Below, piece after piece: positions 1 to 64,000 of a stretch of 64,000 bases of DNA. Origin of the DNA: Tubulanus polymorphus (taxonomy: Eukaryota; Nemertea; Palaeonemertea; Tubulaniformes; Tubulanidae); contig NC_134034.1 of the NCBI RefSeq assembly GCF_964204645.1, positions 620,001-684,000 on the forward strand, written 5' to 3'. The position numbers and the translations under genes are program-made. Position 1 is the first letter of the stretch; each line of letters begins with the position of its first letter. A model generated the notes under the pieces. That model worked only from the letters and a program-made list of their open reading frames with translations, did not search any database and was not told the DNA's origin.

Positions 1-87
1 GATGTGACCCGGATATGGCGGGGCAGACGCGATCCTTGAAACCGGTCGTGGACGATTAACAAAGATGATTCATGGCTTATAAAAAAC

Positions 88-215
88 ATGGCTGCCTCTA
101 TAAATCAACCTATGACGTCATTTATTATCGATATATTTGATGTAGTGGAAAACGAGATCTATTATCTACAGCAATAATTGCGTGATGTCATAGGGGGATT
201 TATAGAGGCAGCCAT
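88..215. mobile_element. 128-bp foldback MITE-like element
   Basis: Arms of about 33 bp at 88-120 and 183-215 are near-perfect reverse complements (outer sequence ATGGCTGCCTCTATAAAT). The spacer is about 62 bp. Related half-elements containing TATGACGTCA lie near 41365-41400 and 47700-47740. No coding capacity. This suits a short non-autonomous TIR element; no clear target-site duplication was found. Confidence 0.6.
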
Positions 216-1920
216 CAATTACAATATCCTCGGGAGTTGATAACGTATTCGGGGATTTTCCACTGCTAGAAGGCGCAAAACCCCGGCTCTATTTTGCCTT
301 TGTATCACTGTAATAGCCCCCCCCCCCGAAACTCAACTCCAATCGCATATAACTGTAATTTCTCAACTGATACTCGAAAAACAATGAGCAATAATTGGTG
401 GAAATATCATTCAAATATTCAAATCGTAACGGAAGAAACTTTCGCTGTATTTTAGCAATTTATATCGTTATTCATGATCGGGATATCGACTGCTACTGTG
501 GCAATTAAGGTTTCTACAATACCGACCGCTAGTCGTGCCATCTGGTGGTATAACTTGTGCGCGCGCCGGTACCCCGGCCCGGGTAGTCCCCGAACATCAT
601 TTAATCATTCAATGATCAAATATATTGTCACTTCATAAAGTATAATTATAGACATCACAATAGTCATAAAATCAGCAAATTATTGAGAAAATAATGATAA
701 TTTTATACGAAATGTTGATTGAACATTGACCATTTTACCGTACATATTCTCTGTATAGTATTACACGCGCTTCCGAATTATTATTCTTCTCGACCGTACA
801 GTGCTGCCACCTACGACGACGATTCGGTTGTAGGAAGCGCTGCGCGATCTTGGAGACACACGAGGCTTTTTAGATTAAAAACTAGATAGGTTCGTTCGGA
901 CGTATTAATCATCTCGCAGATGTCGCAGCACACATTTTTAAAACATATTTTTGATTCCTATCGCCCTCGGCGGAGAGGGTTTACGTCTAATGATGTCCCG
1001 AGAATGATTTTGAGGATTTTTTTAAAGATTTTTTTTCTGAAACCTTTTCTTGGAAGAATTTCGTGTTCTCAGTTAAATCTCAAAATGAAGAATCGGTCTT
1101 TATTTTCAGAACCTGGTTTTAGTCAATGTTAAACATGATATCAGTACCGAATATAGTCTTCACTTCCGGTTTACAGAGACACCTTTCGAGCGTTAAACGC
1201 ACTATATTACTGCCAAAATAGATTCGATGTTTTCCTTATTGAAATGATTTATGATTTGATAATAAGACGTTGGGGTACGGGTTGGGTTTAGGGTGGGGAT
1301 GTGGTGTATTTATTATTATGATTGTTTAAAGATTAGTATTATATGTTATATAATGTATTAGATTTTGTTAGCGTTTATCAATGATTTTTATGAACCCGGT
1401 TTTATAGACTGCACGTCAAAAACTATTTTTGTTGTTGTTATGGTATCAATTTGCGGCCTGGATCGATCTGTACCCCTCAGCCAAGTCTAAACCCTCATTC
1501 CCCAGGTTCCACGAGTGCTCCCAGTACTTCAGTACTTTATTTGAGACATTTTAAATCGAAAATGAACAACAAACAGCAGACATTAGACATTTTATCAGAA
1601 CACACACTTTCAAAAACTGATCCCGACCACACCTAGCACCATGATCTGGTTGAATGTCACGAGGGGTGTAGGTCTCAGGCTGCTGTAGATCTCAGTTGCA
1701 AGAAAGTCGGGTTTAAACGCGATTCAGTCTATACTAAACCGGGTTTTACAACAGTAACTAGAAAAAGTATTAATTACAGATTAGTTTAAATTTACACGTC
1801 ACTGTATTACTGTAAATAGTTCTTTAAATATCGTCCATGACACAGATGAGACGGTAGTGGAAAATCGGTTTGGACACGTTTACTGTGGCAAGTGATGATT
1901 ACACTGTGGCAAGGGAGGAT
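216..1920. other. Intergenic, no supportable gene
   Basis: Short ORFs here (for example 920-1132) have low complexity, no recognisable domain and no convincing splice context. A single copy of a dispersed repeat shared with introns of the astacin genes lies at about 1555-1630 (motif AGACATTTTATCAGAACAC). Nothing else is seen. Confidence 0.5.
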
Positions 1921-2534
1921 CCACCAGGGGCGCTTCAGTGAAATGTTAGTCTACTACGTGGATCCGAGCAATGTGGTGGTGGGATATCCGTCTTTCCAGG
2001 CAGGTCCATCGACCTACTGCTTTCAAATTCGATTCCCTGCTGAGGGAGGATCGTGGTAGAGTCTCACGATGCCACCAGGTTCGAACCCTGAAAATGTAGA
2101 TTGTCTGCTTGTCACGGATAAAAGCCTTTCTCGAGTTGTGGTTCGATATGTAAAGAAGCCATAATTTAGTCTTCCATCTGTACACCGACGCCATCTAGCG
2201 GTATAGAAATTGATATTTTCCGGAGTTGCATATATCATTCTATGAATTTTAATAAATTCAAGTATCCTCCAGTTGAACCGCTAGGTGGCGTAACGTTCTA
2301 TAGTATATATACGACAGTTTAGTACAATTAAAATTTCACGTTAAAAGGTTTACAGAAAATGAAATAAAATCATTCCGTGGTAGTCCATCAAGAATTCAGA
2401 CTTTTTCCTTTCCTTTTAAACGTATTTTGTGTCAAGTTGGAAGTATCATCTTGATTTACGTCGTTTCTGGTATCCTATTCGATTTGCCATCACGACGGGA
2501 CCGCACGACCCTTAAAAGTGCCCCGCACACTGTG

Positions 2535-2614
2535 CGCAGCCAGCAGGACTCGAACCCGTTTGTTACTCATCGAGTGAATGCACAGGATCCCACCTTATCC
2601 AAATGAGCCACAGG
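2535..2614 (-). mobile_element. tRNA-derived SINE-like sequence
   Basis: On the minus strand an A-box-like TGGCTCATTTGGATAAGG (about 2595-2610) is followed by a B-box-like GGTTCGAGTCC (about 2547-2557) at tRNA spacing. The would-be acceptor stem does not pair, so this is a tRNA-derived SINE head rather than a functional tRNA gene. Confidence 0.5.
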
Positions 2615-3116
2615 GTATTCAATATTACTATGTGTAAGTCATCATTATTTTTGGATGAGTCGTTCATCAATGGTGACTGTGGTATACACAGCGGTCTTAA
2701 TCTCGAAACAGTCAAATTGATTTACTTATATCTACTCAGTCGCCATCTATTAGAATTTTGCTGAACTACGTCATCAACCGGATTGACCCGAGCAAATATG
2801 TACGAGCGGACGGGATATTTCACACATGCGCCATCTACCAAATAAAGAATCGCAGAATAAACATTGGGTGTCATCAGCTTGGACCCCGGTGATTGTAAGT
2901 GGTTCAAATAATTACTATTATAGAGAGGGGCCCGAGATTCAAACCCGCTGATTCCGATTGGTTCATGTGATGACTATACGGTATTATAAGACCACAGGGG
3001 GGGGGGGGCATGATAAATTCAGGATACTGGTTAAAAATAGATGGGATCGGGCGCAAGATCCAGATTTACAGTGGAGAATCGAATATTCCTGACTCAACAG
3101 CATTGATCATTATAGA

Positions 3117-3757
3117 AAGAAACACAAAACACCGGTGGCGGATATCGGAGATTAGAATCTATCCAATAAGAAACACGAAACACCAGTGGCGGATATCGGA
3201 GATTAGAATCTATCCAATAAGAAACACGAAACACCAGTGGCGGATATCGGAGACTAGAATCTATCCAATAAGAAACACGAAACACCAGTGGCGGATATCG
3301 GAGATTAGAATCTATCCAATAAGAAACACGAAACACCAGTGGCGGATATCGGAGATTAGAATCTATCCAATAAGAAACACGAAACACCAGTGGCGGATAT
3401 CGGAGACTAGAATCTATCCAATAAGAAACACGAAACACCAGTGGCGGATATCGGAGATTAGAATCTATCCAATAAGAAACACGAAACACCAGTGGCGGAT
3501 ATCGGAGACTAGAATCTATCCAATAAGAAACACGAAACACCAGTGGCGGATATCGGAGATTAGAATCTATCCAATAAGAAACACGAAACACCAGTGGCGG
3601 ATATCGGAGATTAGAATCTATCCAATAAGAAACACGAAACACCAGTGGCGGATATCGGAGATTAGAATCTATCCAATAAGAAACACGAAACACCAGTGGC
3701 GGATATCGGAGACTAGAATCTATCCAATAAGAAACACGAAACACCAGTGGCGGATAT
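3117..3757. repeat. 51-bp minisatellite, about 12.6 units
   Basis: About 12 complete copies plus a partial one of a 51-bp unit (core ACACCAGTGGCGGATATCGG). Units are nearly identical; most variation is one T/C site (GAGATTAG or GAGACTAG). Because 51 is a multiple of three and the unit lacks stops, long ORFs arise on both strands (3010-3867 plus, 3094-3744 minus). These are treated as repeat artefacts. The left flank at 3022-3070 recurs near 7590-7630. Confidence 0.9.
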
Positions 3758-3867
3758 TGGACATAGTATATTCAATAACTTCTTTATATATAAAAACAAT
3801 ATATCATTCATTTCATTCAGCGATGATAAATATAAGCACTTCATTAAAACATTCTTTCCATATTTAG

Positions 3868-5229
3868 GGGACTATTCAAATAGTGTATGCACACGTACAA
3901 CAAGGGGAGGGAGGGTCACTTCTACTTTTATACAAGACTTGAAAATAGTATCCCTTCAGGGATGCGTAACACGTGCGCGCACTATCTGAACCGTCCCGGT
4001 CTTACATACATGGCGAAGTTTAAAATAAGAAAATTAAGACATAAACATTTCGCATCCAGTATACCACATGCAGCGGCATCTAGTGGTCACCGGCGAAAAC
4101 ACTTCAATACAACCGCTAGGCGGCGTAACGTTCGATATAATTAAATGAACTACAAGTTCTACAGTTTTTTTGGGGCTGCAGTTGATCAAAAAATGGGGAA
4201 AATTAACGATTGGAAAAATGCTATTACATGTGAATATATGACAATTTGAATTGTATTGTAACCATCATATGGCGGCGTTTTAAGCTGTTCAGCGAAATTT
4301 TGAGCAACTGCAGCTCCTTGACAACACAGTAATTGAATGGACTACATAACAATGTAACTGTAGCCAAATCCGATAAGCAATAAATTCGCTGCAAATGTTC
4401 ATTACATGATAATCTAAATAAAGTTCGTTGTATACAAAAGCTATATGCGTAAAATCTCTACAATGCATACATGCATATAGGCATATGCAACACTTAAAAA
4501 GATTTCTTGGCAGAGGTCACCTTAATCAGGGGCGAACCTGTAAATTTTACACTTATCCTCTCGGAATTGCATCTTTAAGGCTGGTTTCCATCAAAAACTT
4601 ATCTAACCCCTCACTCCGAGAAATGCCTTTACTGTTCTTCTAGATTCCATCCTTCCAATTCTCCCTAGAATCGCCCCCCTTAAACGTTACGAGTGTTTGG
4701 CGCTCGCAGTTTCATTTCCGGAAATGCTACTAACAGAATCAGTATGATATATGAGCTATGGGGGCAGGGGGCGGGGTATTTGTGAACAGCCACCACTGGG
4801 GAGATTTCTAACTAGCGTCATGGACAAGCAACTAGTACAATAATATAAATCACAATATAATTCTCACATTCATGACCATAATTTCAATTAAAATTGATTA
4901 AAATAAATAGATTTTCGAAAAAAATTCATCTGTTTCATACAGATTGCAATATAAGACATCATACAAGTACATGTAAACTCATCTGCCTATAATTTTCATA
5001 TCATGGTTTTTCATATTCTTGCACTTTAAAAACCGAAATACAAAAATGATTCATACTAATTTTGATTAAGAAGCAACACAGACAGCAGCAAATTGTGGAC
5101 CAATTTTATAAATATACCTTTGTTAAAATTGCATTATTCCCTCCCACCTCTAAAAACTTGAATAAAACATTCCAACATGATTAATTTAAATTAACTTTCA
5201 TGGACAACCAACAATATCAGTTCAACTAA
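3868..5229. other. Intergenic, no supportable gene
   Basis: AT-rich sequence with only short ORFs and no recognisable protein similarity. The only notable element is a CTCF-like motif at 4113-4125 (CCGCTAGGCGGCG). Confidence 0.45.
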
Positions 5230-5410
5230 GGCTAAAAATTGATACGTCGTTTCTCGTGGCCTATCTGCCCTACACATCGCTTATTTCAAAATCATGATCA
5301 AGCTTAACTTTAACAGACCTGGCAGCTAAATTAAACAAACCTTAACGCAGTTTACAAAATGATCCGGCCGATTTGGAGAAACAAGGTCTAATTTCACGTT
5401 TTGTTTTTAA
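5230..5410. mobile_element. Degenerate copy of a GGCTAAA TIR MITE
   Basis: It begins GGCTAAAAATTGATAC after a TAA, contains the internal CCGGCCG motif, and ends near GGAGAAACAAGGT. The arrangement matches the better preserved copy at 7361-7581. The right terminus is eroded, so the end coordinate is approximate. Confidence 0.5.
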
Positions 5411-5756
5411 AACACAATAATTTCAGGATCGACAGACAGATTTTCTAACACCAAGGACTCCATTCCAAATAACTCGATAAAGATCTAACTACAGACGTAA
5501 TTCATCGAAAATGATTCAACTCTTTTAGAGTCAAACAGACAATTGTAGAGGAGGGTCCTCATCTGGAATTAGATTCCACCACATCATTAATCACTAAGAA
5601 TTTTCTTCTGTCATACAGTTAAACAGATAAAGCAGATTAATTTAAGTCATATTTGACCAGCACAATTATTAAGACAGTAGCATTTCTAAATCTCTTAAAG
5701 GTGTAAATATATATATTCTCTTCACAATTTCATTTTCACATTCGAATTCATATAAA

Positions 5757-6015
5757 ATTATAATACATGTTACCGTAACATGTACATGTCAACTTACATG
5801 TGACTGTAACATGTTACAGTAATATGTCACCTTACATGTTACTGTAACTAGTTCTCATAACATGTTACCTCTGACACCTACATGTAACATGTCACCTTAG
5901 ATGTTCTAATAACGTGTTACCTTACATGTACATGTACCATGTCAGCTGACCTAGATAACTTACACGTTCATGTATAGAGCATGTCACCTAACCTTCACAT
6001 GTTGATGTAACATGG
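5757..6015. repeat. Degenerate palindromic ACATGTTAC array
   Basis: Repeated, imperfect copies of the self-complementary word GTAACATGTTAC and its variants occur for about 250 bp, downstream of the Ig/SH2 gene. No reading frame is maintained. Probably a decayed simple or hairpin-forming repeat. Confidence 0.6.
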
Positions 6016-6346
6016 CTAAGTTAATAAAAAAATCGATTATACTTTTGCTAGTTTAACTCTGACACCTATGAAATTAAACTCTTATTCTCTTTCATAACAC
6101 AAGTTGAGTTCATTGACCTCAGCATTTAGAAGTTAAAAACTCATCTGATATAATAAAACGCGTGGCCCCCCTTTTGAAAAACCTCACATAATTTCAATCA
6201 GTTCAGAACTCGAATCTCAACGCGTTACACCAAAAATCCAACAACTGATTCTCGACACAATATTCCAATGTTGTTGTTATGAAATTCACCCGGAACCGAG
6301 CACAATTCTGGCAGACGTTGTTTCTACGCACGTCGTTACGAAACGA

Positions 6347-9300
6347 CTAAACGATTGTTTGCGGTGGCAACGTTTCAAACGGTTGGACTAGTTTCTGATC
6401 CGTTGTCGGTAAAGGATTCGATCTGTAGTGTTGCACGAGGTCGATGAGTTCATTGAAAGAACATTCGTCATTCTTTAGTCTCCATTTCGACTTGTCTTGT
6501 ACGATTTCGAATGATTTTACTGGTTCCTTCTCGTCCCTGAAAACACAATTCAACAGCAGGAAAACATTTAGATATTTCACCTACGATAAGCTGCTTCTGC
6601 AGCCCCTGGACCACATTCCTTACCCCCCCCCCCCACCGGCTAAATCCAGTTTATCTTTGAGACCAATCAAATTAATGTGGTTTATGAGAATTCCGGAATT
6701 ACACCTTACAAGTTTTCACTTATTTCTAGATGAACTCTAAATGAGAGAGAGAGAGGAGAAAATGAGGGTTTAGTTCAACCCTGCTTCAGCCACGGCTATA
6801 GCCTGGATACAACCCCCCCATCCCCTCTGGTTGTCTGGTATAATACATAGTTATATATTCAACTTACTCATTCGTTTTCACGTATAACTTGTTCATTTCA
6901 TTTTCTTGATGAATAAAGAATGTACCGACTGGAGCCGGAGCTGAAGTATTCGCATCTTTCAAAATATCCAACTTTTGCGTACAGTCCGTTGTGTAATACC
7001 AGTTACGTTGGTTTTCAAACGCGTTTGGAGGAAGTGGTTCGACTCTGGAATAGAGAGAAGCACGATAATACAAAGAGTGGAATCAATTCCACCAGTTCCA
7101 CGGCGGTGCTGTGATACTGATAACTAAAACTTACCCATTTTCCTTGTCGTCCATCATGACTTTTAGTTCCGTAGGGTCTGCATTATCCTTATCCGCTTTA
7201 TCAACTCCTGCAGATATCAATTTGTAAAACATTACATTTTCTAAAAGCGACTTAATTTGTCCGATTTGAAACCAATGTACACAGGCCACAGCTCTAAGTC
7301 GTCTGATAAGTCGTCACATGACTACACGGTATAAAAAGACCATATGGGGGCCCATGATAAGGCTAAAAAAAATTGATACCTTGTTTCTCCGCTCTGCTGA
7401 GCTTAAATGTTGATCCGGCCGGCCGCCTATCTACCCTATACATTACTTTTTTTTAAATCGTGATCAATTTTACCATAATAGACCCGGCCGCTATAGAAAT
7501 AAACTGTTTATAAATTTTTATCATATTTTACAAAAATGACCCGGCCGCTGCGGAGAAACAAGGTATCATTTTTGTTTAGCCTAAATTAAGGATACTGGTT
7601 AAAAATAGATGGGACCTGACGCAAGATCCAGATTTCCAGATATTGACAATAGCTCTAAAATGATAGTAAAATTTCAACAATTTTGCTGATATGCCGCCCT
7701 AAATTAAGAATATATGCCCTTTTTATTGGTCGACATGGTCACAACATGGCCCTGGATCCGCCCCTGCTCTAAGTCATTTGATAAGTCGTCACATGACCAA
7801 AGTCATCTCTATTTTTGAGTCCCAATTTGTCCGAAGTGTAAGTCATCCTTTGGATAAGTCGTCACCTTTTACTGAAACTGTCTGTATTTTTAAGTTCCTA
7901 TTTGTATTTGCAATTGATTTTAATAATTAAGACGAAAATTAGCCGGATCTTTATAAATACAGATAACGATGCTCTGTGTAATTGTTATATTTACCACCAG
8001 CTGGCGCTGCTTCATCAGCAGATGAACCTTTTTTCCAACACGGCCACAAAGCAACAAATCGCGTTCTCCAATTAGCGCCTGTAAGATTATTAGTGAACGT
8101 ATTTAACTGAAGGAAATTATCGCCTCAGTTCATCAAACGATGGTTGAATTAATTCCATTTACCAGTAGAGGGAGCTGTTTTACAACACGACAACCATTTC
8201 CAATCAATAAAGTGTGTCCAGCATGTCCCATCTGTATGTAAACGCAAACAGTGCATAGATATTCATCGAAAATAACAATCATTTCCAGTTCCACAATCTC
8301 TAATTTACAACTGTGGAACTAAATCCTGAGTTCACAGTTAACTCTAACTCAAGAACTGGATCCTGAGTTCACAGTTAACTCTAACTCATAACTGTAGAAC
8401 TGGATCCCGAGTTCACAGTTAACTCTAACTCACAACTGTGGAACTGGATCCTGAATTTAGAGTTAACTCTTACCTCACAATTGTTAAACTGGATCCTGAG
8501 TTCACAGTAAACTCTTACTAACAACTGTGGAACTGGATCCTGAGTTCACAGTTAACTCTAACTCACACCATTGAACTGGATCCAGAGTTCACAGTTAACT
8601 CTAACTCATAACTGTAGAACTGGATCCTGAGTTCCCAGTTAACTCTAACTCACAAATGTGGAACTGGATTCTGAGTTCACAGTTAACTCTAACTCACAAC
8701 TGTGGAACTGGTTACAGATAACTGACACATAACAGTAATCAATTCACGGTCTGCAGATACTCACAAGTTGGTTTAGAGTTAGCTGGTGGACAAATACCAT
8801 TGTTACCATGCGCATGATATCCATCCACCAGTAATAACAATGATCAACTTTCTAGAGACCGCGGACCCTGTATATAAATACTGATTTAGTACTCACCTTC
8901 TTGCGATCTGTGATATGTTAGAAATCTATAAACGAGGAATGCTAACACGATTATCAATATCACTAAGAAGAGTATACCTATCACTAGACCAGCAGACAAC
9001 CCAGCTAAAAATACAAATACAACCTACAGTATCACACCTGAGTCTAACTGAGTTTCAGAGAAAACAACAGACAAGAGTTTGAATCATATTTACCTGTGCT
9101 CGGGGATGGAATCACATCACCTAAAATGGAAAAATACATTCAAATTTATTGTCAGAAAATTAAATCTGCACAACTGTTACTGGATCCAGTGTGGAACTGT
9201 GGATCATAACTGTGGAACTGGATTCAGAGTCAAATTATACCCGCACAACCGTGGAACTGGGTCCAGAGTCGAATTAAACCCACACAACTGTGGAACTGAA

Positions 9301-11978
9301 TCCAGAGTCGAATAAAACCCACACAACTGTGGAACTGGATCTAAAGACAAATCAAACCCACACAACTGTGAAACTGGACTTGAAGTCAAATTGAACCCAC
9401 ACAACTGTGGAACTGAATCCAGAGTAAAATTGAACCCACACAACTGTGGAACTGGATTCAGGGTCAAATTGAACCCACACAACTGTGGAACTGGATTCAG
9501 GGTCAAATTAAACCCACACAACTGTGGAACTGGGTCCAGAGTCGAATTGAACCCACACAACTGTGGAACTGGGTCCAGAGTCGAATTGAACCCACACAAG
9601 CGCGGAACTGGATCCAGTGTAGAACTGTGGATCACGACTTACCAGAACCGAAGAATTGAAATGTTATCTGTTTGGAACGTTGAGTAGATATGAATGATTT
9701 TCCGATGTTTGCTCCAGTTTCACATTTCACTGGAATCTCTCCGTTAAAATCTGAACCGTTCAAATACACGGTGCTGGAAGTTTTATATCTGGGGAAACCG
9801 TTTACATCCGGTGAACAAGATGAGCTCAAGGCAGACGCATCAGTGTATTCTACATGCTGTGAAAATCAATAGATATTTTTTTCATACATTTACAGGTGGT
9901 ATGTGGTAGGCACTAAAGTAGTTGCTTGTACATGTAGTGGTTTTTAATAAATTCGTCGGTTCAGGTGCCAACTATCGTCCAGCTTGTGGCGCCATCTCTG
10001 CGAGTAGCCAATTATGAGTTTGACAGCTGTGATTTAGATCAGTGTCATTCTCTAGTTTTTCATCGGCCTAATCGGACGATGATCTGCTGAATAAACTATA
10101 TATTTATCAACTAAATATATTTTCTCTTTATTTATCGCAGTCGGTGAGTGACCGCATCGTCAGTCGTTGTATCAAGACAGAACCAAATGACTGACACAGT
10201 TTAAAGAGGAGTCAGCTATCACAGGAATCCTTCCACCAATTTTCCATCGCGGTGGAACGACCTTTTAAAGTATTTTCCATTTAGAAGCAGTTTTGAAGAA
10301 ATCAATTAATCGTAGGGAATCTGAACGTATAAACTATAAATAACTCCACTGACCTTGACGAACCATCTGATATACGGTTGTGTATTCGAGCAGACGGTGT
10401 CGCACGTTACTTCAACTGTTCCATTCTCGTAAACCATCGCTCCGTTCTTCATCGACGCGTCCATCGTTACCGACGCGACCGGATCAACAATCGTAACCGC
10501 GACGACGATACTGTCCGCGTTGACGTTCATATGAAAATGAGGCCGTCCGTCGTTGAACCACGTGTCGGTTTTCAGAGTAAGATTCATCCAACCGCGACGT
10601 CTTCCGGCCGCCCACGCCGACTCCGAGCGTAGAGACCGCGAACACGACACTCCGAACACTCTCGTGTCCATTTTGAATTTATCGAATGCGTACGCGGGAA
10701 ACGCTTCGCATTCGTTATTAAAACGCAGAGTGTCCGGCGATGAGTCCGGCCGACGTTTATAGTCAACCACCTGCCACATGAATGTCCTCGGGAATTCTTT
10801 GACTCCGGGTAGAGCTTCGATCAGTCCCGACAGAGTGAACGTTTCATTGCGTATAACCGTTCGATTGTCGCTAGGATACGCCTTCAGTTTGAACTCTTTC
10901 GGTTCCAAGGCTTAAAAACGAACAAACGCACGAAAATAACAAACGCACGAAAATAACATCGAGGCTCATCATGGAATCCTAGTGAATCAACCTAAACTTT
11001 ACCCTATCCTTAGCTCTAAAACAGACCCTAAACCTAACTCTCTGGTCCCGGTTCCACAGTTCTGAGTTAGAGTTAAATCTGAGTTAAAGTTAGTTCATTT
11101 TCAATTAGTTAACTCAGAGTTAAATCTCAACTCAGAACTGTGGAACTGGACCCTGGTCCTTAAAGGCTACCTAGACCCTAACTCCACCGAAACCCTTACC
11201 CTATAGGCCACAGGGGCTCAACACCGTTTTTAAAGGTGGTACCAAGGATACTGGGTCAAATCTTTGATTTTGGACCCCCGGCTATAGTGACGAGCCCCTG
11301 TGTGTAGGCCTACTATGGAATGAAATAGTTTCTTTTTATATTTTATAAGTATGTAAGCAAATAGCATTTACTGAAATAATGGGGCATCGCAAAATATCAA
11401 CTTTCTTTTTTAAACTTAAAAATATCGCAGTGGATATTATACGGCTGAGTGTTTATATCCGCTATTTTACTCAACATCGCCGCTGATTGGCTGATTTACG
11501 CCGCGCATGCGCACACAGAGGTGCGCGACTTAGAAAATTCAAGGAAACTGTGGAGAACAGAGTTAGAGAAAATAGAGCGGATCGAGCGAGACTCAAACCC
11601 GGGCCAGTAAGTTACTAGCGCAGCATCATACCACTAGACCACCGAGCTCGCTGAAAACCAACCGAATGTTTTTAACTACATATAGCCTCACCTAACCCTT
11701 ATCCTTGAAACGGAACCCTCTGGACCCTCTTCTCACCCTTTCGACACTAAACCCTATCGAAACCCTAAAACCCAATATAATGATTTCATTGTTACTTATA
11801 TGGTAAAATAGCGGAAGTAAATACTTTGCCTATAGGTTAAATATCACCTTCGTAAAAATATTGACAATGACATTTATTAGATTGGATTTGATCATGTTGT
11901 TTGTCACTTACGAGTCACTCGCACAAACAATGACAACAACACCACAATACTGCTGCTGAAATACTTCTTGATAAACAT
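6347..11978 (-). CDS. Ig-like single-pass membrane protein with C-terminal SH2-like domain
   Basis: Ten exons on the minus strand: 11978-11912, 10910-10354, 9856-9643, 9120-9094, 9004-8897, 8231-8163, 8078-7995, 7207-7135, 7044-6868, 6536-6347. They total 1,566 nt, or 521 residues plus stop, and all phases agree. Exon 1 encodes a signal peptide (MFIKKYFSSSIVVLLSLFVR). Exons 2-3 give the ectodomain with N-glycosylation sequons and an Ig-like Cys-Trp-Cys pattern (VEVTCDTVC, IRWFVK, IPVKCETG). Exon 5 encodes the membrane span (AGLSAGLVIGILFLVILIIV). The cytoplasmic part ends in an SH2-like fold: WYYTT, GTFFIHQ, KLYVKTNE, KSFEIVQ, FNELIDLVQHYRSNPLP. The usual FLVR arginine is His here (FFIH) and the usual His before the betaD strand is Ser, so phosphotyrosine binding may be lost or altered. 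No kinase domain is seen. Established knowledge: animal SH2 proteins are typically cytosolic. The SH2 assignment rests on motif pattern only; an adaptor-like receptor role is inference. Confidence 0.8.
7361..7581. mobile_element. 221-bp MITE with GGCTAAA terminal inverted repeats
   Basis: Terminal inverted repeats of about 31 bp (GGCTAAAAAAAATTGATACC at the left, reverse complement at the right) are flanked by TAA on both sides (7358-7360, 7582-7584). A 3-bp TWA duplication is typical of PIF/Harbinger-related MITEs, so that affiliation is a reasonable inference. It sits in intron 7 of the Ig/SH2 gene. Confidence 0.7.
8282..8712. repeat. About 44-bp minisatellite in the Ig/SH2 gene
   Basis: About nine to ten imperfect units of GTGGAACTGGATCCTGAGTT followed by CACAGTTAACTCTAACT lie in the intron between the membrane exon and the next exon. 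The same vocabulary recurs at 9166-9630, 11046-11150, 13549-13862, 32502-32700 and 52961-53015. Confidence 0.8.
9166..9630. repeat. 39-bp minisatellite
   Basis: Roughly eleven units of a 39-bp repeat built on ACAACTGTGGAACTGGATCC lie in the intron between exons 3 and 4 of the Ig/SH2 gene. As 39 is divisible by three, both strands show repetitive ORFs (9204-9635 minus, 9391-9687 plus); these are artefacts. Confidence 0.85.
10911..11911. other. Intron 1 of the Ig/SH2 gene
   Basis: The roughly 1-kb intron between the signal-peptide exon and the first Ig exon. It holds a short stretch of the GTTCCACAGTT-type repeat (11046-11150) and a tRNA-derived SINE at 11582-11650. No additional exon is apparent. 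Confidence 0.6.
11582..11650 (-). mobile_element. tRNA-derived SINE head
   Basis: On the minus strand an A-box-like GGTCTAGTGGTATGATG is followed by a B-box-like GGGTTTGAGTC at tRNA-like distance. The acceptor arms do not pair, so a functional tRNA is unlikely. Confidence 0.5.
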
Positions 11979-13548
11979 CTGAAAAAACGAAAACGGGCCT
12001 TTTAGAAACGACTCAAAATGTGGCAAAATGACAAGGCAATCGGTGACATTGTCAATTCAATTTCAATTCAATACATAGGCTAGCCTACATAAACGTCAAA
12101 GACGCTTTTTGACGTCATCGATACCAGTATTCAGACACGTAATTACCTTCATTCGATAAATATCCTACTAAATACAATATTCGGGCGTAAAATCATATGT
12201 TTAAAAGCCCCGAAATGGAGCGAACACCCGTTGAACCGGCGAGCCCGTATCAACCCAGTAGTGTTCAGCGGAAGCTTAATAGAACTGGGTGGGGAAATGG
12301 GGAAAACCCGTAAATCCCCACCAATCAAACGCCGACTCAATCATAGACTGGTTACCGGTTTCTATCTTCAACCATATTGAATGGGACAGGCAACCAGTCT
12401 AAATACGAATGCAGGTGGCGCAAAATACGACAGGCAACCAGTCTACAACTATTTTCAATTTATTTGTTTTTCTGATTTACTATTATTATTAGGCTAGGCA
12501 TATATTTCAATACAATTCGAAATTTAATCAAAATTTCGATTTTAATTTCTCATAGACATGACGAGTCTTCGATCCCAACCTAGACATCTTCTTGAGTAGG
12601 TGAGGTATCACAGCTACTCAAAACGGTTAACGTGGGATTCGAACCGCATTATGAACCCAACCAAGCCTCGGCACTCAGTACTACTATATGATATAGAGCG
12701 TTCCCATGGTTAATATTTGATATCGAATTAGCTTTAGAGCGTTTGATCTTCACTTCACTGTTGCCCACACTGTAATTACGATTTATGAATTTAATCAGCC
12801 GACGAATGCGCCATCTTCAGGATAGCGTACGCAACAGTTTATCGACGCGGCTATTATTGATTTCTTGCGCGGGAACTCGCACAGCGGACACACATCAGCA
12901 ACACACACACACACTGCACAAACCACGCATAATAAATTCATCTAATGTGATACATCATTATTTAGCCGCCATCTTGTTTTCTGGTTGTCTTGTAGAACAT
13001 TCCTGACTGGAGACTCGAGCTTTTTCAGCGAGAATCCTTCAATTCGCGTTCGGAAAATAGGATCTGAGTTCGTGCATGGATGTCGAGCAGATAAAACGTG
13101 AGTAATAATGGAACTGGTAATTGTGATTTGTCTGCAGTATCGTTCCTCACACTGAGCGATCTCTGCAGTCTTTATACTGTCTCAGTAAAAACGGAATCGA
13201 TATTGTCAAACAGTTCAGTGAAATGCAACCCGATTTTTAGACCCCTTCCGAAAATACAATGCAACATCCAGCAATGTTTGAATTTATATAAAAATCGAGT
13301 GATATGTGGTCGTGTTTTAAATCGTCTCCTGTTTTGTTTTTCGATAAATTCTTCTCTGTGATCGATAGGAGAGATAGCAGCAGGTGCGTGTAGACTAGAC
13401 AGCTCAGCAGCAGGTCGAACTATAATGGCCGCTGACGACATCGCACTCGCTACTTCTTCATCCAATTGAGAAATTCAGGGAATTGTAAAAATATCAAATC
13501 ATGAATTCTTGATGCAATTTGATTTGATTCTGGATCTAATGTTCCGCG
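11979..13548. other. Intergenic region between two divergent genes
   Basis: It lies between the 5' end of the Ig/SH2 gene (minus) and the ankyrin/SOCS gene (plus), so both promoters and noncoding leader exons are expected here. The AG directly before the Ig/SH2 ATG (11979-11981, after a T-run) suggests an upstream noncoding exon. No TATA box or convincing coding exon was identified. Confidence 0.45.
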
Positions 13549-13862
13549 TTGTGGGTCGGTTCTAACAGGGTTTATTTGTCTCTGAACCCAGTTCCACAGT
13601 TATGTGGATTAAATTAGACTCTTGATCCTATACGGATCCAATTCCACAATTGTGTTGGTTTAATTTGACTCTAGATCCAGTTCCACACTTGTGTGGGTTT
13701 AATTTGACTCTGAATCCAGTTAGACACTTGTGTGGATTTAATCTGACTCTGAATCCAGTCCCACCCATGTGTGGGTATAATATATATAACTCTGGATCCA
13801 GTTCCACAGTTGTGCGGATTTCATTTCACTGTGGTGGATCCAATAATTCCACACAGTTGTGA
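13549..13862. repeat. Minisatellite of the GGATCC/CCACA family
   Basis: Five to six imperfect units of about 40-45 bp with the words GATCCAGTTCCACA and TGTGTGGGTTTAATTTGAC. It is the reverse orientation of the array at 9166-9630 and lies just upstream of the ankyrin/SOCS coding exon. Confidence 0.8.
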
Positions 13863-13951
13863 TACCCGGTGCTAAATTAGATAATATCGATTTCTCTTTC
13901 TAGTCGTACTAACAGTAAGTGGACAGGTGTACATTGAGCCATCGCTGTACA

Positions 13952-15289
13952 ATGATGAATAATCTACCAGACTGCCGCATGTTGGCCTCGAGCCTTCATC
14001 ACAACAATAACAATCACCTGTTAATGGGAAACGGAAGTGCCAGCTCGGTTGCCTTGGTATTCTACGACGCTATTATCAACAATGAACTGGACACGTTACG
14101 TAAAGTGGTCGAGATTTACAAAATCGACGTAAACGCTAGATTTACGGAGGTCCGTAAACCGAATCACGTCGATCTATGCCCGGTTCACCTGGTCGCCTAT
14201 AAAGGCTACGGGTCTATGTTGCAGTACTTAATCGATTATAAATGTGACGTCACGACAACGACACAAAATTTGAAACGTCAGGCGATCCACTACGCGGCCA
14301 TGGGGCACCAGATGGGCTGTTTGAGGAAACTGCTAAAAGCCCACGCCCAAATGAACTCGAAAGATACGTTTGGTAATTCGCCGTGTCATTACGCGGCCGA
14401 GGACGGGAACTGCGATATCATACGCGAATTACTGGCGCAAGGAGCAGAAGTCGACTCGCAGGACATCACCTGGAAAACACCTCTGATGAAAGCGACGCGG
14501 AACGGTAAAGCGCGCGTGTCTGAGCTGTTACTGAAAGCCGGATGTGACGTCAACATCCGCGACGAATACCTGAACACGGCGCTGCATTTCGCGGCGCGCT
14601 GCGGATCGCTCGAAATCCTCAACAAACTTCTGAAAGCGGGCGCTAAAATCAACGTGCAAAATCACTGGGGTTTGACCCCGTTGATGGAGGCCGTCTGCTA
14701 CAACCAGAAAGCCGTCGTCGGTAAACTGATCGACGAAAAATGCGACCTCTATCGGCGCGAAACGAAAACGGGTGATACGGCTTTGCATATCGCAGTGAAG
14801 AAGAACTATTGCGTAATTTCGGATATGTTGCTAAAAGCCGGTGAGTGGATTCCGTACGTCTATAACTACAACCGTGAATCTCTGCTTCACGACGCCGTCA
14901 TCTACAATCGCCTGGACATTATTCGACTTTTCGTCTATCGGAATTTCGACATCGAAATACCGTGTAAGATCTACCCGGACGGTCGTCGCAAGCATATTGT
15001 ACAGCTGTCGCTGGAGAAGGGTAACATCGAAATATGCAAAATCATCTCTGACGTCACGTGTAGTTCGTGCACGTCGCACGATGACGTCACGCAAGGTCGC
15101 GTACTCGGTAGCCAATCGTCGATGTCGGATTTGACGACGGTGAAGTCGTTGCGTAAGTGGAGCCGTCGAGCGATTCGGCGCTCGCTCGGTTTCGATATCG
15201 AGGATAAGATTAACAATCTACCGGTTCCGCAGGCGATGAAGGATTATATCACATGTCGCGATCTGAACGTTCATCACTGTCTACTGTAA
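13952..15289 (+). CDS. Ankyrin repeat and SOCS box protein (ASB-like)
   Basis: A single uninterrupted coding exon of 445 residues. ASB proteins are substrate receptors of Cullin-5/Elongin-BC ubiquitin ligases: ankyrin repeats bind the target and the SOCS box binds Elongin BC. Eight to nine ankyrin repeats span roughly residues 30-375 (for example GNSPCHYAAEDGNCDIIREL, NTALHFAARCGSLEILNKLL, GDTALHIAVKKNYCVISDML). A SOCS-box-like segment lies near the C terminus (SLRKWSRRAIRRSLG, then INNLPVPQAMKDYI). The first in-frame ATG is used; the frame upstream is closed by TAA within the same exon. A polypyrimidine tract and AG at about 13890-13903 indicate a 5'-UTR intron. The particular vertebrate ASB orthologue and the substrate cannot be named. 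Base composition is visibly more GC-rich than the flanks, as expected for coding sequence. Confidence 0.9.
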   Translation: MMNNLPDCRMLASSLHHNNNNHLLMGNGSASSVALVFYDAIINNELDTLRKVVEIYKIDVNARFTEVRKPNHVDLCPVHLVAYKGYGSMLQYLIDYKCDVTTTTQNLKRQAIHYAAMGHQMGCLRKLLKAHAQMNSKDTFGNSPCHYAAEDGNCDIIRELLAQGAEVDSQDITWKTPLMKATRNGKARVSELLLKAGCDVNIRDEYLNTALHFAARCGSLEILNKLLKAGAKINVQNHWGLTPLMEAVCYNQKAVVGKLIDEKCDLYRRETKTGDTALHIAVKKNYCVISDMLLKAGEWIPYVYNYNRESLLHDAVIYNRLDIIRLFVYRNFDIEIPCKIYPDGRRKHIVQLSLEKGNIEICKIISDVTCSSCTSHDDVTQGRVLGSQSSMSDLTTVKSLRKWSRRAIRRSLGFDIEDKINNLPVPQAMKDYITCRDLNVHHCLL

Positions 15290-15580
15290 ATATATACAAC
15301 ACCTCACATCGATAACACACGTTTTCACATTATGTCATAATCGATAATTACAACTATATATATATACATATACAAACATATATCTATATATATCTATATA
15401 ATTAACTAAACATTTGTTCATATCGTGAACAGGGCCTGGGTTTGTGTAGGCTGCGTATCACTCCTTCTGGGCCTGGTTTTTATACGCTGAATCTCAAATA
15501 TCCTGAGCCTGGTCTACCAATGATCCTTGACCAGAGCTTGGGTTTTATTTACAGGCTATCAAGGATTAACCTTAACCTGG

Positions 15581-15586
15581 AATAAA
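15581..15586 (+). promoter_or_regulatory. Candidate polyadenylation signal, ankyrin/SOCS gene
   Basis: AATAAA about 290 bp after the stop codon. A second AATAAA lies at 15763-15768. Either could be used; no transcript evidence is available. Confidence 0.35.
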
Positions 15587-16079
15587 CTGGATATCAAAAT
15601 TATTTCCCTTTAACCAGTGTGCCCAGTTTTGTACACAAGGCCAAATTAATACCATTCGACGGAACAAGGCCCTGCCTTATGAAATTATGTAAAACTGATC
15701 AGGTTTATTATTCAAACATTAACAACATTACCTGTACATGTACAGTAACATATATTTATCATAATAAAAAATGTATATGTAATATAAATAAGATTATAAA
15801 TAAACATGTTAATCTAAAAGGCAATCACAAGAGGGCGTAGGCTGTAGATTGTGACGGGAACCGACTCCCCTCCCCGCTGCAGCCAGCGCCCCCTATAACA
15901 AACACTGGTTAAAACGGGTGAAACTTATTTTGTGATCGATTATTTATTGTAATTACGTCACTGACAAGTACACGTGAACGGTTCCAAAATGCAGTGCGCG
16001 CGTTGCCGCGGCGTTTTGACGATGGAATAGAGGCCTAATAGATATCCCTGTTTCAAATACCCAGTTGCACAATCGTGAC

Positions 16080-16275
16080 TTAAATCTAAAATTGGCGTGT
16101 GTCTTAAGACTGGGTCTTAAGTTGTTAGATTGGCTATAGAATCAAATTGAGCTTAGACTGGTTTTAAGTTGTTAGATTAGTTATAGAATAAATTGAGCTT
16201 AGACTGGTTTCTCTAAGTTGTTAGATTGGCTATTGAACCAAAATAGGCTTAAACTGGTCTCAAATCTAAGCCATG
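16080..16275. repeat. About 47-bp AGACTGGTTTTAAGTTGTTAG repeat family
   Basis: Three to four tandem imperfect units built from CTTAGACTGGTTTTAAGTTG and TTAGATTGGTTATAGAA. The same family forms arrays at 28415-28640 and 49128-49320, and single copies lie in introns of both astacin genes. Confidence 0.75.
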
Positions 16276-17742
16276 ATTGTGCAAGAGAAGTTCTGGACTC
16301 CGATCCGCTGTTTTCGTTTAAACGTCTGAGTCTAGGCTTTAGATAGAACTTTGAAGATGAACCAATTCTTACTAGAGTCAACCGTGAACTAACGAACTGG
16401 ATTCAGGGCAGTTTCACAAATGAACATTTTCTTTTCAAAAACCGATCAGTTTTTCTTTCAAAGTAGAAAATGATACAGAACGAGTAAGATTTAAAAAAAA
16501 AAGACTCTATTTCAGAATTTTTAAAATTCTTGTGATAAATTTACTATTAATCATATCATAATATAAACTATTAATTATATATCTAAAAATAAGAATAATA
16601 TATTTATTTAATTCGGCAATAACGAAAATATTAATAATGTTACTAATAATGATAATATCGGCCGCAGTAAAACAATGTGATGTAATTGTGGCATCGGTTG
16701 GGTCGTCGAGACTGGTTGCCGCGCGCGGTTGTGTCTCTATTTTTGAGTGTACCTAAAGCGTGTGTATTTGAAATTTATCATCGATTAAATATTTGTGTCG
16801 AGATGTTATCAGAAAAAAAGATGTTATTTGATGAATAAAAAACACGAAAAATTCAATTTGTTTCTTCTTAGTTGATCGGACGACCAGTAGAGGGCGCTGA
16901 TTACTGAACTGAGTTCACACGGTTTGAATCATCTTCAACCACCAACTGGGAATCGAACTCACCTTGGAGTAATCTCAGACTGATTGAGAGATTGTGAGGC
17001 CCGATGGCTTGTGGAAGCCAGTTCGGGAGCCATACTGGACCCCTGGCAAGCGAACTGAACCTGATGACATCGTGAATCTCTGCCACGTTCCTCCCTCGGC
17101 AGGGATTCGAACCTGATGACATCGCGAGACTCTGCCATGTTCCTCCGTCGGCAGGACTTGAACCCGATGGTATCGTGAGACTGCCGCGTCTGGCGCGAGA
17201 CTCTGGCAACTATAGTAACTACTATACTAGGATTCAAATCAGATGTCAGCGTCGAGTGAGACCGAGCTTGACTTCCCTTTACCACCCTGTGCCAGACAAA
17301 GCCTCCCAACAACCTAGGAAATGCACGTAACAGAATCATTAACCACAATAATGATTTTAATTTCAAATAGTAATGAAAACAAAATAATGAGGTATCATTT
17401 AAAAGCAATATCCCAGGTGTGGTTGAAAATATTGCAGTTTTAGTCACGATTTTGTGCAAATATTGCGTCTCCGAGACTTTAAAAGAAACCCCAAACACGC
17501 AAGGAGAAACTGTCTTCCAGATGTGCTAGACCGGGTTAGGTACGTACATATTGCTTATTTGAAATTGTATATATATATATATATATATATATCATACATA
17601 AACGTATATATAGATATATATTTCACTTTTTCTCACAATTTCAGAGAAAGTTCCCGAGTTAAAACAGTTGAATATTCTATTCTGTCTGTCAATATTATTC
17701 GGTGCTGTGTCTGTGATTATATTGATCCTGGAAGTATAAACG

Positions 17743-19661
17743 ATGTCAGGTCGTGCTACAGTTACAGTAGGCCTACCACTGTTAACAGTTGTGCTGTTTG
17801 TTCACTTCTCCAGCAGTAAGTGTGACTCTAAAAATGTATATAGTTTATTTACAATATTCAAATTTTAGTCACATATATCTACAAACTATGAACATGTGAT
17901 AGGCCTAAACAGTCGAACTCGGTGCTCGAATTGTCACAGTAGTCGTCTCAATATTTCTGAGTCCTAGATCTATATTCAAGTGTAAGTCGTCTTGTGGATA
18001 CTAAGTTGTCACATAGACTGAAGTCGCCTCTATTTTCTTTAGTTCCGATTTCTATTTTCAATTCAATTTACTAAGTGTAATCCATCATTATTCTACGGAT
18101 GCGACGACATCTGTGTGCAAAACGAATCTGACTGGATAACTTCACTCACAATCTCCATAATTACATGTCTCTCATAACGTGATAGGCCTAACACCTACTA
18201 TTGTTACTATGGAATAACGGTGATAACGATGATAACTCGACTCGATTGCAGTTAATGCGGAAAACGTCTGGGGCGAATGGGGACATTACGGAAGATGTGA
18301 CGCGTGCGGCGATGGCACTAAAACACGGACGAGGAATTGTACGGATGAAGCTGACAACGCGGTTCCGGTATCGGGGTGTCCCGGAGAGAACTTTGAAAGC
18401 GTAGCTTGTAATTACGGAGCTTGCGGTAAGGTTTAAAACGTTACCACTTCCCCCAAACGCCATCCCGATAGTACCAGCTTTACAGCAGGTTTTCATTCTT
18501 GAAGTGCCACGGATTATTAAATCAATATAGTATTTATTGATTATTTCAGTTAATTGTGACGGTTCGGCGACAGACGATCACTGTCCAAGTATGTATAACT
18601 GAATGAATTCAAAGATAACAACTTCATTCATTATCTGAATTTGTATTTCAATCGCAGAGATCTTGAAATAAACATTAACACGTGATTTCCAATCGTAACG
18701 CCACCTATATCCCATGTACAATTGATTTTGTCTTATCGTAAATAGTTTGAGTAGGCTAGTGAATTCGCAACACTAGCGCCCCTAGTGGAACATCGATTGC
18801 CACAGTAGCATTACCATTACCATTTATCCAGTATAGGAGGCTGATCAACGAAATGAAGTTAATTCTTGTTTTATCTGGTCTGGGCATAAACTGATACTTA
18901 ATTAAAATTGTGATAAATCTATCCATGATAACATTTGTTCCAACATAACTGAAATCTTTGGATCTTTTTTTGAAGTTGACGGTAACTGGAGTGACTGGGG
19001 TAATTACGGAAGTTGTAGTGTCACGTGTGGAGAAGGCACTAAAACACGGACGAGGACTTGTACAAACCCGGCCCCGTCGAATGGTGGAGCTGTTTGTGTG
19101 GGTGATAACAGTGAGTCTACAAGTTGTAACGATGGCCCCTGTCCAGGTACGGCGATCAGCAAATTCATATTCGAAATGATAGGAATAGAAATTCATTTTT
19201 TTAACTAAAGAGTTAGATATGATCCATTAGATCTCCCTATGACGCACTATCCTACTAACTCTTGCAATTAAACACTATCCACGCAATCTCGCAATGTTTT
19301 AAAGGATCTACAAATCAATTCAAACCATTCAAAGCCCATTTTATAAAAATGCATTCCTTAAAGAAAAGATACGGAGAAAAAGACACGAAAAGTGGGTTCC
19401 GAACACGTGAGCAGCGTCTTGATGGTAATGCGTATCCCCTAATTCTATTAATTCGCAGTCGATGGAAACTGGAGCAACTGGGAAAGTTGGGGCGACTGCG
19501 ACATAAAGTTGTTCGATTGTGGCGAAAGAACGCGGTCTCGTACTTGTACGAACCCGGCTCCGGCGAACGGTGGCGCTGATTGTGTGGGCGATTCGAAGGG
19601 AGAAAAGGCGTGCAGATGGACGCAGTACGGACGGTGGCCCTGGATGCGTCGATGTGAATAA
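17743..19661 (+). CDS. Small secreted protein with three TSP1 domains
   Basis: Five exons: 17743-17815, 18252-18425, 18550-18588, 18976-19146, 19459-19661. They total 660 nt, or 219 residues plus stop, and all introns are phase 1. Exon 1 encodes a signal peptide (MSGRATVTVGLPLLTVVLFV). Exon 2 is a divergent TSP1 (VWGEWGHYGRCDACGDGTKT) that lacks the usual CSVTCG. Exon 3 is a 39-nt microexon (VNCDGSATDDHCP). Exon 4 is a canonical TSP1 (WSDWGNYGSCSVTCGEGTKT) with WxxW C-mannosylation and CxxTCG O-fucosylation motifs. Exon 5 is a divergent TSP1 (WSNWESWGDCD, CGERTRSRTC) ending in a Trp/Arg-rich tail (RWTQYGRWPWMRRCE). The encoded protein is secreted and presumably binds matrix or cell surfaces; function is unknown. 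Exon 4 closely resembles the TSP1 exons of the downstream astacin genes. Confidence 0.75.
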
Positions 19662-19726
19662 GCCGTTTATTGCAAACACATTGTCTTCAAATGTTGATGA
19701 TAACGTGACGTTTAAAACGTAAATAG

Positions 19727-19732
19727 AATAAA
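19727..19732 (+). promoter_or_regulatory. Candidate polyadenylation signal, TSP1 gene
   Basis: AATAAA 66 bp after the stop codon of the three-TSP1 gene. Confidence 0.45.
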
Positions 19733-20482
19733 TTTTAATTGATTACGTCAGTAGAATTTCTACCTGTTATTTATGTTTTGAATTTACTCATTGGGAAAAC
19801 ATTGCCGACTGCATCCTGACCACCCAATCACGTCATCAGATTGATTATCATCCGATCTATTTTCCGATCCAAATTAAATCACCTATTGACATCATATTAA
19901 TAGACGAAACGATGCAATAATATGAAATCATGGGGATTTATGGAAGAATATATCATTTCGGAGGAGTCTTCACATCAGATCACTAGTGGCCAATTCGATG
20001 ATGTCATCTTATTGTAGTAGGATCTGTAGGCATTGTATACGACATTGACATCTCGTTTTTCTGGATGGTTCAAACTATGACGTCATCTTCGCTGGATGGA
20101 AGACGATCGGATCATCCGAAAAATATTGAGATTGATACCACGAAATGCCCACACGTGCAGCAGGTTTGCTATATGAATCATTATCATAAACATGTTTGTA
20201 ATTGTTTAATAATACACACGAAATTGTAAGTAAAATGTAATATACCAGGTTTCGTATGAGATGTTATATCTCTGGCCTGAAACACGCAAAGAAAAATTGT
20301 CTCCTCGAAGAGGTAGGTAGCAGTGCGGAATATTCATTTATATATCGGACATGGCTCATCATAGCAAGTTGTTTATGTCAATGTTCAATCTCGCGGAATT
20401 CTAGAGAAACTTTAAAAATTCTTCATATGAGTTCTTATACGTTTAACTGAGTCTGTTGCAGGTAGAGATCTTGAAAACAGGA

Positions 20483-21227
20483 ATGACGAGTTGTCCTACA
20501 GTAAAAGTAGTTCTACTGAAGCTCATAGCTGTGCGGTTTGTTCAGTTTTAAACCAGTGGTGTGTATTCCAAATTTTCCAAATTTTTATAAAATTCTTAGT
20601 CATATTTTCCACAAACTACTTGTATCGTGTAACCGTAGACATAGGCCTACACTCGAACTCGATTCCGTGTAATAATTAGTCGTCAGTTTGATAACGAAAC
20701 ATTGGAGAATATTATAAAAATCCGTCTAATTTCCAGTGAACGCGGAGGACGTCTGGAGCGAATGGGGAAGTTACGGAAGTTGTGACGCGTGCGGCGATGG
20801 CACTAAAACGCGGGCGAGGAATTGCACGGATGATAATGGCAATGTGGTGACGGTATCGCGATGTACCGGAGAGAACTTGTGATAAGCTGAATCAAACCAA
20901 CAGGTTTCGTTCCCGACAGGTGTGTGACTGGTGGGTGCATCAGGGACGCACGAAATAAAGCATACAAATCTAAATCAATTAAAAATGTAGAACAATTCCT
21001 ATTATTTTAAAGACCATTAAAAACTTCCTCACTACCGGATCTGCGACGGCCCCGGTGGTACCAGCTGTTCCACCAGATGACGGGGCGTCATTCGTGAGTA
21101 AGACAGGTTCACGTACCACAAGTGAGCAAGCAATGTAGAATTCTTGAAGTGCTACAGATTATCTAATATAGTTTTTAATTGGTTATTTTAGTTAATTGTG
21201 GCGGTACAGCGACAGATGACTGCGCAA
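20483..21227 (+). pseudogene. Broken partial duplicate of the TSP1 gene
   Basis: Three blocks match the first three exons of the gene at 17743-19661. 20483-20551 matches the signal-peptide exon but reaches an in-frame TAA and has lost the GTAAGT donor. 20737-20882 matches the first TSP1 exon (VWSEWGSYGSCDACGDGTKT) but ends at TGA after GENL, before the last cysteines and donor. 21192-21227 matches the microexon (VNCGGTATDDCA). No later TSP1 exons follow; the next sequence is the GRL101-like gene on the other strand. The upstream flank is duplicated too. It appears to be a truncated, non-functional tandem copy. Confidence 0.7.
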
Positions 21228-21399
21228 GTATGACTATAAGATAAATTCATCATATTTCCGCCTATCGAAATCGAGAGTTCAGAATTTGGGTTTTAAATCA
21301 CCACATTCTAAGACTTGCACTACTAACTTTAAAACACGATTACCGACACGAGTGCCAGATATATCGCGATCAGCGTCCATTCCATTTCTTTACGACTAA

Positions 21400-24300
21400 C
21401 TATCGACGACGTTTGTATTTTGCTTGAATGGATTTCAAATCGATCGTCAGTATAGTGTAGAGAATAGGATTGAGGGACGAGTTGATCGGCAAGAAAAGAA
21501 CCGCCAGCCAAGCCGCCACCTGATTCGGTATTTCTACCCGAAATACCGCGCAAAACTGAACAGTGATTATCGGTAGCCAACAAAATAAATTTGAAAGATT
21601 TATCACCAAACTCCTGCGTGCCAAAATCAGTTCAGTAGGATCAATTCTACCCGAGCCGGACCTGCTTCCAGATACGTATCTGTACATCTGCGCATAAGTC
21701 ACCATTATCGTAACAAGTATTGCCGAGTTGGACACGGCAAAAATAGCCAGAGAATATTGCCAGGCGTCGACATCATTGGTCAGTAAATTCATCGGTAAAC
21801 AAACTCCGGTTGTGCCATAGAAATTCGGACCGAAGTACGGCAATTGTGAAAGTGGTAACAGAGAAATCGTACCCAAAATGAGCCAGCAAATACAGCAAAT
21901 ACTGGTGATGAGTCTAGGGGATACAAAAAAACTGTCAGAAAATAGATCGATGATGTTCGAGTATCGATGACGTGTTAGAATAAGCAAGAATGTTAACGAG
22001 CCTTCACAGGAAATGGTTACTAAAATCCCGGCAACGCGACACAATGAACTGCTCGTCCACATTTCAGAATTTAAGAAATAAATGCCTTTGTAAACGTAAT
22101 CAGCTCCTGCTATAAAGAATAGATAAATCGACATCAGGAAATCACAAGCAGCGAGATTCATGATGAGGATATCAGAAGATCTGTTGCGCGTTTCGGATGA
22201 TGGTAGTTGAATGCGCAGTAAAATTACAACGCTGTTGGCGAAGAAACTGAACGCAGCGATGACCCAGATTATAGCTCTGAGGACCGAGTTACCCATCAGG
22301 TCAGAACAGGAGGAAAATTGATCAGCTTCAGGAAGGCAGTTATCAACATTTGGAGCCATGCAGCAAAATTTGTAAGCATCAGACCTTAGGGTCTCTAACG
22401 ATGTCAGGTTGTTGAAAGCGCTTGCTTCTGTAGAAATGAACTTTGAATTATTAGCCAAATCGAGATGTAACAGTTGGCCTAAACTGGAGAAAGCATATTT
22501 TGATATACGGTTGATTCTATTGCTGCTGATATTCAATGAAGTCATTGAGGAAAGACCTTCGAATATATTTGCACCAAGTTCCGAAATGTGCATTCCATGA
22601 AGATCAAACAGTGGAAGTGAATCTAAACCACGAAAGCATCCTTCCTCCATATAGCGAATTGGATTTCCGGTCATGAATAGTTTCTTTAAAGCGCCCAAGC
22701 CATAAAATATATCCGCAGATAAGGATGTTATGTTATTATATGTAAGGTCTAAGGTGTGAAGGTTATGCAGGTGTGAGAACGAATTGGGTACAACGTGCGA
22801 TATTCCATTGGAGGAGATGTTGAGAATACGAAGGTAAACGAATGAAGAAAACGTCGACACATTGAAAATAATTCTGTTATTCGACAACATTAGAATTCGA
22901 CTTGATATCGTGAAGAGGCCACTTATACCGGTGAGACCAACATTTCTACAGTAAACAGAATGACCTTGACACTCACAACGGCTAGGACACGTGACGTTAC
23001 AGAAAGCCTCGTCGTCAGTGGTACTTTTACAATTTACAACACCGTCACAAACTTCAGATTGTGGAATACATCGATTTTCATGGCCACATTTAAACATCCC
23101 CGGACATGAAAATGACTCGCAATTTTGCTCATCTTCTGAATTGGGACAATCTGATTGACCATCGCACACCTGTCTGATCGGTATACAGTACGATGCTGGA
23201 CATTTTACAGTACCAGCTGGACATTCAAATTCTTCACATTTTGATAAGTGCTCGAGATTTCTACAAACGAAGTAACCATTTGTTATCCTTTCAAGAATAC
23301 ATCTGTGACGTCTTGAATAACAATGGGGAGAATCAAAAGAACATCTTTGTTCAACGGATTCTCTGCACAGATTAGTGAAGTTAGTCGTACAGTGGTTCTC
23401 ATTATTGCACTGAATCGTAGGATCCACTGTAACATCAGTATTGTCTACTAATTCGTCTTCTTCAAGGCTCCCTTTGCAATCCACGACACCATCCTGATAC
23501 AACTGAGAACTGATACAGTCTCCATTGTTACACAGAAACCCCTGACACAGTTGAGAGGTGCATCCCATTTCATCGGAGCCATCAATACAACCAGTGACTC
23601 CGTCACATCTTTTAGACCTACCCACACATTGACCATTCTCACAACGAAATTGGTCGGAAAAACATGGGAGATGAAAACACGAGTTCTCATCAGAACCGTC
23701 CAGACAATCTTGAACGAAATCACAGAAACCACTGATTGATATAATCTGACCATCAGAGCAGTGAAACCTGCTGTATAAATTCATATCCGTACAATTGAGT
23801 TCATCTTCACCATGTTGACAGTCGTTTCTGGTATCACATACGCGATGGTTGCTGATACATCTTTGATCGTTACATTCAAACTGCCACGATTTACAACCGC
23901 TTATAGAAGCCAACTCTTCACCAGTGTAGGAACACAATACAGAATGCAGAATTACGTCTTCAGCGGTGACGTCGCTCGTATTAGAAGACCAAACCAGTGA
24001 ATGAATATACGTGATTTCATCCCTGGTTAGTGTTGGCCGTATTGCTCTAAATCTGGTCATTCCATCAATTACTAACACGGCGCCATATTGGTGCTGATAG
24101 TTAAACGTAGTGATTAAGTTACTAACTACTGTGTCCGTCAAAGAAGTAATCGTGCCTATTTCGCAACGGATGTCACGGCACATCTCGGTCGCTGTTTTTA
24201 TATCTAAACCTCGATGGTTGTTCCAGTCTGTCAGTATTTGATAACATCGCCCGGCTACACCTATCCAACCTCGAGTACAGGTTGAGTTGACAGCAAGTAC

Positions 24301-27300
24301 GTCTAGCATTGTATTTATTTTTGTTTCATTTGCAATCGTAGTAGGGCTATTTTCCTGCTTATTATATCGATCCGATTCGCAAACAAAGGTCGTATGGACC
24401 TCTTCGATTAAACACGGGAATCGAACCCAGTTCGCCGATCCTCGTGGATTATTCAGTATCATCGCCGTACACGGCATATTGGCGTCATTTATTGGTTGCG
24501 TTCTAAGAGGAGATATCAATCCTTGAATAACTTCCGGTATAGTTTCGTTACTCGTCGGTTTATACCACTCTGTGTAGCTCAATGGTTTACCGTCACTCCA
24601 CGCATAGTCACCAGTAGTATTCGCCTGTAAAAAACGAACTAAAGCATAGAGGTCAATCAGTATATACGTCTCCACAAGGAGGGGGTAAAATGCATACCAG
24701 TCTTGGCCTCCATCGATTGGAAAAACACTTCGAAAATTTGATTTACCTTCAGTTTTAATCCAATCATCATTATGAGCACTTTTTGTGAATACCCCTCTTG
24801 CAGAAGTTTCGTAGCGAATAATCTTTTAATGGAAATCATTTCTTGTTCTGAGTTGATACTGAGCAGGTGTCCTGTGTACTTCTGTTTACAGTACAATTCA
24901 GCGTTCTCCCAATTCAGACGTTCGTGTTTGATATATTTGACACAAGAAAAGTAACCAGAATCATAGAACCCCGGTTTACATTGAGTATCTTTGGTCGTCG
25001 ATGCTTTTTCTAAAGTATATTGTATTTGGAATTTAGGGACTCGTTGTTTTAACACGAATGAGATGTATTTATCCGTAAGACTGTGGAATACGCTACCGAT
25101 TAATTGATGGTTCGTTGTGCAGATCATCAGATCGGGTTGTTGAAAATTACCAATTGCTTGAATGAAAATGACCGGATCTTTTTCCAATAGAGATGTTTTT
25201 AAGCACGGCGTGTTTTCCATGTATTTTATCACGAATCTGTAATATTTGTGGTCCTCGACACGAGACCCAATCCCTATCGTCAGGGCCTCAAAACTATAGG
25301 TTTGTGGCCGCATCAACATGTCTGTGACTCCCGGATAGTTCGGCGACTGCACTAAGCCACATTCATCTTTTTCCTTGAACATAATTCCGATATGAAATGC
25401 CGAAGGCTTTTTCAAACGTTGACATTTACGACGTAGTTCAACTATAAGTGGATGTTGCCAGAAACCGTGGTCTCTTTTTAAAGTCACGGTGTTTAATACG
25501 AAACCGTTATTGGTGAACTGACTCTTTAAACCCAGGTACCTGCTGCACAGCGTCGTCGGTTGTCGATCGCAACGACCAACTTGATATTCGTGTTTTGACA
25601 ATATTTTAAAGTTCTCGAAGGTCAAGCGTCGGTTCTTAGGTGTAATGACGACACAGTTTGACGTCATATTAATCAGACGTTCTCCCTCTTGCAGTATGTA
25701 CCCCGTACAGTCCGTCAGTTGAAATCGCAGTTCAGTGTTACTTCCCAGTAGTCCGTCCCATTTGTAAGCGTACGCTACTATTGTAACCGCACCACCTGCT
25801 GAAATCAGACTGACGACGTTACGGTCGTATCTATTGGAACTAGGACAATACGGTCCGTAGCGTGTAGCCACCGTCAAATTACCCCCATCGTAGATGTAAA
25901 ATCCGGCTCGCTCGCAGTTCTCCGATAGAATCAACATTCTCATTCCATTATCGTGAATATCGACTTTCGATGTGAATTCTATTTTAAACACTTGGTACTC
26001 AATCGTCGGTTTGTTTCTCGTTGGGAAATATTGGAAAGGTGAGAAACCTGTCGTAAACTGCAGAGAAAAACGATAAAACTCGTGAGATACTCGTATAATC
26101 ATGTTCGATGATAATATTTCTAAAATCGTATTAGTTTACTTACTTGCCACGTTGTCAATTGAACATCTGCCGTCGAAAGCGATTTTATCTTAAAGTATAT
26201 TTTCATTTGAGACTTGGTCAATAGTTCGTCTTTTAATAAAACGCAAATAATGACAAGAAAGCCCTCTGATTCTACGCTAAGCGATTCCAGGTAGTTGTTA
26301 CCGAGTAAAATATCAATTCCTACAATACGTAACCCTTCCATCTTAAAGACACCGATGACATTTTTCGAAGTGACGAGATCTCCAGTCCAGTTGAAGACGA
26401 CGTACTGTAACACCTGCACGGTGATGGACCAGCAGTGTAAGCGTTTTGTTCCTGTTATTACGTGTAAACTGTTGTCGTCTTCGGAAATAAGCACTCCCGA
26501 TTCGTTATTAGAAATCTGAATCAACGGATTAGTCACGTTCCAATCTGATATTTTGTAAATTTGCACTAGTAATTGCGCATGAAATTGGAAATTTTCGTAC
26601 AACAAACCTGCGATTGCGGCCTTGTTGGTTTTTGAATAAAATGTCACCGATGGTAGTCCAGTTTGTGCAGGTATATTGCCAATAGGTGCGCTGCTGGTGT
26701 TCCAACCGTCATATACTCTAACTGAAGCCGTCTCAAAAATGCGGAAAATCTTGAAGCTAACAGCTATAAATGTCAGATTCAGAGCGAAATAATCCGTAAG
26801 TCCAACCCACTCTAAATAGAGATAACACTGTAAATTGCTAATAGCAAATTTGTACCCAATCGATGTTTGTAACTTGCCTAATCTAAGATGATGTCTCCTT
26901 CTACAATTGTTACTTAGATTCAAATGACTTCGTTCATAACGATACGTGATATAAACTCGACTACCCCGCGCACTATCGACGTTACTCCTAAACATCATCG
27001 AGATCGAATCGTTACGGCGGATTTCTCGTCCTCCGTAACCGCAGAGTCTACTATCGGACTCGCCGACGAGAAGGTAGTTATCGCTACAGAATATTGACGG
27101 CTCGATTTCGTAGTATAATTCGACGTTAAAAGTTCCCCCGGGTGAAGAACCGTTGACGAACCAACGACATTCAACACCACGCGTTAACGACGGATAATTC
27201 GGTGAAACGATGTAACCGGACGTAGAATCGACTGGGTACCAAGTGTTGTTACAAGACGAACTGGCCGTCACGGAATCGGACCGATCAGCGTGAACCATCT

Positions 27301-27370
27301 GAACTCGCCAGACGATCAGCGACGCTGTGAACAGCGCACATAAATAATCCATACCGAACAACATATACAC
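21400..27370 (-). CDS. GRL101-like receptor: CUB, C-type lectin, LDLa, LRR, rhodopsin-like 7TM
   Basis: Three exons: 27370-26144, 26057-24747, 24624-21400. All introns are phase 0 and the product is 1,920 residues. A signal peptide follows Met1 or Met7 (27352; MDYLCALFTASLIVW). Exon 1 has a CUB domain (YIVSPNYPSLTRGVECRWFV). Exon 2 contains further CUB-like sequence (CGLVQSPNYPGV) and the first half of a C-type lectin domain, which the second intron splits (IGLKLK / ANTTGDYAWSDGKPL). Exon 3 carries a second lectin-like domain (CTRGWIGVAGRCYQI), about six LDLa modules (for example CDGVTGCIDGSDEMGC) at roughly residues 1095-1400, about seven LRRs, and seven membrane helices from about 1625. The DRY position reads TRHRY and helix 7 has NSSLNPILYT. 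The architecture resembles Lymnaea GRL101 and the relaxin-receptor family, with extra lectin/CUB modules. Ligand unknown. Confidence 0.9.
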
Positions 27371-28792
27371 GACCGAATGAACTCACATCATTAAAATTTT
27401 AGATCGGATTACTTTTCGTCAGTCGTAGCTTCACACTTATCACAGTTCATCCAATTAGGGAAATTTTCATGAAATGGATATTTTTCTTCGCTGCTGTAAT
27501 TATTTCTGAAATAGGACATGTATAAACATATATTTCAGAACTTATTTTATATATACCTTTGAAAATATATGAACACGTTGAATCCATAACCGTAATATTA
27601 TGAAAACTAATAATTGCACTACAGAATGGTTGGGATTTGAGTTTGTGGCATTAAAGCCATGTTGGAAATACGCTGACTTATCTACAGTCGAACCTCGTTG
27701 ATTCAATTACGTTAAAGACGAAACCTGTTTATATCGATGATTTTCCGTATGTCCCAATCAAGATATCTATATCAATCATGCAAGGTTTGGATAATACGAA
27801 ACGTGTTTAATAAGATATTTTCTCCTTAGCCCACAAGATCCATCGGAACGAGGTTCCGCTGTATCATTCTAGGACGCTCTCATTATGTTCAGAACGGATT
27901 TAGCGTTCCCAATCGCAAAACGTCCGTTCTAATTAGGGTCCGTTCCATCTAAGAACACGATGGAAATTTAATGACGATATCAAGAGAACTCGAATCCAAT
28001 TGAATCGAAGTCAAACATCTTTTTTTTAAATGTCCCTTTTACAAACCCGATACACCTGCCGAAAACGAAACCGGGAATTCGATGTTGAAATCGGAAATCG
28101 AAGTACAGGAGATATAGTTGTGTGGGATCGGCGGTCCAATTTACGGAAGTAGACAATTGGATATCATTCTGTTAAGAAACCTTCGTTCTTTAGTGGGATA
28201 TCGACAGTGCATCTGGCCATTATTTATTGATGATAAAATACTGAAGTCTTTTGTCTCCAAATTGAAGAAAATATCGTGAATGTAGATTCTTTCAACTGCT
28301 CAACGTCTGGTAAGTACACTACACGATGGACATATATTTTTAAGTATGACGATTGTAGGATGGGCAGGTTTGGACCACAAGGTGGCAATTTCGTGGTGCT
28401 ACATTCGCGCTTAGACTGGCCCTAAGTTGTGGGATTGGTTACTGATACAAAGTGAGCTTAAACTGGTCATAAGTTGTTAGATCGTCTGTAGAACCAGGAT
28501 GAGCTGAGACTGGCCTTGAGTTGTAAGATTGGTTATAGAACCCAAATGAGCTTAGACTGGTCATGAAGTTGTCAGATTGGTTATAGAACCAGAATGAGCT
28601 TAGACTGATCTTAAGTTGTACGATTGGTTATAGAACCAAATCTAAACCTTTAGAATGACGGAACTCACAACTGGGTTAAGCGTCACAAAACATGTGGTTT
28701 TGTAAAATCGATTATTTCGCTGTTATTGGATTATCTTTCCCATGTTTTTTTTTCTAGTAATCAAAAGGTTCAATTCGAAGTGACCAACTACA
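27371..28792. other. Divergent intergenic region, GRL101-like / astacin A
   Basis: It holds the promoters of two divergently transcribed genes. A tandem array of the 47-bp AGACTGG family lies at 28415-28640. A possible noncoding leader exon for astacin A ends at a GTAAGT donor near 28311. The coding exon is preceded by a T-rich acceptor ending at 28756. No protein-coding sequence is seen. Confidence 0.5.
28415..28640. repeat. AGACTGG 47-bp tandem array
   Basis: Four to five units (TTAGACTGGTCATAAGTTG and GATTGGTTATAGAACC variants) just upstream of astacin A. A related array lies at the equivalent position upstream of copy B (49128-49320). Confidence 0.75.
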
Positions 28793-31700
28793 ATGTTGGC
28801 AGTTTCACTGTTAGTGACCACGTTACTCGTCGTTTCTGTTACATCAACAAGAGGTAAGCCTTTCACTGGAGAATGATTTAATATCCTACAATAATGAATG
28901 AATGAATTTTATTTCTCAACACATACTATATGGTTTACATAATTACAACATAGAACATTGACCAAATTTTATTCATTGAGAAGACAACCCCAAGTCTAAA
29001 CATTGTACCAAATGATGGGGGTTCCCCAAAAAGAGCAACAGTGAACATACGTGAATACTCAATATGAATGCTCTATAATAGCACATATAATCAATTAGTT
29101 TACAATGAATATTATAAATTGGATGATAACAATGATAGAAAATTTGATAGTGAAAATAATACTGAAAATTATAATCATAATGATCATAACAAAAATAGAA
29201 ATGCGAATGATAAGCAGTAAAAAATGACAAGATCGACAATTATAATGAAATGCATGATAATCCTCAGATGATAATATAAGATATGATAATGCTAGTAATG
29301 ATTTAAACAGAACAAACGACCACCATTGATAAAACACTATATCCGTGTTGTGATGATAACGAGAATCCCACAATAAAGACGAAAAAATAAAGTCCGAAAA
29401 TATTTTCTTGAGATGGAGGTATGTTCGTCGTTGCGACTGTTTAAACTAATAGCACCCTAGCTGGACACGAACCTGCGACCTCCAGCATGCCAGCCGAGCA
29501 CACTAACCACTAGACTACAGATCGGCCATGTCAACGTGTCTGTAAGTTTGTCAGGTCAGTGTGGTGACTATATCAGCTGTGAAGACTGGTGACCAGTCGA
29601 GTGTGGTGACTGAAGACCAGTCAGGTTTGTTGACTGTTAGTAAAAACAACGTCTGCAATAAAAACTCCAAATGCAACTTACAATGAACTCAGATCAATAA
29701 ACGATTAACAATCAGTAAAACGAGACTGCTGTTGATAGTTATAGGTAACGTGTGCAATGTAGCGCACACGCTGGATGTGTGCTTGCGTGCACACGAAGGA
29801 GATTAGATCAGGTGACTTAGTGGAAGTTTGTTGGGAAGTAAGAGGAGCGATTAGTTAATATTATTGAAATATATAAAACTTATATCGGTCGGGTCAGGAG
29901 GGAGTTGAAAGAAAGTAGCAGAGTTTGAACACACTACAAAATAGGAGAATTGTCACAATCAAACGTTGAGAGAAGATGCTACGATAAAAACCCACACTTT
30001 AAAGATTTAAAGTATCAAAAACCGATGATTCAAAAATCAGCTTGAAAATATTGTGATGATTGAATTATGATTTATGATGATTGAATTATGATGAATTATG
30101 TCATTTTAAAATCTTCAGCTCATCCCGGAAATGTCCACGACGCCATATTGAGAATAAATACGCGCGCAGCAGCGGGCGCGGAAACGGTGACCGATGAAAT
30201 CATCGAAATCAACGAGAAAGGTGACTGGAAGATCGGCCAAGTTATTAATCATTAATTATTAGTAATTGATTACTAGATAATGAATTTCTTCAGTATCTAA
30301 TTCATCGATAATTTGAATTTATTTGAATCCAGTTGGGGAGGAGAAATATTTCGTAATTACGGGACTCGAATCGATGCCTAAAATGGCGTACCATAAGGAA
30401 ACATTGTAAGCCCAATACCGTTCAATTTTCTTCGAAATTCAACTAGGCAATGCTACTTTGAATACCCGTGCGAGTAGTTTTCTTTCATAGACATTCGATT
30501 CAAGATTTTCGAAAAGAAAATATAACTAAACTATTGCTAGGAGAAGGGCGTGTATGATAAGGTTACATCATTAGTCCAAGGACCATTCTTTTGAGAATGT
30601 GCAGAAAACCCTTGATCGCATCTTGCACGATTTTCGCTGATATTTTGATGACTTTCTGCGGCAATGATCAATAATTTTTCTTGGACAGAAATGAAGAGCG
30701 AACATGGCGAGAAGATGCCCCCGATAGAGGGCGGAGATATCGCTACTGACCCAAATGCTCCACATCACGCGGGTAACGTCACAAAACGGGCCTCGCAAAT
30801 GGAGAGAGAAAGACTTTGGCCATTGAGAATGATCCCATATGTGTTGGATTCTAGTCTCGCAACAGGTGAGAGAGTTAGGTTTTTGGCTAAGATTTAAGGC
30901 CAGCAAAATATTAATAAGCTATTTTTTGTTATAGCCAATCGAACAACTCATTAAGACCAGTCCAAGCTTATTTTGGATTCTTTATCCAATCTTACAACTT
31001 AAGGCCAGTCTGAGCTCATGTTCAAACCTAATAATGTTTTTTTCTTTTAAATATTTCGACAGCCACAAAAACTCTAATCAGAGATGCAATGGACAGCTAC
31101 GAGGCGAGAACTTGTTTGAAATTTACCAGGAAAAATAACAGCGATAAGAATTGGTTACGGTTTTTTAAAGGAACAGGGTGAGTTTAAGTTATGTTTAAGA
31201 AAGTTCCAGGGGCGGATTCAACATTCATAAAGGCTTTGGCACTGGAGTGCAATTTTTGTCCAACACAGAGGTCATAATTAGCTATTAACCATACACGACG
31301 ATTCTTTTTTTCTTTGTTGGTACTTCAGTTGTTGGTCCTATATAGGACAGCTTTACTACCGACCAGGAAGCCAGGACGTATCGATCGGGAGAGGTTGTGA
31401 AAGCATCGGCATTATTCAACATGAGATAATGCATGCTTTGGGTAAGACTCTCTCCTGGCTCTCCCTCTCCTGGCTCTCCGTCTCCCTCTCCTGGCTCTCC
31501 CTCTCCCTCTCGATGCTCTCCTGGCTCTCCCTCTCCTGGCTCTCCCTCTCCTGGCTCTCCCTCTACCTCTCCTGACTCTCCCTCTCCCTCTCCCGGCATT
31601 CCCTATCCCTCTACCTCTCCTGGCTCTCCATCTCCCTCTCCCGGCATTCCCTCTCCTGGCTCTCCCTCTCCTGGCTCTCCCTCTCCTAGCTCTCCCTCTC

Positions 31701-32395
31701 CCTCTCCTAGCTCTCCCTCTCCTTGCCCTCCCTCTCCCTCTCCTGCCTCTCCCCTCTCAATCTCCTCTCTCTCCATCTCAATCTTCTCTTTTTCTGCAGC
31801 TATTCTTGTTGGATCGTTTTAATGACTCCAATGCTGAGTATAATGTAAAGGACTTTGAATTGTGAATTGCAGGATTTTATCACGAGCAGGCGAGACCGGA
31901 TCGCGATTCACACGTTGAGATCATGTGGGAAAACATTCAAAAAGGTAAAATATAATTTTGCTATTGTGAAATTAATCATAAAAGCTGCACCAGATGGCAA
32001 TACGGTCAGTTATACGAAAAGTGATAGTTTCTGAATACATCATATACACAGTTTATCACTGGAAGTTGATTTACTTCTGAAAAGTTAATTTGAATTGAAT
32101 TGCAAAGAACGATCCTCGCTTGCCAAAGTTACGGTTACATTGTTTGTTGCTAAATTGTTTGATTGTTGAATGTCGTTAGGAAAAGAGCATAATTTCAATC
32201 GCAAGTCGCTAGGAACCGTCGACACTCATGGAACCATTTATGATTACGATAGTCTGATGCATTATGGGACACATGCATTCACCAGTAATGGGAAACCAAC
32301 TATAAACAGCCTCAGCGGAACTCGAATCGGACAACGGGCCGGACTGAGTGATATAGATATTTTAGATGTACTCTCATTCTACTCCTGCAAAAATG
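28793..32395 (+). CDS. Copy A signal peptide, propeptide and astacin catalytic exons
   Basis: Exon 1 encodes MLAVSLLVTTLLVVSVTSTR. The propeptide exons contain an FxGD-like aspartate-switch motif (IEGGDIA) and the mature domain begins near RLWPLRMIPYVLD. The zinc site HEIMHALGFYHEQARPDRD is split by the intron after HEIMHALG. The Met-turn is SLMHYG. Four cysteines expected in astacins are present (TCLKF, GCWSY, GRGCES, FYSC). All catalytic residues of an active peptidase are therefore visible. Confidence 0.9.
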
Positions 32396-35300
32396 GTAGG
32401 TCTCAACCTAAACCAAACATGATCGTTGAATGTACGGCATTCGATCATTTCTTAAACTAAGAATGATGCAAGAACTTCCGACTTCTACATATTTCTTTCA
32501 TCTGACTGTGGATCAAATTCCACAATTGGGTATAGTTATTCTGTGGATCCAATTCCACAATTGGGTATAGTTATTCTGTGGATCCAATTCCACAATTGGG
32601 TATAGTTTTTCTGTGGATCCAATTGCACAATTATGAATTATGTGGGTCTAATTTGATTCTGAATCCAGTTCCAGAGTTGTGTGGGTTTTATTTGACTATG
32701 AACCCATTTATACTTGAATAACGGTTGCACTGCAGAACAGTCTGTTATTACCTGGGTGAATAGATTATATGGAATCATAATAATTTGCCATTCTTTTTAC
32801 AGACAAGAATGATACAATTTCGACGTGGTCAGTTTGGTCATCACCGTGTACTTCACAATGTAAAAAAACACGTCAACGTTTTTGTTTCACTGGCAACTGC
32901 CCAAATACGAACAAATACGACGTCGAATCGGAAACAGTTGCCTGCACACAGGCCGAATGTAACGGTAAATAAAAACACGTTCATCATGGCTCACAACTCG
33001 GGGTCCAGAGTTTGTGCAATCATGGCCTAGATTTAAGACCATTCGTAGCTCATTTCGGGTATAAGCCAATCTAACAACTAAAGATTAATACTTTTGCACT
33101 AGATATCCGTCTAAGATCTTCTACGTGTATTGCGGAATATTGGTATCACAGATTGCTTGATAAGAACCCTTGTTTTGCATATTGGCATGAATTATGAGCG
33201 CTTATTGGCATAATCAATCTTAATTCTAACGAGCTATCTTCGAAATGTTAATTCATGTTAATGCATTTCCTACTTATGAATTAGTTTGTGATCGCGGTAT
33301 CTTTTCACGCAGCGCCAATCGATGGTCATTGGTCAAGGTGGACCACGTGGCCTAAATGCTCTGGCAAGTGCGGCGCATCGGGAACTAGAACACGAACTCG
33401 CAAGTGCAACGAACCGACACCGAAAAATGGTGGCGCTGACTGCAGCGGGGACAAAATACAAACAGTTAACTGTAAATTAGGGAGATGTGAAGTCGGTAAA
33501 TATCCGTATCATAGTCAGGAAATCTGCATCCCGTCAGAGTCAGGAAATCTGCATCCCGTCAGAGTCAGGAATTCTGCATCCCGTCAGAGCCTGAAACTCT
33601 GCATCAGAGTTCTCAATCCATGTTTCATAACAGAGATTCCCTTCGTTTTTGTATTCAGGAATCGGTTCGGAGTTTGAACATGGTAATTATAACTTGTGGT
33701 CAGACGTGGGGACGACGGCTAAATGGATCCTCAAAGACAAAGGAACGCCATCTACTGGCACCGGTGCTAAGGACGACCATACACTTCAGGACAACACGGG
33801 TAAAGTTGCGAATGAAAAATATGCCTGTCTTTATATCAATCACAGGTGGATTCTATTGAAAGAAAGTTTAGACGAAGAACTGATTCAAAGTTAGTAGCCT
33901 ATTGCTCTTATACTGATGAATAGTGAATTCGGATTTATTTCATTCAGGACATTTCATCTACATCGAAGCATCAGATTTGAAGAGAAACGACAGGGCTATT
34001 CTTGAATTGAAGAAAGTGACGTCAAGTGCTACTTGTAAAATGCATCTTTGGTATAACATGCGAGGCGAGACGATCAATACACTGAGCGTAACGGCAAATG
34101 GCAACACTATCTTCACTAAATCCGGCAACCAAGGTGAAGGTTGGAAAGAGGCCATCATGACGGTTCCAGATGGAGAGGATATTACAGTAAGATATGTATT
34201 CATAGCAGGACAAGGAAGAATTAGACCTTGGTTTAACAGTAGTTCTACTGGGTGTTGCTTTCTTCAGATATTCTGATCTTTTTATTCACTTTCAAAAACT
34301 GATCGTCCACACTTTCACTTTGAGACAACTTTGACTAAAAATGAACTGCAAACACCAGACAATAGACATTGAACACGTTCCCAAATGTTTTGATACTTTC
34401 TCAGTTTGTATCAAAAATATTGCCAATTTCTGGTCATTGAGTCCTGAAAAATGATAAATTTACAGCGCAAAATCGTACAAACGTGTCAATTATACTTCTA
34501 AACACTTTATTTGCGGACCAGTTTATGAATTGAGCGTGGGCCATAGAGCGCTATATCCGCCTGTGATCTCGACTTTCAATTTATTACGTAAGCTATTCGT
34601 GAACAAAATGCGGCCGGCGCACAATAGAAACTTCGCTCTATGTATTCTTTCATTACCGCCGACAAAGAGGACCGATATTTCGCAAATTGGATTCGGGAGG
34701 TTTAAACCTCCCAAGGTCAAATCACTAAAATTGTGACCTTCGTGGAGATTATCTAAAAAGCCGATGGTAATCAAATTTAGCAGAACTTTTTACCCAAACG
34801 TTTAATGGTTTGAAAATCTTTCAATGGCATTCCTAAGTATTTGATGAAAGTTGAGAAATCATAAGATATTCATATAACCATGGACTCTAAAACCTAAATC
34901 GTTTAAGAGTCCCTGGTATAAAAAAAAAACTTTGCATAACGAAGAAGCAAAAATTCGAATCTGATTCATCTGTTTGGAATTGATTCTCATGAAATGGAAA
35001 CAAATGCGTGAGCACTACTCATTGATTCGTTCATTATTGTACAATATGTTTCATTTGTTGACCGTAAGACGTTGACATTATGTCAATTTCATTCAATTTA
35101 CTTTGCGGCTTTACAACGGCTATTTCACTGGTTCTGCGTGATGAGATAATTCTGATTAAAGTTATTGTATTAATTTCTATATGTATATACGTAATGATAC
35201 TCTTTCTGAATAAAGGATGCACGTTATTCGAATCCCCACCATTGTTCTCTACAATGTACGTTAATCAAACTCACGATAAAACCAGAGCCAAAACCATGGA

Positions 35301-38300
35301 CTCAAAAACGAAGAATCCGTGGTCAAACATACAATTCTAATTTCCCCGTTAGTTCACTGATGCCGTCAGTTTCTATCGAATGCAAGGATTCTAGCCAATC
35401 AGAGAGGCGCATGCAAACATCCATTGGCATGTAAGTTATAGTACAACTTAGACAATAATCAAGGTGCGAGCCAATGTCAGTAACTAGAATATGTTCTTTC
35501 ATCAAATATAAATAACTCAGCAGTAGTCAGTTAGTTGAGTTTGTTTGACTTGTTTTGTATTTCATCAATAAATCTATTTCATTCTATTTTAAAGTACAAA
35601 CTAAACGCTTGAATTGCTTATAACACGACCAGGTATGAATTAGAATAGATTGGCTTAATATTTCGAATGCAAATTTGGCGATTAAGCAATCGGAAATTCG
35701 AAGTGCTTGAGAAATTTTTCAATACGCCCATTACTTCGAATAGCGATAAGTTCATTGACACATGTGACCATTGTTTTGTTACTTTCTATAGCGATTCGAA
35801 TAAGCTATGCGACAGCTAACGACAGCACAATCGCAATATCAACAGAAGTTCATTTTATCCTACATGATGAGGCTAAATTCAGTGAAATCGATCGTGTTCT
35901 GAAATATATATTTTCCTGGATACATTTTGTTTATTGTAGCTATTCTTTGCGGTTTATACATTAACCTGCTATAACATATTGACCGTTTTCAAGAACCCAA
36001 AAATTACAATTTTCTGGGAATCTGTTTTTTTCCAAAAACAACCCAAACCCGAAATTGTGTACAGTTAGTACGCAGCGTATATAATGTCGGATTAGAGAAT
36101 ATTGAAAAAACTTAGAAAAAGTTCAGTGAAGGAAAATAAGCTCAGCAGTGACAAATTGTCATTTCATCTCCTTCACGTGATTAATTGATGTCCAAATATG
36201 TTCTACCGTGAAAACTCTGCATTTAGCGTCAAACGAATTTTTGTATACGTATCTCAGGATGCATGCTCTTCAAAAAGGTAGCCTATTAGGAAAAAACTTA
36301 TCCGGTAAAATCCTAATTTGTCCTAAACGATATTCCAACTATTATTTTGTTAATTATTCAACTATCATCACTAACTGGGTAAGTTAGTTGAACTTACATA
36401 AAGATATATCATTAGGGACACTTCAATTTCACACCATTCAATATCATAAGGGAACAAAATTCTTTGAAACTTGGTTAATGGTAGTTCTTAAGACTAGGTT
36501 TTGTTTCCGGAATTTACTAAATGTACCAATTCTAATAATTCACTCATTGAAGCTTCTATACATCAGAAGCGAAAGCTCGTGCGTCGAAATAAATAGTTAA
36601 CCTTTAAATATAAGTCTTTATTGATTCTTTTTTTGTTGGAATATGCATAACTTTTTCTGGGCAAATTTCTATATTCTGTCAAGTCATGGACGTTTTAGAG
36701 TCCATGGTCAAGGTATTTTGGCTATAACGAATATAACTAACTCCCTGGGGCAACGATGTGGCTGATGAAATGATCTCTCCCATTGTAATCCCACCATTTA
36801 ATTACTCATTGTATAACAACTCTCACAATTAAGCCTCGGACTCTTCAACGAATTATGAGTGCATGCTTTAGTATAGGCTCTGATATAGAGCATATTGTCT
36901 TTATTTAGAACATGTATGCATAAACTCTAGGCTGCAAAGAAATACGTATTCAGCGGCTCTAATCGAGTTAAATCTTTCGTGATAGATTAACACAGAAAGG
37001 CGGCACCCAATCGCTGCTTATTGACATTAGGCACAAGTCACTGTTATGTTCATTAGTAAAACTAATATAGAATTACAAGTGAGGAGGGAAAATGTATAAA
37101 TTGAATTTATAAATGAATTTATAAGAATTTAGCATGCATCGGAGTGCACTTAAATTGGATTATTACAAAATAACTCACTTCAAAATTTATGATATTGTTT
37201 CATTGATATTTATTACTTTAAAGCGATTCACTTTAAGAACTTTGGTCAACAATAAGTCTGACCTGCAAATCAAATCATCGGGAGACAAAATACTGTTTCA
37301 AAAAATCATATTGCTAATACATTCCTAATCTTAACCTTTCGCCATAAACCTACTGGATTTAGGGCCTGGGGTAAAATCTAGGTAAAATCCTCACTTGGCG
37401 ATTTTTCAAGAACATTTGAAAGCACGATATTTATTCAAACATATTCATCCACAATACAACTGCAATATATTTAACTGTGCATTGATCTCTTTTGATGAAA
37501 TAAATCTTTAAATAAATTCATAGAATAAATGAAATTAATGAACTTTTTATTCATACTATCTTTTCATATTCTTATTCATACTATATTTTAATTCGAACTA
37601 AATAACTCTTTTTAACTTGTGGTATAGTATGCTTATGATATGGATTCGATTTACGTATCAATATTTTCATGTTGACGGGGGCCTGATGATGGCTAATAGC
37701 ATTAGCCGAAACATTGCTCGTAGAACATTTGATTTTTAGCTGAATTCATTGTGGGATTTGTCTCGTTATTCACCATACACGGATATTGTGTATTTTCTTC
37801 TCATTTTCATGTTGGTTTTGAACAACTTAAATTTTGCGATTCTAATCCCTTATTAACTTTAGATGACAGTAATACCTTCAATTTACATGTAAAATATGAT
37901 CACTGCTGAAAGTGTAATAAGGAATATATATTTACTCCAGTGACAATATATTGATTCAAAGATTTAATTCAATCATCTAGTCCGAGTCTGTATGGTAAAA
38001 CCTCTGGCTAACCAAGAGCTAACCGAATACCGACAATAGAAGGTGGTCGCTTAAAAATTAGTTAATTTACGCAACAGGAATCTATCTTGATTTCAAGGGC
38101 ACTTCAATTAATCGTTTCAATAGTGACCACTGTAAATTAGCCAGTAGTTTCAACGACCGAATTCAATCAACCGATTCATATCCTAAGAATGAGAATTGTA
38201 TCTAACCACAGTAGTAATTCCTCATCAAACGTTCGTTCATCATATTATACATCTATACATCATTACTATCATCTTCAGTTAATAGAAGTGCAATAAAATC

Positions 38301-41300
38301 TTGAATCTATGAGTTGAGTTTTTTTGAACATAATAAATTGTGTTGATTTTATGTTAGTTAAATCAAATATTGGGAATATTTTACCGGGGGATTTTTACTT
38401 TGGGGATAATAAGCTAAATTATTTTATATCATCGGTTTTCATTAAGAAAAAAAAACAACTATTAATCTTAACTACACTTATATTCCTTTTGGAACATTAA
38501 GATTCTTTCATTGAATTTAATATGTTATTTCGTACATAGTTCATCACAGTGCGTCATTCACGCTTAAATGTACAAAACTTCTTTACAGAGTTCAAAATAT
38601 AAACCAACAATCTCATCTCAAGCATGTACTAGCGCTGACGCTATGGGATAAAACCAAGTCTCGATTCATTGCCTAAAATGTGGGTACATTCATTCAAATC
38701 AGGACTAAAATACGCTTATATGAATATCTTGCATGATATCATTTTACATTACGGGTGTCTCATAGGCCTGGTTTTACTTGTACATTGTCATCAATTGATT
38801 AAACATCCCAAGTAACTTCTTTATTTACTTATGGCTTAATCACTGGTATTCAATAGCTAGTCGGCTATAGAAAGACTAACCCGATAAAATTCTATTAACC
38901 GTTCGTCCAGAGTCGAACACTCGCGCGTTAATTCGCAACGATTTTAAAGAAAGAAAATGATTGCATGAAATCTACTTTTCGTATCAATCGGCGTCCAATC
39001 TCTTAAACCATCCTAAACACAGTAGTGTAGTAGTTTGTGTCTATTTGCATTTGCTGATGTCATTTAACATAACAATGGAAATGTATTCGTTTATTTGGAA
39101 ATTATATGAAGATATGGAGTAATCATGTGACAAATCAAATTGTTACTGCAAGGCAAAACATAGCGCACTTCAGATATATGATATGGCCTTAAAGACTTTT
39201 CATATATTAACAGTCCAGTTTAACGTCTATTGATATGAATGGTCCAGTTTTGATATGACTGTCGCAACAGTTGGAATAAAACCTATGAAATCTAGGGGCA
39301 TTTATCTCATGAAATTTAGATTTGAGATAATTGTATTGTATTGTATGAGGATTAAACATTTAAATGGCTGGTGATTATTTGTGATGAAGTAATCAGTGAG
39401 ATGGACTGTGATTGAGGCACTCGGGTCAGATAATATTTTTAGATAAAACAGTGCATTTGTTAAAGCAGAACACATGATTTTAAACTATATATAAGTAGCT
39501 AAACCGTTAATTTTCATTCCTAACTTTTCATCACTCCCGATTATCAAAAATAATTCAACAGTTTGATTAACGGATAGTTGCAGTTAACAACATTTCTATC
39601 TGATAGAGAAGGTATACAGGTATACAGAGGAACAAGAAAAGAACATCCAACTAGACACTGAAAAATCTTTATTCGGGTTTTTTACCTGGGGCCTTTACCT
39701 TGGGGTATATTTAACAAGGGGATTTTTACTGAAAGGGACCTTTACGGGGCGAGTTTTTACCCGATCACATCGATTATTGAATGACATGTTCGATAAAATC
39801 ATGACAAAAACTGGTATCACTGGACGTACAATTTGCTAATTTTCGCTGTTCGGGTGGTTCTGTAGACTATTGGCTATACCGTTGGTAACTGACTAGCTAT
39901 TTGTATCACTGATCGGACTGTGAAAATATAGCTTTGACAAAACCACAACGAGAAATGAATCAAATGCAATATTTTACTCGAAAACGAGCTTAACCACGGA
40001 ATCAGTAACGTTTTTTTTACAGTGCATGGCTGAAATGACGCTATTGAAAAAATCAATGAGAAATACTGCCTCCGATTTTTATGACGAAAATATAGGAATG
40101 AATTCTGAACAGAATCAAATCAGGTTGTTCTTATTGGTATTGTGTATACATTTCATTTATTAGATATTTCACGTAATTCGTGTAATTAGGAAAAACTCGA
40201 TCCAATAATTGGTTTTTCTTTCGGTTTTACGTAATTTACAACTTACCAAATATGGACTACATGGTTTGACATTAAAACCAGCGAGCATTATGGTTCAAGT
40301 TCAATCAAAATTGATAACGATCGGCCTTTCGTAGAATCTCCCTGAAGGTCACAATTTTAGTAAATTGACCTTGGGAGGTTTAAACCTCCCGAATCCAATT
40401 AGCAAAATATCGGTCCTCTATGTCGGCGACAATAAAAGTACCCTGCGCGTAACTTTCTATTGTGCGCCTGCCGCGTTTTGGGCACGAGTAGCTTACGTAA
40501 TCTCAATTGAAAGTTGAGATCACAGGCAGATATTGAGGTCTATGGCCCACACATAACATCATAAATTGGTCAGGAAATAAAGTGTTTTGAGGTATAGATG
40601 ACACGTTTGTACGATTTTACACTGTAAATTTATCATTTTTCAGGACTTAAGGACCAAAAATCGGCAATATTTTTGATACAAACTGAGAAAGTATCAAAAC
40701 ATTTGAGAACGCGTTATTGATGATGATTCCAGGCTCAGAAATCTGAATTGGAAGGCTCCTACTGGTCGGTTCATAAACATTATCATTTCAGATGCAAATT
40801 CACGCCACCAGGGGTCGTGACTATCGAGGTGATATTTGTGTTGATGACGTCGAATTTGTAAATTGTCCCCCAAAAAGTAAGTTCCGGAAATATTCAAGAC
40901 ATCCGGCGTCCTTGAATCGGGCAGTTAAACCCTGTGGCCGAGAAACTCCTAAATAATTACCTTCTTCACTTTTCCAGGAGATGGAGTCTGGACCGATTGG
41001 GGAAATTACGGAAGTTGCAGTGTCACGTGTGGCAATGGCATTAAACATAGGACGAGGACTTGTACGAATCCGTCCCCGCAAAATGGCGGCGCGAACTGTG
41101 TCGGTCCAAACAGGAAAACTACATTTTGTAACGACGGGGTTTGCATCGGTAATGCGACTAAATAATCAAACACATCATCCCTGCTTAACCTGCTGCGCCA
41201 TCTACGGTAGACCTTCTAAAGCTTACAACAATTTCACCGAAACCGAATACAACAAAATGCAATCCAGCTTACGGTAAACCTTCGAAGATGACGCCAATTC

Positions 41301-44300
41301 CACATGCGTCCTGCCTGATTGCGGTAAACCCCCTACCCGCTTACGAATGAACTGCCCAGATATAATGGCCGCCTCCATTAATTCCTCCTATGACGTCAGT
41401 AACTCACTCATAGACATCTTCGCTCTACTTGGTCTTTGAAATCGCTGTTTTTTCACTCTTTTACCGTGCATTTCTGCGCGAGAAATATCGTCGTCGCTTC
41501 ACTTTACATTCTACGTTGCGGCGTTATTCATTTTCCTGGTGGGTTCGAATCCTGAAAACGGTAAATATATTTTTTTATAATGTTATTTGAATGACCGTTT
41601 ATCTTTAAATGTGAACTAAACGGAAATAAAAACGGTTGAGCAGTGATGGCCAGTTACGTACGTTCTTGAGTTCTTGATTTCGACCACTTGTTACAACTCG
41701 GGCGCTATCGAGCTGAGTCTTTCTTAACCGCTTTTCATATTCCATAGTTTTTACTCGGCTTCTTATCACAATATTTAAATCATTGTAGTTGACGGTATCT
41801 GGAGTGACTGGGGTAATTACGGAAGTTGTAGTGTCACGTGTGGCAATGGCACTAAAACACGGACGAGGACTTGTACAAACCCGGCTCCGTTGAATGGTGG
41901 AGCTGATTGTGCCGGTAGTGCCAGTCAATCTACAAGTTGTAATGACGGCGCCTGCCCAGGTGATAGGTTTATTTCATTTTATCTCAAGAGGAGATATTTG
42001 CATATATTATGCAAATTATCCATCTATGTTTGTGTAAATGGGCTGTAAGAGTTACGGGTAATTGAGCAAATTCGGAATATCTACATCGTATCAATAAGTT
42101 TATCGATTCATCGTTGCATTCGGAACCCCCCCCCCCCACCTTTCAGGTACAGCCCCGAGGGGTTTGGGTTGTTTTCTTATTTATGTACCTATTTTTTCAT
42201 TTATATCTCAAAAATTATGTTAATAATGTCGTACATACTATAAGTAATCAATTTGTAGTTGTAACCGCTTTTCATATTCCATAGTTTTTACTCGGCTTCT
42301 TATCACAATATTTAAATCATTGTAGTTGACGGTAACTGGAGTGACTGGGGTAATTACGGAAGTTGTAGTATCACGTGTGGAAACGGCACTAAAACACGGA
42401 CGAGGACTTGTACTAACCCGGCCCCGTCGAATGGTGGTGCTAAATGTGTTGGTAAAGCCAATGAGTCTACAAGTTGTAATCATGGCCCTTGTCCAGGTAA
42501 ATAAGTGAATTCAGATTTGAACCATTGCATGAATTATGCAGATGTATATTTGATTCCGATAAGATATCATAAATGATTATCAAACTATTTTGAAAAATCA
42601 TTGAACGGTTTCAGGCGATGGTAACTGGAGCGACTGGGGTAATTACGGAAGTTGTAGTGTCACCTGTGGGGATGGTACTAAAACACGGACGAGGACTTGT
42701 ACAAACCCTGTACCGTCGAATGGCGGAGCGGACTGTGTGGGTAAAGCCAGTGAGTCTGCAAGTTGTAACGACGGCCCTTGTCCAGGTAAGTTATAGATAA
42801 ATCTTCTAGGCGAATTAAGATATTTACATAAATTTTGCAAATCAGCTATTGATAACACATAATCAATTTGTAGTTGATGGTAACTGGAGCGACTGGGGTA
42901 ATTACGGAAGTTGTAGTGTCACGTGCGGAGAAGGCACTAAAACACGGACGAGGACTTGTACAAACCCGGCCCCGTCGAATGGCGGAGCTGACTGTGTTGG
43001 TAAAGCCAGTGAGACTACAAGTTGTAACGATGGCGCTTGTCCAGGTAAGTCTGATTTCAATTCAACCTTGTAAATTTGCATATTTGTATAAACGTTGCTA
43101 ATTATGTAGATTTGGTACACGGCAAAGCAAGCGAATTTCAGATACTTTTATTAATTAAGCAAATAAGATATAAAGGACAGCTTCAATTTGTAGTTGACGG
43201 TAACTGGAGCGACTGGGTTAATTACGGAAGTTGTAGCGTCACATGTGGAGATGGTACTAAAACACGGACGAGGACTTGTACAAACCCTGTACCGTCGAAT
43301 GGTGGCGCTGACTGTGTTGGTAAAGCCAGCCAGTCTATCAGCTGTAATGACGGCGCCTGTCCAGGTATTTATTTCACTGGATAAACGTGAATCTTCTTAA
43401 AGTGACTCGTGAGCAAAACAATTCTACACTTGAATATCACGCCAAACTCGGGGTATGTTTGTTTACAGCCGCTCAGTTGAGTACAGATTTTGAGAATGGC
43501 TTCGATCAATGGGACACTGTGGGTCGCCCTACCTGGAATATCGGGCAAGGTAAAACTCCGTCTTACAGGACTGGTCCCACGTTTGATCACACTCTCAGGT
43601 CATCAGCTGGTAAGTTGTTTCTTATTTGCCATGCTTAAACTAAACGTATTTTAGATATCAATTTTGAGTCTCATCTTTCGAACATCACAATATGTGATGT
43701 TGGTGATGTCCTGAACACACGTGAAGTGTGGACGGTCAGATCTTTTTAAGCGTGCCGATAAAATGTCTAATGCCAATTGTTTGTAGTTCAGACTCTAATG
43801 AAAATGTCTTCAAGTGAAATTGTGGACACGTGTGAAGCGTGTGTGGACGATCAGCTTTTGAAAGTTTGCTAATGAAATGTCTAATGTCTGGTGTTTGAAG
43901 TTCATTTGCAAATAGGAATATCTCAGATGAAGAACTGAACACATGTTAAGTGTTAAAATTTGAAACAAATTGGAAGAATGTATCAATGTCGAATGACTGA
44001 AGAGGATCATCTCTCCTTCAAAGCGATCATCATATTTCTTGTACGCGTAGTTGAATTATGTGTGTCTATATTTCAAGGTCATTACGCGTTTATGGAAGCC
44101 TCACCGTTGCGCCAAAATCAGAAAATCGTTATGGAAACGACAGAATTTACGAGCAACAACGACCAGTGCCTGAACTTCTACTACCATATGTACGGTACAT
44201 CAATGGGTGAACTATCCGTGTTAGTCGACGGGGAAGAGACATTCGTCAGTCGAGGCAACCTTGGAAATCATTGGGTCGAAGGATCCGCCCCTGTGCCCAG

Positions 44301-46556
44301 TGGGTCTAGAATGGTGAGTAGCATCAAGTGCTAAAATCAGTGAAATAGATGAAAACTGAGTGCAATAAAGCGTACAGTGAGATGGAACAGTGTATGGCTT
44401 GTAGTTGGATGCTGACACAGAGGATGAGGTGGGTCGAAGGATCCGCCCTTGTGCCCAGTGGGTCTGGGAAGATGAGTAGTTGGAATTATTGAAAGCTATA
44501 TATTCGAGGAGGACAGAGTGCAATAAAGGGTGCAGTGGGATCGAACAGGGTACATTAGGGTGCAGGATGCCAGTAAGGTTTATTGCAGGATGCAGGCACA
44601 GAGGATGAGGTACCGGGTGCAAGCACGTACAGTTATTTATTTTACCATGTTCTGTTATAGATACGGATCCAAGGCAAGCGAGGACGCAGTTATCAATCTG
44701 ATATGGCTATTGACGATATCAAACTAGAAACCACTTGTAGAATGAAGCCAACAGGTTAGCATCAATCATTTCGTTTCTACCATCGTTCATTATTGTACGC
44801 ATAATGCATCGTCCCCATTGCTTGAAACCTATACATTCTAAACCGGTTCAAGGTTGGTGGACACGTTTGAAGCTATTTTAACGGTCATTTACAGATGATG
44901 TTCCATTTGATAACGGTTTGAGATCTTGGAGAAATGTTGGTAAACTGAACTGGCAAATACACCGCGGGAGAACCCCATCATATCGGACAGGACCGAGCAA
45001 AGATAGAGTCAACAATAAAGGTATCAACCTAATTATCAACGGCGTATTACTTATGACAGTTTTCTCATTCTTATTGACTTCAACGATTCAGCAAAATTAT
45101 GATTAGTTACTAATGACAAACTTCTCATTGTCAAAGACTTCAACGCTTCAGTAAAATTATGATTAGTCGCTATAGACAATTTTAATGTTCTGTAGTTGTT
45201 TCACTTCATCTCTTATAGCCGGAAAGTACGCGTATATGGAGACATCAGGCAAGAGGAAGAGTGATAAGGCTATTTTACGGTTGGAAGGACTGGACTTGGC
45301 CAGCGATGGATGTTTCAATTTCTTCTATCACATGTACGGCAAGGATATGGGAAAACTGATTGTTGAAGTGAACGGCAATGAAGAACTTGAGATTGAAGGT
45401 GATCAGGGCGATAAATGGAAGAACGAAATAGTTCCAATAGCTGCCGGTTCTGATATCAAGGTAAACATATCTCAATTCATCAACAATCTCAGTATTAATT
45501 TTATCTTAAGGATGCGTCAAATTAAAAGCTTTGGGTGAGATCGAAGTTACGCCTTGGGTTCAGTTGCATGGTCGAAGTCGAGGAAGACTGGTCTCAAGTT
45601 AAGAAATTAGCTGCGGCAGGTCGATGGTGGACCGTACAATCTGTGCCAGAAGCCTTAAGGCTTGTGTGCAGATTAATGCAACTGGACATCATGTTTTATG
45701 GTATATTTTCATCGTTTCAATCGATTTTGAGATTGTTTGTTTGAACAGGTTGATATAATAGGAGTAGTTGGTGACTCTTATAAGTCTGATATCGCCATTG
45801 ATGATTTAACATTCACCGACTGTTCAGAGGTTGTACCAGGTAAACAAACATTTTTTTTTTCAAAAACAAAGAATATGTTTAGACTAAGCTGTTTTCAAAA
45901 CTTAGAGAGTAGTGACGTTTAGATTCAATTCTAATCATGATACGTCACTCCTCTCTTAGTCTTATCAGAAATTGAGCCCTTCTTCTTGAACTATGTTATC
46001 GATATTCACCTGGGAATATTCACTTGTGGAAACCAACATTTTGTTGTTGTTGTTTTTTCGCAGTTAACGGGAATTGGGGACCGTGGTCCCCGTACTCGGC
46101 TTGCAGCGTTACTTGTGAAACTGGTCAGAAAACTATAACTCGCAAGTGTAACAACCCAGCACCGAAATACGGAGGTAGTGATTGTTCGGGTAGTGGTTCA
46201 CAAACACAGTCATGTACGATGCCATCTTGTTTCGGTTAGTGTCAATTTGCGGATATCTTTCCTTCCTTGAAGAAGAATCATTTTGTATAAAATCAAGGTA
46301 GAATTCTATTCTCAAATTAAACCTCTGAATAAATGTCGGAATCCACTGTATTTCACAAACTCTTACTATGGATCGTCGAGGATACAGATCTCCAAATTGT
46401 ATATCCGCCTTCTATTGAATAGATTCCGACTTTGAGAAGGGATACAATGGTTGGCAAACGTCCGGGCCGAAAAAGTGGAGACGCTACAGAAAACAAACAC
46501 CTTCTGTTCAGACAGGACCAAGGGGAGATCACACATCTGGATGGGGTGAGCTTTGA

Positions 46557-46630
<74 letters not shown>

Positions 46631-47412
46631 CTTTATGAACTCGCTAGAATTAGGTTCCGTTAAGGTTGATGTATTGTAGCTATTTTTGGTTTAAATTACT
46701 TATTTATTCATGCATATTCGTATTTTTAAACACTTAGAACTACTAAACTGTTGGGATTCGAACCCTGCTCTACTAAGAAACCGTTATTGCTGCTTTGCGG
46801 CTATATTGATTTGTTATGTATTAGCACTGAATGTTACACCGTCCTATGTACAATATCTAGGTTATTACATGTACGTGGAAGCGACCTATAGGAAACAAGG
46901 GGATGTTTTTACAATGTCGAAAACTGCTACGGTCAACTCGGCTGGAAAGTGTCTACAATTCGCCTATCACATGTACGGTTCTAATATGGGCTCGCTGAAA
47001 GTCATGAGGGACTCCGTACAAATTGACAGGATCTCTGGGAACAAGGGCAATAGATGGCGCATCAAAAAATTACCATTACCAACAGGGACATTCACAGTAA
47101 GAACTTTAATTCCAGCAGGCGGGACTGGGACTACATGAATACTAATTAGAAGTAACTTATTTGAATATGCTAATACATGATTTGCATTAGGTAAAGATTA
47201 AGAATACGATAATGGAAAATAGCATTTGATGAATTCGAACCTTCACAATTCACAATTTAAAGATGTTTCATCCATTTTAAGGTAATATCTGTTAAACATG
47301 GCCTCGAATACGATCTCCCAATTTCTCATTCTAGGTAAAATTTGTCGGAATTGTAGGCAGCAGTTTCAAGTCCGACATTGCTGTCGACGATATCAAAATT
47401 ATCGACTGTTAA
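28793..47412 (+). CDS. Secreted astacin metalloprotease with TSP1 and MAM domains, copy A
   Basis: Twenty-eight exons totalling 4,230 nt (1,409 residues): 28793-28853, 30119-30220, 30689-30865, 31063-31177, 31329-31441, 31873-31944, 32180-32395, 32803-32964, 33313-33495, 33659-33799, 33948-34186, 40792-40876, 40978-41148, 41789-41959, 42326-42496, 42615-42785, 42874-43044, 43194-43364, 43469-43609, 44078-44313, 44661-44754, 44895-45020, 45219-45460, 45749-45839, 46064-46234, 46423-46545, 46861-47096, 47335-47412. Domain order: signal peptide, propeptide, M12A catalytic domain (about 97-285), TSP1 x2, MAM, TSP1 x6, MAM, MAM, TSP1, MAM. Most domain boundaries are phase 1, so modules are freely shuffled. 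The encoded product is a secreted zinc endopeptidase; substrates are unknown. Uncertainty: whether one transcript spans everything. The TSP1 exon at 40978 would hit a stop soon after its donor if unspliced, giving a shorter form. Confidence 0.8.
28861..30118. other. Intron 1 of astacin A
   Basis: AT-rich; ORFs at 28973-29373 (minus) are low complexity. A tRNA-derived SINE lies at 29458-29527. The segment 29323-29400 shares words (TTGTGGGAT, ACACGGATAT) in inverse orientation with 37745-37790 inside the 6.3-kb element, suggesting a shared repeat. Confidence 0.5.
29458..29527 (-). mobile_element. tRNA-derived SINE, intron 1 of copy A
   Basis: Minus-strand A box TAGTCTAGTGGTTAGTGTG and B box CAGGTTCGTGTCC at tRNA spacing. 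A close relative lies in intron 1 of copy B (49836-49904). Confidence 0.55.
31442..31790. repeat. CT-rich CCTCTCCTGGCTCTC minisatellite next to splice donor
   Basis: Starting within about 10 bases of the donor of the zinc-site exon, about 340 bp consist of CCCTCTCCTGGCTCTC-type units. In one frame it reads as Ser-Pro-Gly-Ser-Pro repeats. It is intronic in this model. Copy B has a shorter version at the same place. Confidence 0.85.
32502..32700. repeat. GGATCCAATTCCACAATTG repeat, intron of copy A
   Basis: Three near-identical units of about 44 bp plus divergent ones, of the same family as 13549-13862. A short relic (52961-53015) is found in the equivalent intron of copy B. Confidence 0.75.
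32803..40876 (+). CDS. Copy A N-terminal TSP1 pair and first MAM domain
   Basis: Exons 32803-32964 (TSP1, TWSVWSSPCTSQCKKTRQR) and 33313-33495 (TSP1, HWSRWTTWPKCSGKCG), then MAM exons 33659-33799 (FEHGNYNLW), 33948-34186 (FIYIEAS, MHLWYNMRG) and 40792-40876 (GDICVDDVEFVNC). Copy B encodes the same MAM domain over 1.5 kb; here the last exon is displaced 6.6 kb by an inserted element. Phases 0 and 1 match on both sides, so splicing over the insertion keeps the frame. Confidence 0.85.
34300..34371. repeat. Dispersed repeat at the insertion site
   Basis: Contains TTTCAAAAACTGATCGTCCA and AAACACCAGACAATAGACATT, shared with 1555-1630, 43730-43945 (inverse), 54050-54215 and 55480-55575. The 6.3-kb element is inserted at its edge. 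Confidence 0.6.
34372..40715. mobile_element. 6.34-kb TIR transposable element in an intron of astacin A
   Basis: Imperfect terminal inverted repeats of about 400 bp (34372 to about 34780; about 40300-40715) share long words such as GGGAGGTTTAAACCTCCC, TTTGATACTTTCTCAGTTTG and GTCCTGAAAAATGATAAATT. A 4-bp direct repeat ATTG flanks it (34368-34371, 40716-40719). The paralogous intron of copy B is about 330 bp and has no such insert. No ORF longer than 86 codons and no transposase motif is seen inside, so it is non-autonomous or degraded. Sola and Ginger elements make 4-bp duplications; family assignment is not possible from this alone. Confidence 0.75.
37683..37722 (+). ncRNA. Candidate hammerhead ribozyme core
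   Basis: CTGATGA (37683-37689), a perfect 7-bp stem II (GGCTAAT 37691-37697 with ATTAGCC 37701-37707 around an AGC loop), then GAAAC (37708-37712), a 7-nt loop and GTA (37720-37722), which gives a two-pair stem III and an NUH cleavage triplet. Minimal hammerheads with very short stem III occur in Penelope-like elements and retrozymes. Stem I is weak: only C-G at the core, then ATGTT/AACAT after an internal loop. Activity is unproven. Confidence 0.45.
40978..43364 (+). CDS. Copy A central array of six TSP1 exons
   Basis: Six exons of exactly 171 nt (40978-41148, 41789-41959, 42326-42496, 42615-42785, 42874-43044, 43194-43364), each a complete phase-1 TSP1 domain. Most read WSDWGNYGSCSVTCG followed by TKTRTRTCTNP; the first is WTDWGNYGSCSVTCG. 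The second and third share about 100 bp of identical upstream intron (ending CAATATTTAAATCATTGTAG), a sign of duplication. WxxW and CxxTCG glycosylation motifs are present. Confidence 0.85.
43469..47412 (+). CDS. Copy A C-terminal MAM-MAM-TSP1-MAM block
   Basis: Each MAM domain is built from three exons with the same phase pattern (1, 0, 1): 43469-44754, 44895-45839, 46423-47412. Signatures are FENGFDQW, FYYHMYGTSMGELSV, DMAIDDIKLETTC; FDNGLRSW, FFYHMYGKDMGKL, DIAIDDLTFTDC; FEKGYNGW, FAYHMYGSNMGSL, DIAVDDIKIIDC. A TSP1 exon (46064-46234, WGPWSPYSACSVTCETGQKT) separates the second and third MAM. Translation ends at TAA 47410-47412 directly after the last MAM cysteine. Confidence 0.85.
44429..44475 (+). 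pseudogene. Partial duplicate of a MAM exon end
   Basis: Within the intron after exon 44078-44313, the words GGGTCGAAGGATCCGCCC and GTGCCCAGTGGGTCT repeat the 3' end of that exon. The frame is not continued and no acceptor precedes it. Copy B has only the real exon. Confidence 0.5.
46558..46628. repeat. (AT)n microsatellite
   Basis: About 35 uninterrupted AT units directly after the donor of exon 46423-46545. Copy B has no such run at the equivalent place. Confidence 0.95.
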
Positions 47413-47615
47413 AACTGAGTAAGGTATGTCTTTCTACAGAGATAACGAATCCATTCTGAATACGTGTGTGTATTTTCCTAAAGAGATTAAATAACGAATC
47501 TATACTGAATACTTGTGTATTGTACTATTTTATTTCATTTCCAGTTCGATTCATGAAAGTGATTTACCACACTATGCCTTGAAAATTCAAATCTGACGTG
47601 TTCACCAGATTTAAT

Positions 47616-47621
47616 AATAAA
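47616..47621 (+). promoter_or_regulatory. Candidate polyadenylation signal, astacin A
   Basis: AATAAA about 200 bp downstream of the stop codon of copy A. Confidence 0.4.
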
Positions 47622-48553
47622 AAATACCATGTTATTTTCTGCAAAAGTTCCTCCTTATCGTTCTGGAAAGGTATATAAATCAAATCATCACTAGTAGAAA
47701 ATATGATGACGTCACAGGCGGGATTTATGGAGACGGACATCTTTTTTTTGAAATGGCACACAAGTATCACAAGTTATACCATTTGATGATGCCATGGTGG
47801 GGGTGGGGGACATGGAGGCAGAGCCATCTCTGTGTAGTAGTCTAGGATCAGCTGGTCGGATAAAATGACGACTTGTTTTTACTGTGAGTATTTCGAAATA
47901 GTATGACGTCATCTTCGCTTTTAAAGTTTCGTATCTTAACCAGAAGTAAAAGGGACGATTGGACCAAAGAGACAGATTATTTACTCATTTGGTAAAGATG
48001 GTAAACACGCAGTGTTAAACACACGTGTAGGTCCGAATACGTGCGAAAACACGCCGCCTCAGATGAAATATATAACAATATGATAATAATAATGATGATA
48101 ATAAAAATCCTCCGTGATTAAACCGAATATTAATCATTTACAAAATAATTCATATCACGACCAAAATCTCCCTCAATAAAGACGCTCGAAATGTCGCTGC
48201 TAAAGTGAATCTTAACACGCAATTTGTTAACCGTTCATTTCTACCGCGCACGTGCTTCTCATTCTACGATACGTATTTCATGTTTACCGCTTTCATTTCG
48301 ACAATATTATAATCGCCAGTAACACGTGACGTATTCACGAGAGATTGATTGGACAATAACGTAGAGTCGTTGTTTCGACTTTATCTCCGCGTACTAACGC
48401 GCAAGAAGAGCTCGTATCGATGGAATATTGAGCGATGAAATCCCGATTTGATTAGAAAAACAACTGGGAAAGTATTATAGGATGTAATGATAAACGATAA
48501 AAGAAAACCCGAATCCAATCCAATATCGCAGGTGCCGTGGCCTGATATGGGTC

Positions 48554-48561
48554 TATATAAA
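48554..48561 (+). promoter_or_regulatory. TATA-box candidate for astacin B
   Basis: TATATAAA, about 970 bp upstream of the first coding exon of copy B. A noncoding leader exon could start near 48585 and splice to the T-rich acceptor ending at 49494, just before the ATG. This is a positional inference only. Confidence 0.3.
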
Positions 48562-49127
48562 GAGGATTTCGCACAACAGGGCCTCTGACTATTGCAGTTA
48601 GTGAAACACTGAGCAACGCCAACCACGGCTAATTGCTTATAGAAGGTTTGTTTGTTTATTTGTTTGTTTGTTTGTTTGTGCTTTATAAGATTGTTTGATA
48701 TTTGGTTTCGAAAGATTATCCCCATTATTGACTCGTTCATTTCTAATTCGCTACGGAAAGGTATCTTTATTCGGGGAATACAACCTAAAATATGAAGAAA
48801 ACTGCAAGAGGAGTTTGACGTTTCAACTAAAAATGCTACGCGTGTACTCTCGGCCATTTTCAAAAAGTTTCTTTAATGGTTTCTAGCATTTGAGTTGATA
48901 CGTCACGATACTCTTTAAGACTTCTATGATTTTTTGTTGTCTAAGCTGTTATTGGATTTTCATTTTGAGGGGTTGATATTCAATTATTTGATTCCGCTTA
49001 TTTGCAGTGTCCCTTTTTCCACCAGTCACACCTGCTGGGCACCGGTCACACCTGCCGGGCACCAGTCATACCTGCCGGGACTGAAACTGAGTGGGTTTGT
49101 TTTAAGCCATAAAAAATCAGACTGGTA

Positions 49128-49320
49128 TATCTAAGTAGTTAGATTTGTTATATAACTAAAATGAGCTTAGACTGGTTTTAAGATGTTAGATTGGTTGTAG
49201 AACCAATATGAACTTAGACTGGCTTTAGTTGTTAGATTGGTTATAAAACCAAAGTGACTTCGACTAGTTTAAGTACGATTAGTTTTAGAACTAAGATGAT
49301 CTCATATTGGTTTAAAATCT
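49128..49320. repeat. AGACTGG 47-bp array upstream of astacin B
   Basis: Four imperfect units (GAGCTTAGACTGGTTTTAAG and TTAGATTGGTTGTAGAACC). It is positioned like the array upstream of copy A, so it probably belonged to the duplicated segment. Confidence 0.7.
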
Positions 49321-49529
49321 AAACCACGACTATGGAATCCGCCCCCATTTTAGCGTTGATGAAAACAATGACTTGCGTTAGAGATTTCTAATAACGCAAT
49401 CGACAGTCAAGCATCACCACAAACGTTTTGGTTTTGCTAATTCAATTTGTTGTCGTTGTTTTATGATTATTTCTTCCATGTTTTTTTTTTGTAGTGATCA
49501 AAAGGATCGATTCGAAGTGACCAACTACA

Positions 49530-52500
49530 ATGTTGGCAGTTTCACTGTTAGTGACTACGTTACTCGTCGTCTCTGTTACATCAACTAGAGGTAAAGGTGT
49601 TACTGTGAGATTTTCACGGCACGATGATTTAAAACCCTACCATCAGAATGAAAAATGAAGTTCGAAATTAGCTAATCGCTTAGTGTGACAGAACTCGAAG
49701 TGTTCAACGGTTATTAATAGACGGCTTTAAACTGTGATTGGCTAAGAATTTCTTTTTTTCTAATATTGCAACAAAAAATGGATATTGTCACCACTCAATC
49801 ATAACCGAAACCCTAGCTCACGATAACCCTAACCCTAGCAGGACTCGAACCTGCCGCCTTGACCATGCCAGCCAAGCGCACTAACCACTAGACCATAGAC
49901 CAGTAGTGGAGGCGATATGTGTAAATTTTTCAGTTGATCGTTGTGACCACATTTGCCGCGGTGATCAGTCAGGTGTGGTGACTTTTAGCAAAAAATACCC
50001 TGTTTATGTATTTCGCAATTAGTTGTCAAATGCTCTATTTTTTGTGACAATGTTCCAGGATAACAATTCCAAACGGTCAAAAAGCGTTTGCGATAAAAAC
50101 ACTTAAAATGCAACTTTAAATAATGCGAGACGGATTGTACTTAAAAACGGTTCATCTATAAATCTTCGTGTCATATTCAATACATGAGGTATCGTTCAAA
50201 CGATGATACATAAGAAAATATATCGATGGATTTCATTTCCCGAATTTCAACTTTTTTCATCACTATTCTTAGCAATCGAACTGTAAAATTTCCATAAAAA
50301 ATACCATTTTTGAACGTGTTACTGAAGAAACTTTTCATGATATAAAACAAAATCTGTTTAAAAATGCTGAAACGAAAAACTATAATTTCCGTTATTTTCG
50401 AATTTTCAGCTCATCCCAAAAATGTTCACGACGCCATATTGAGAATAAATGCGCGCGCAGCCGCGGGTATGGATACGGTGACCGATAAAATCCTCAGCAT
50501 CAACGAAAAAGGTTAAAAAGGAATTTTCTAGAACGACAGAATTATTAATAAACTGATATAGTTATGAATTATTGATATTTGTTAACTGGATAATGAATTT
50601 CCTCAGTGTTTAATTCATCGATCATTTGAATTGATTTAAATCCAGTTGGGGAGGAGAAATAATTTCGTAATTACGGGACTCGAATCGATGCCTAAAATGG
50701 CGTACCATAAGGTAACATTGTAAGCCCAATTCCATTCTGCGGCCAGTTGTTCAAAACTTGGTTTAAGATAATAAGTGGATAAATACCAAACCTACAATAA
50801 GAACTTTTAATTGTCACTACCTATGTCAACTATCAACTGGTTAACTCTAAACCAACTTTTGAGCAACTGACCCTATCAGGGATTAAACTATAAGCAATCG
50901 CACCTTGAATACCCGACCATCATGTGCTCGTGTCATTGTGACGATAGTTTTCGTTTGTATACACCTGATTCAAGATTTTCCTTAACAAACATAACTAAAC
51001 TGTTGCTACGAGAATGGCGTATGATAAGGTAACATGTTAAGTCCATGGACTATACTTTTGAGAATGTGCAGAAAACCCTTGATCGCATCATGCACGATTT
51101 TCGCTGATATTTTGATGACTTGCTGCGGCAATGATCAATAATTTTTATTTTACAGAAAAGAACAGTGAAAATGGCGAGAAGATGCCCCCGATAGAGGGCG
51201 GAGATATCGCTACTGACCCAAATGCTCCACATCACGCGGGTAACGTCACAAAACGGGCCTCGCAAATGGCGAGAGAAAGACTTTGGCCATCGAGAGTTAT
51301 CCCGTACGAGTTGGATTCTAGTCTCGCAACAGGTAACCGAGTCAGGCTTTTGTTGCTTTTGTTAAGAATTGTCTACACTATTATTCTAAAACAATTATCA
51401 TTTTGAATATCTTGGTTCTATAAACAACTTAATAAGACCAGTTGAAGCTCATTTTGGTTCCATAACCAATCTAACAACTATAGACCGGTCTGAACTCATT
51501 TTAGTTCTATAGCCAAACAACTTAAGAATTGTCTGCACTTATTCTAAATAATTATCATTTTGAATATTTCGACAGGTACGAAAACTCTAATCAGAGATGC
51601 AATGGACGGCTACGAGGCGAAAACTTGTTTGAAATTTACCGAGAAAACTGACAGCGATACAAACTGGTTACGGTTCTATAAAGGATCAGGGTGAGTTTAA
51701 ATCATGTTGATCCCAGGGAGGTTCCAGGGCAGCGGCAGATCCAGGTGCACATGAGCCCCCTTCCTAATTTGTGCACCTTCTCCCTGAAATCCTGGATCCG
51801 CCGCGCCGCAGGGACGGGTTCGAGGCGACTCCAGTGGCTTTTGCACTGATTAAGCGCCATTTTTGTCCATGACTGAAGTATTTACTGGATGTGTTTATGA
51901 CAAAATGTTTTAACGCCTGGATTGGATCGTAACAAAATCTCCTCGTGGAAAGCCAACGTGTATCAAAGTGCTTTTTATTATAGCTGTTAGATTAAAACAA
52001 AATATGGAATTTTGTATTTACAACTTAAATCTGTGAATACTTACTTGGACTTCGTTTTGCCAATAATTCTGTATAAAAAGAATGTTTAGTAAATCAGATA
52101 ACATTATTTTTGACATCTTTTTCTTTTTTATACTTCAGTTGTTGGTCCTATATAGGGCAGCTTTACTACCAATCAGGAAGCCAGGACGTATCGATCGGGA
52201 GAGGTTGTGAAAGCATCGGCATTATTCAACATGAGATAATGCATGCTTTGGGTAAGACTCTCTCCTGGCTCTCTCCCTCTCCTGGCTCTCCCTCTACTGG
52301 CTCTCCCTCTCCCTCTCCCTCTCCTGGCTCTCCCTCTCCAGGCCCTCCCTCTCCCACCCCCTCTATCTGAAATTCTTGTTGGATCGTTTTGATAACTCTA
52401 ATGCCGAGTATAATGAAGAGACTCAATTTTGAATTGCAGGATTTTATCACGAGCAGTCGAGACCGGATCGCGATTCACACGTTGAGATCATGTGGGAAAA

Positions 52501-52870
52501 CATCGAGGAAGGTAAAATGAAATTAAGTATTTGTGATTGTTTTGTGGATGAGATTAAAGTGCGACCACCGAATAACCGCTAGTGACTATAGCTGATCCCC
52601 ACTTGCCGCAGTACGGTACTGTCTATTTAAATGATTTTGCTCTTTCACTCATAGGTAAAGAACACAATTTTGATCGCAAATCGCCGGGAACCGTCGACAC
52701 TCATGGAACCATTTATGATTACGATAGTCTGATGCATTACGGCAAATATGCTTTCTCCAGTAATGGGAAACCAACTATAAACAGCCTCAGTGGAGCTACG
52801 ATCGGACAACGAACCGGACTGAGTGATATTGATATTTTAGATGTACTTGCTTTCTACTCCTGCGAAAACG
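49530..52870 (+). CDS. Copy B signal peptide, propeptide and astacin catalytic exons
   Basis: Signal peptide as in copy A. The propeptide has the same IEGGDIA motif. The mature start is near RLWPSRVIPYELD. The zinc site is HEIMHALG joined to FYHEQSRPDRD and the Met-turn is SLMHYG. The donor after the zinc-site exon is followed immediately by a CT-rich repeat (52252-52370). If that intron is retained, the frame stays open and adds a Ser/Pro-rich tail before a stop near 52370. Confidence 0.9.
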
Positions 52871-55800
52871 GTAGGTCTTAACCTAAACCAAACATGATCG
52901 TTTCATTTCGAAAACGAAGATACAAGAACTTCAAAGTTCCTGATGCGATTTTATTTGTCTCTGAATCCAATTCCACAATCTTGTGGGTTTAATTTGACTC
53001 AGGATCCAGTCCCAACAGTAGAACTCAATGTATTCAGTTTATTTTAATTAAGCGATATATACTTGGATAACTGTTGAACCGTGGGTTAGTATCTGAGTAT
53101 CTATTTGCGATAATAATTTTCCATTGTTTTACAGACAAGAGTGATCAGCTTTCGACGTGGTCAGTTTGGTCATCACCGTGTACTTCGCAATGTAAAAAAA
53201 CACGTCAACGTTTTTGTTTCACTGGCAACTGTCCAAATACGAACGAATACGACGTCGAATCGGAAACAGTTGCCTGCACGCAGGCCGAATGTAACGGTAA
53301 ATAAAAACACGTTCATCATGGCTCACAACTCGAAGTCCAGAGTTTGTGCAATCACGGCCTAGATTTAAGACCATTCGTAGCTCATTTCGGGTATAAGCCA
53401 ATCTAACATCTAAAGATTAATACTTTTGCACTAGATATCCGTCTAAGATGTTCTACGTGTATTGCGCGGAATGTCCTTCGTGTAGCCATGAATGTATCAC
53501 AGAATACTCGACAGACCCTCGTTTTGCATATTGACACTAATTATAAAGACTTATTTGCATAATTTATCTATCTTTTAAATGTTAATAGATTTCCTACTTA
53601 TGAATTAGTTTGTGATCGCGGTATCTTTTCACGCAGCGCCAATCGACGGGCATTGGTCGAAATGGGCCACGTGGACTGCATGCACCGGTGTGTGCGGTAC
53701 ACCTGGAACTAAAACACGAACTCGTAGCTGTAACGACCCTGCACCGAAAAATAATGGCGCCGACTGCAGCGGTGACAAAACACAAACAGTTGACTGTTTG
53801 ACAGCGCTATGTGAAGTGGGTAAATATCAAACTTAGGTATCTATATCACAGTCTAGAACTGTGTATCTAATGAATACCATCAGAGTCTGGAACTCGCATC
53901 CCATCAGGCTGCACACCTTCAGCCGGAATCCCCATCCTTTTATACAATTGTTACAATTTTTGATCGTCCGTATTATAAAACTGTGGACTCATCATCCTCA
54001 GCCCTTCAGACAGGAGATACTATACTTTATCACCATTGTTCCGAGATACATTTTATCAGAACACTTTCAAAAACTGATCGTCCACACTTCCCATGTGTTC
54101 AGTATTTCACGGGAGACATTTCCAATTGAAAATGAACTACAAACACCAGATATTAGAAATTTTATCAGCACACTTTCAAAAACTAATCGTCTACACTTAT
54201 AATGACATGAACTCCAATTGCGACGCTTTTTGATAAATGAGGTTGCCATCGTGTTTTCCAGGAATCGGTTCGCAGTTTGAACATGGCGATTACGATTTGT
54301 GGTTAGACGTGGGGGGGACGACGGGAGCTACTTGGATCATCAAAAATAAAGGCACGCCATCTAGTTACACCGGTGCTTATGATGACCACACGCTGCAGGA
54401 CAACACGGGTAAAGTTGCGAATGATATCAATCACGTTTAACCTTTCAGTACGTCTACACCGCAGTGCGGTGTATAAATCAGTGATTGACTTTGCTAGTAA
54501 ACAGAATCAGGGTGGATTGATGGAATTAGTAATTGCTTTTTATTCATATTTAAAGATGGCAGCACCTGTTAAACATAGTGAAATATATTAGTAACTAACG
54601 ATACACCGCACCGCGGTGTAGACGCACTATAGTGGTATTCCCGTTATTCAACACACTAGGGTGGAGTTTTTCATAATTTTTAAATCATCTCCAACACTTT
54701 CGGGTATTTATTAGTCAGCACTGTAGGAAACTCGCTTGTTGGCAAATTAAGTACAGAATAATCAGTCCACTGTTCTGATACTGATGTCTACTATCGTCGA
54801 TCAATTTCATGATCACCTCAGCAGCTCTTATCCAACGAAATGCTTTATTGAATCCTGTACTGCTGTGATTTCTTTCAAGGCTGAGCTTAAACCATTTCTT
54901 TTCAGGCATTTTTTTAATTTGTAAATACCATCTAGCTCTGTAGACAGTATACGGAGTATGGTTTATAAGAAATATTGCTAATCGTTATTCATTTATTTTG
55001 TAGAAATGTTATTTGAAACCGTAACGTAAAAACTACGCCATTTTTAACAAGCATATGTATTATATGCATGAATAGTGAATTCGGATTTATTTCATTCAGG
55101 ACATTTCATCTACATCGAGGCATCAGACTTAGAGGAAAACGACGAGGCTATTCTCGAATTGAAGAAAGTGACGTCAAGTGCTACTTGTAAAATGCATCTT
55201 TGGTATAACATGCGAGGCGCGACGATCAATACACTGAGCGTAACGGCAAATGGCAACACTATCTTCACTAAATCCGGCAACCAAGGTGAAGGTTGGAAAG
55301 AGGCCATCATGACGGTTCCAAATGGAGATGATATTACAGTAAGATATGTATTCATAGCAGGGCAAGGAAGAATTAGACCTTGGTTTAACAGTCGGACCAT
55401 GCATCAGTCCACCACCATAGATCTGGTTGTCCTCAGGCAGTCTCTCATCACCTCTTTATCAAATGGACTTCAAACACCAGATAATAAGCATTAACTCTTA
55501 AAAACTAACCATCGACACTTCATATGTGTTCAGTGCTTCATCTGAGACATTTTTGATTAAAATGAACTACAAACACTTGACGACGATGAGGATGATTTCA
55601 GGCCTAGAGGTCTGGATGGGAAGGGCATGTACGTGACATCGTGAAATAAACATTGACATTAATCATTTCAGATGCAAATTCTCGGCACCAGGGGTCTCGA
55701 CTTTCGAGGTGATATTTGTGTCGATGACATCAAATTTGTAAATTGTCCCCCAAAAAGTAAGTTCCGGAAATATCCAAGGCATCCGGATCGACGTCCTTGA

Positions 55801-58800
55801 ATCGGACAGTTAAAAACCCTGATGCTAAATTATTACCTTCTTCACTTTCCCAGGAGATGGAGTCTGGACCGATTGGGGAAATTACGGAAGTTGTAGTGTT
55901 ACGTGCGGCGATGGCACTAAATTGAGGACGAGGACTTGTACGAATCCGTCCCCGCAAAATGGCGGCGCGAACTGTGTCGGTCCAAACAGCGAAACGACAT
56001 CGTGTAACGACGGGGTTTGCGGGGGTAATGCGACTTAACAATCAAACACATCATCCCTGCTTAACCTGCAGCGCCATCTACGGGAGACCTTCTAAAGCTT
56101 ACAACAATTTCACCAAAACCGAATTATACAAAATGCGCTTCAGCTTGCGGTTAACCTTCTAATGATAACAACAATTTCACCGAATAGAATTCCATCAAAA
56201 TTCAGGGGGTGCAGCCATCTTTCGGGTAGGATCAATATCCACTTGCTTCATAAGGTAATCCTTGCGAATTCAGGATAAAATTCATAATCGCGCTGGCGTG
56301 CCTTTCTGCTTTCGTCCATTTCTGCGCGAGAAACATCGTCATCGATTAGCTTACATTCCGCGTTGCGGCGGTATTCATTTTCCTAGCAGGTTCGAATCCT
56401 GAAAACAGGAAATACTCTTCGATGCATTGAATGGCCGGTTAAGAACGTTCTGAAGGTCTTATATTTTCATCACTTGTTATAAACACGCGCGCCATCTAGC
56501 GGAATAGTTCTTAACCGCTTTTTATATTCTTTAGCTTTTACACGGTTTTATTATCACAACATTTAAATCATTGTAGTGGTTGACGGTAAATGGAGCGACT
56601 GGGGTAATTACGGAAGTTGTAGTGTCACTTGTGGAGACGGCACTAAAACACGGACGAGGACTTGTACAAACCCGGCTCCGTCGAATGGTGGCGCCAACTG
56701 TGTGGGTGATGCCAGTGAGTCTACAAGCTGTAATGACGGTGCCTGCCCAGCAGGTAGTGTTATTTATTTCAATTCAACTCCAGATTCAACTGGATATTTA
56801 CACATATTATGCAAATAAAGTTATATTTGGTGTACGTAACTTAAACGATTGGGTAATTGGGAAAAGTAAAGATATTTACATAATGCGTGCAAATTAGCAG
56901 ATATCACGATCAATTTGTAGTTGATGGAGGATGGAGCGACTGGGGTGATTACGGAAGTTGTAGTGTCACGTGTGGAGACGGCACTCAAACACGGACCAGG
57001 ACTTGTACAAACCCGGCTCCGTCGAATGGTGGAGCTGTTTGTGTTGGTGATGCCAGTGAGTCTACAAGCTGTAACGATGGCGCCTGCCCAGGTAGAGTAT
57101 TCTATTTCAATTCAACTCCAGAGGATATCAATGTTTGCTAAATTAATATGGAAAGTATCCATCTACGACACAAGCTATGGTTACATAGAAAATTCATAAT
57201 ATTCAATTGAATCATGAATATCAGCTATTGATGACTAAATTACTTGTAGTTGATGGTGGCTGGAGCGACTGGGGTAATTACGGAAGTTGCAGTGTCTCAT
57301 GTGGTGATGGCACTAAAACACGGACGAGGACTTGTACAAACCCGGCTCCGTCGAATGGTGGAGCTGTTTGTGTTGGTGATGCCAGTGAGTCTACAAGCTG
57401 TAACGATGGCGCCTGCCCAGGTAGAGTATTCTATTTCAATTCAACTCCAGAGGATATCAATGTTTGCTAAATTAATATGGAAAGTATCCATCTACGACAC
57501 AAGCTATGGTTACATAGAAAATTCATAATATTCAATTGAATCATGAATATCAGCTATTGATGACTAAATTACTTGTAGTTGACGGTAAATGGAGCGACTG
57601 GGGAAATTACGGAAGTTGCAGTGTCTCATGTGGTGATGGCACTAAAACACGGACGAGGACTTGTACAAACCCTGCTCCGTCGAATGGTGGAGCTGTTTGT
57701 GTTGGTGATGCCAGTGAGTCTACAAGCTGTAACGATGGCGCCTGCCCAGGTAGTGTTTTTTTATTTCAATTCAACTCCAGAGGATATCAATGTTTGCTAA
57801 ATTAATATGGAAAGTATCCATCTACGACACAAGCTATGGTTACATAGAAAATTCATAATATTCAATTGAATCATGAATACCAGCTATTGATGACTAAATT
57901 ACTTGTAGTTGATGGTGGATGGAGCGACTGGGGTGATTACGGAAGTTGTAGTGTCACGTGTGGAGACGGCACTCAAACACGGACGAGGACTTGTACAAAC
58001 CCGGCTCCGTCGAATGGTGGAGCTGTTTGTGTGGGTGATGCCAGTGAGTCTATCAGTTGTAACGATGGCGCCTGTCCAGGTAAATAAGTTAATTTTAATT
58101 CGAAAATTCTAATATTTGCATACATTATGCTGATTATCTATGTCACTAAGAAAACTAATCTATAAGGGATAAAGCCCAGATGAGTTACAAGCTTGGACCT
58201 AACACTCAAAACAGAGTTCTCCACCGGTTCCAGGGTCAAGAATTCATTTAGAACGACTGATTTCAACTCTATACAAAGATAATGATGTATTGTGGAACTG
58301 ACTTTTCTGGAGGCCATATGCGTGTTAAAATGTAAAACTGTTGAGTGGTATGTTTATTTACAGCCGCTCAGCTGAGTACAGATTTTGAGAATGGCTTCGA
58401 TCAATGGGGCACTGTGGGTAGCCCTACCTGGAATATCGGGCAAGGTACAACTCCGTCTTACAGGACTGGTCCCACGTTTGATCACACTCTCAGGTCACCA
58501 GACGGTTAGTTATTTTTCATTTGATTTGTATAAGTTAAACTTATTACATGACGCATCAATCTGTAACTTGGAACCTCTATGTTTGGTGTTTCTAGTTCTT
58601 TTTCAATTAAACATATGCCTTGGGCGATGTACCAAATACATCTGAAGTGTGGACGATTAAGATTCGAAAGGAAAAGCCATCATCGAATTCTGTGTACACG
58701 TCATCGAATTCTGTGTACACGTCATCGAATTCTGTGTACACGTAGTTTAATTATGTGCGCCTATATTTCAAGGTCATTACGTTTTTATGGAAGCCTCACC

Positions 58801-61726
58801 GTTGCGCAAAAATCAGAAAATCGTTATGGAAACGACAGAATTTACGAGCAACAGCGACCAGTGTCTGAACTTCTACTACCATATGTACGGTACATCAATG
58901 GGTGAACTATCCGTGTTAGTCGACGGGGAAGAAACATTCGTCAGTCGGGGCAACCTTGGAAATCAGTGGGTCTTAGGATCCGCCCCTGTGCCCAGTGGGT
59001 CTGCGAAAGTAAGTAGTTGGAATTATTGTAAGCTATATATTCGAGGAGAGTGGAGTGCAATAAAGGGTGCAGTGGGATCGAACAGGGTACATTAGGGTGC
59101 AGGATGCCAGTAGGGTTTGTGGCAGGATGCAGGCACAGAGGATGAGGTACCGGGTGCAAGCACGTACAGTTATTTATTTTACCATGTTCTGTTATAGATA
59201 CGGATCCAAGGTAAGCGAGGACGCAGTTATCAATCTGATATGGCTATTGATGATATCAAACTAGAAGCAAATTGTAGAATAAAGCCAACAGGTAAGCACC
59301 AATCATTTCGTTTCTACCGTCGTTCACTGTATGTATGCATAATGCATCGTCCCCATCTCTTTAAAACCGATCAATTCGACTCCAGGTTAAAGTCTACTAG
59401 GTTTAAAACTGGTTTTTCGGTTCCGTTACAGACGATGTACCATTTGATACCGGTTTGAGAAATTGGAAAAATGTCGGTAAACTGAACTGGGAAATAATCC
59501 GCGGGAAAACCCCTTCTTATAACACAGGACCAAGTAAAGATAGATTCGGCAATTTAGGTATTTTCCTCGTTATAAACAACGTGTTCAGTTTACTAGTGAC
59601 GACCTTTTCGTTCTCGATGACTTCAACGATTCAGTAAAATTATGTTTAATTTGATTTGTAGCCGGTAAGTACGCGTATATGGAGACATCAGGCAAAAGGA
59701 AGAATGATAAGGCTATTTTACGGCTGGAAGGACTGGACTTGGCCAGCGATGGATGTTTCAATTTCTACTATCACATGTACGGCAAGGATATGGGAAAACT
59801 GATCGTAGAAGTGAACGGCAATGAAGAACTTGAGATTGAAGGTGATCAGGGCGATGAATGGAAGAATGAAATAGTTCCAATAGCTGCCGGTTCTGATATC
59901 ACGGTAAACACGTTAATTAACTATATGTTGAAGATGGATGAATTAATGCTTACAAGTTAAGCCAGTGAATCCAGATCAGATTAAGCCAGTGAATTCACTG
60001 GATCCAGTGAACGTACGGTCAAAATCCAAAAATGTTCATATACTGGTTTCAAGTAATAAGATTGGCTACAGATCAAAAACGCGCTGAGACTGGTCAATCT
60101 GACTAGCTGCGCAGCCCATTAAGACTGCAGTCCAGTCCGGTCCCAGCTCTTCGTTTGTGGTTTGTTTGTTATTGCATTAATCGATTTTGAGTTTATTTGT
60201 TTGAACAGGTTGATATGAAAGGAGTAGTTGGTGACTCTTATAAGTCTGATATCGCCATTGATGATTTAACATTCACCGACTGTTCAGAGGTTGTACCAGG
60301 TAAACAAACATTTTTTTTTCAAAAACAAAGAATATGTTTAGATTAAGCTGTTTTCAAAACTTAGAGAGTAGTGACGTTTAGATTCAATTCTAATCATGAT
60401 ACGTCACTCCTCTCTTAGTCTTATCAGAAATTGTGCCCTTCTTCTTGAACTATGTTATCGATATTCACCTGGTTTGTGGAAACCAACATTTTGTTGTTGT
60501 TGTTTTTTCGCAGTTAACGGGAATTGGGGACCGTGGTCCCCGTACTCGGCTTGCAGCGTTACTTGTGAAACTGGTCAGAAAACTAGAACTCGCAAGTGTA
60601 ACGACCCAGCACCGAAATACGGAGGAAGTGATTGTTCGGGTAGTGACACACAGACTGAGTCGTGTACGATGCCATCTTGTTTCGGTTAGTTTCAACTTGC
60701 GAGTATCTTTTCCTTTCTTGCAAAAGAATCATTTTGTATAAAATCAAGGTAGAATTCTATTCTCAAATTAAACCTCTGAATAAATGTCGGAATCCACTGT
60801 ATTTCACAAACTCTTACTATGGATCGTCGAGGATACAAACTACAAATTGTATATGTGCCTTTTATTGAATAGATTCCGACTTTGAGAAGGGATACAATGG
60901 TTGGCAAACGTCCGGGCCGAAAAAGTGGAGACGCTACAGAAAACCAACACCTTCTGTTCAGACAGGACCAAGGGGAGATCACACATCTGGATGGGGTGAG
61001 CTTTGAATATATTATATCCCGACACTCTGACTATAGTAATAATGATAATGATAGATGTCACAGATAGAATCCTTTAGATTCACGGAATGTTGGGATTCGA
61101 ACCCTGCTTTGCTGAGAAGCCGTTATTGCTGCCTTGCAGCTATATTGATTCGTTATGTCTGATCACTGAATATTAAACTGCCTCATGTACAATATCTAGG
61201 TTATTACATGTACGTGGAAGCGTCCAGTATGAGTCCAGGGGATGTTTTTACAATGTCGAAAACTGCTACCGTCAACTCTGCTGGAAAGTGTCTACAATTC
61301 GCCTATCACATGTACGGTTCTAATATGGGCTCGCTGAAAGTCATGAGGGACTCTGCGGAAATTGAGAGGATCTCCGGAAACCAGGGCAATAGTTGGCACG
61401 AGAAATCGATACCGGTATCGACGGGAACATTCACAGTAAGACCTCTACAAACAGTTTCAAAATGCAATTACTAATTTCAATATGCTTACATTTGAAGATA
61501 TTCATTTGAATAATGTCAAGGTTCAGAACCTGATTATGAAAAAATGCATCATTTTAACGTATTCTATCCCTTAATATTCAATTTGCTCCACAAGGTAATA
61601 GTTGTTTAACTGGTCCTCGAATACGATCTTCCAATTCTCTCTTTCCAGGTGAAATTTGTCGGAATTGTAGGCAGCAGTTACAGGTCCGACATTGCTGTCG
61701 ATGATATCAAAATTATCGACTGTTAA
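49530..61726 (+). CDS. Secreted astacin metalloprotease with TSP1 and MAM domains, copy B
   Basis: Twenty-eight exons totalling 4,242 nt (1,413 residues): 49530-49590, 50410-50511, 51156-51332, 51576-51690, 52139-52251, 52440-52511, 52655-52870, 53135-53296, 53637-53819, 54262-54408, 55100-55338, 55672-55756, 55854-56024, 56577-56753, 56921-57091, 57250-57420, 57579-57749, 57909-58079, 58364-58504, 58773-59008, 59198-59291, 59432-59557, 59662-59903, 60209-60299, 60514-60684, 60873-60995, 61200-61435, 61649-61726. Exon number, phases and domain order equal those of copy A. Differences are a 6-nt longer first MAM exon, a 6-nt longer TSP1 exon at 56577, and substitutions. The frame is intact throughout and the catalytic residues are conserved, so both copies probably encode active enzymes. 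Exon 2 has a weak donor (GTTAAA). As in A, read-through past the TSP1 exon at 55854 would stop quickly, giving a possible short isoform. Confidence 0.8.
49836..49904 (-). mobile_element. tRNA-derived SINE, intron 1 of copy B
   Basis: Minus-strand A box TGGTCTAGTGGTTAGTGCG and B box CAGGTTCGAGTCC. It is related to the SINE in intron 1 of copy A. Confidence 0.55.
52252..52370. repeat. CT-rich CCTCTCCTGGCTCTC minisatellite, copy B
   Basis: A shorter version (about 120 bp) of the array at 31442-31790, in the same intron and again beginning at the splice donor. Confidence 0.85.
53135..55756 (+). CDS. Copy B N-terminal TSP1 pair and first MAM domain
   Basis: Exons 53135-53296 and 53637-53819 are TSP1 domains. 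54262-54408, 55100-55338 and 55672-55756 are one MAM domain ending GDICVDDIKFVNC. The last intron is only 333 bp, which shows the ancestral state lacking the transposable element found in copy A. Confidence 0.85.
55854..58079 (+). CDS. Copy B central array of six TSP1 exons
   Basis: Exons 55854-56024, 56577-56753, 56921-57091, 57250-57420, 57579-57749 and 57909-58079. The last four begin 329, 329 and 330 bp apart, and intervening introns (starting GTAGTGTT or GTAGAGTATT, ending TTACTTGTAG) are almost identical to one another. In copy A the corresponding introns differ in length and sequence, so this block was amplified or homogenised recently. Confidence 0.85.
58364..61726 (+). CDS. Copy B C-terminal MAM-MAM-TSP1-MAM block
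   Basis: MAM domains at 58364-59291, 59432-60299 and 60873-61726, with a TSP1 exon at 60514-60684. Sequence is very close to copy A, including introns (for example the GGTGCAGGATGCCAGTA stretch after 59008). It ends DIAVDDIKIIDC followed by TAA. Confidence 0.85.
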
Positions 61727-61877
61727 AATGAGTAAGGTATATTTTCCTAAAGAGATTTAATAACGAATCCATTCTGAATACTTGTATATTGTACTATTTT
61801 ATTTCATTTCCAGTTCGATTCATGATTTACATCATGCTTTGAGAGAAGTTAAATCTGATGTGTCCACTAAATTTGAA

Positions 61878-61883
61878 AATAAA
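61878..61883 (+). promoter_or_regulatory. Candidate polyadenylation signal, astacin B
   Basis: AATAAA about 150 bp after the stop codon of copy B. Confidence 0.4.
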
Positions 61884-61979
61884 ACACAAATACTTTCTCC
61901 AAAATTACCTCTTTATCGTTCATTTTGGGTTTACGATTGTTGGTAGAAGCTTGGTTGAACCTGATTGGTTCCAAAGAGC

Positions 61980-62040
61980 TTGGGGCACTAAAACACGGAC
62001 GGGGACTTGCACAACCCAATCATCAATGTCGGGTGAAAAT
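61980..62040 (+). pseudogene. TSP1 exon remnant
   Basis: GGCACTAAAACACGGACGGG and following ACTTGCACAACCCA match the middle of the 171-nt TSP1 exons (TKTRTRTCTNP), but the WSDW start and last cysteines are missing and the frame ends at TAA. It lies just past copy B, as a relic of a further TSP1 unit. Confidence 0.6.
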
Positions 62041-63021
62041 TAAAACACCTCGCTTCTCGAGGCTGATGAGAAAATACAGATGATACAATGATGATTAAAG
62101 TCATTTAACAGATTAAAACATCAATAATTGTTAACTCGCAAATAATGCGGAAATGTTTACAAGATGAGGACCCACAAATATCCCGCCAGATGTCGCTTTC
62201 GGTAGTAATTCTTAATTGTTCCATTTGGTTCTCGTAATTGCTTCCAATAGAGGCTCGATTTGAACCTGATGGTTCTCCGAACGTTCACTATGTGACAACA
62301 AACTAATAGCATGGTTCGAACCCAACTAGTCATTTGGATTTCGACGCATCGATAACGGAATGACCCTGTCCCAGTTCGACAGAGCTCAGATGTGACTCTT
62401 TACGTGTGACTCGTGACGTCAAGGCCAGCGTGTGGTCACTATGCGCGTACGTACGCGAAATCGTCAACTATTAATGCTGGGGTTCGAACCTAACCTCTGA
62501 TTGCGAAGTTATCGGAGATATGATATTCAAAGAGAAACCCATTATAGTTGCTGCAATGGAAAAACATCCTGCAATCATCTGATGACAAATACGAATCGCG
62601 TGTTTCAAATTTTATTTGAATAATGATCGCGACGGATGGAAAGCGGTCGAGCGATTTAACACGACAAAACACTAAAAACATCGCATCAATTGCAAAAGCG
62701 TTAAATCAATATTACGGGAATTTTCCTTTTTTTCACATGCATCGAGTAACGAGGAAATCGCGAACAATAATAGCTGTTAGTTAGGGGGTAGTGGCGGTAC
62801 AGACCGCTAGGGGGAGACACCGGGCACGATTTCAGTATCTAGAACGCAGTTGCGCACGAAATTACAAATTTTAAATCCACACAAATTGTTTGAACGAGAT
62901 TGAAATCGAATGACAGTTTGTGTACACACCGCTAGGAGGCGTCACCGGGGATGATCTCAGTATTTTCACGTGTGAAATCTGTTTGTTTTTTACTCGACCA
63001 CTAGGGGGAGTAACCGGCGGT
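62041..63021. other. Intergenic with a cluster of CTCF-like motifs
   Basis: No coding sequence is seen. Three same-orientation motifs CCGCTAGGGGGAG (62804-62816), CCGCTAGGAGGCG (62929-62941) and CCACTAGGGGGAG (62998-63010) lie between the convergent 3' ends of astacin B and the LamG gene. Each is followed by CACCGG or TAACCGG-type sequence, so they may also be a degenerate repeat. Confidence 0.45.
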
Positions 63022-64000
63022 CTAAGCAAGTTGGTAATAATCCCAAATGCTTCGTAAGAATTCGTCACTTTTAACGCCGTCCCAGAAGATGAGATCATCG
63101 ATTATAAGCGGGTGTCGTGTGTTAGTTCGCCCGGCAAGAGCTCCAATGGTGCATTGATTTATTGTAGAGATACAATTAGCTGACAGATCACCGTCGTGTG
63201 CAACGTTACCTAAAAGTAGAATAGCCCTGCACTCAAACTTCAAGAATATATAATTTCATATTATCAAATTTAGACGTTTAAGAAATGAAAATATTTTATC
63301 AAGAGTTTAGTATTCGAAATAATAAAAAAAGAAGTAAAAAAAGTAAAAAAAGAAGACACATGAACTCGTTCAAGAGTTCAGGTGTGAAGAAAATAATAAA
63401 AAGTGGGAGGCATCCAGGCTAATCAGTAAATCATTTAGATACTCTTATACATGGTTTCTTAAAAGATTCCAAAATATTTTTGATTAATTCAATGATGAAA
63501 TGATGAAATTATTTTATAAACAAGTTTCTCTCTTGCTCTTTTAAGTATATGTAACACATAGCGGGTCTGAATCTTACTAACGTTACCTAAAGTTCCGTTG
63601 GTGTACAATTGCGCCCCCTGCTGACGATTCCACGTGGCAGTCACGTGCACCCAGCCGATACCGATATGTGTGTGACTAGCGACTCGAATCTGTCTTTGTT
63701 TTCCGTATTTATTGCCGAAACAATGCCGAATACTCATCTGGATATAACCGGCTTGGTGGAATACCGAATAACCGTACGATCCGCTTGTATGGCCGCCATT
63801 ACCAAGATAGAATATCGTGTCACAACTCGAGCATAGCGGATTCTCAAAAATCGGGTTCTCATTCATCACGTACAACCAGAACATCATCGTAAAACCGTCC
63901 GCGCCGCATTCCGTAAAGTTTCCCCCGAAACAACCCAGATGACGAACGTCTCCGAAATTCAAGTATCCAGTATTCCGGATCTGCAGTGCGTGTTCGGAGA
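63022..64000 (-). CDS. 3' end of a gene with a C-terminal laminin-G/pentraxin-like domain (partial)
   Basis: Two minus-strand exons: one runs off the window edge (64000-63587) and the last is 63209-63022, joined in phase 1 (NGTLG / NVAHDGDL), with stop TAG at 63024-63022. The about 200 visible residues have the jelly-roll signature of LamG/concanavalin-like domains: TGYLNFGDV, DGFTMMFWLYV, FHQAGYIQMSI, GWVHVTATWNRQQGAQLYTN, LIIDDLIFWDG. Such domains bind carbohydrate or protein ligands outside the cell. The N-terminal part and the identity of the gene lie outside the window. Confidence 0.7.

Follow-up and report, generated by a model that had tools for sequence, protein, structure and literature searches.

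In animals, SH2 modules are normally found in proteins distinct from the receptors to which they are recruited, and they are regarded as mobile readers that travel to those receptors. Can a receptor carry an SH2 domain of its own, and what would such a domain bind? The question is raised by a gene in a 64,000-nucleotide stretch of DNA from the nemertean Tubulanus polymorphus (the window), which lies on contig C10 of a 268-Mb genome; our searches of the species' own genome covered that assembly. The gene appears, from its sequence, to encode a cell-surface Ig receptor with an intracellular SH2-type module that has lost the residues gripping phosphotyrosine.

Gene structure and predicted topology

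The open frame consists of ten exons on the minus strand (11978-6347; Table 1), which give a 1566-nt coding sequence for 521 residues with a sole stop at its end. All nine introns have GT...AG splice signals, and phases are consistent across every junction. The ten-exon frame from signal peptide to stop, which had been claimed in a preliminary description of the locus, is therefore borne out. The order of domains is a signal peptide, two Ig-like domains, one strong membrane helix, a Tyr-free linker and a C-terminal SH2 domain; the predicted protein has five N-glycosylation sequons and six ectodomain cysteines. Exons 4-7 are all symmetric, so that any of them could be skipped and leave the frame unchanged. 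An acceptor-like tttttcag lies directly 5' of the exon 1 ATG (11979-11990, minus strand). Since it abuts the start codon, there may be a 5' UTR exon and an intron upstream, or the transcript may undergo leader trans-splicing.

Table 1. Exons of the receptor gene (positions within the window)
Exon	Position	Strand	Encoded feature	Phase and coding evidence
1	11912..11978	-	start Met and signal peptide (MFIKKYFSSSIVVLLSLFVRVT)	no codon-usage support
2	10354..10910	-	Ig-like domain 1 and first half of Ig-like domain 2	codon signal 66.7 bits/185 codons
3	9643..9856	-	Ig-like domain 2, second half	no codon-usage support
4	9094..9120	-	stalk GDVIPSPST (27 nt)	phase 1-1; no codon-usage support; weakest exon
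5	8897..9004	-	single transmembrane helix and stop-transfer residues	phase 1-1; hydropathy 3.64; no codon-usage support
6	8163..8231	-	juxtamembrane Trp/Cys-rich segment (CWTHFIDWKWLSCCK)	no codon-usage support
7	7995..8078	-	probable tandem duplicate of exon 6 (NWRTRFVALWPCWKK)	
8	7135..7207	-	acidic linker (VDKADKDNADPTELKVMMDDKENG)	codon signal 12.7 bits/23 codons
9	6868..7044	-	first SH2 half (W415, GTFFIHQ, His at bB5)	ends at SH2 intron, phase 2; codon signal 16.2 bits/58 codons
10	6347..6536	-	second SH2 half (VKSFEI, FNELIDLVQHYRSNPLP), tail, stop	codon signal 10.8 bits/63 codons

A single membrane helix had likewise been described, and hydropathy analysis agrees. The best Kyte-Doolittle mean, 3.64, falls at residues 295-313; the best values elsewhere are 1.63 in the signal peptide, 1.57 for segments starting at residues 16-269 and 0.43 for those starting after residue 320. 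The cytoplasmic part comprises about 100 residues followed by the SH2-like domain, which starts at Trp415. No tyrosine occurs in the 94 residues between the juxtamembrane Tyr and the SH2 domain, so there is no ITAM there, and a scan of the cytoplasmic part for the ITIM pattern [ILVS]xYxx[ILV] gave no match. With no docking tyrosine in this linker and no ITIM in the cytoplasmic part, two elements would, by exclusion, have to carry any output: the SH2-like domain and the juxtamembrane segment rich in Trp and Cys, the cysteines of which could be acylated.

Genomic neighborhood

The divergent neighbor of the receptor gene (13919-15289, plus strand) is an ORF in one exon that encodes ankyrin repeats and, at its C-terminus, a SOCS box (ASB type). 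Farther along, on the minus strand, an ORF of 1141 residues (21400-27382) combines four LDL-receptor A repeats, leucine-rich repeats and a rhodopsin-type 7TM domain; we take it to be GRL101/RXFP-like. Two ORFs upstream of it resemble, by eye, C-type lectin and CUB parts, neither with a Pfam match. Between 33 and 62 kb the plus strand carries a number of exons of the thrombospondin-1, MAM and astacin types (a single exon of each type tested). By eye, this region seems to include a duplicated block, with pairs for example at 33920-34276 and 55072-55494, 43957-44334 and 58751-59095, 45176-45538 and 59655-59960, and 46695-47138 and 61163-61474.

Repeats occur both within the gene and around it. 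Related 39- and 44-bp minisatellites are found in intron 5 (8353-8711), in intron 3 (9208-9617) and beyond the gene (13634-13834). In intron 1, at about 11580-11640 (minus strand), what looks by eye like a tRNA-derived SINE head can be seen (GGTCTAGTGGTATGATGCTGCGC ... GGGTTTGAGTCTC); ARAGORN found no tRNA gene in the window. A 51-bp tandem repeat at 3117-3761 (12.6 copies, 98% matches) is open on both strands, for 297 and 225 residues, and is likely a satellite, not a gene.

The ectodomain and its paralogue

An exon-by-exon search of the genome with the full protein returned, beyond the gene itself, an ectodomain relative on contig C6 (E 2.2e-5) and a weak match on contig C3 (E 0.56). In the C6 paralogue (L001, C6:2238638) domain 1 is 31% identical to that of the window gene and domain 2 is 34% identical over 97 residues. 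By eye, the two genes share intron phases at the start of domain 1 (phase 1), in the middle of domain 2 (phase 0) and at the end of domain 2 (phase 1); the paralogue has an exon with the same boundaries as exon 3, and one extra intron between its two domains. We followed the paralogue for about 15 kb downstream and found no convincing membrane helix or SH2 domain, so the fusion of receptor and SH2 is known from one gene only. As for the weak C3 match (L002, G000:C3:22903501-22913500, minus strand), by eye it resembles a large adhesion-type receptor of the Ig/FN3 kind that has a membrane helix; its tail-like ORFs contain three YAxV motifs, also by eye, a conventional arrangement unlike that of the window gene.

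The Ig-like cysteines originally attributed to the ectodomain are present in part. A second cysteine pair is retained in domain 1 of both the window gene and the paralogue, but window domain 1 lacks the pair that the paralogue keeps (VSC ... FYC). Both sides of this pair have been lost together, replaced by G and M, and such coordinated loss is the pattern expected of an Ig-type sandwich.

Other tests of the ectodomain gave mixed signals. The AF2 model of exon 2 is of low confidence (pLDDT 53.9); for the paralogue domain the pLDDT was 51.5. Searched with Foldseek, the exon 2 model matched nothing at E 0.001, and the rows listed were unrelated folds. In a second structure comparison, in which Z below 8 may reflect merely a common arrangement, the top three places among the matches listed went to seipin and two Clostridium Csp proteins (Z 6.3-6.5), with V-type Ig domains making up the majority of the remaining rows listed (Z 5.0-6.2). 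Pfam gave no Ig family match on the ectodomain at E <=10. Against a profile of Ig repeats from the same genome, window domain 2 scored 13.6 bits, a value equalled by 1 of 20,000 shuffles; domain 2 of the paralogue alone was not recognized as Ig, 2402 of 20,000 shuffles being as good. We provisionally read the ectodomain as a divergent Ig-type structure.

One gene or two

Does a single transcript join the membrane exons to the SH2 exons? The codon-usage test gives no support to exons 1, 3, 4, 5 and 6; backing for exon 3 comes instead from the paralogue, and for exon 5 from its helix. For exon 7 the outcome depended on the training set: the second gave 4.1 bits over 27 codons and the first -2.0, with another frame scoring higher. 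In a decoy test with the first set, exon 6 was matched by five of five decoys and exon 7 by two of five.

Exons 6 and 7 are related at the level of DNA. With the following intron included, their similarity score of 38 was reached by none of 3000 random window segments (those near exon 7 were skipped) and by none of 3000 dinucleotide shuffles; for the exons alone, 2 of 5000 comparisons were as good. The amino-acid similarity is not significant (821 of 5000 shuffles as good). Exon 7 is thus probably a tandem duplicate of exon 6, visible in the DNA only. As a DNA query, the two exons found only themselves in an exon-by-exon search of the genome.

In exon 8, the 16 codons before the first ATG score 8.26 bits, a value reached by none of 1135 overlapping open intronic windows, although the contrast is helped by the use of these very introns to train the background. 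Upstream of the acceptor, the same frame scores 1.04 bits over 34 codons and is not coding-like. Since the coding signal begins near the acceptor, ahead of the ATG, translation would seem to enter from an upstream exon. Exon 8 requires a preceding exon that ends in phase 1, and exons 4, 5, 6 and 7 all do.

These observations bear on the alternative that the frame merges two genes: an Ig receptor that stops after exon 5 with a short tail, and a separate SH2 adaptor of about 130 residues that starts at the ATGATG of exon 8 and resembles SAP/SH2D1A in size. In its favor are the in-frame ATG pair itself, the AATAAA and ATTAAA motifs of intron 7, the lack of codon support for exons 4 to 6 and the paralogue, in which no SH2 was seen within about 15 kb downstream. 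Yet such motifs occur in introns 1, 2 and 3 too, the codons ahead of the ATG pair look coding while those upstream of the acceptor do not, and the phase-1 exon that exon 8 needs is supplied by any of exons 4-7. Counting against a single gene, neither AATAAA nor ATTAAA occurs over the 1.3 kb that follow the stop codon (6346-5001). We consider two separate genes unlikely. The phase fit of exons 4-7, the coding signal before the exon 8 ATG and the exon 6/7 duplication together favor one gene, and we infer a single transcript joining the membrane and SH2 exons.

The C-terminal domain is of SH2 descent

The motifs by which the domain had first been recognized (WYYTT, GTFFIHQ and FNELIDLVQHY) are all present. 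A HMMER comparison with PF00017, suggested at the same time, had a divided outcome: the domain alone matched two Pfam families, both of them SH2, but both matches fell short of the cut-off (PF21990, E 0.0041; PF00017, E 0.12). Genome-wide, PF00017 matched 66 places at E <=10, a search that can miss exon-split matches, and the window locus was absent from them; PF21990 gave one weak place only (E 0.07). Similar receptors may therefore escape routine annotation. With the SH2 domain alone as query, the exon-by-exon genome search found only the domain itself at E <=10.

Comparison with the sequences of solved structures (E <=10) gave, among the matches listed, 30 SH2 proteins and four L,D-transpeptidases out of 34. 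The best, PLC-gamma 1 (E 3.6e-4), is the sum of two weak stretches, each with E above 0.2 alone. We also constructed a profile of 14 SH2 domains from this genome, with the window sequence left out. Against it the window domain scored 24.6 bits, whereas none of 20,000 shuffles reached this score and the best of them had 9.4. The match spans the bB row to the end of the domain; the alpha-A part has diverged too far to be aligned. By hhalign the domain reached 88.6% against SH2 (P 2.6e-6), compared with 6.4% for the best of 200 shuffles and 0.1% against an Ig profile.

Gene structure provides a further line of evidence, one that does not depend on sequence similarity. Counted from the beginning of the G-x-F-L-V-R codon row, the intron that splits the domain falls at nt 59; it is in phase 2 and marks where strand bC ends. 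A donor-like site at the identical nucleotide and phase is present in 8 of the 23 own-genome SH2 loci examined and absent in 14; in the ninth positive locus (L021) the donor is equivalent after one missing residue. For seven of these nine loci, a second-half SH2 exon was located downstream. It is unlikely that both position and phase were copied by chance or convergence. Taken together, the profile score and the shared intron make the assignment secure at the sequence level: the domain is an SH2 descendant despite its sub-threshold Pfam scores.

Changes in the phosphotyrosine pocket

We next asked whether this domain could bind phosphotyrosine as SH2 domains usually do. Pocket positions (bB5, bB7, bD4, bD6, aA2) are named as in the SH2 field. 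The bB row of the window domain reads G-T-F-F-I-H-Q-E against the canonical G-x-F-L-V-R-x-S, so that Arg bB5 has become His and Ser bB7 has become Glu. Strand D reads V-K-S-F-E-I against the usual V-K-H-F-K-I type, with Ser for His at bD4 and Glu at bD6. Arg aA2 is replaced by Thr, a less certain assignment that rests on an ungapped count from the Trp. In the 14 aligned own-genome domains, Arg bB5 and Ser bB7 are each found in all 14, His bD4 in 13 and Lys or Arg bD6 in nine. The claim that the FLVR Arg is His is thus confirmed. The site expected to hold phosphate is thus left without its basic residues, and two acidic ones have appeared there. With five pocket positions changed, Arg bB5 to His among them, ordinary phosphotyrosine binding by this domain appears unlikely. 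That four positions beyond the FLVR Arg have changed as well favors the earlier suggestion of non-canonical or constitutive docking.

No other Arg-less SH2 domain emerged from a survey of 31 loci (L004-L034), namely 30 out of 46 matches that PF00017 gave at E 0.001 and the one PF21990 match: the FLVR exon was visible in 30 of the 31, with Arg in all 30, in a search that favours canonical domains. The remaining locus (L028) is the second half of the L030 gene. Under the same bias toward canonical domains, seven weak SH2 matches showed the FLVR exon in six cases and Arg in all six.

Could the domain still read phosphotyrosine through other residues, so that phosphorylated partners, in cis or in trans, are brought to the receptor or bring it to themselves? 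FLVR-independent binding does exist: the C-terminal SH2 domain of p120RasGAP is reported to bind phosphotyrosine without using its FLVR Arg, by means of Arg bD4 and Lys bD6 (PMC7530234). In the window domain, however, these two positions are Ser and Glu, bB7 is Glu and the pocket is now acidic, which makes such residual binding decidedly unlikely. About equally improbable is that a decayed SH2 domain has been kept as a folded spacer, or as a dominant-negative or decoy tail with no ligand in its groove. The changes at all five pocket positions, the divergence of the domain and the failure to find another copy in the genome would fit decay. On the other hand, exons 8 to 10 have retained their reading frame, their splice sites and a coding-like codon usage, and the alpha-B/BG region (FNELIDLVQHYRSNPLP) can still be aligned with SH2 domains, which is what maintenance of the fold for binding would predict. 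That the tail is no SH2 domain, and resembles one by chance, we regard as highly improbable: the sub-threshold Pfam scores and the four unrelated enzymes among the 34 weak PDB matches listed are outweighed by the profile test (0 of 20,000 shuffles), by hhalign and, above all, by the shared intron position and phase.

Proposed mode of action

The reading that we prefer, with a probability of roughly 0.55, is that the product of the gene is a single type I membrane protein, whose SH2 domain docks a partner independently of phosphotyrosine, as in JAKs. In this model, two Ig-like domains would face outward; inside would follow the Trp/Cys-rich juxtamembrane segment, the acidic Tyr-free linker and the SH2 domain devoid of its phosphate pocket. 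The receptor would signal without being phosphorylated. Its SH2 groove would constitutively hold a cytosolic or membrane partner by an unphosphorylated, perhaps basic, motif, comparable to the way in which JAK-family SH2 domains hold receptor tails. Ligand binding or clustering through the Ig-like domains might then bring the SH2-held partners together, or exclude them. Both the surface location of the receptor and the loss of phosphotyrosine binding are what we infer from the predicted protein; the identity of the partner and the nature of the signal are conjecture.

More tentatively, and with somewhat less than even confidence, we propose that the only recognizable intracellular signaling domain of this receptor is its own phosphotyrosine-blind SH2. 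The usual wiring, with the tyrosine on the receptor and the SH2 domain on the adaptor, would then be reversed and freed from phosphorylation. If this is true, a surface receptor can employ the SH2 fold anew, as a fixed socket that works independently of phosphorylation, and the gene offers a natural test of what an SH2 domain does without the FLVR Arg.

Comparison with known systems

The nearest comparison within the genome is with its canonical SH2 genes, which we take to be of the Grb2, p85, PLC-gamma, Crk and Shb-like types. They share with the window gene the SH2 core and the phase-2 intron at the end of strand bC, but keep Arg bB5. Canonical domains of the Grb2, p85, PLC-gamma, Crk and Shb types sit in cytosolic proteins. 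SAP/SH2D1A is a small single-SH2 adaptor, and the window SH2 unit would be of its size were the exon 8 ATG a start; the difference is that the coding signal extends upstream of that ATG.

On the receptor side, Ig-superfamily receptors with tyrosine motifs offer these tyrosines to the SH2 domains of other proteins. The predicted window protein would resemble them in its signal peptide, its putative Ig-like ectodomain, its one helix and its type I topology. In contrast, the linker of the window protein is free of Tyr and the SH2 domain is carried by the receptor itself. The architecture had been called non-standard at the outset and, in line with this, we found no description of an animal transmembrane receptor with its own SH2 domain in the accessible text of the open-licence literature.

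For the pocket, the closest parallels are TYK2 and RIN2, together with the other JAK FERM-SH2 units. RIN2 and TYK2 are reported to have His at the FLVR Arg position (bB5), and the SH2 domains of JAKs to bind receptor tails independently of phosphotyrosine, where Glu often stands instead (PMC7530234, PMC9783222). The likeness thus lies in the bB5 His and in phosphotyrosine-independent contact with receptors, and carries no claim of specific kinship: TYK2 and RIN2 are cytosolic multidomain proteins, whereas the window SH2 domain is a membrane receptor's own tail, and its bB7, bD4 and bD6 positions have changed as well. Tyrosine kinases in unusual domain combinations are reported for a choanoflagellate (PMC3082566), so a transmembrane SH2 protein in protists would be possible. 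Set against all of these systems, the window gene would represent known parts in an unusual arrangement, in which the defining binding chemistry of one part has probably been lost.
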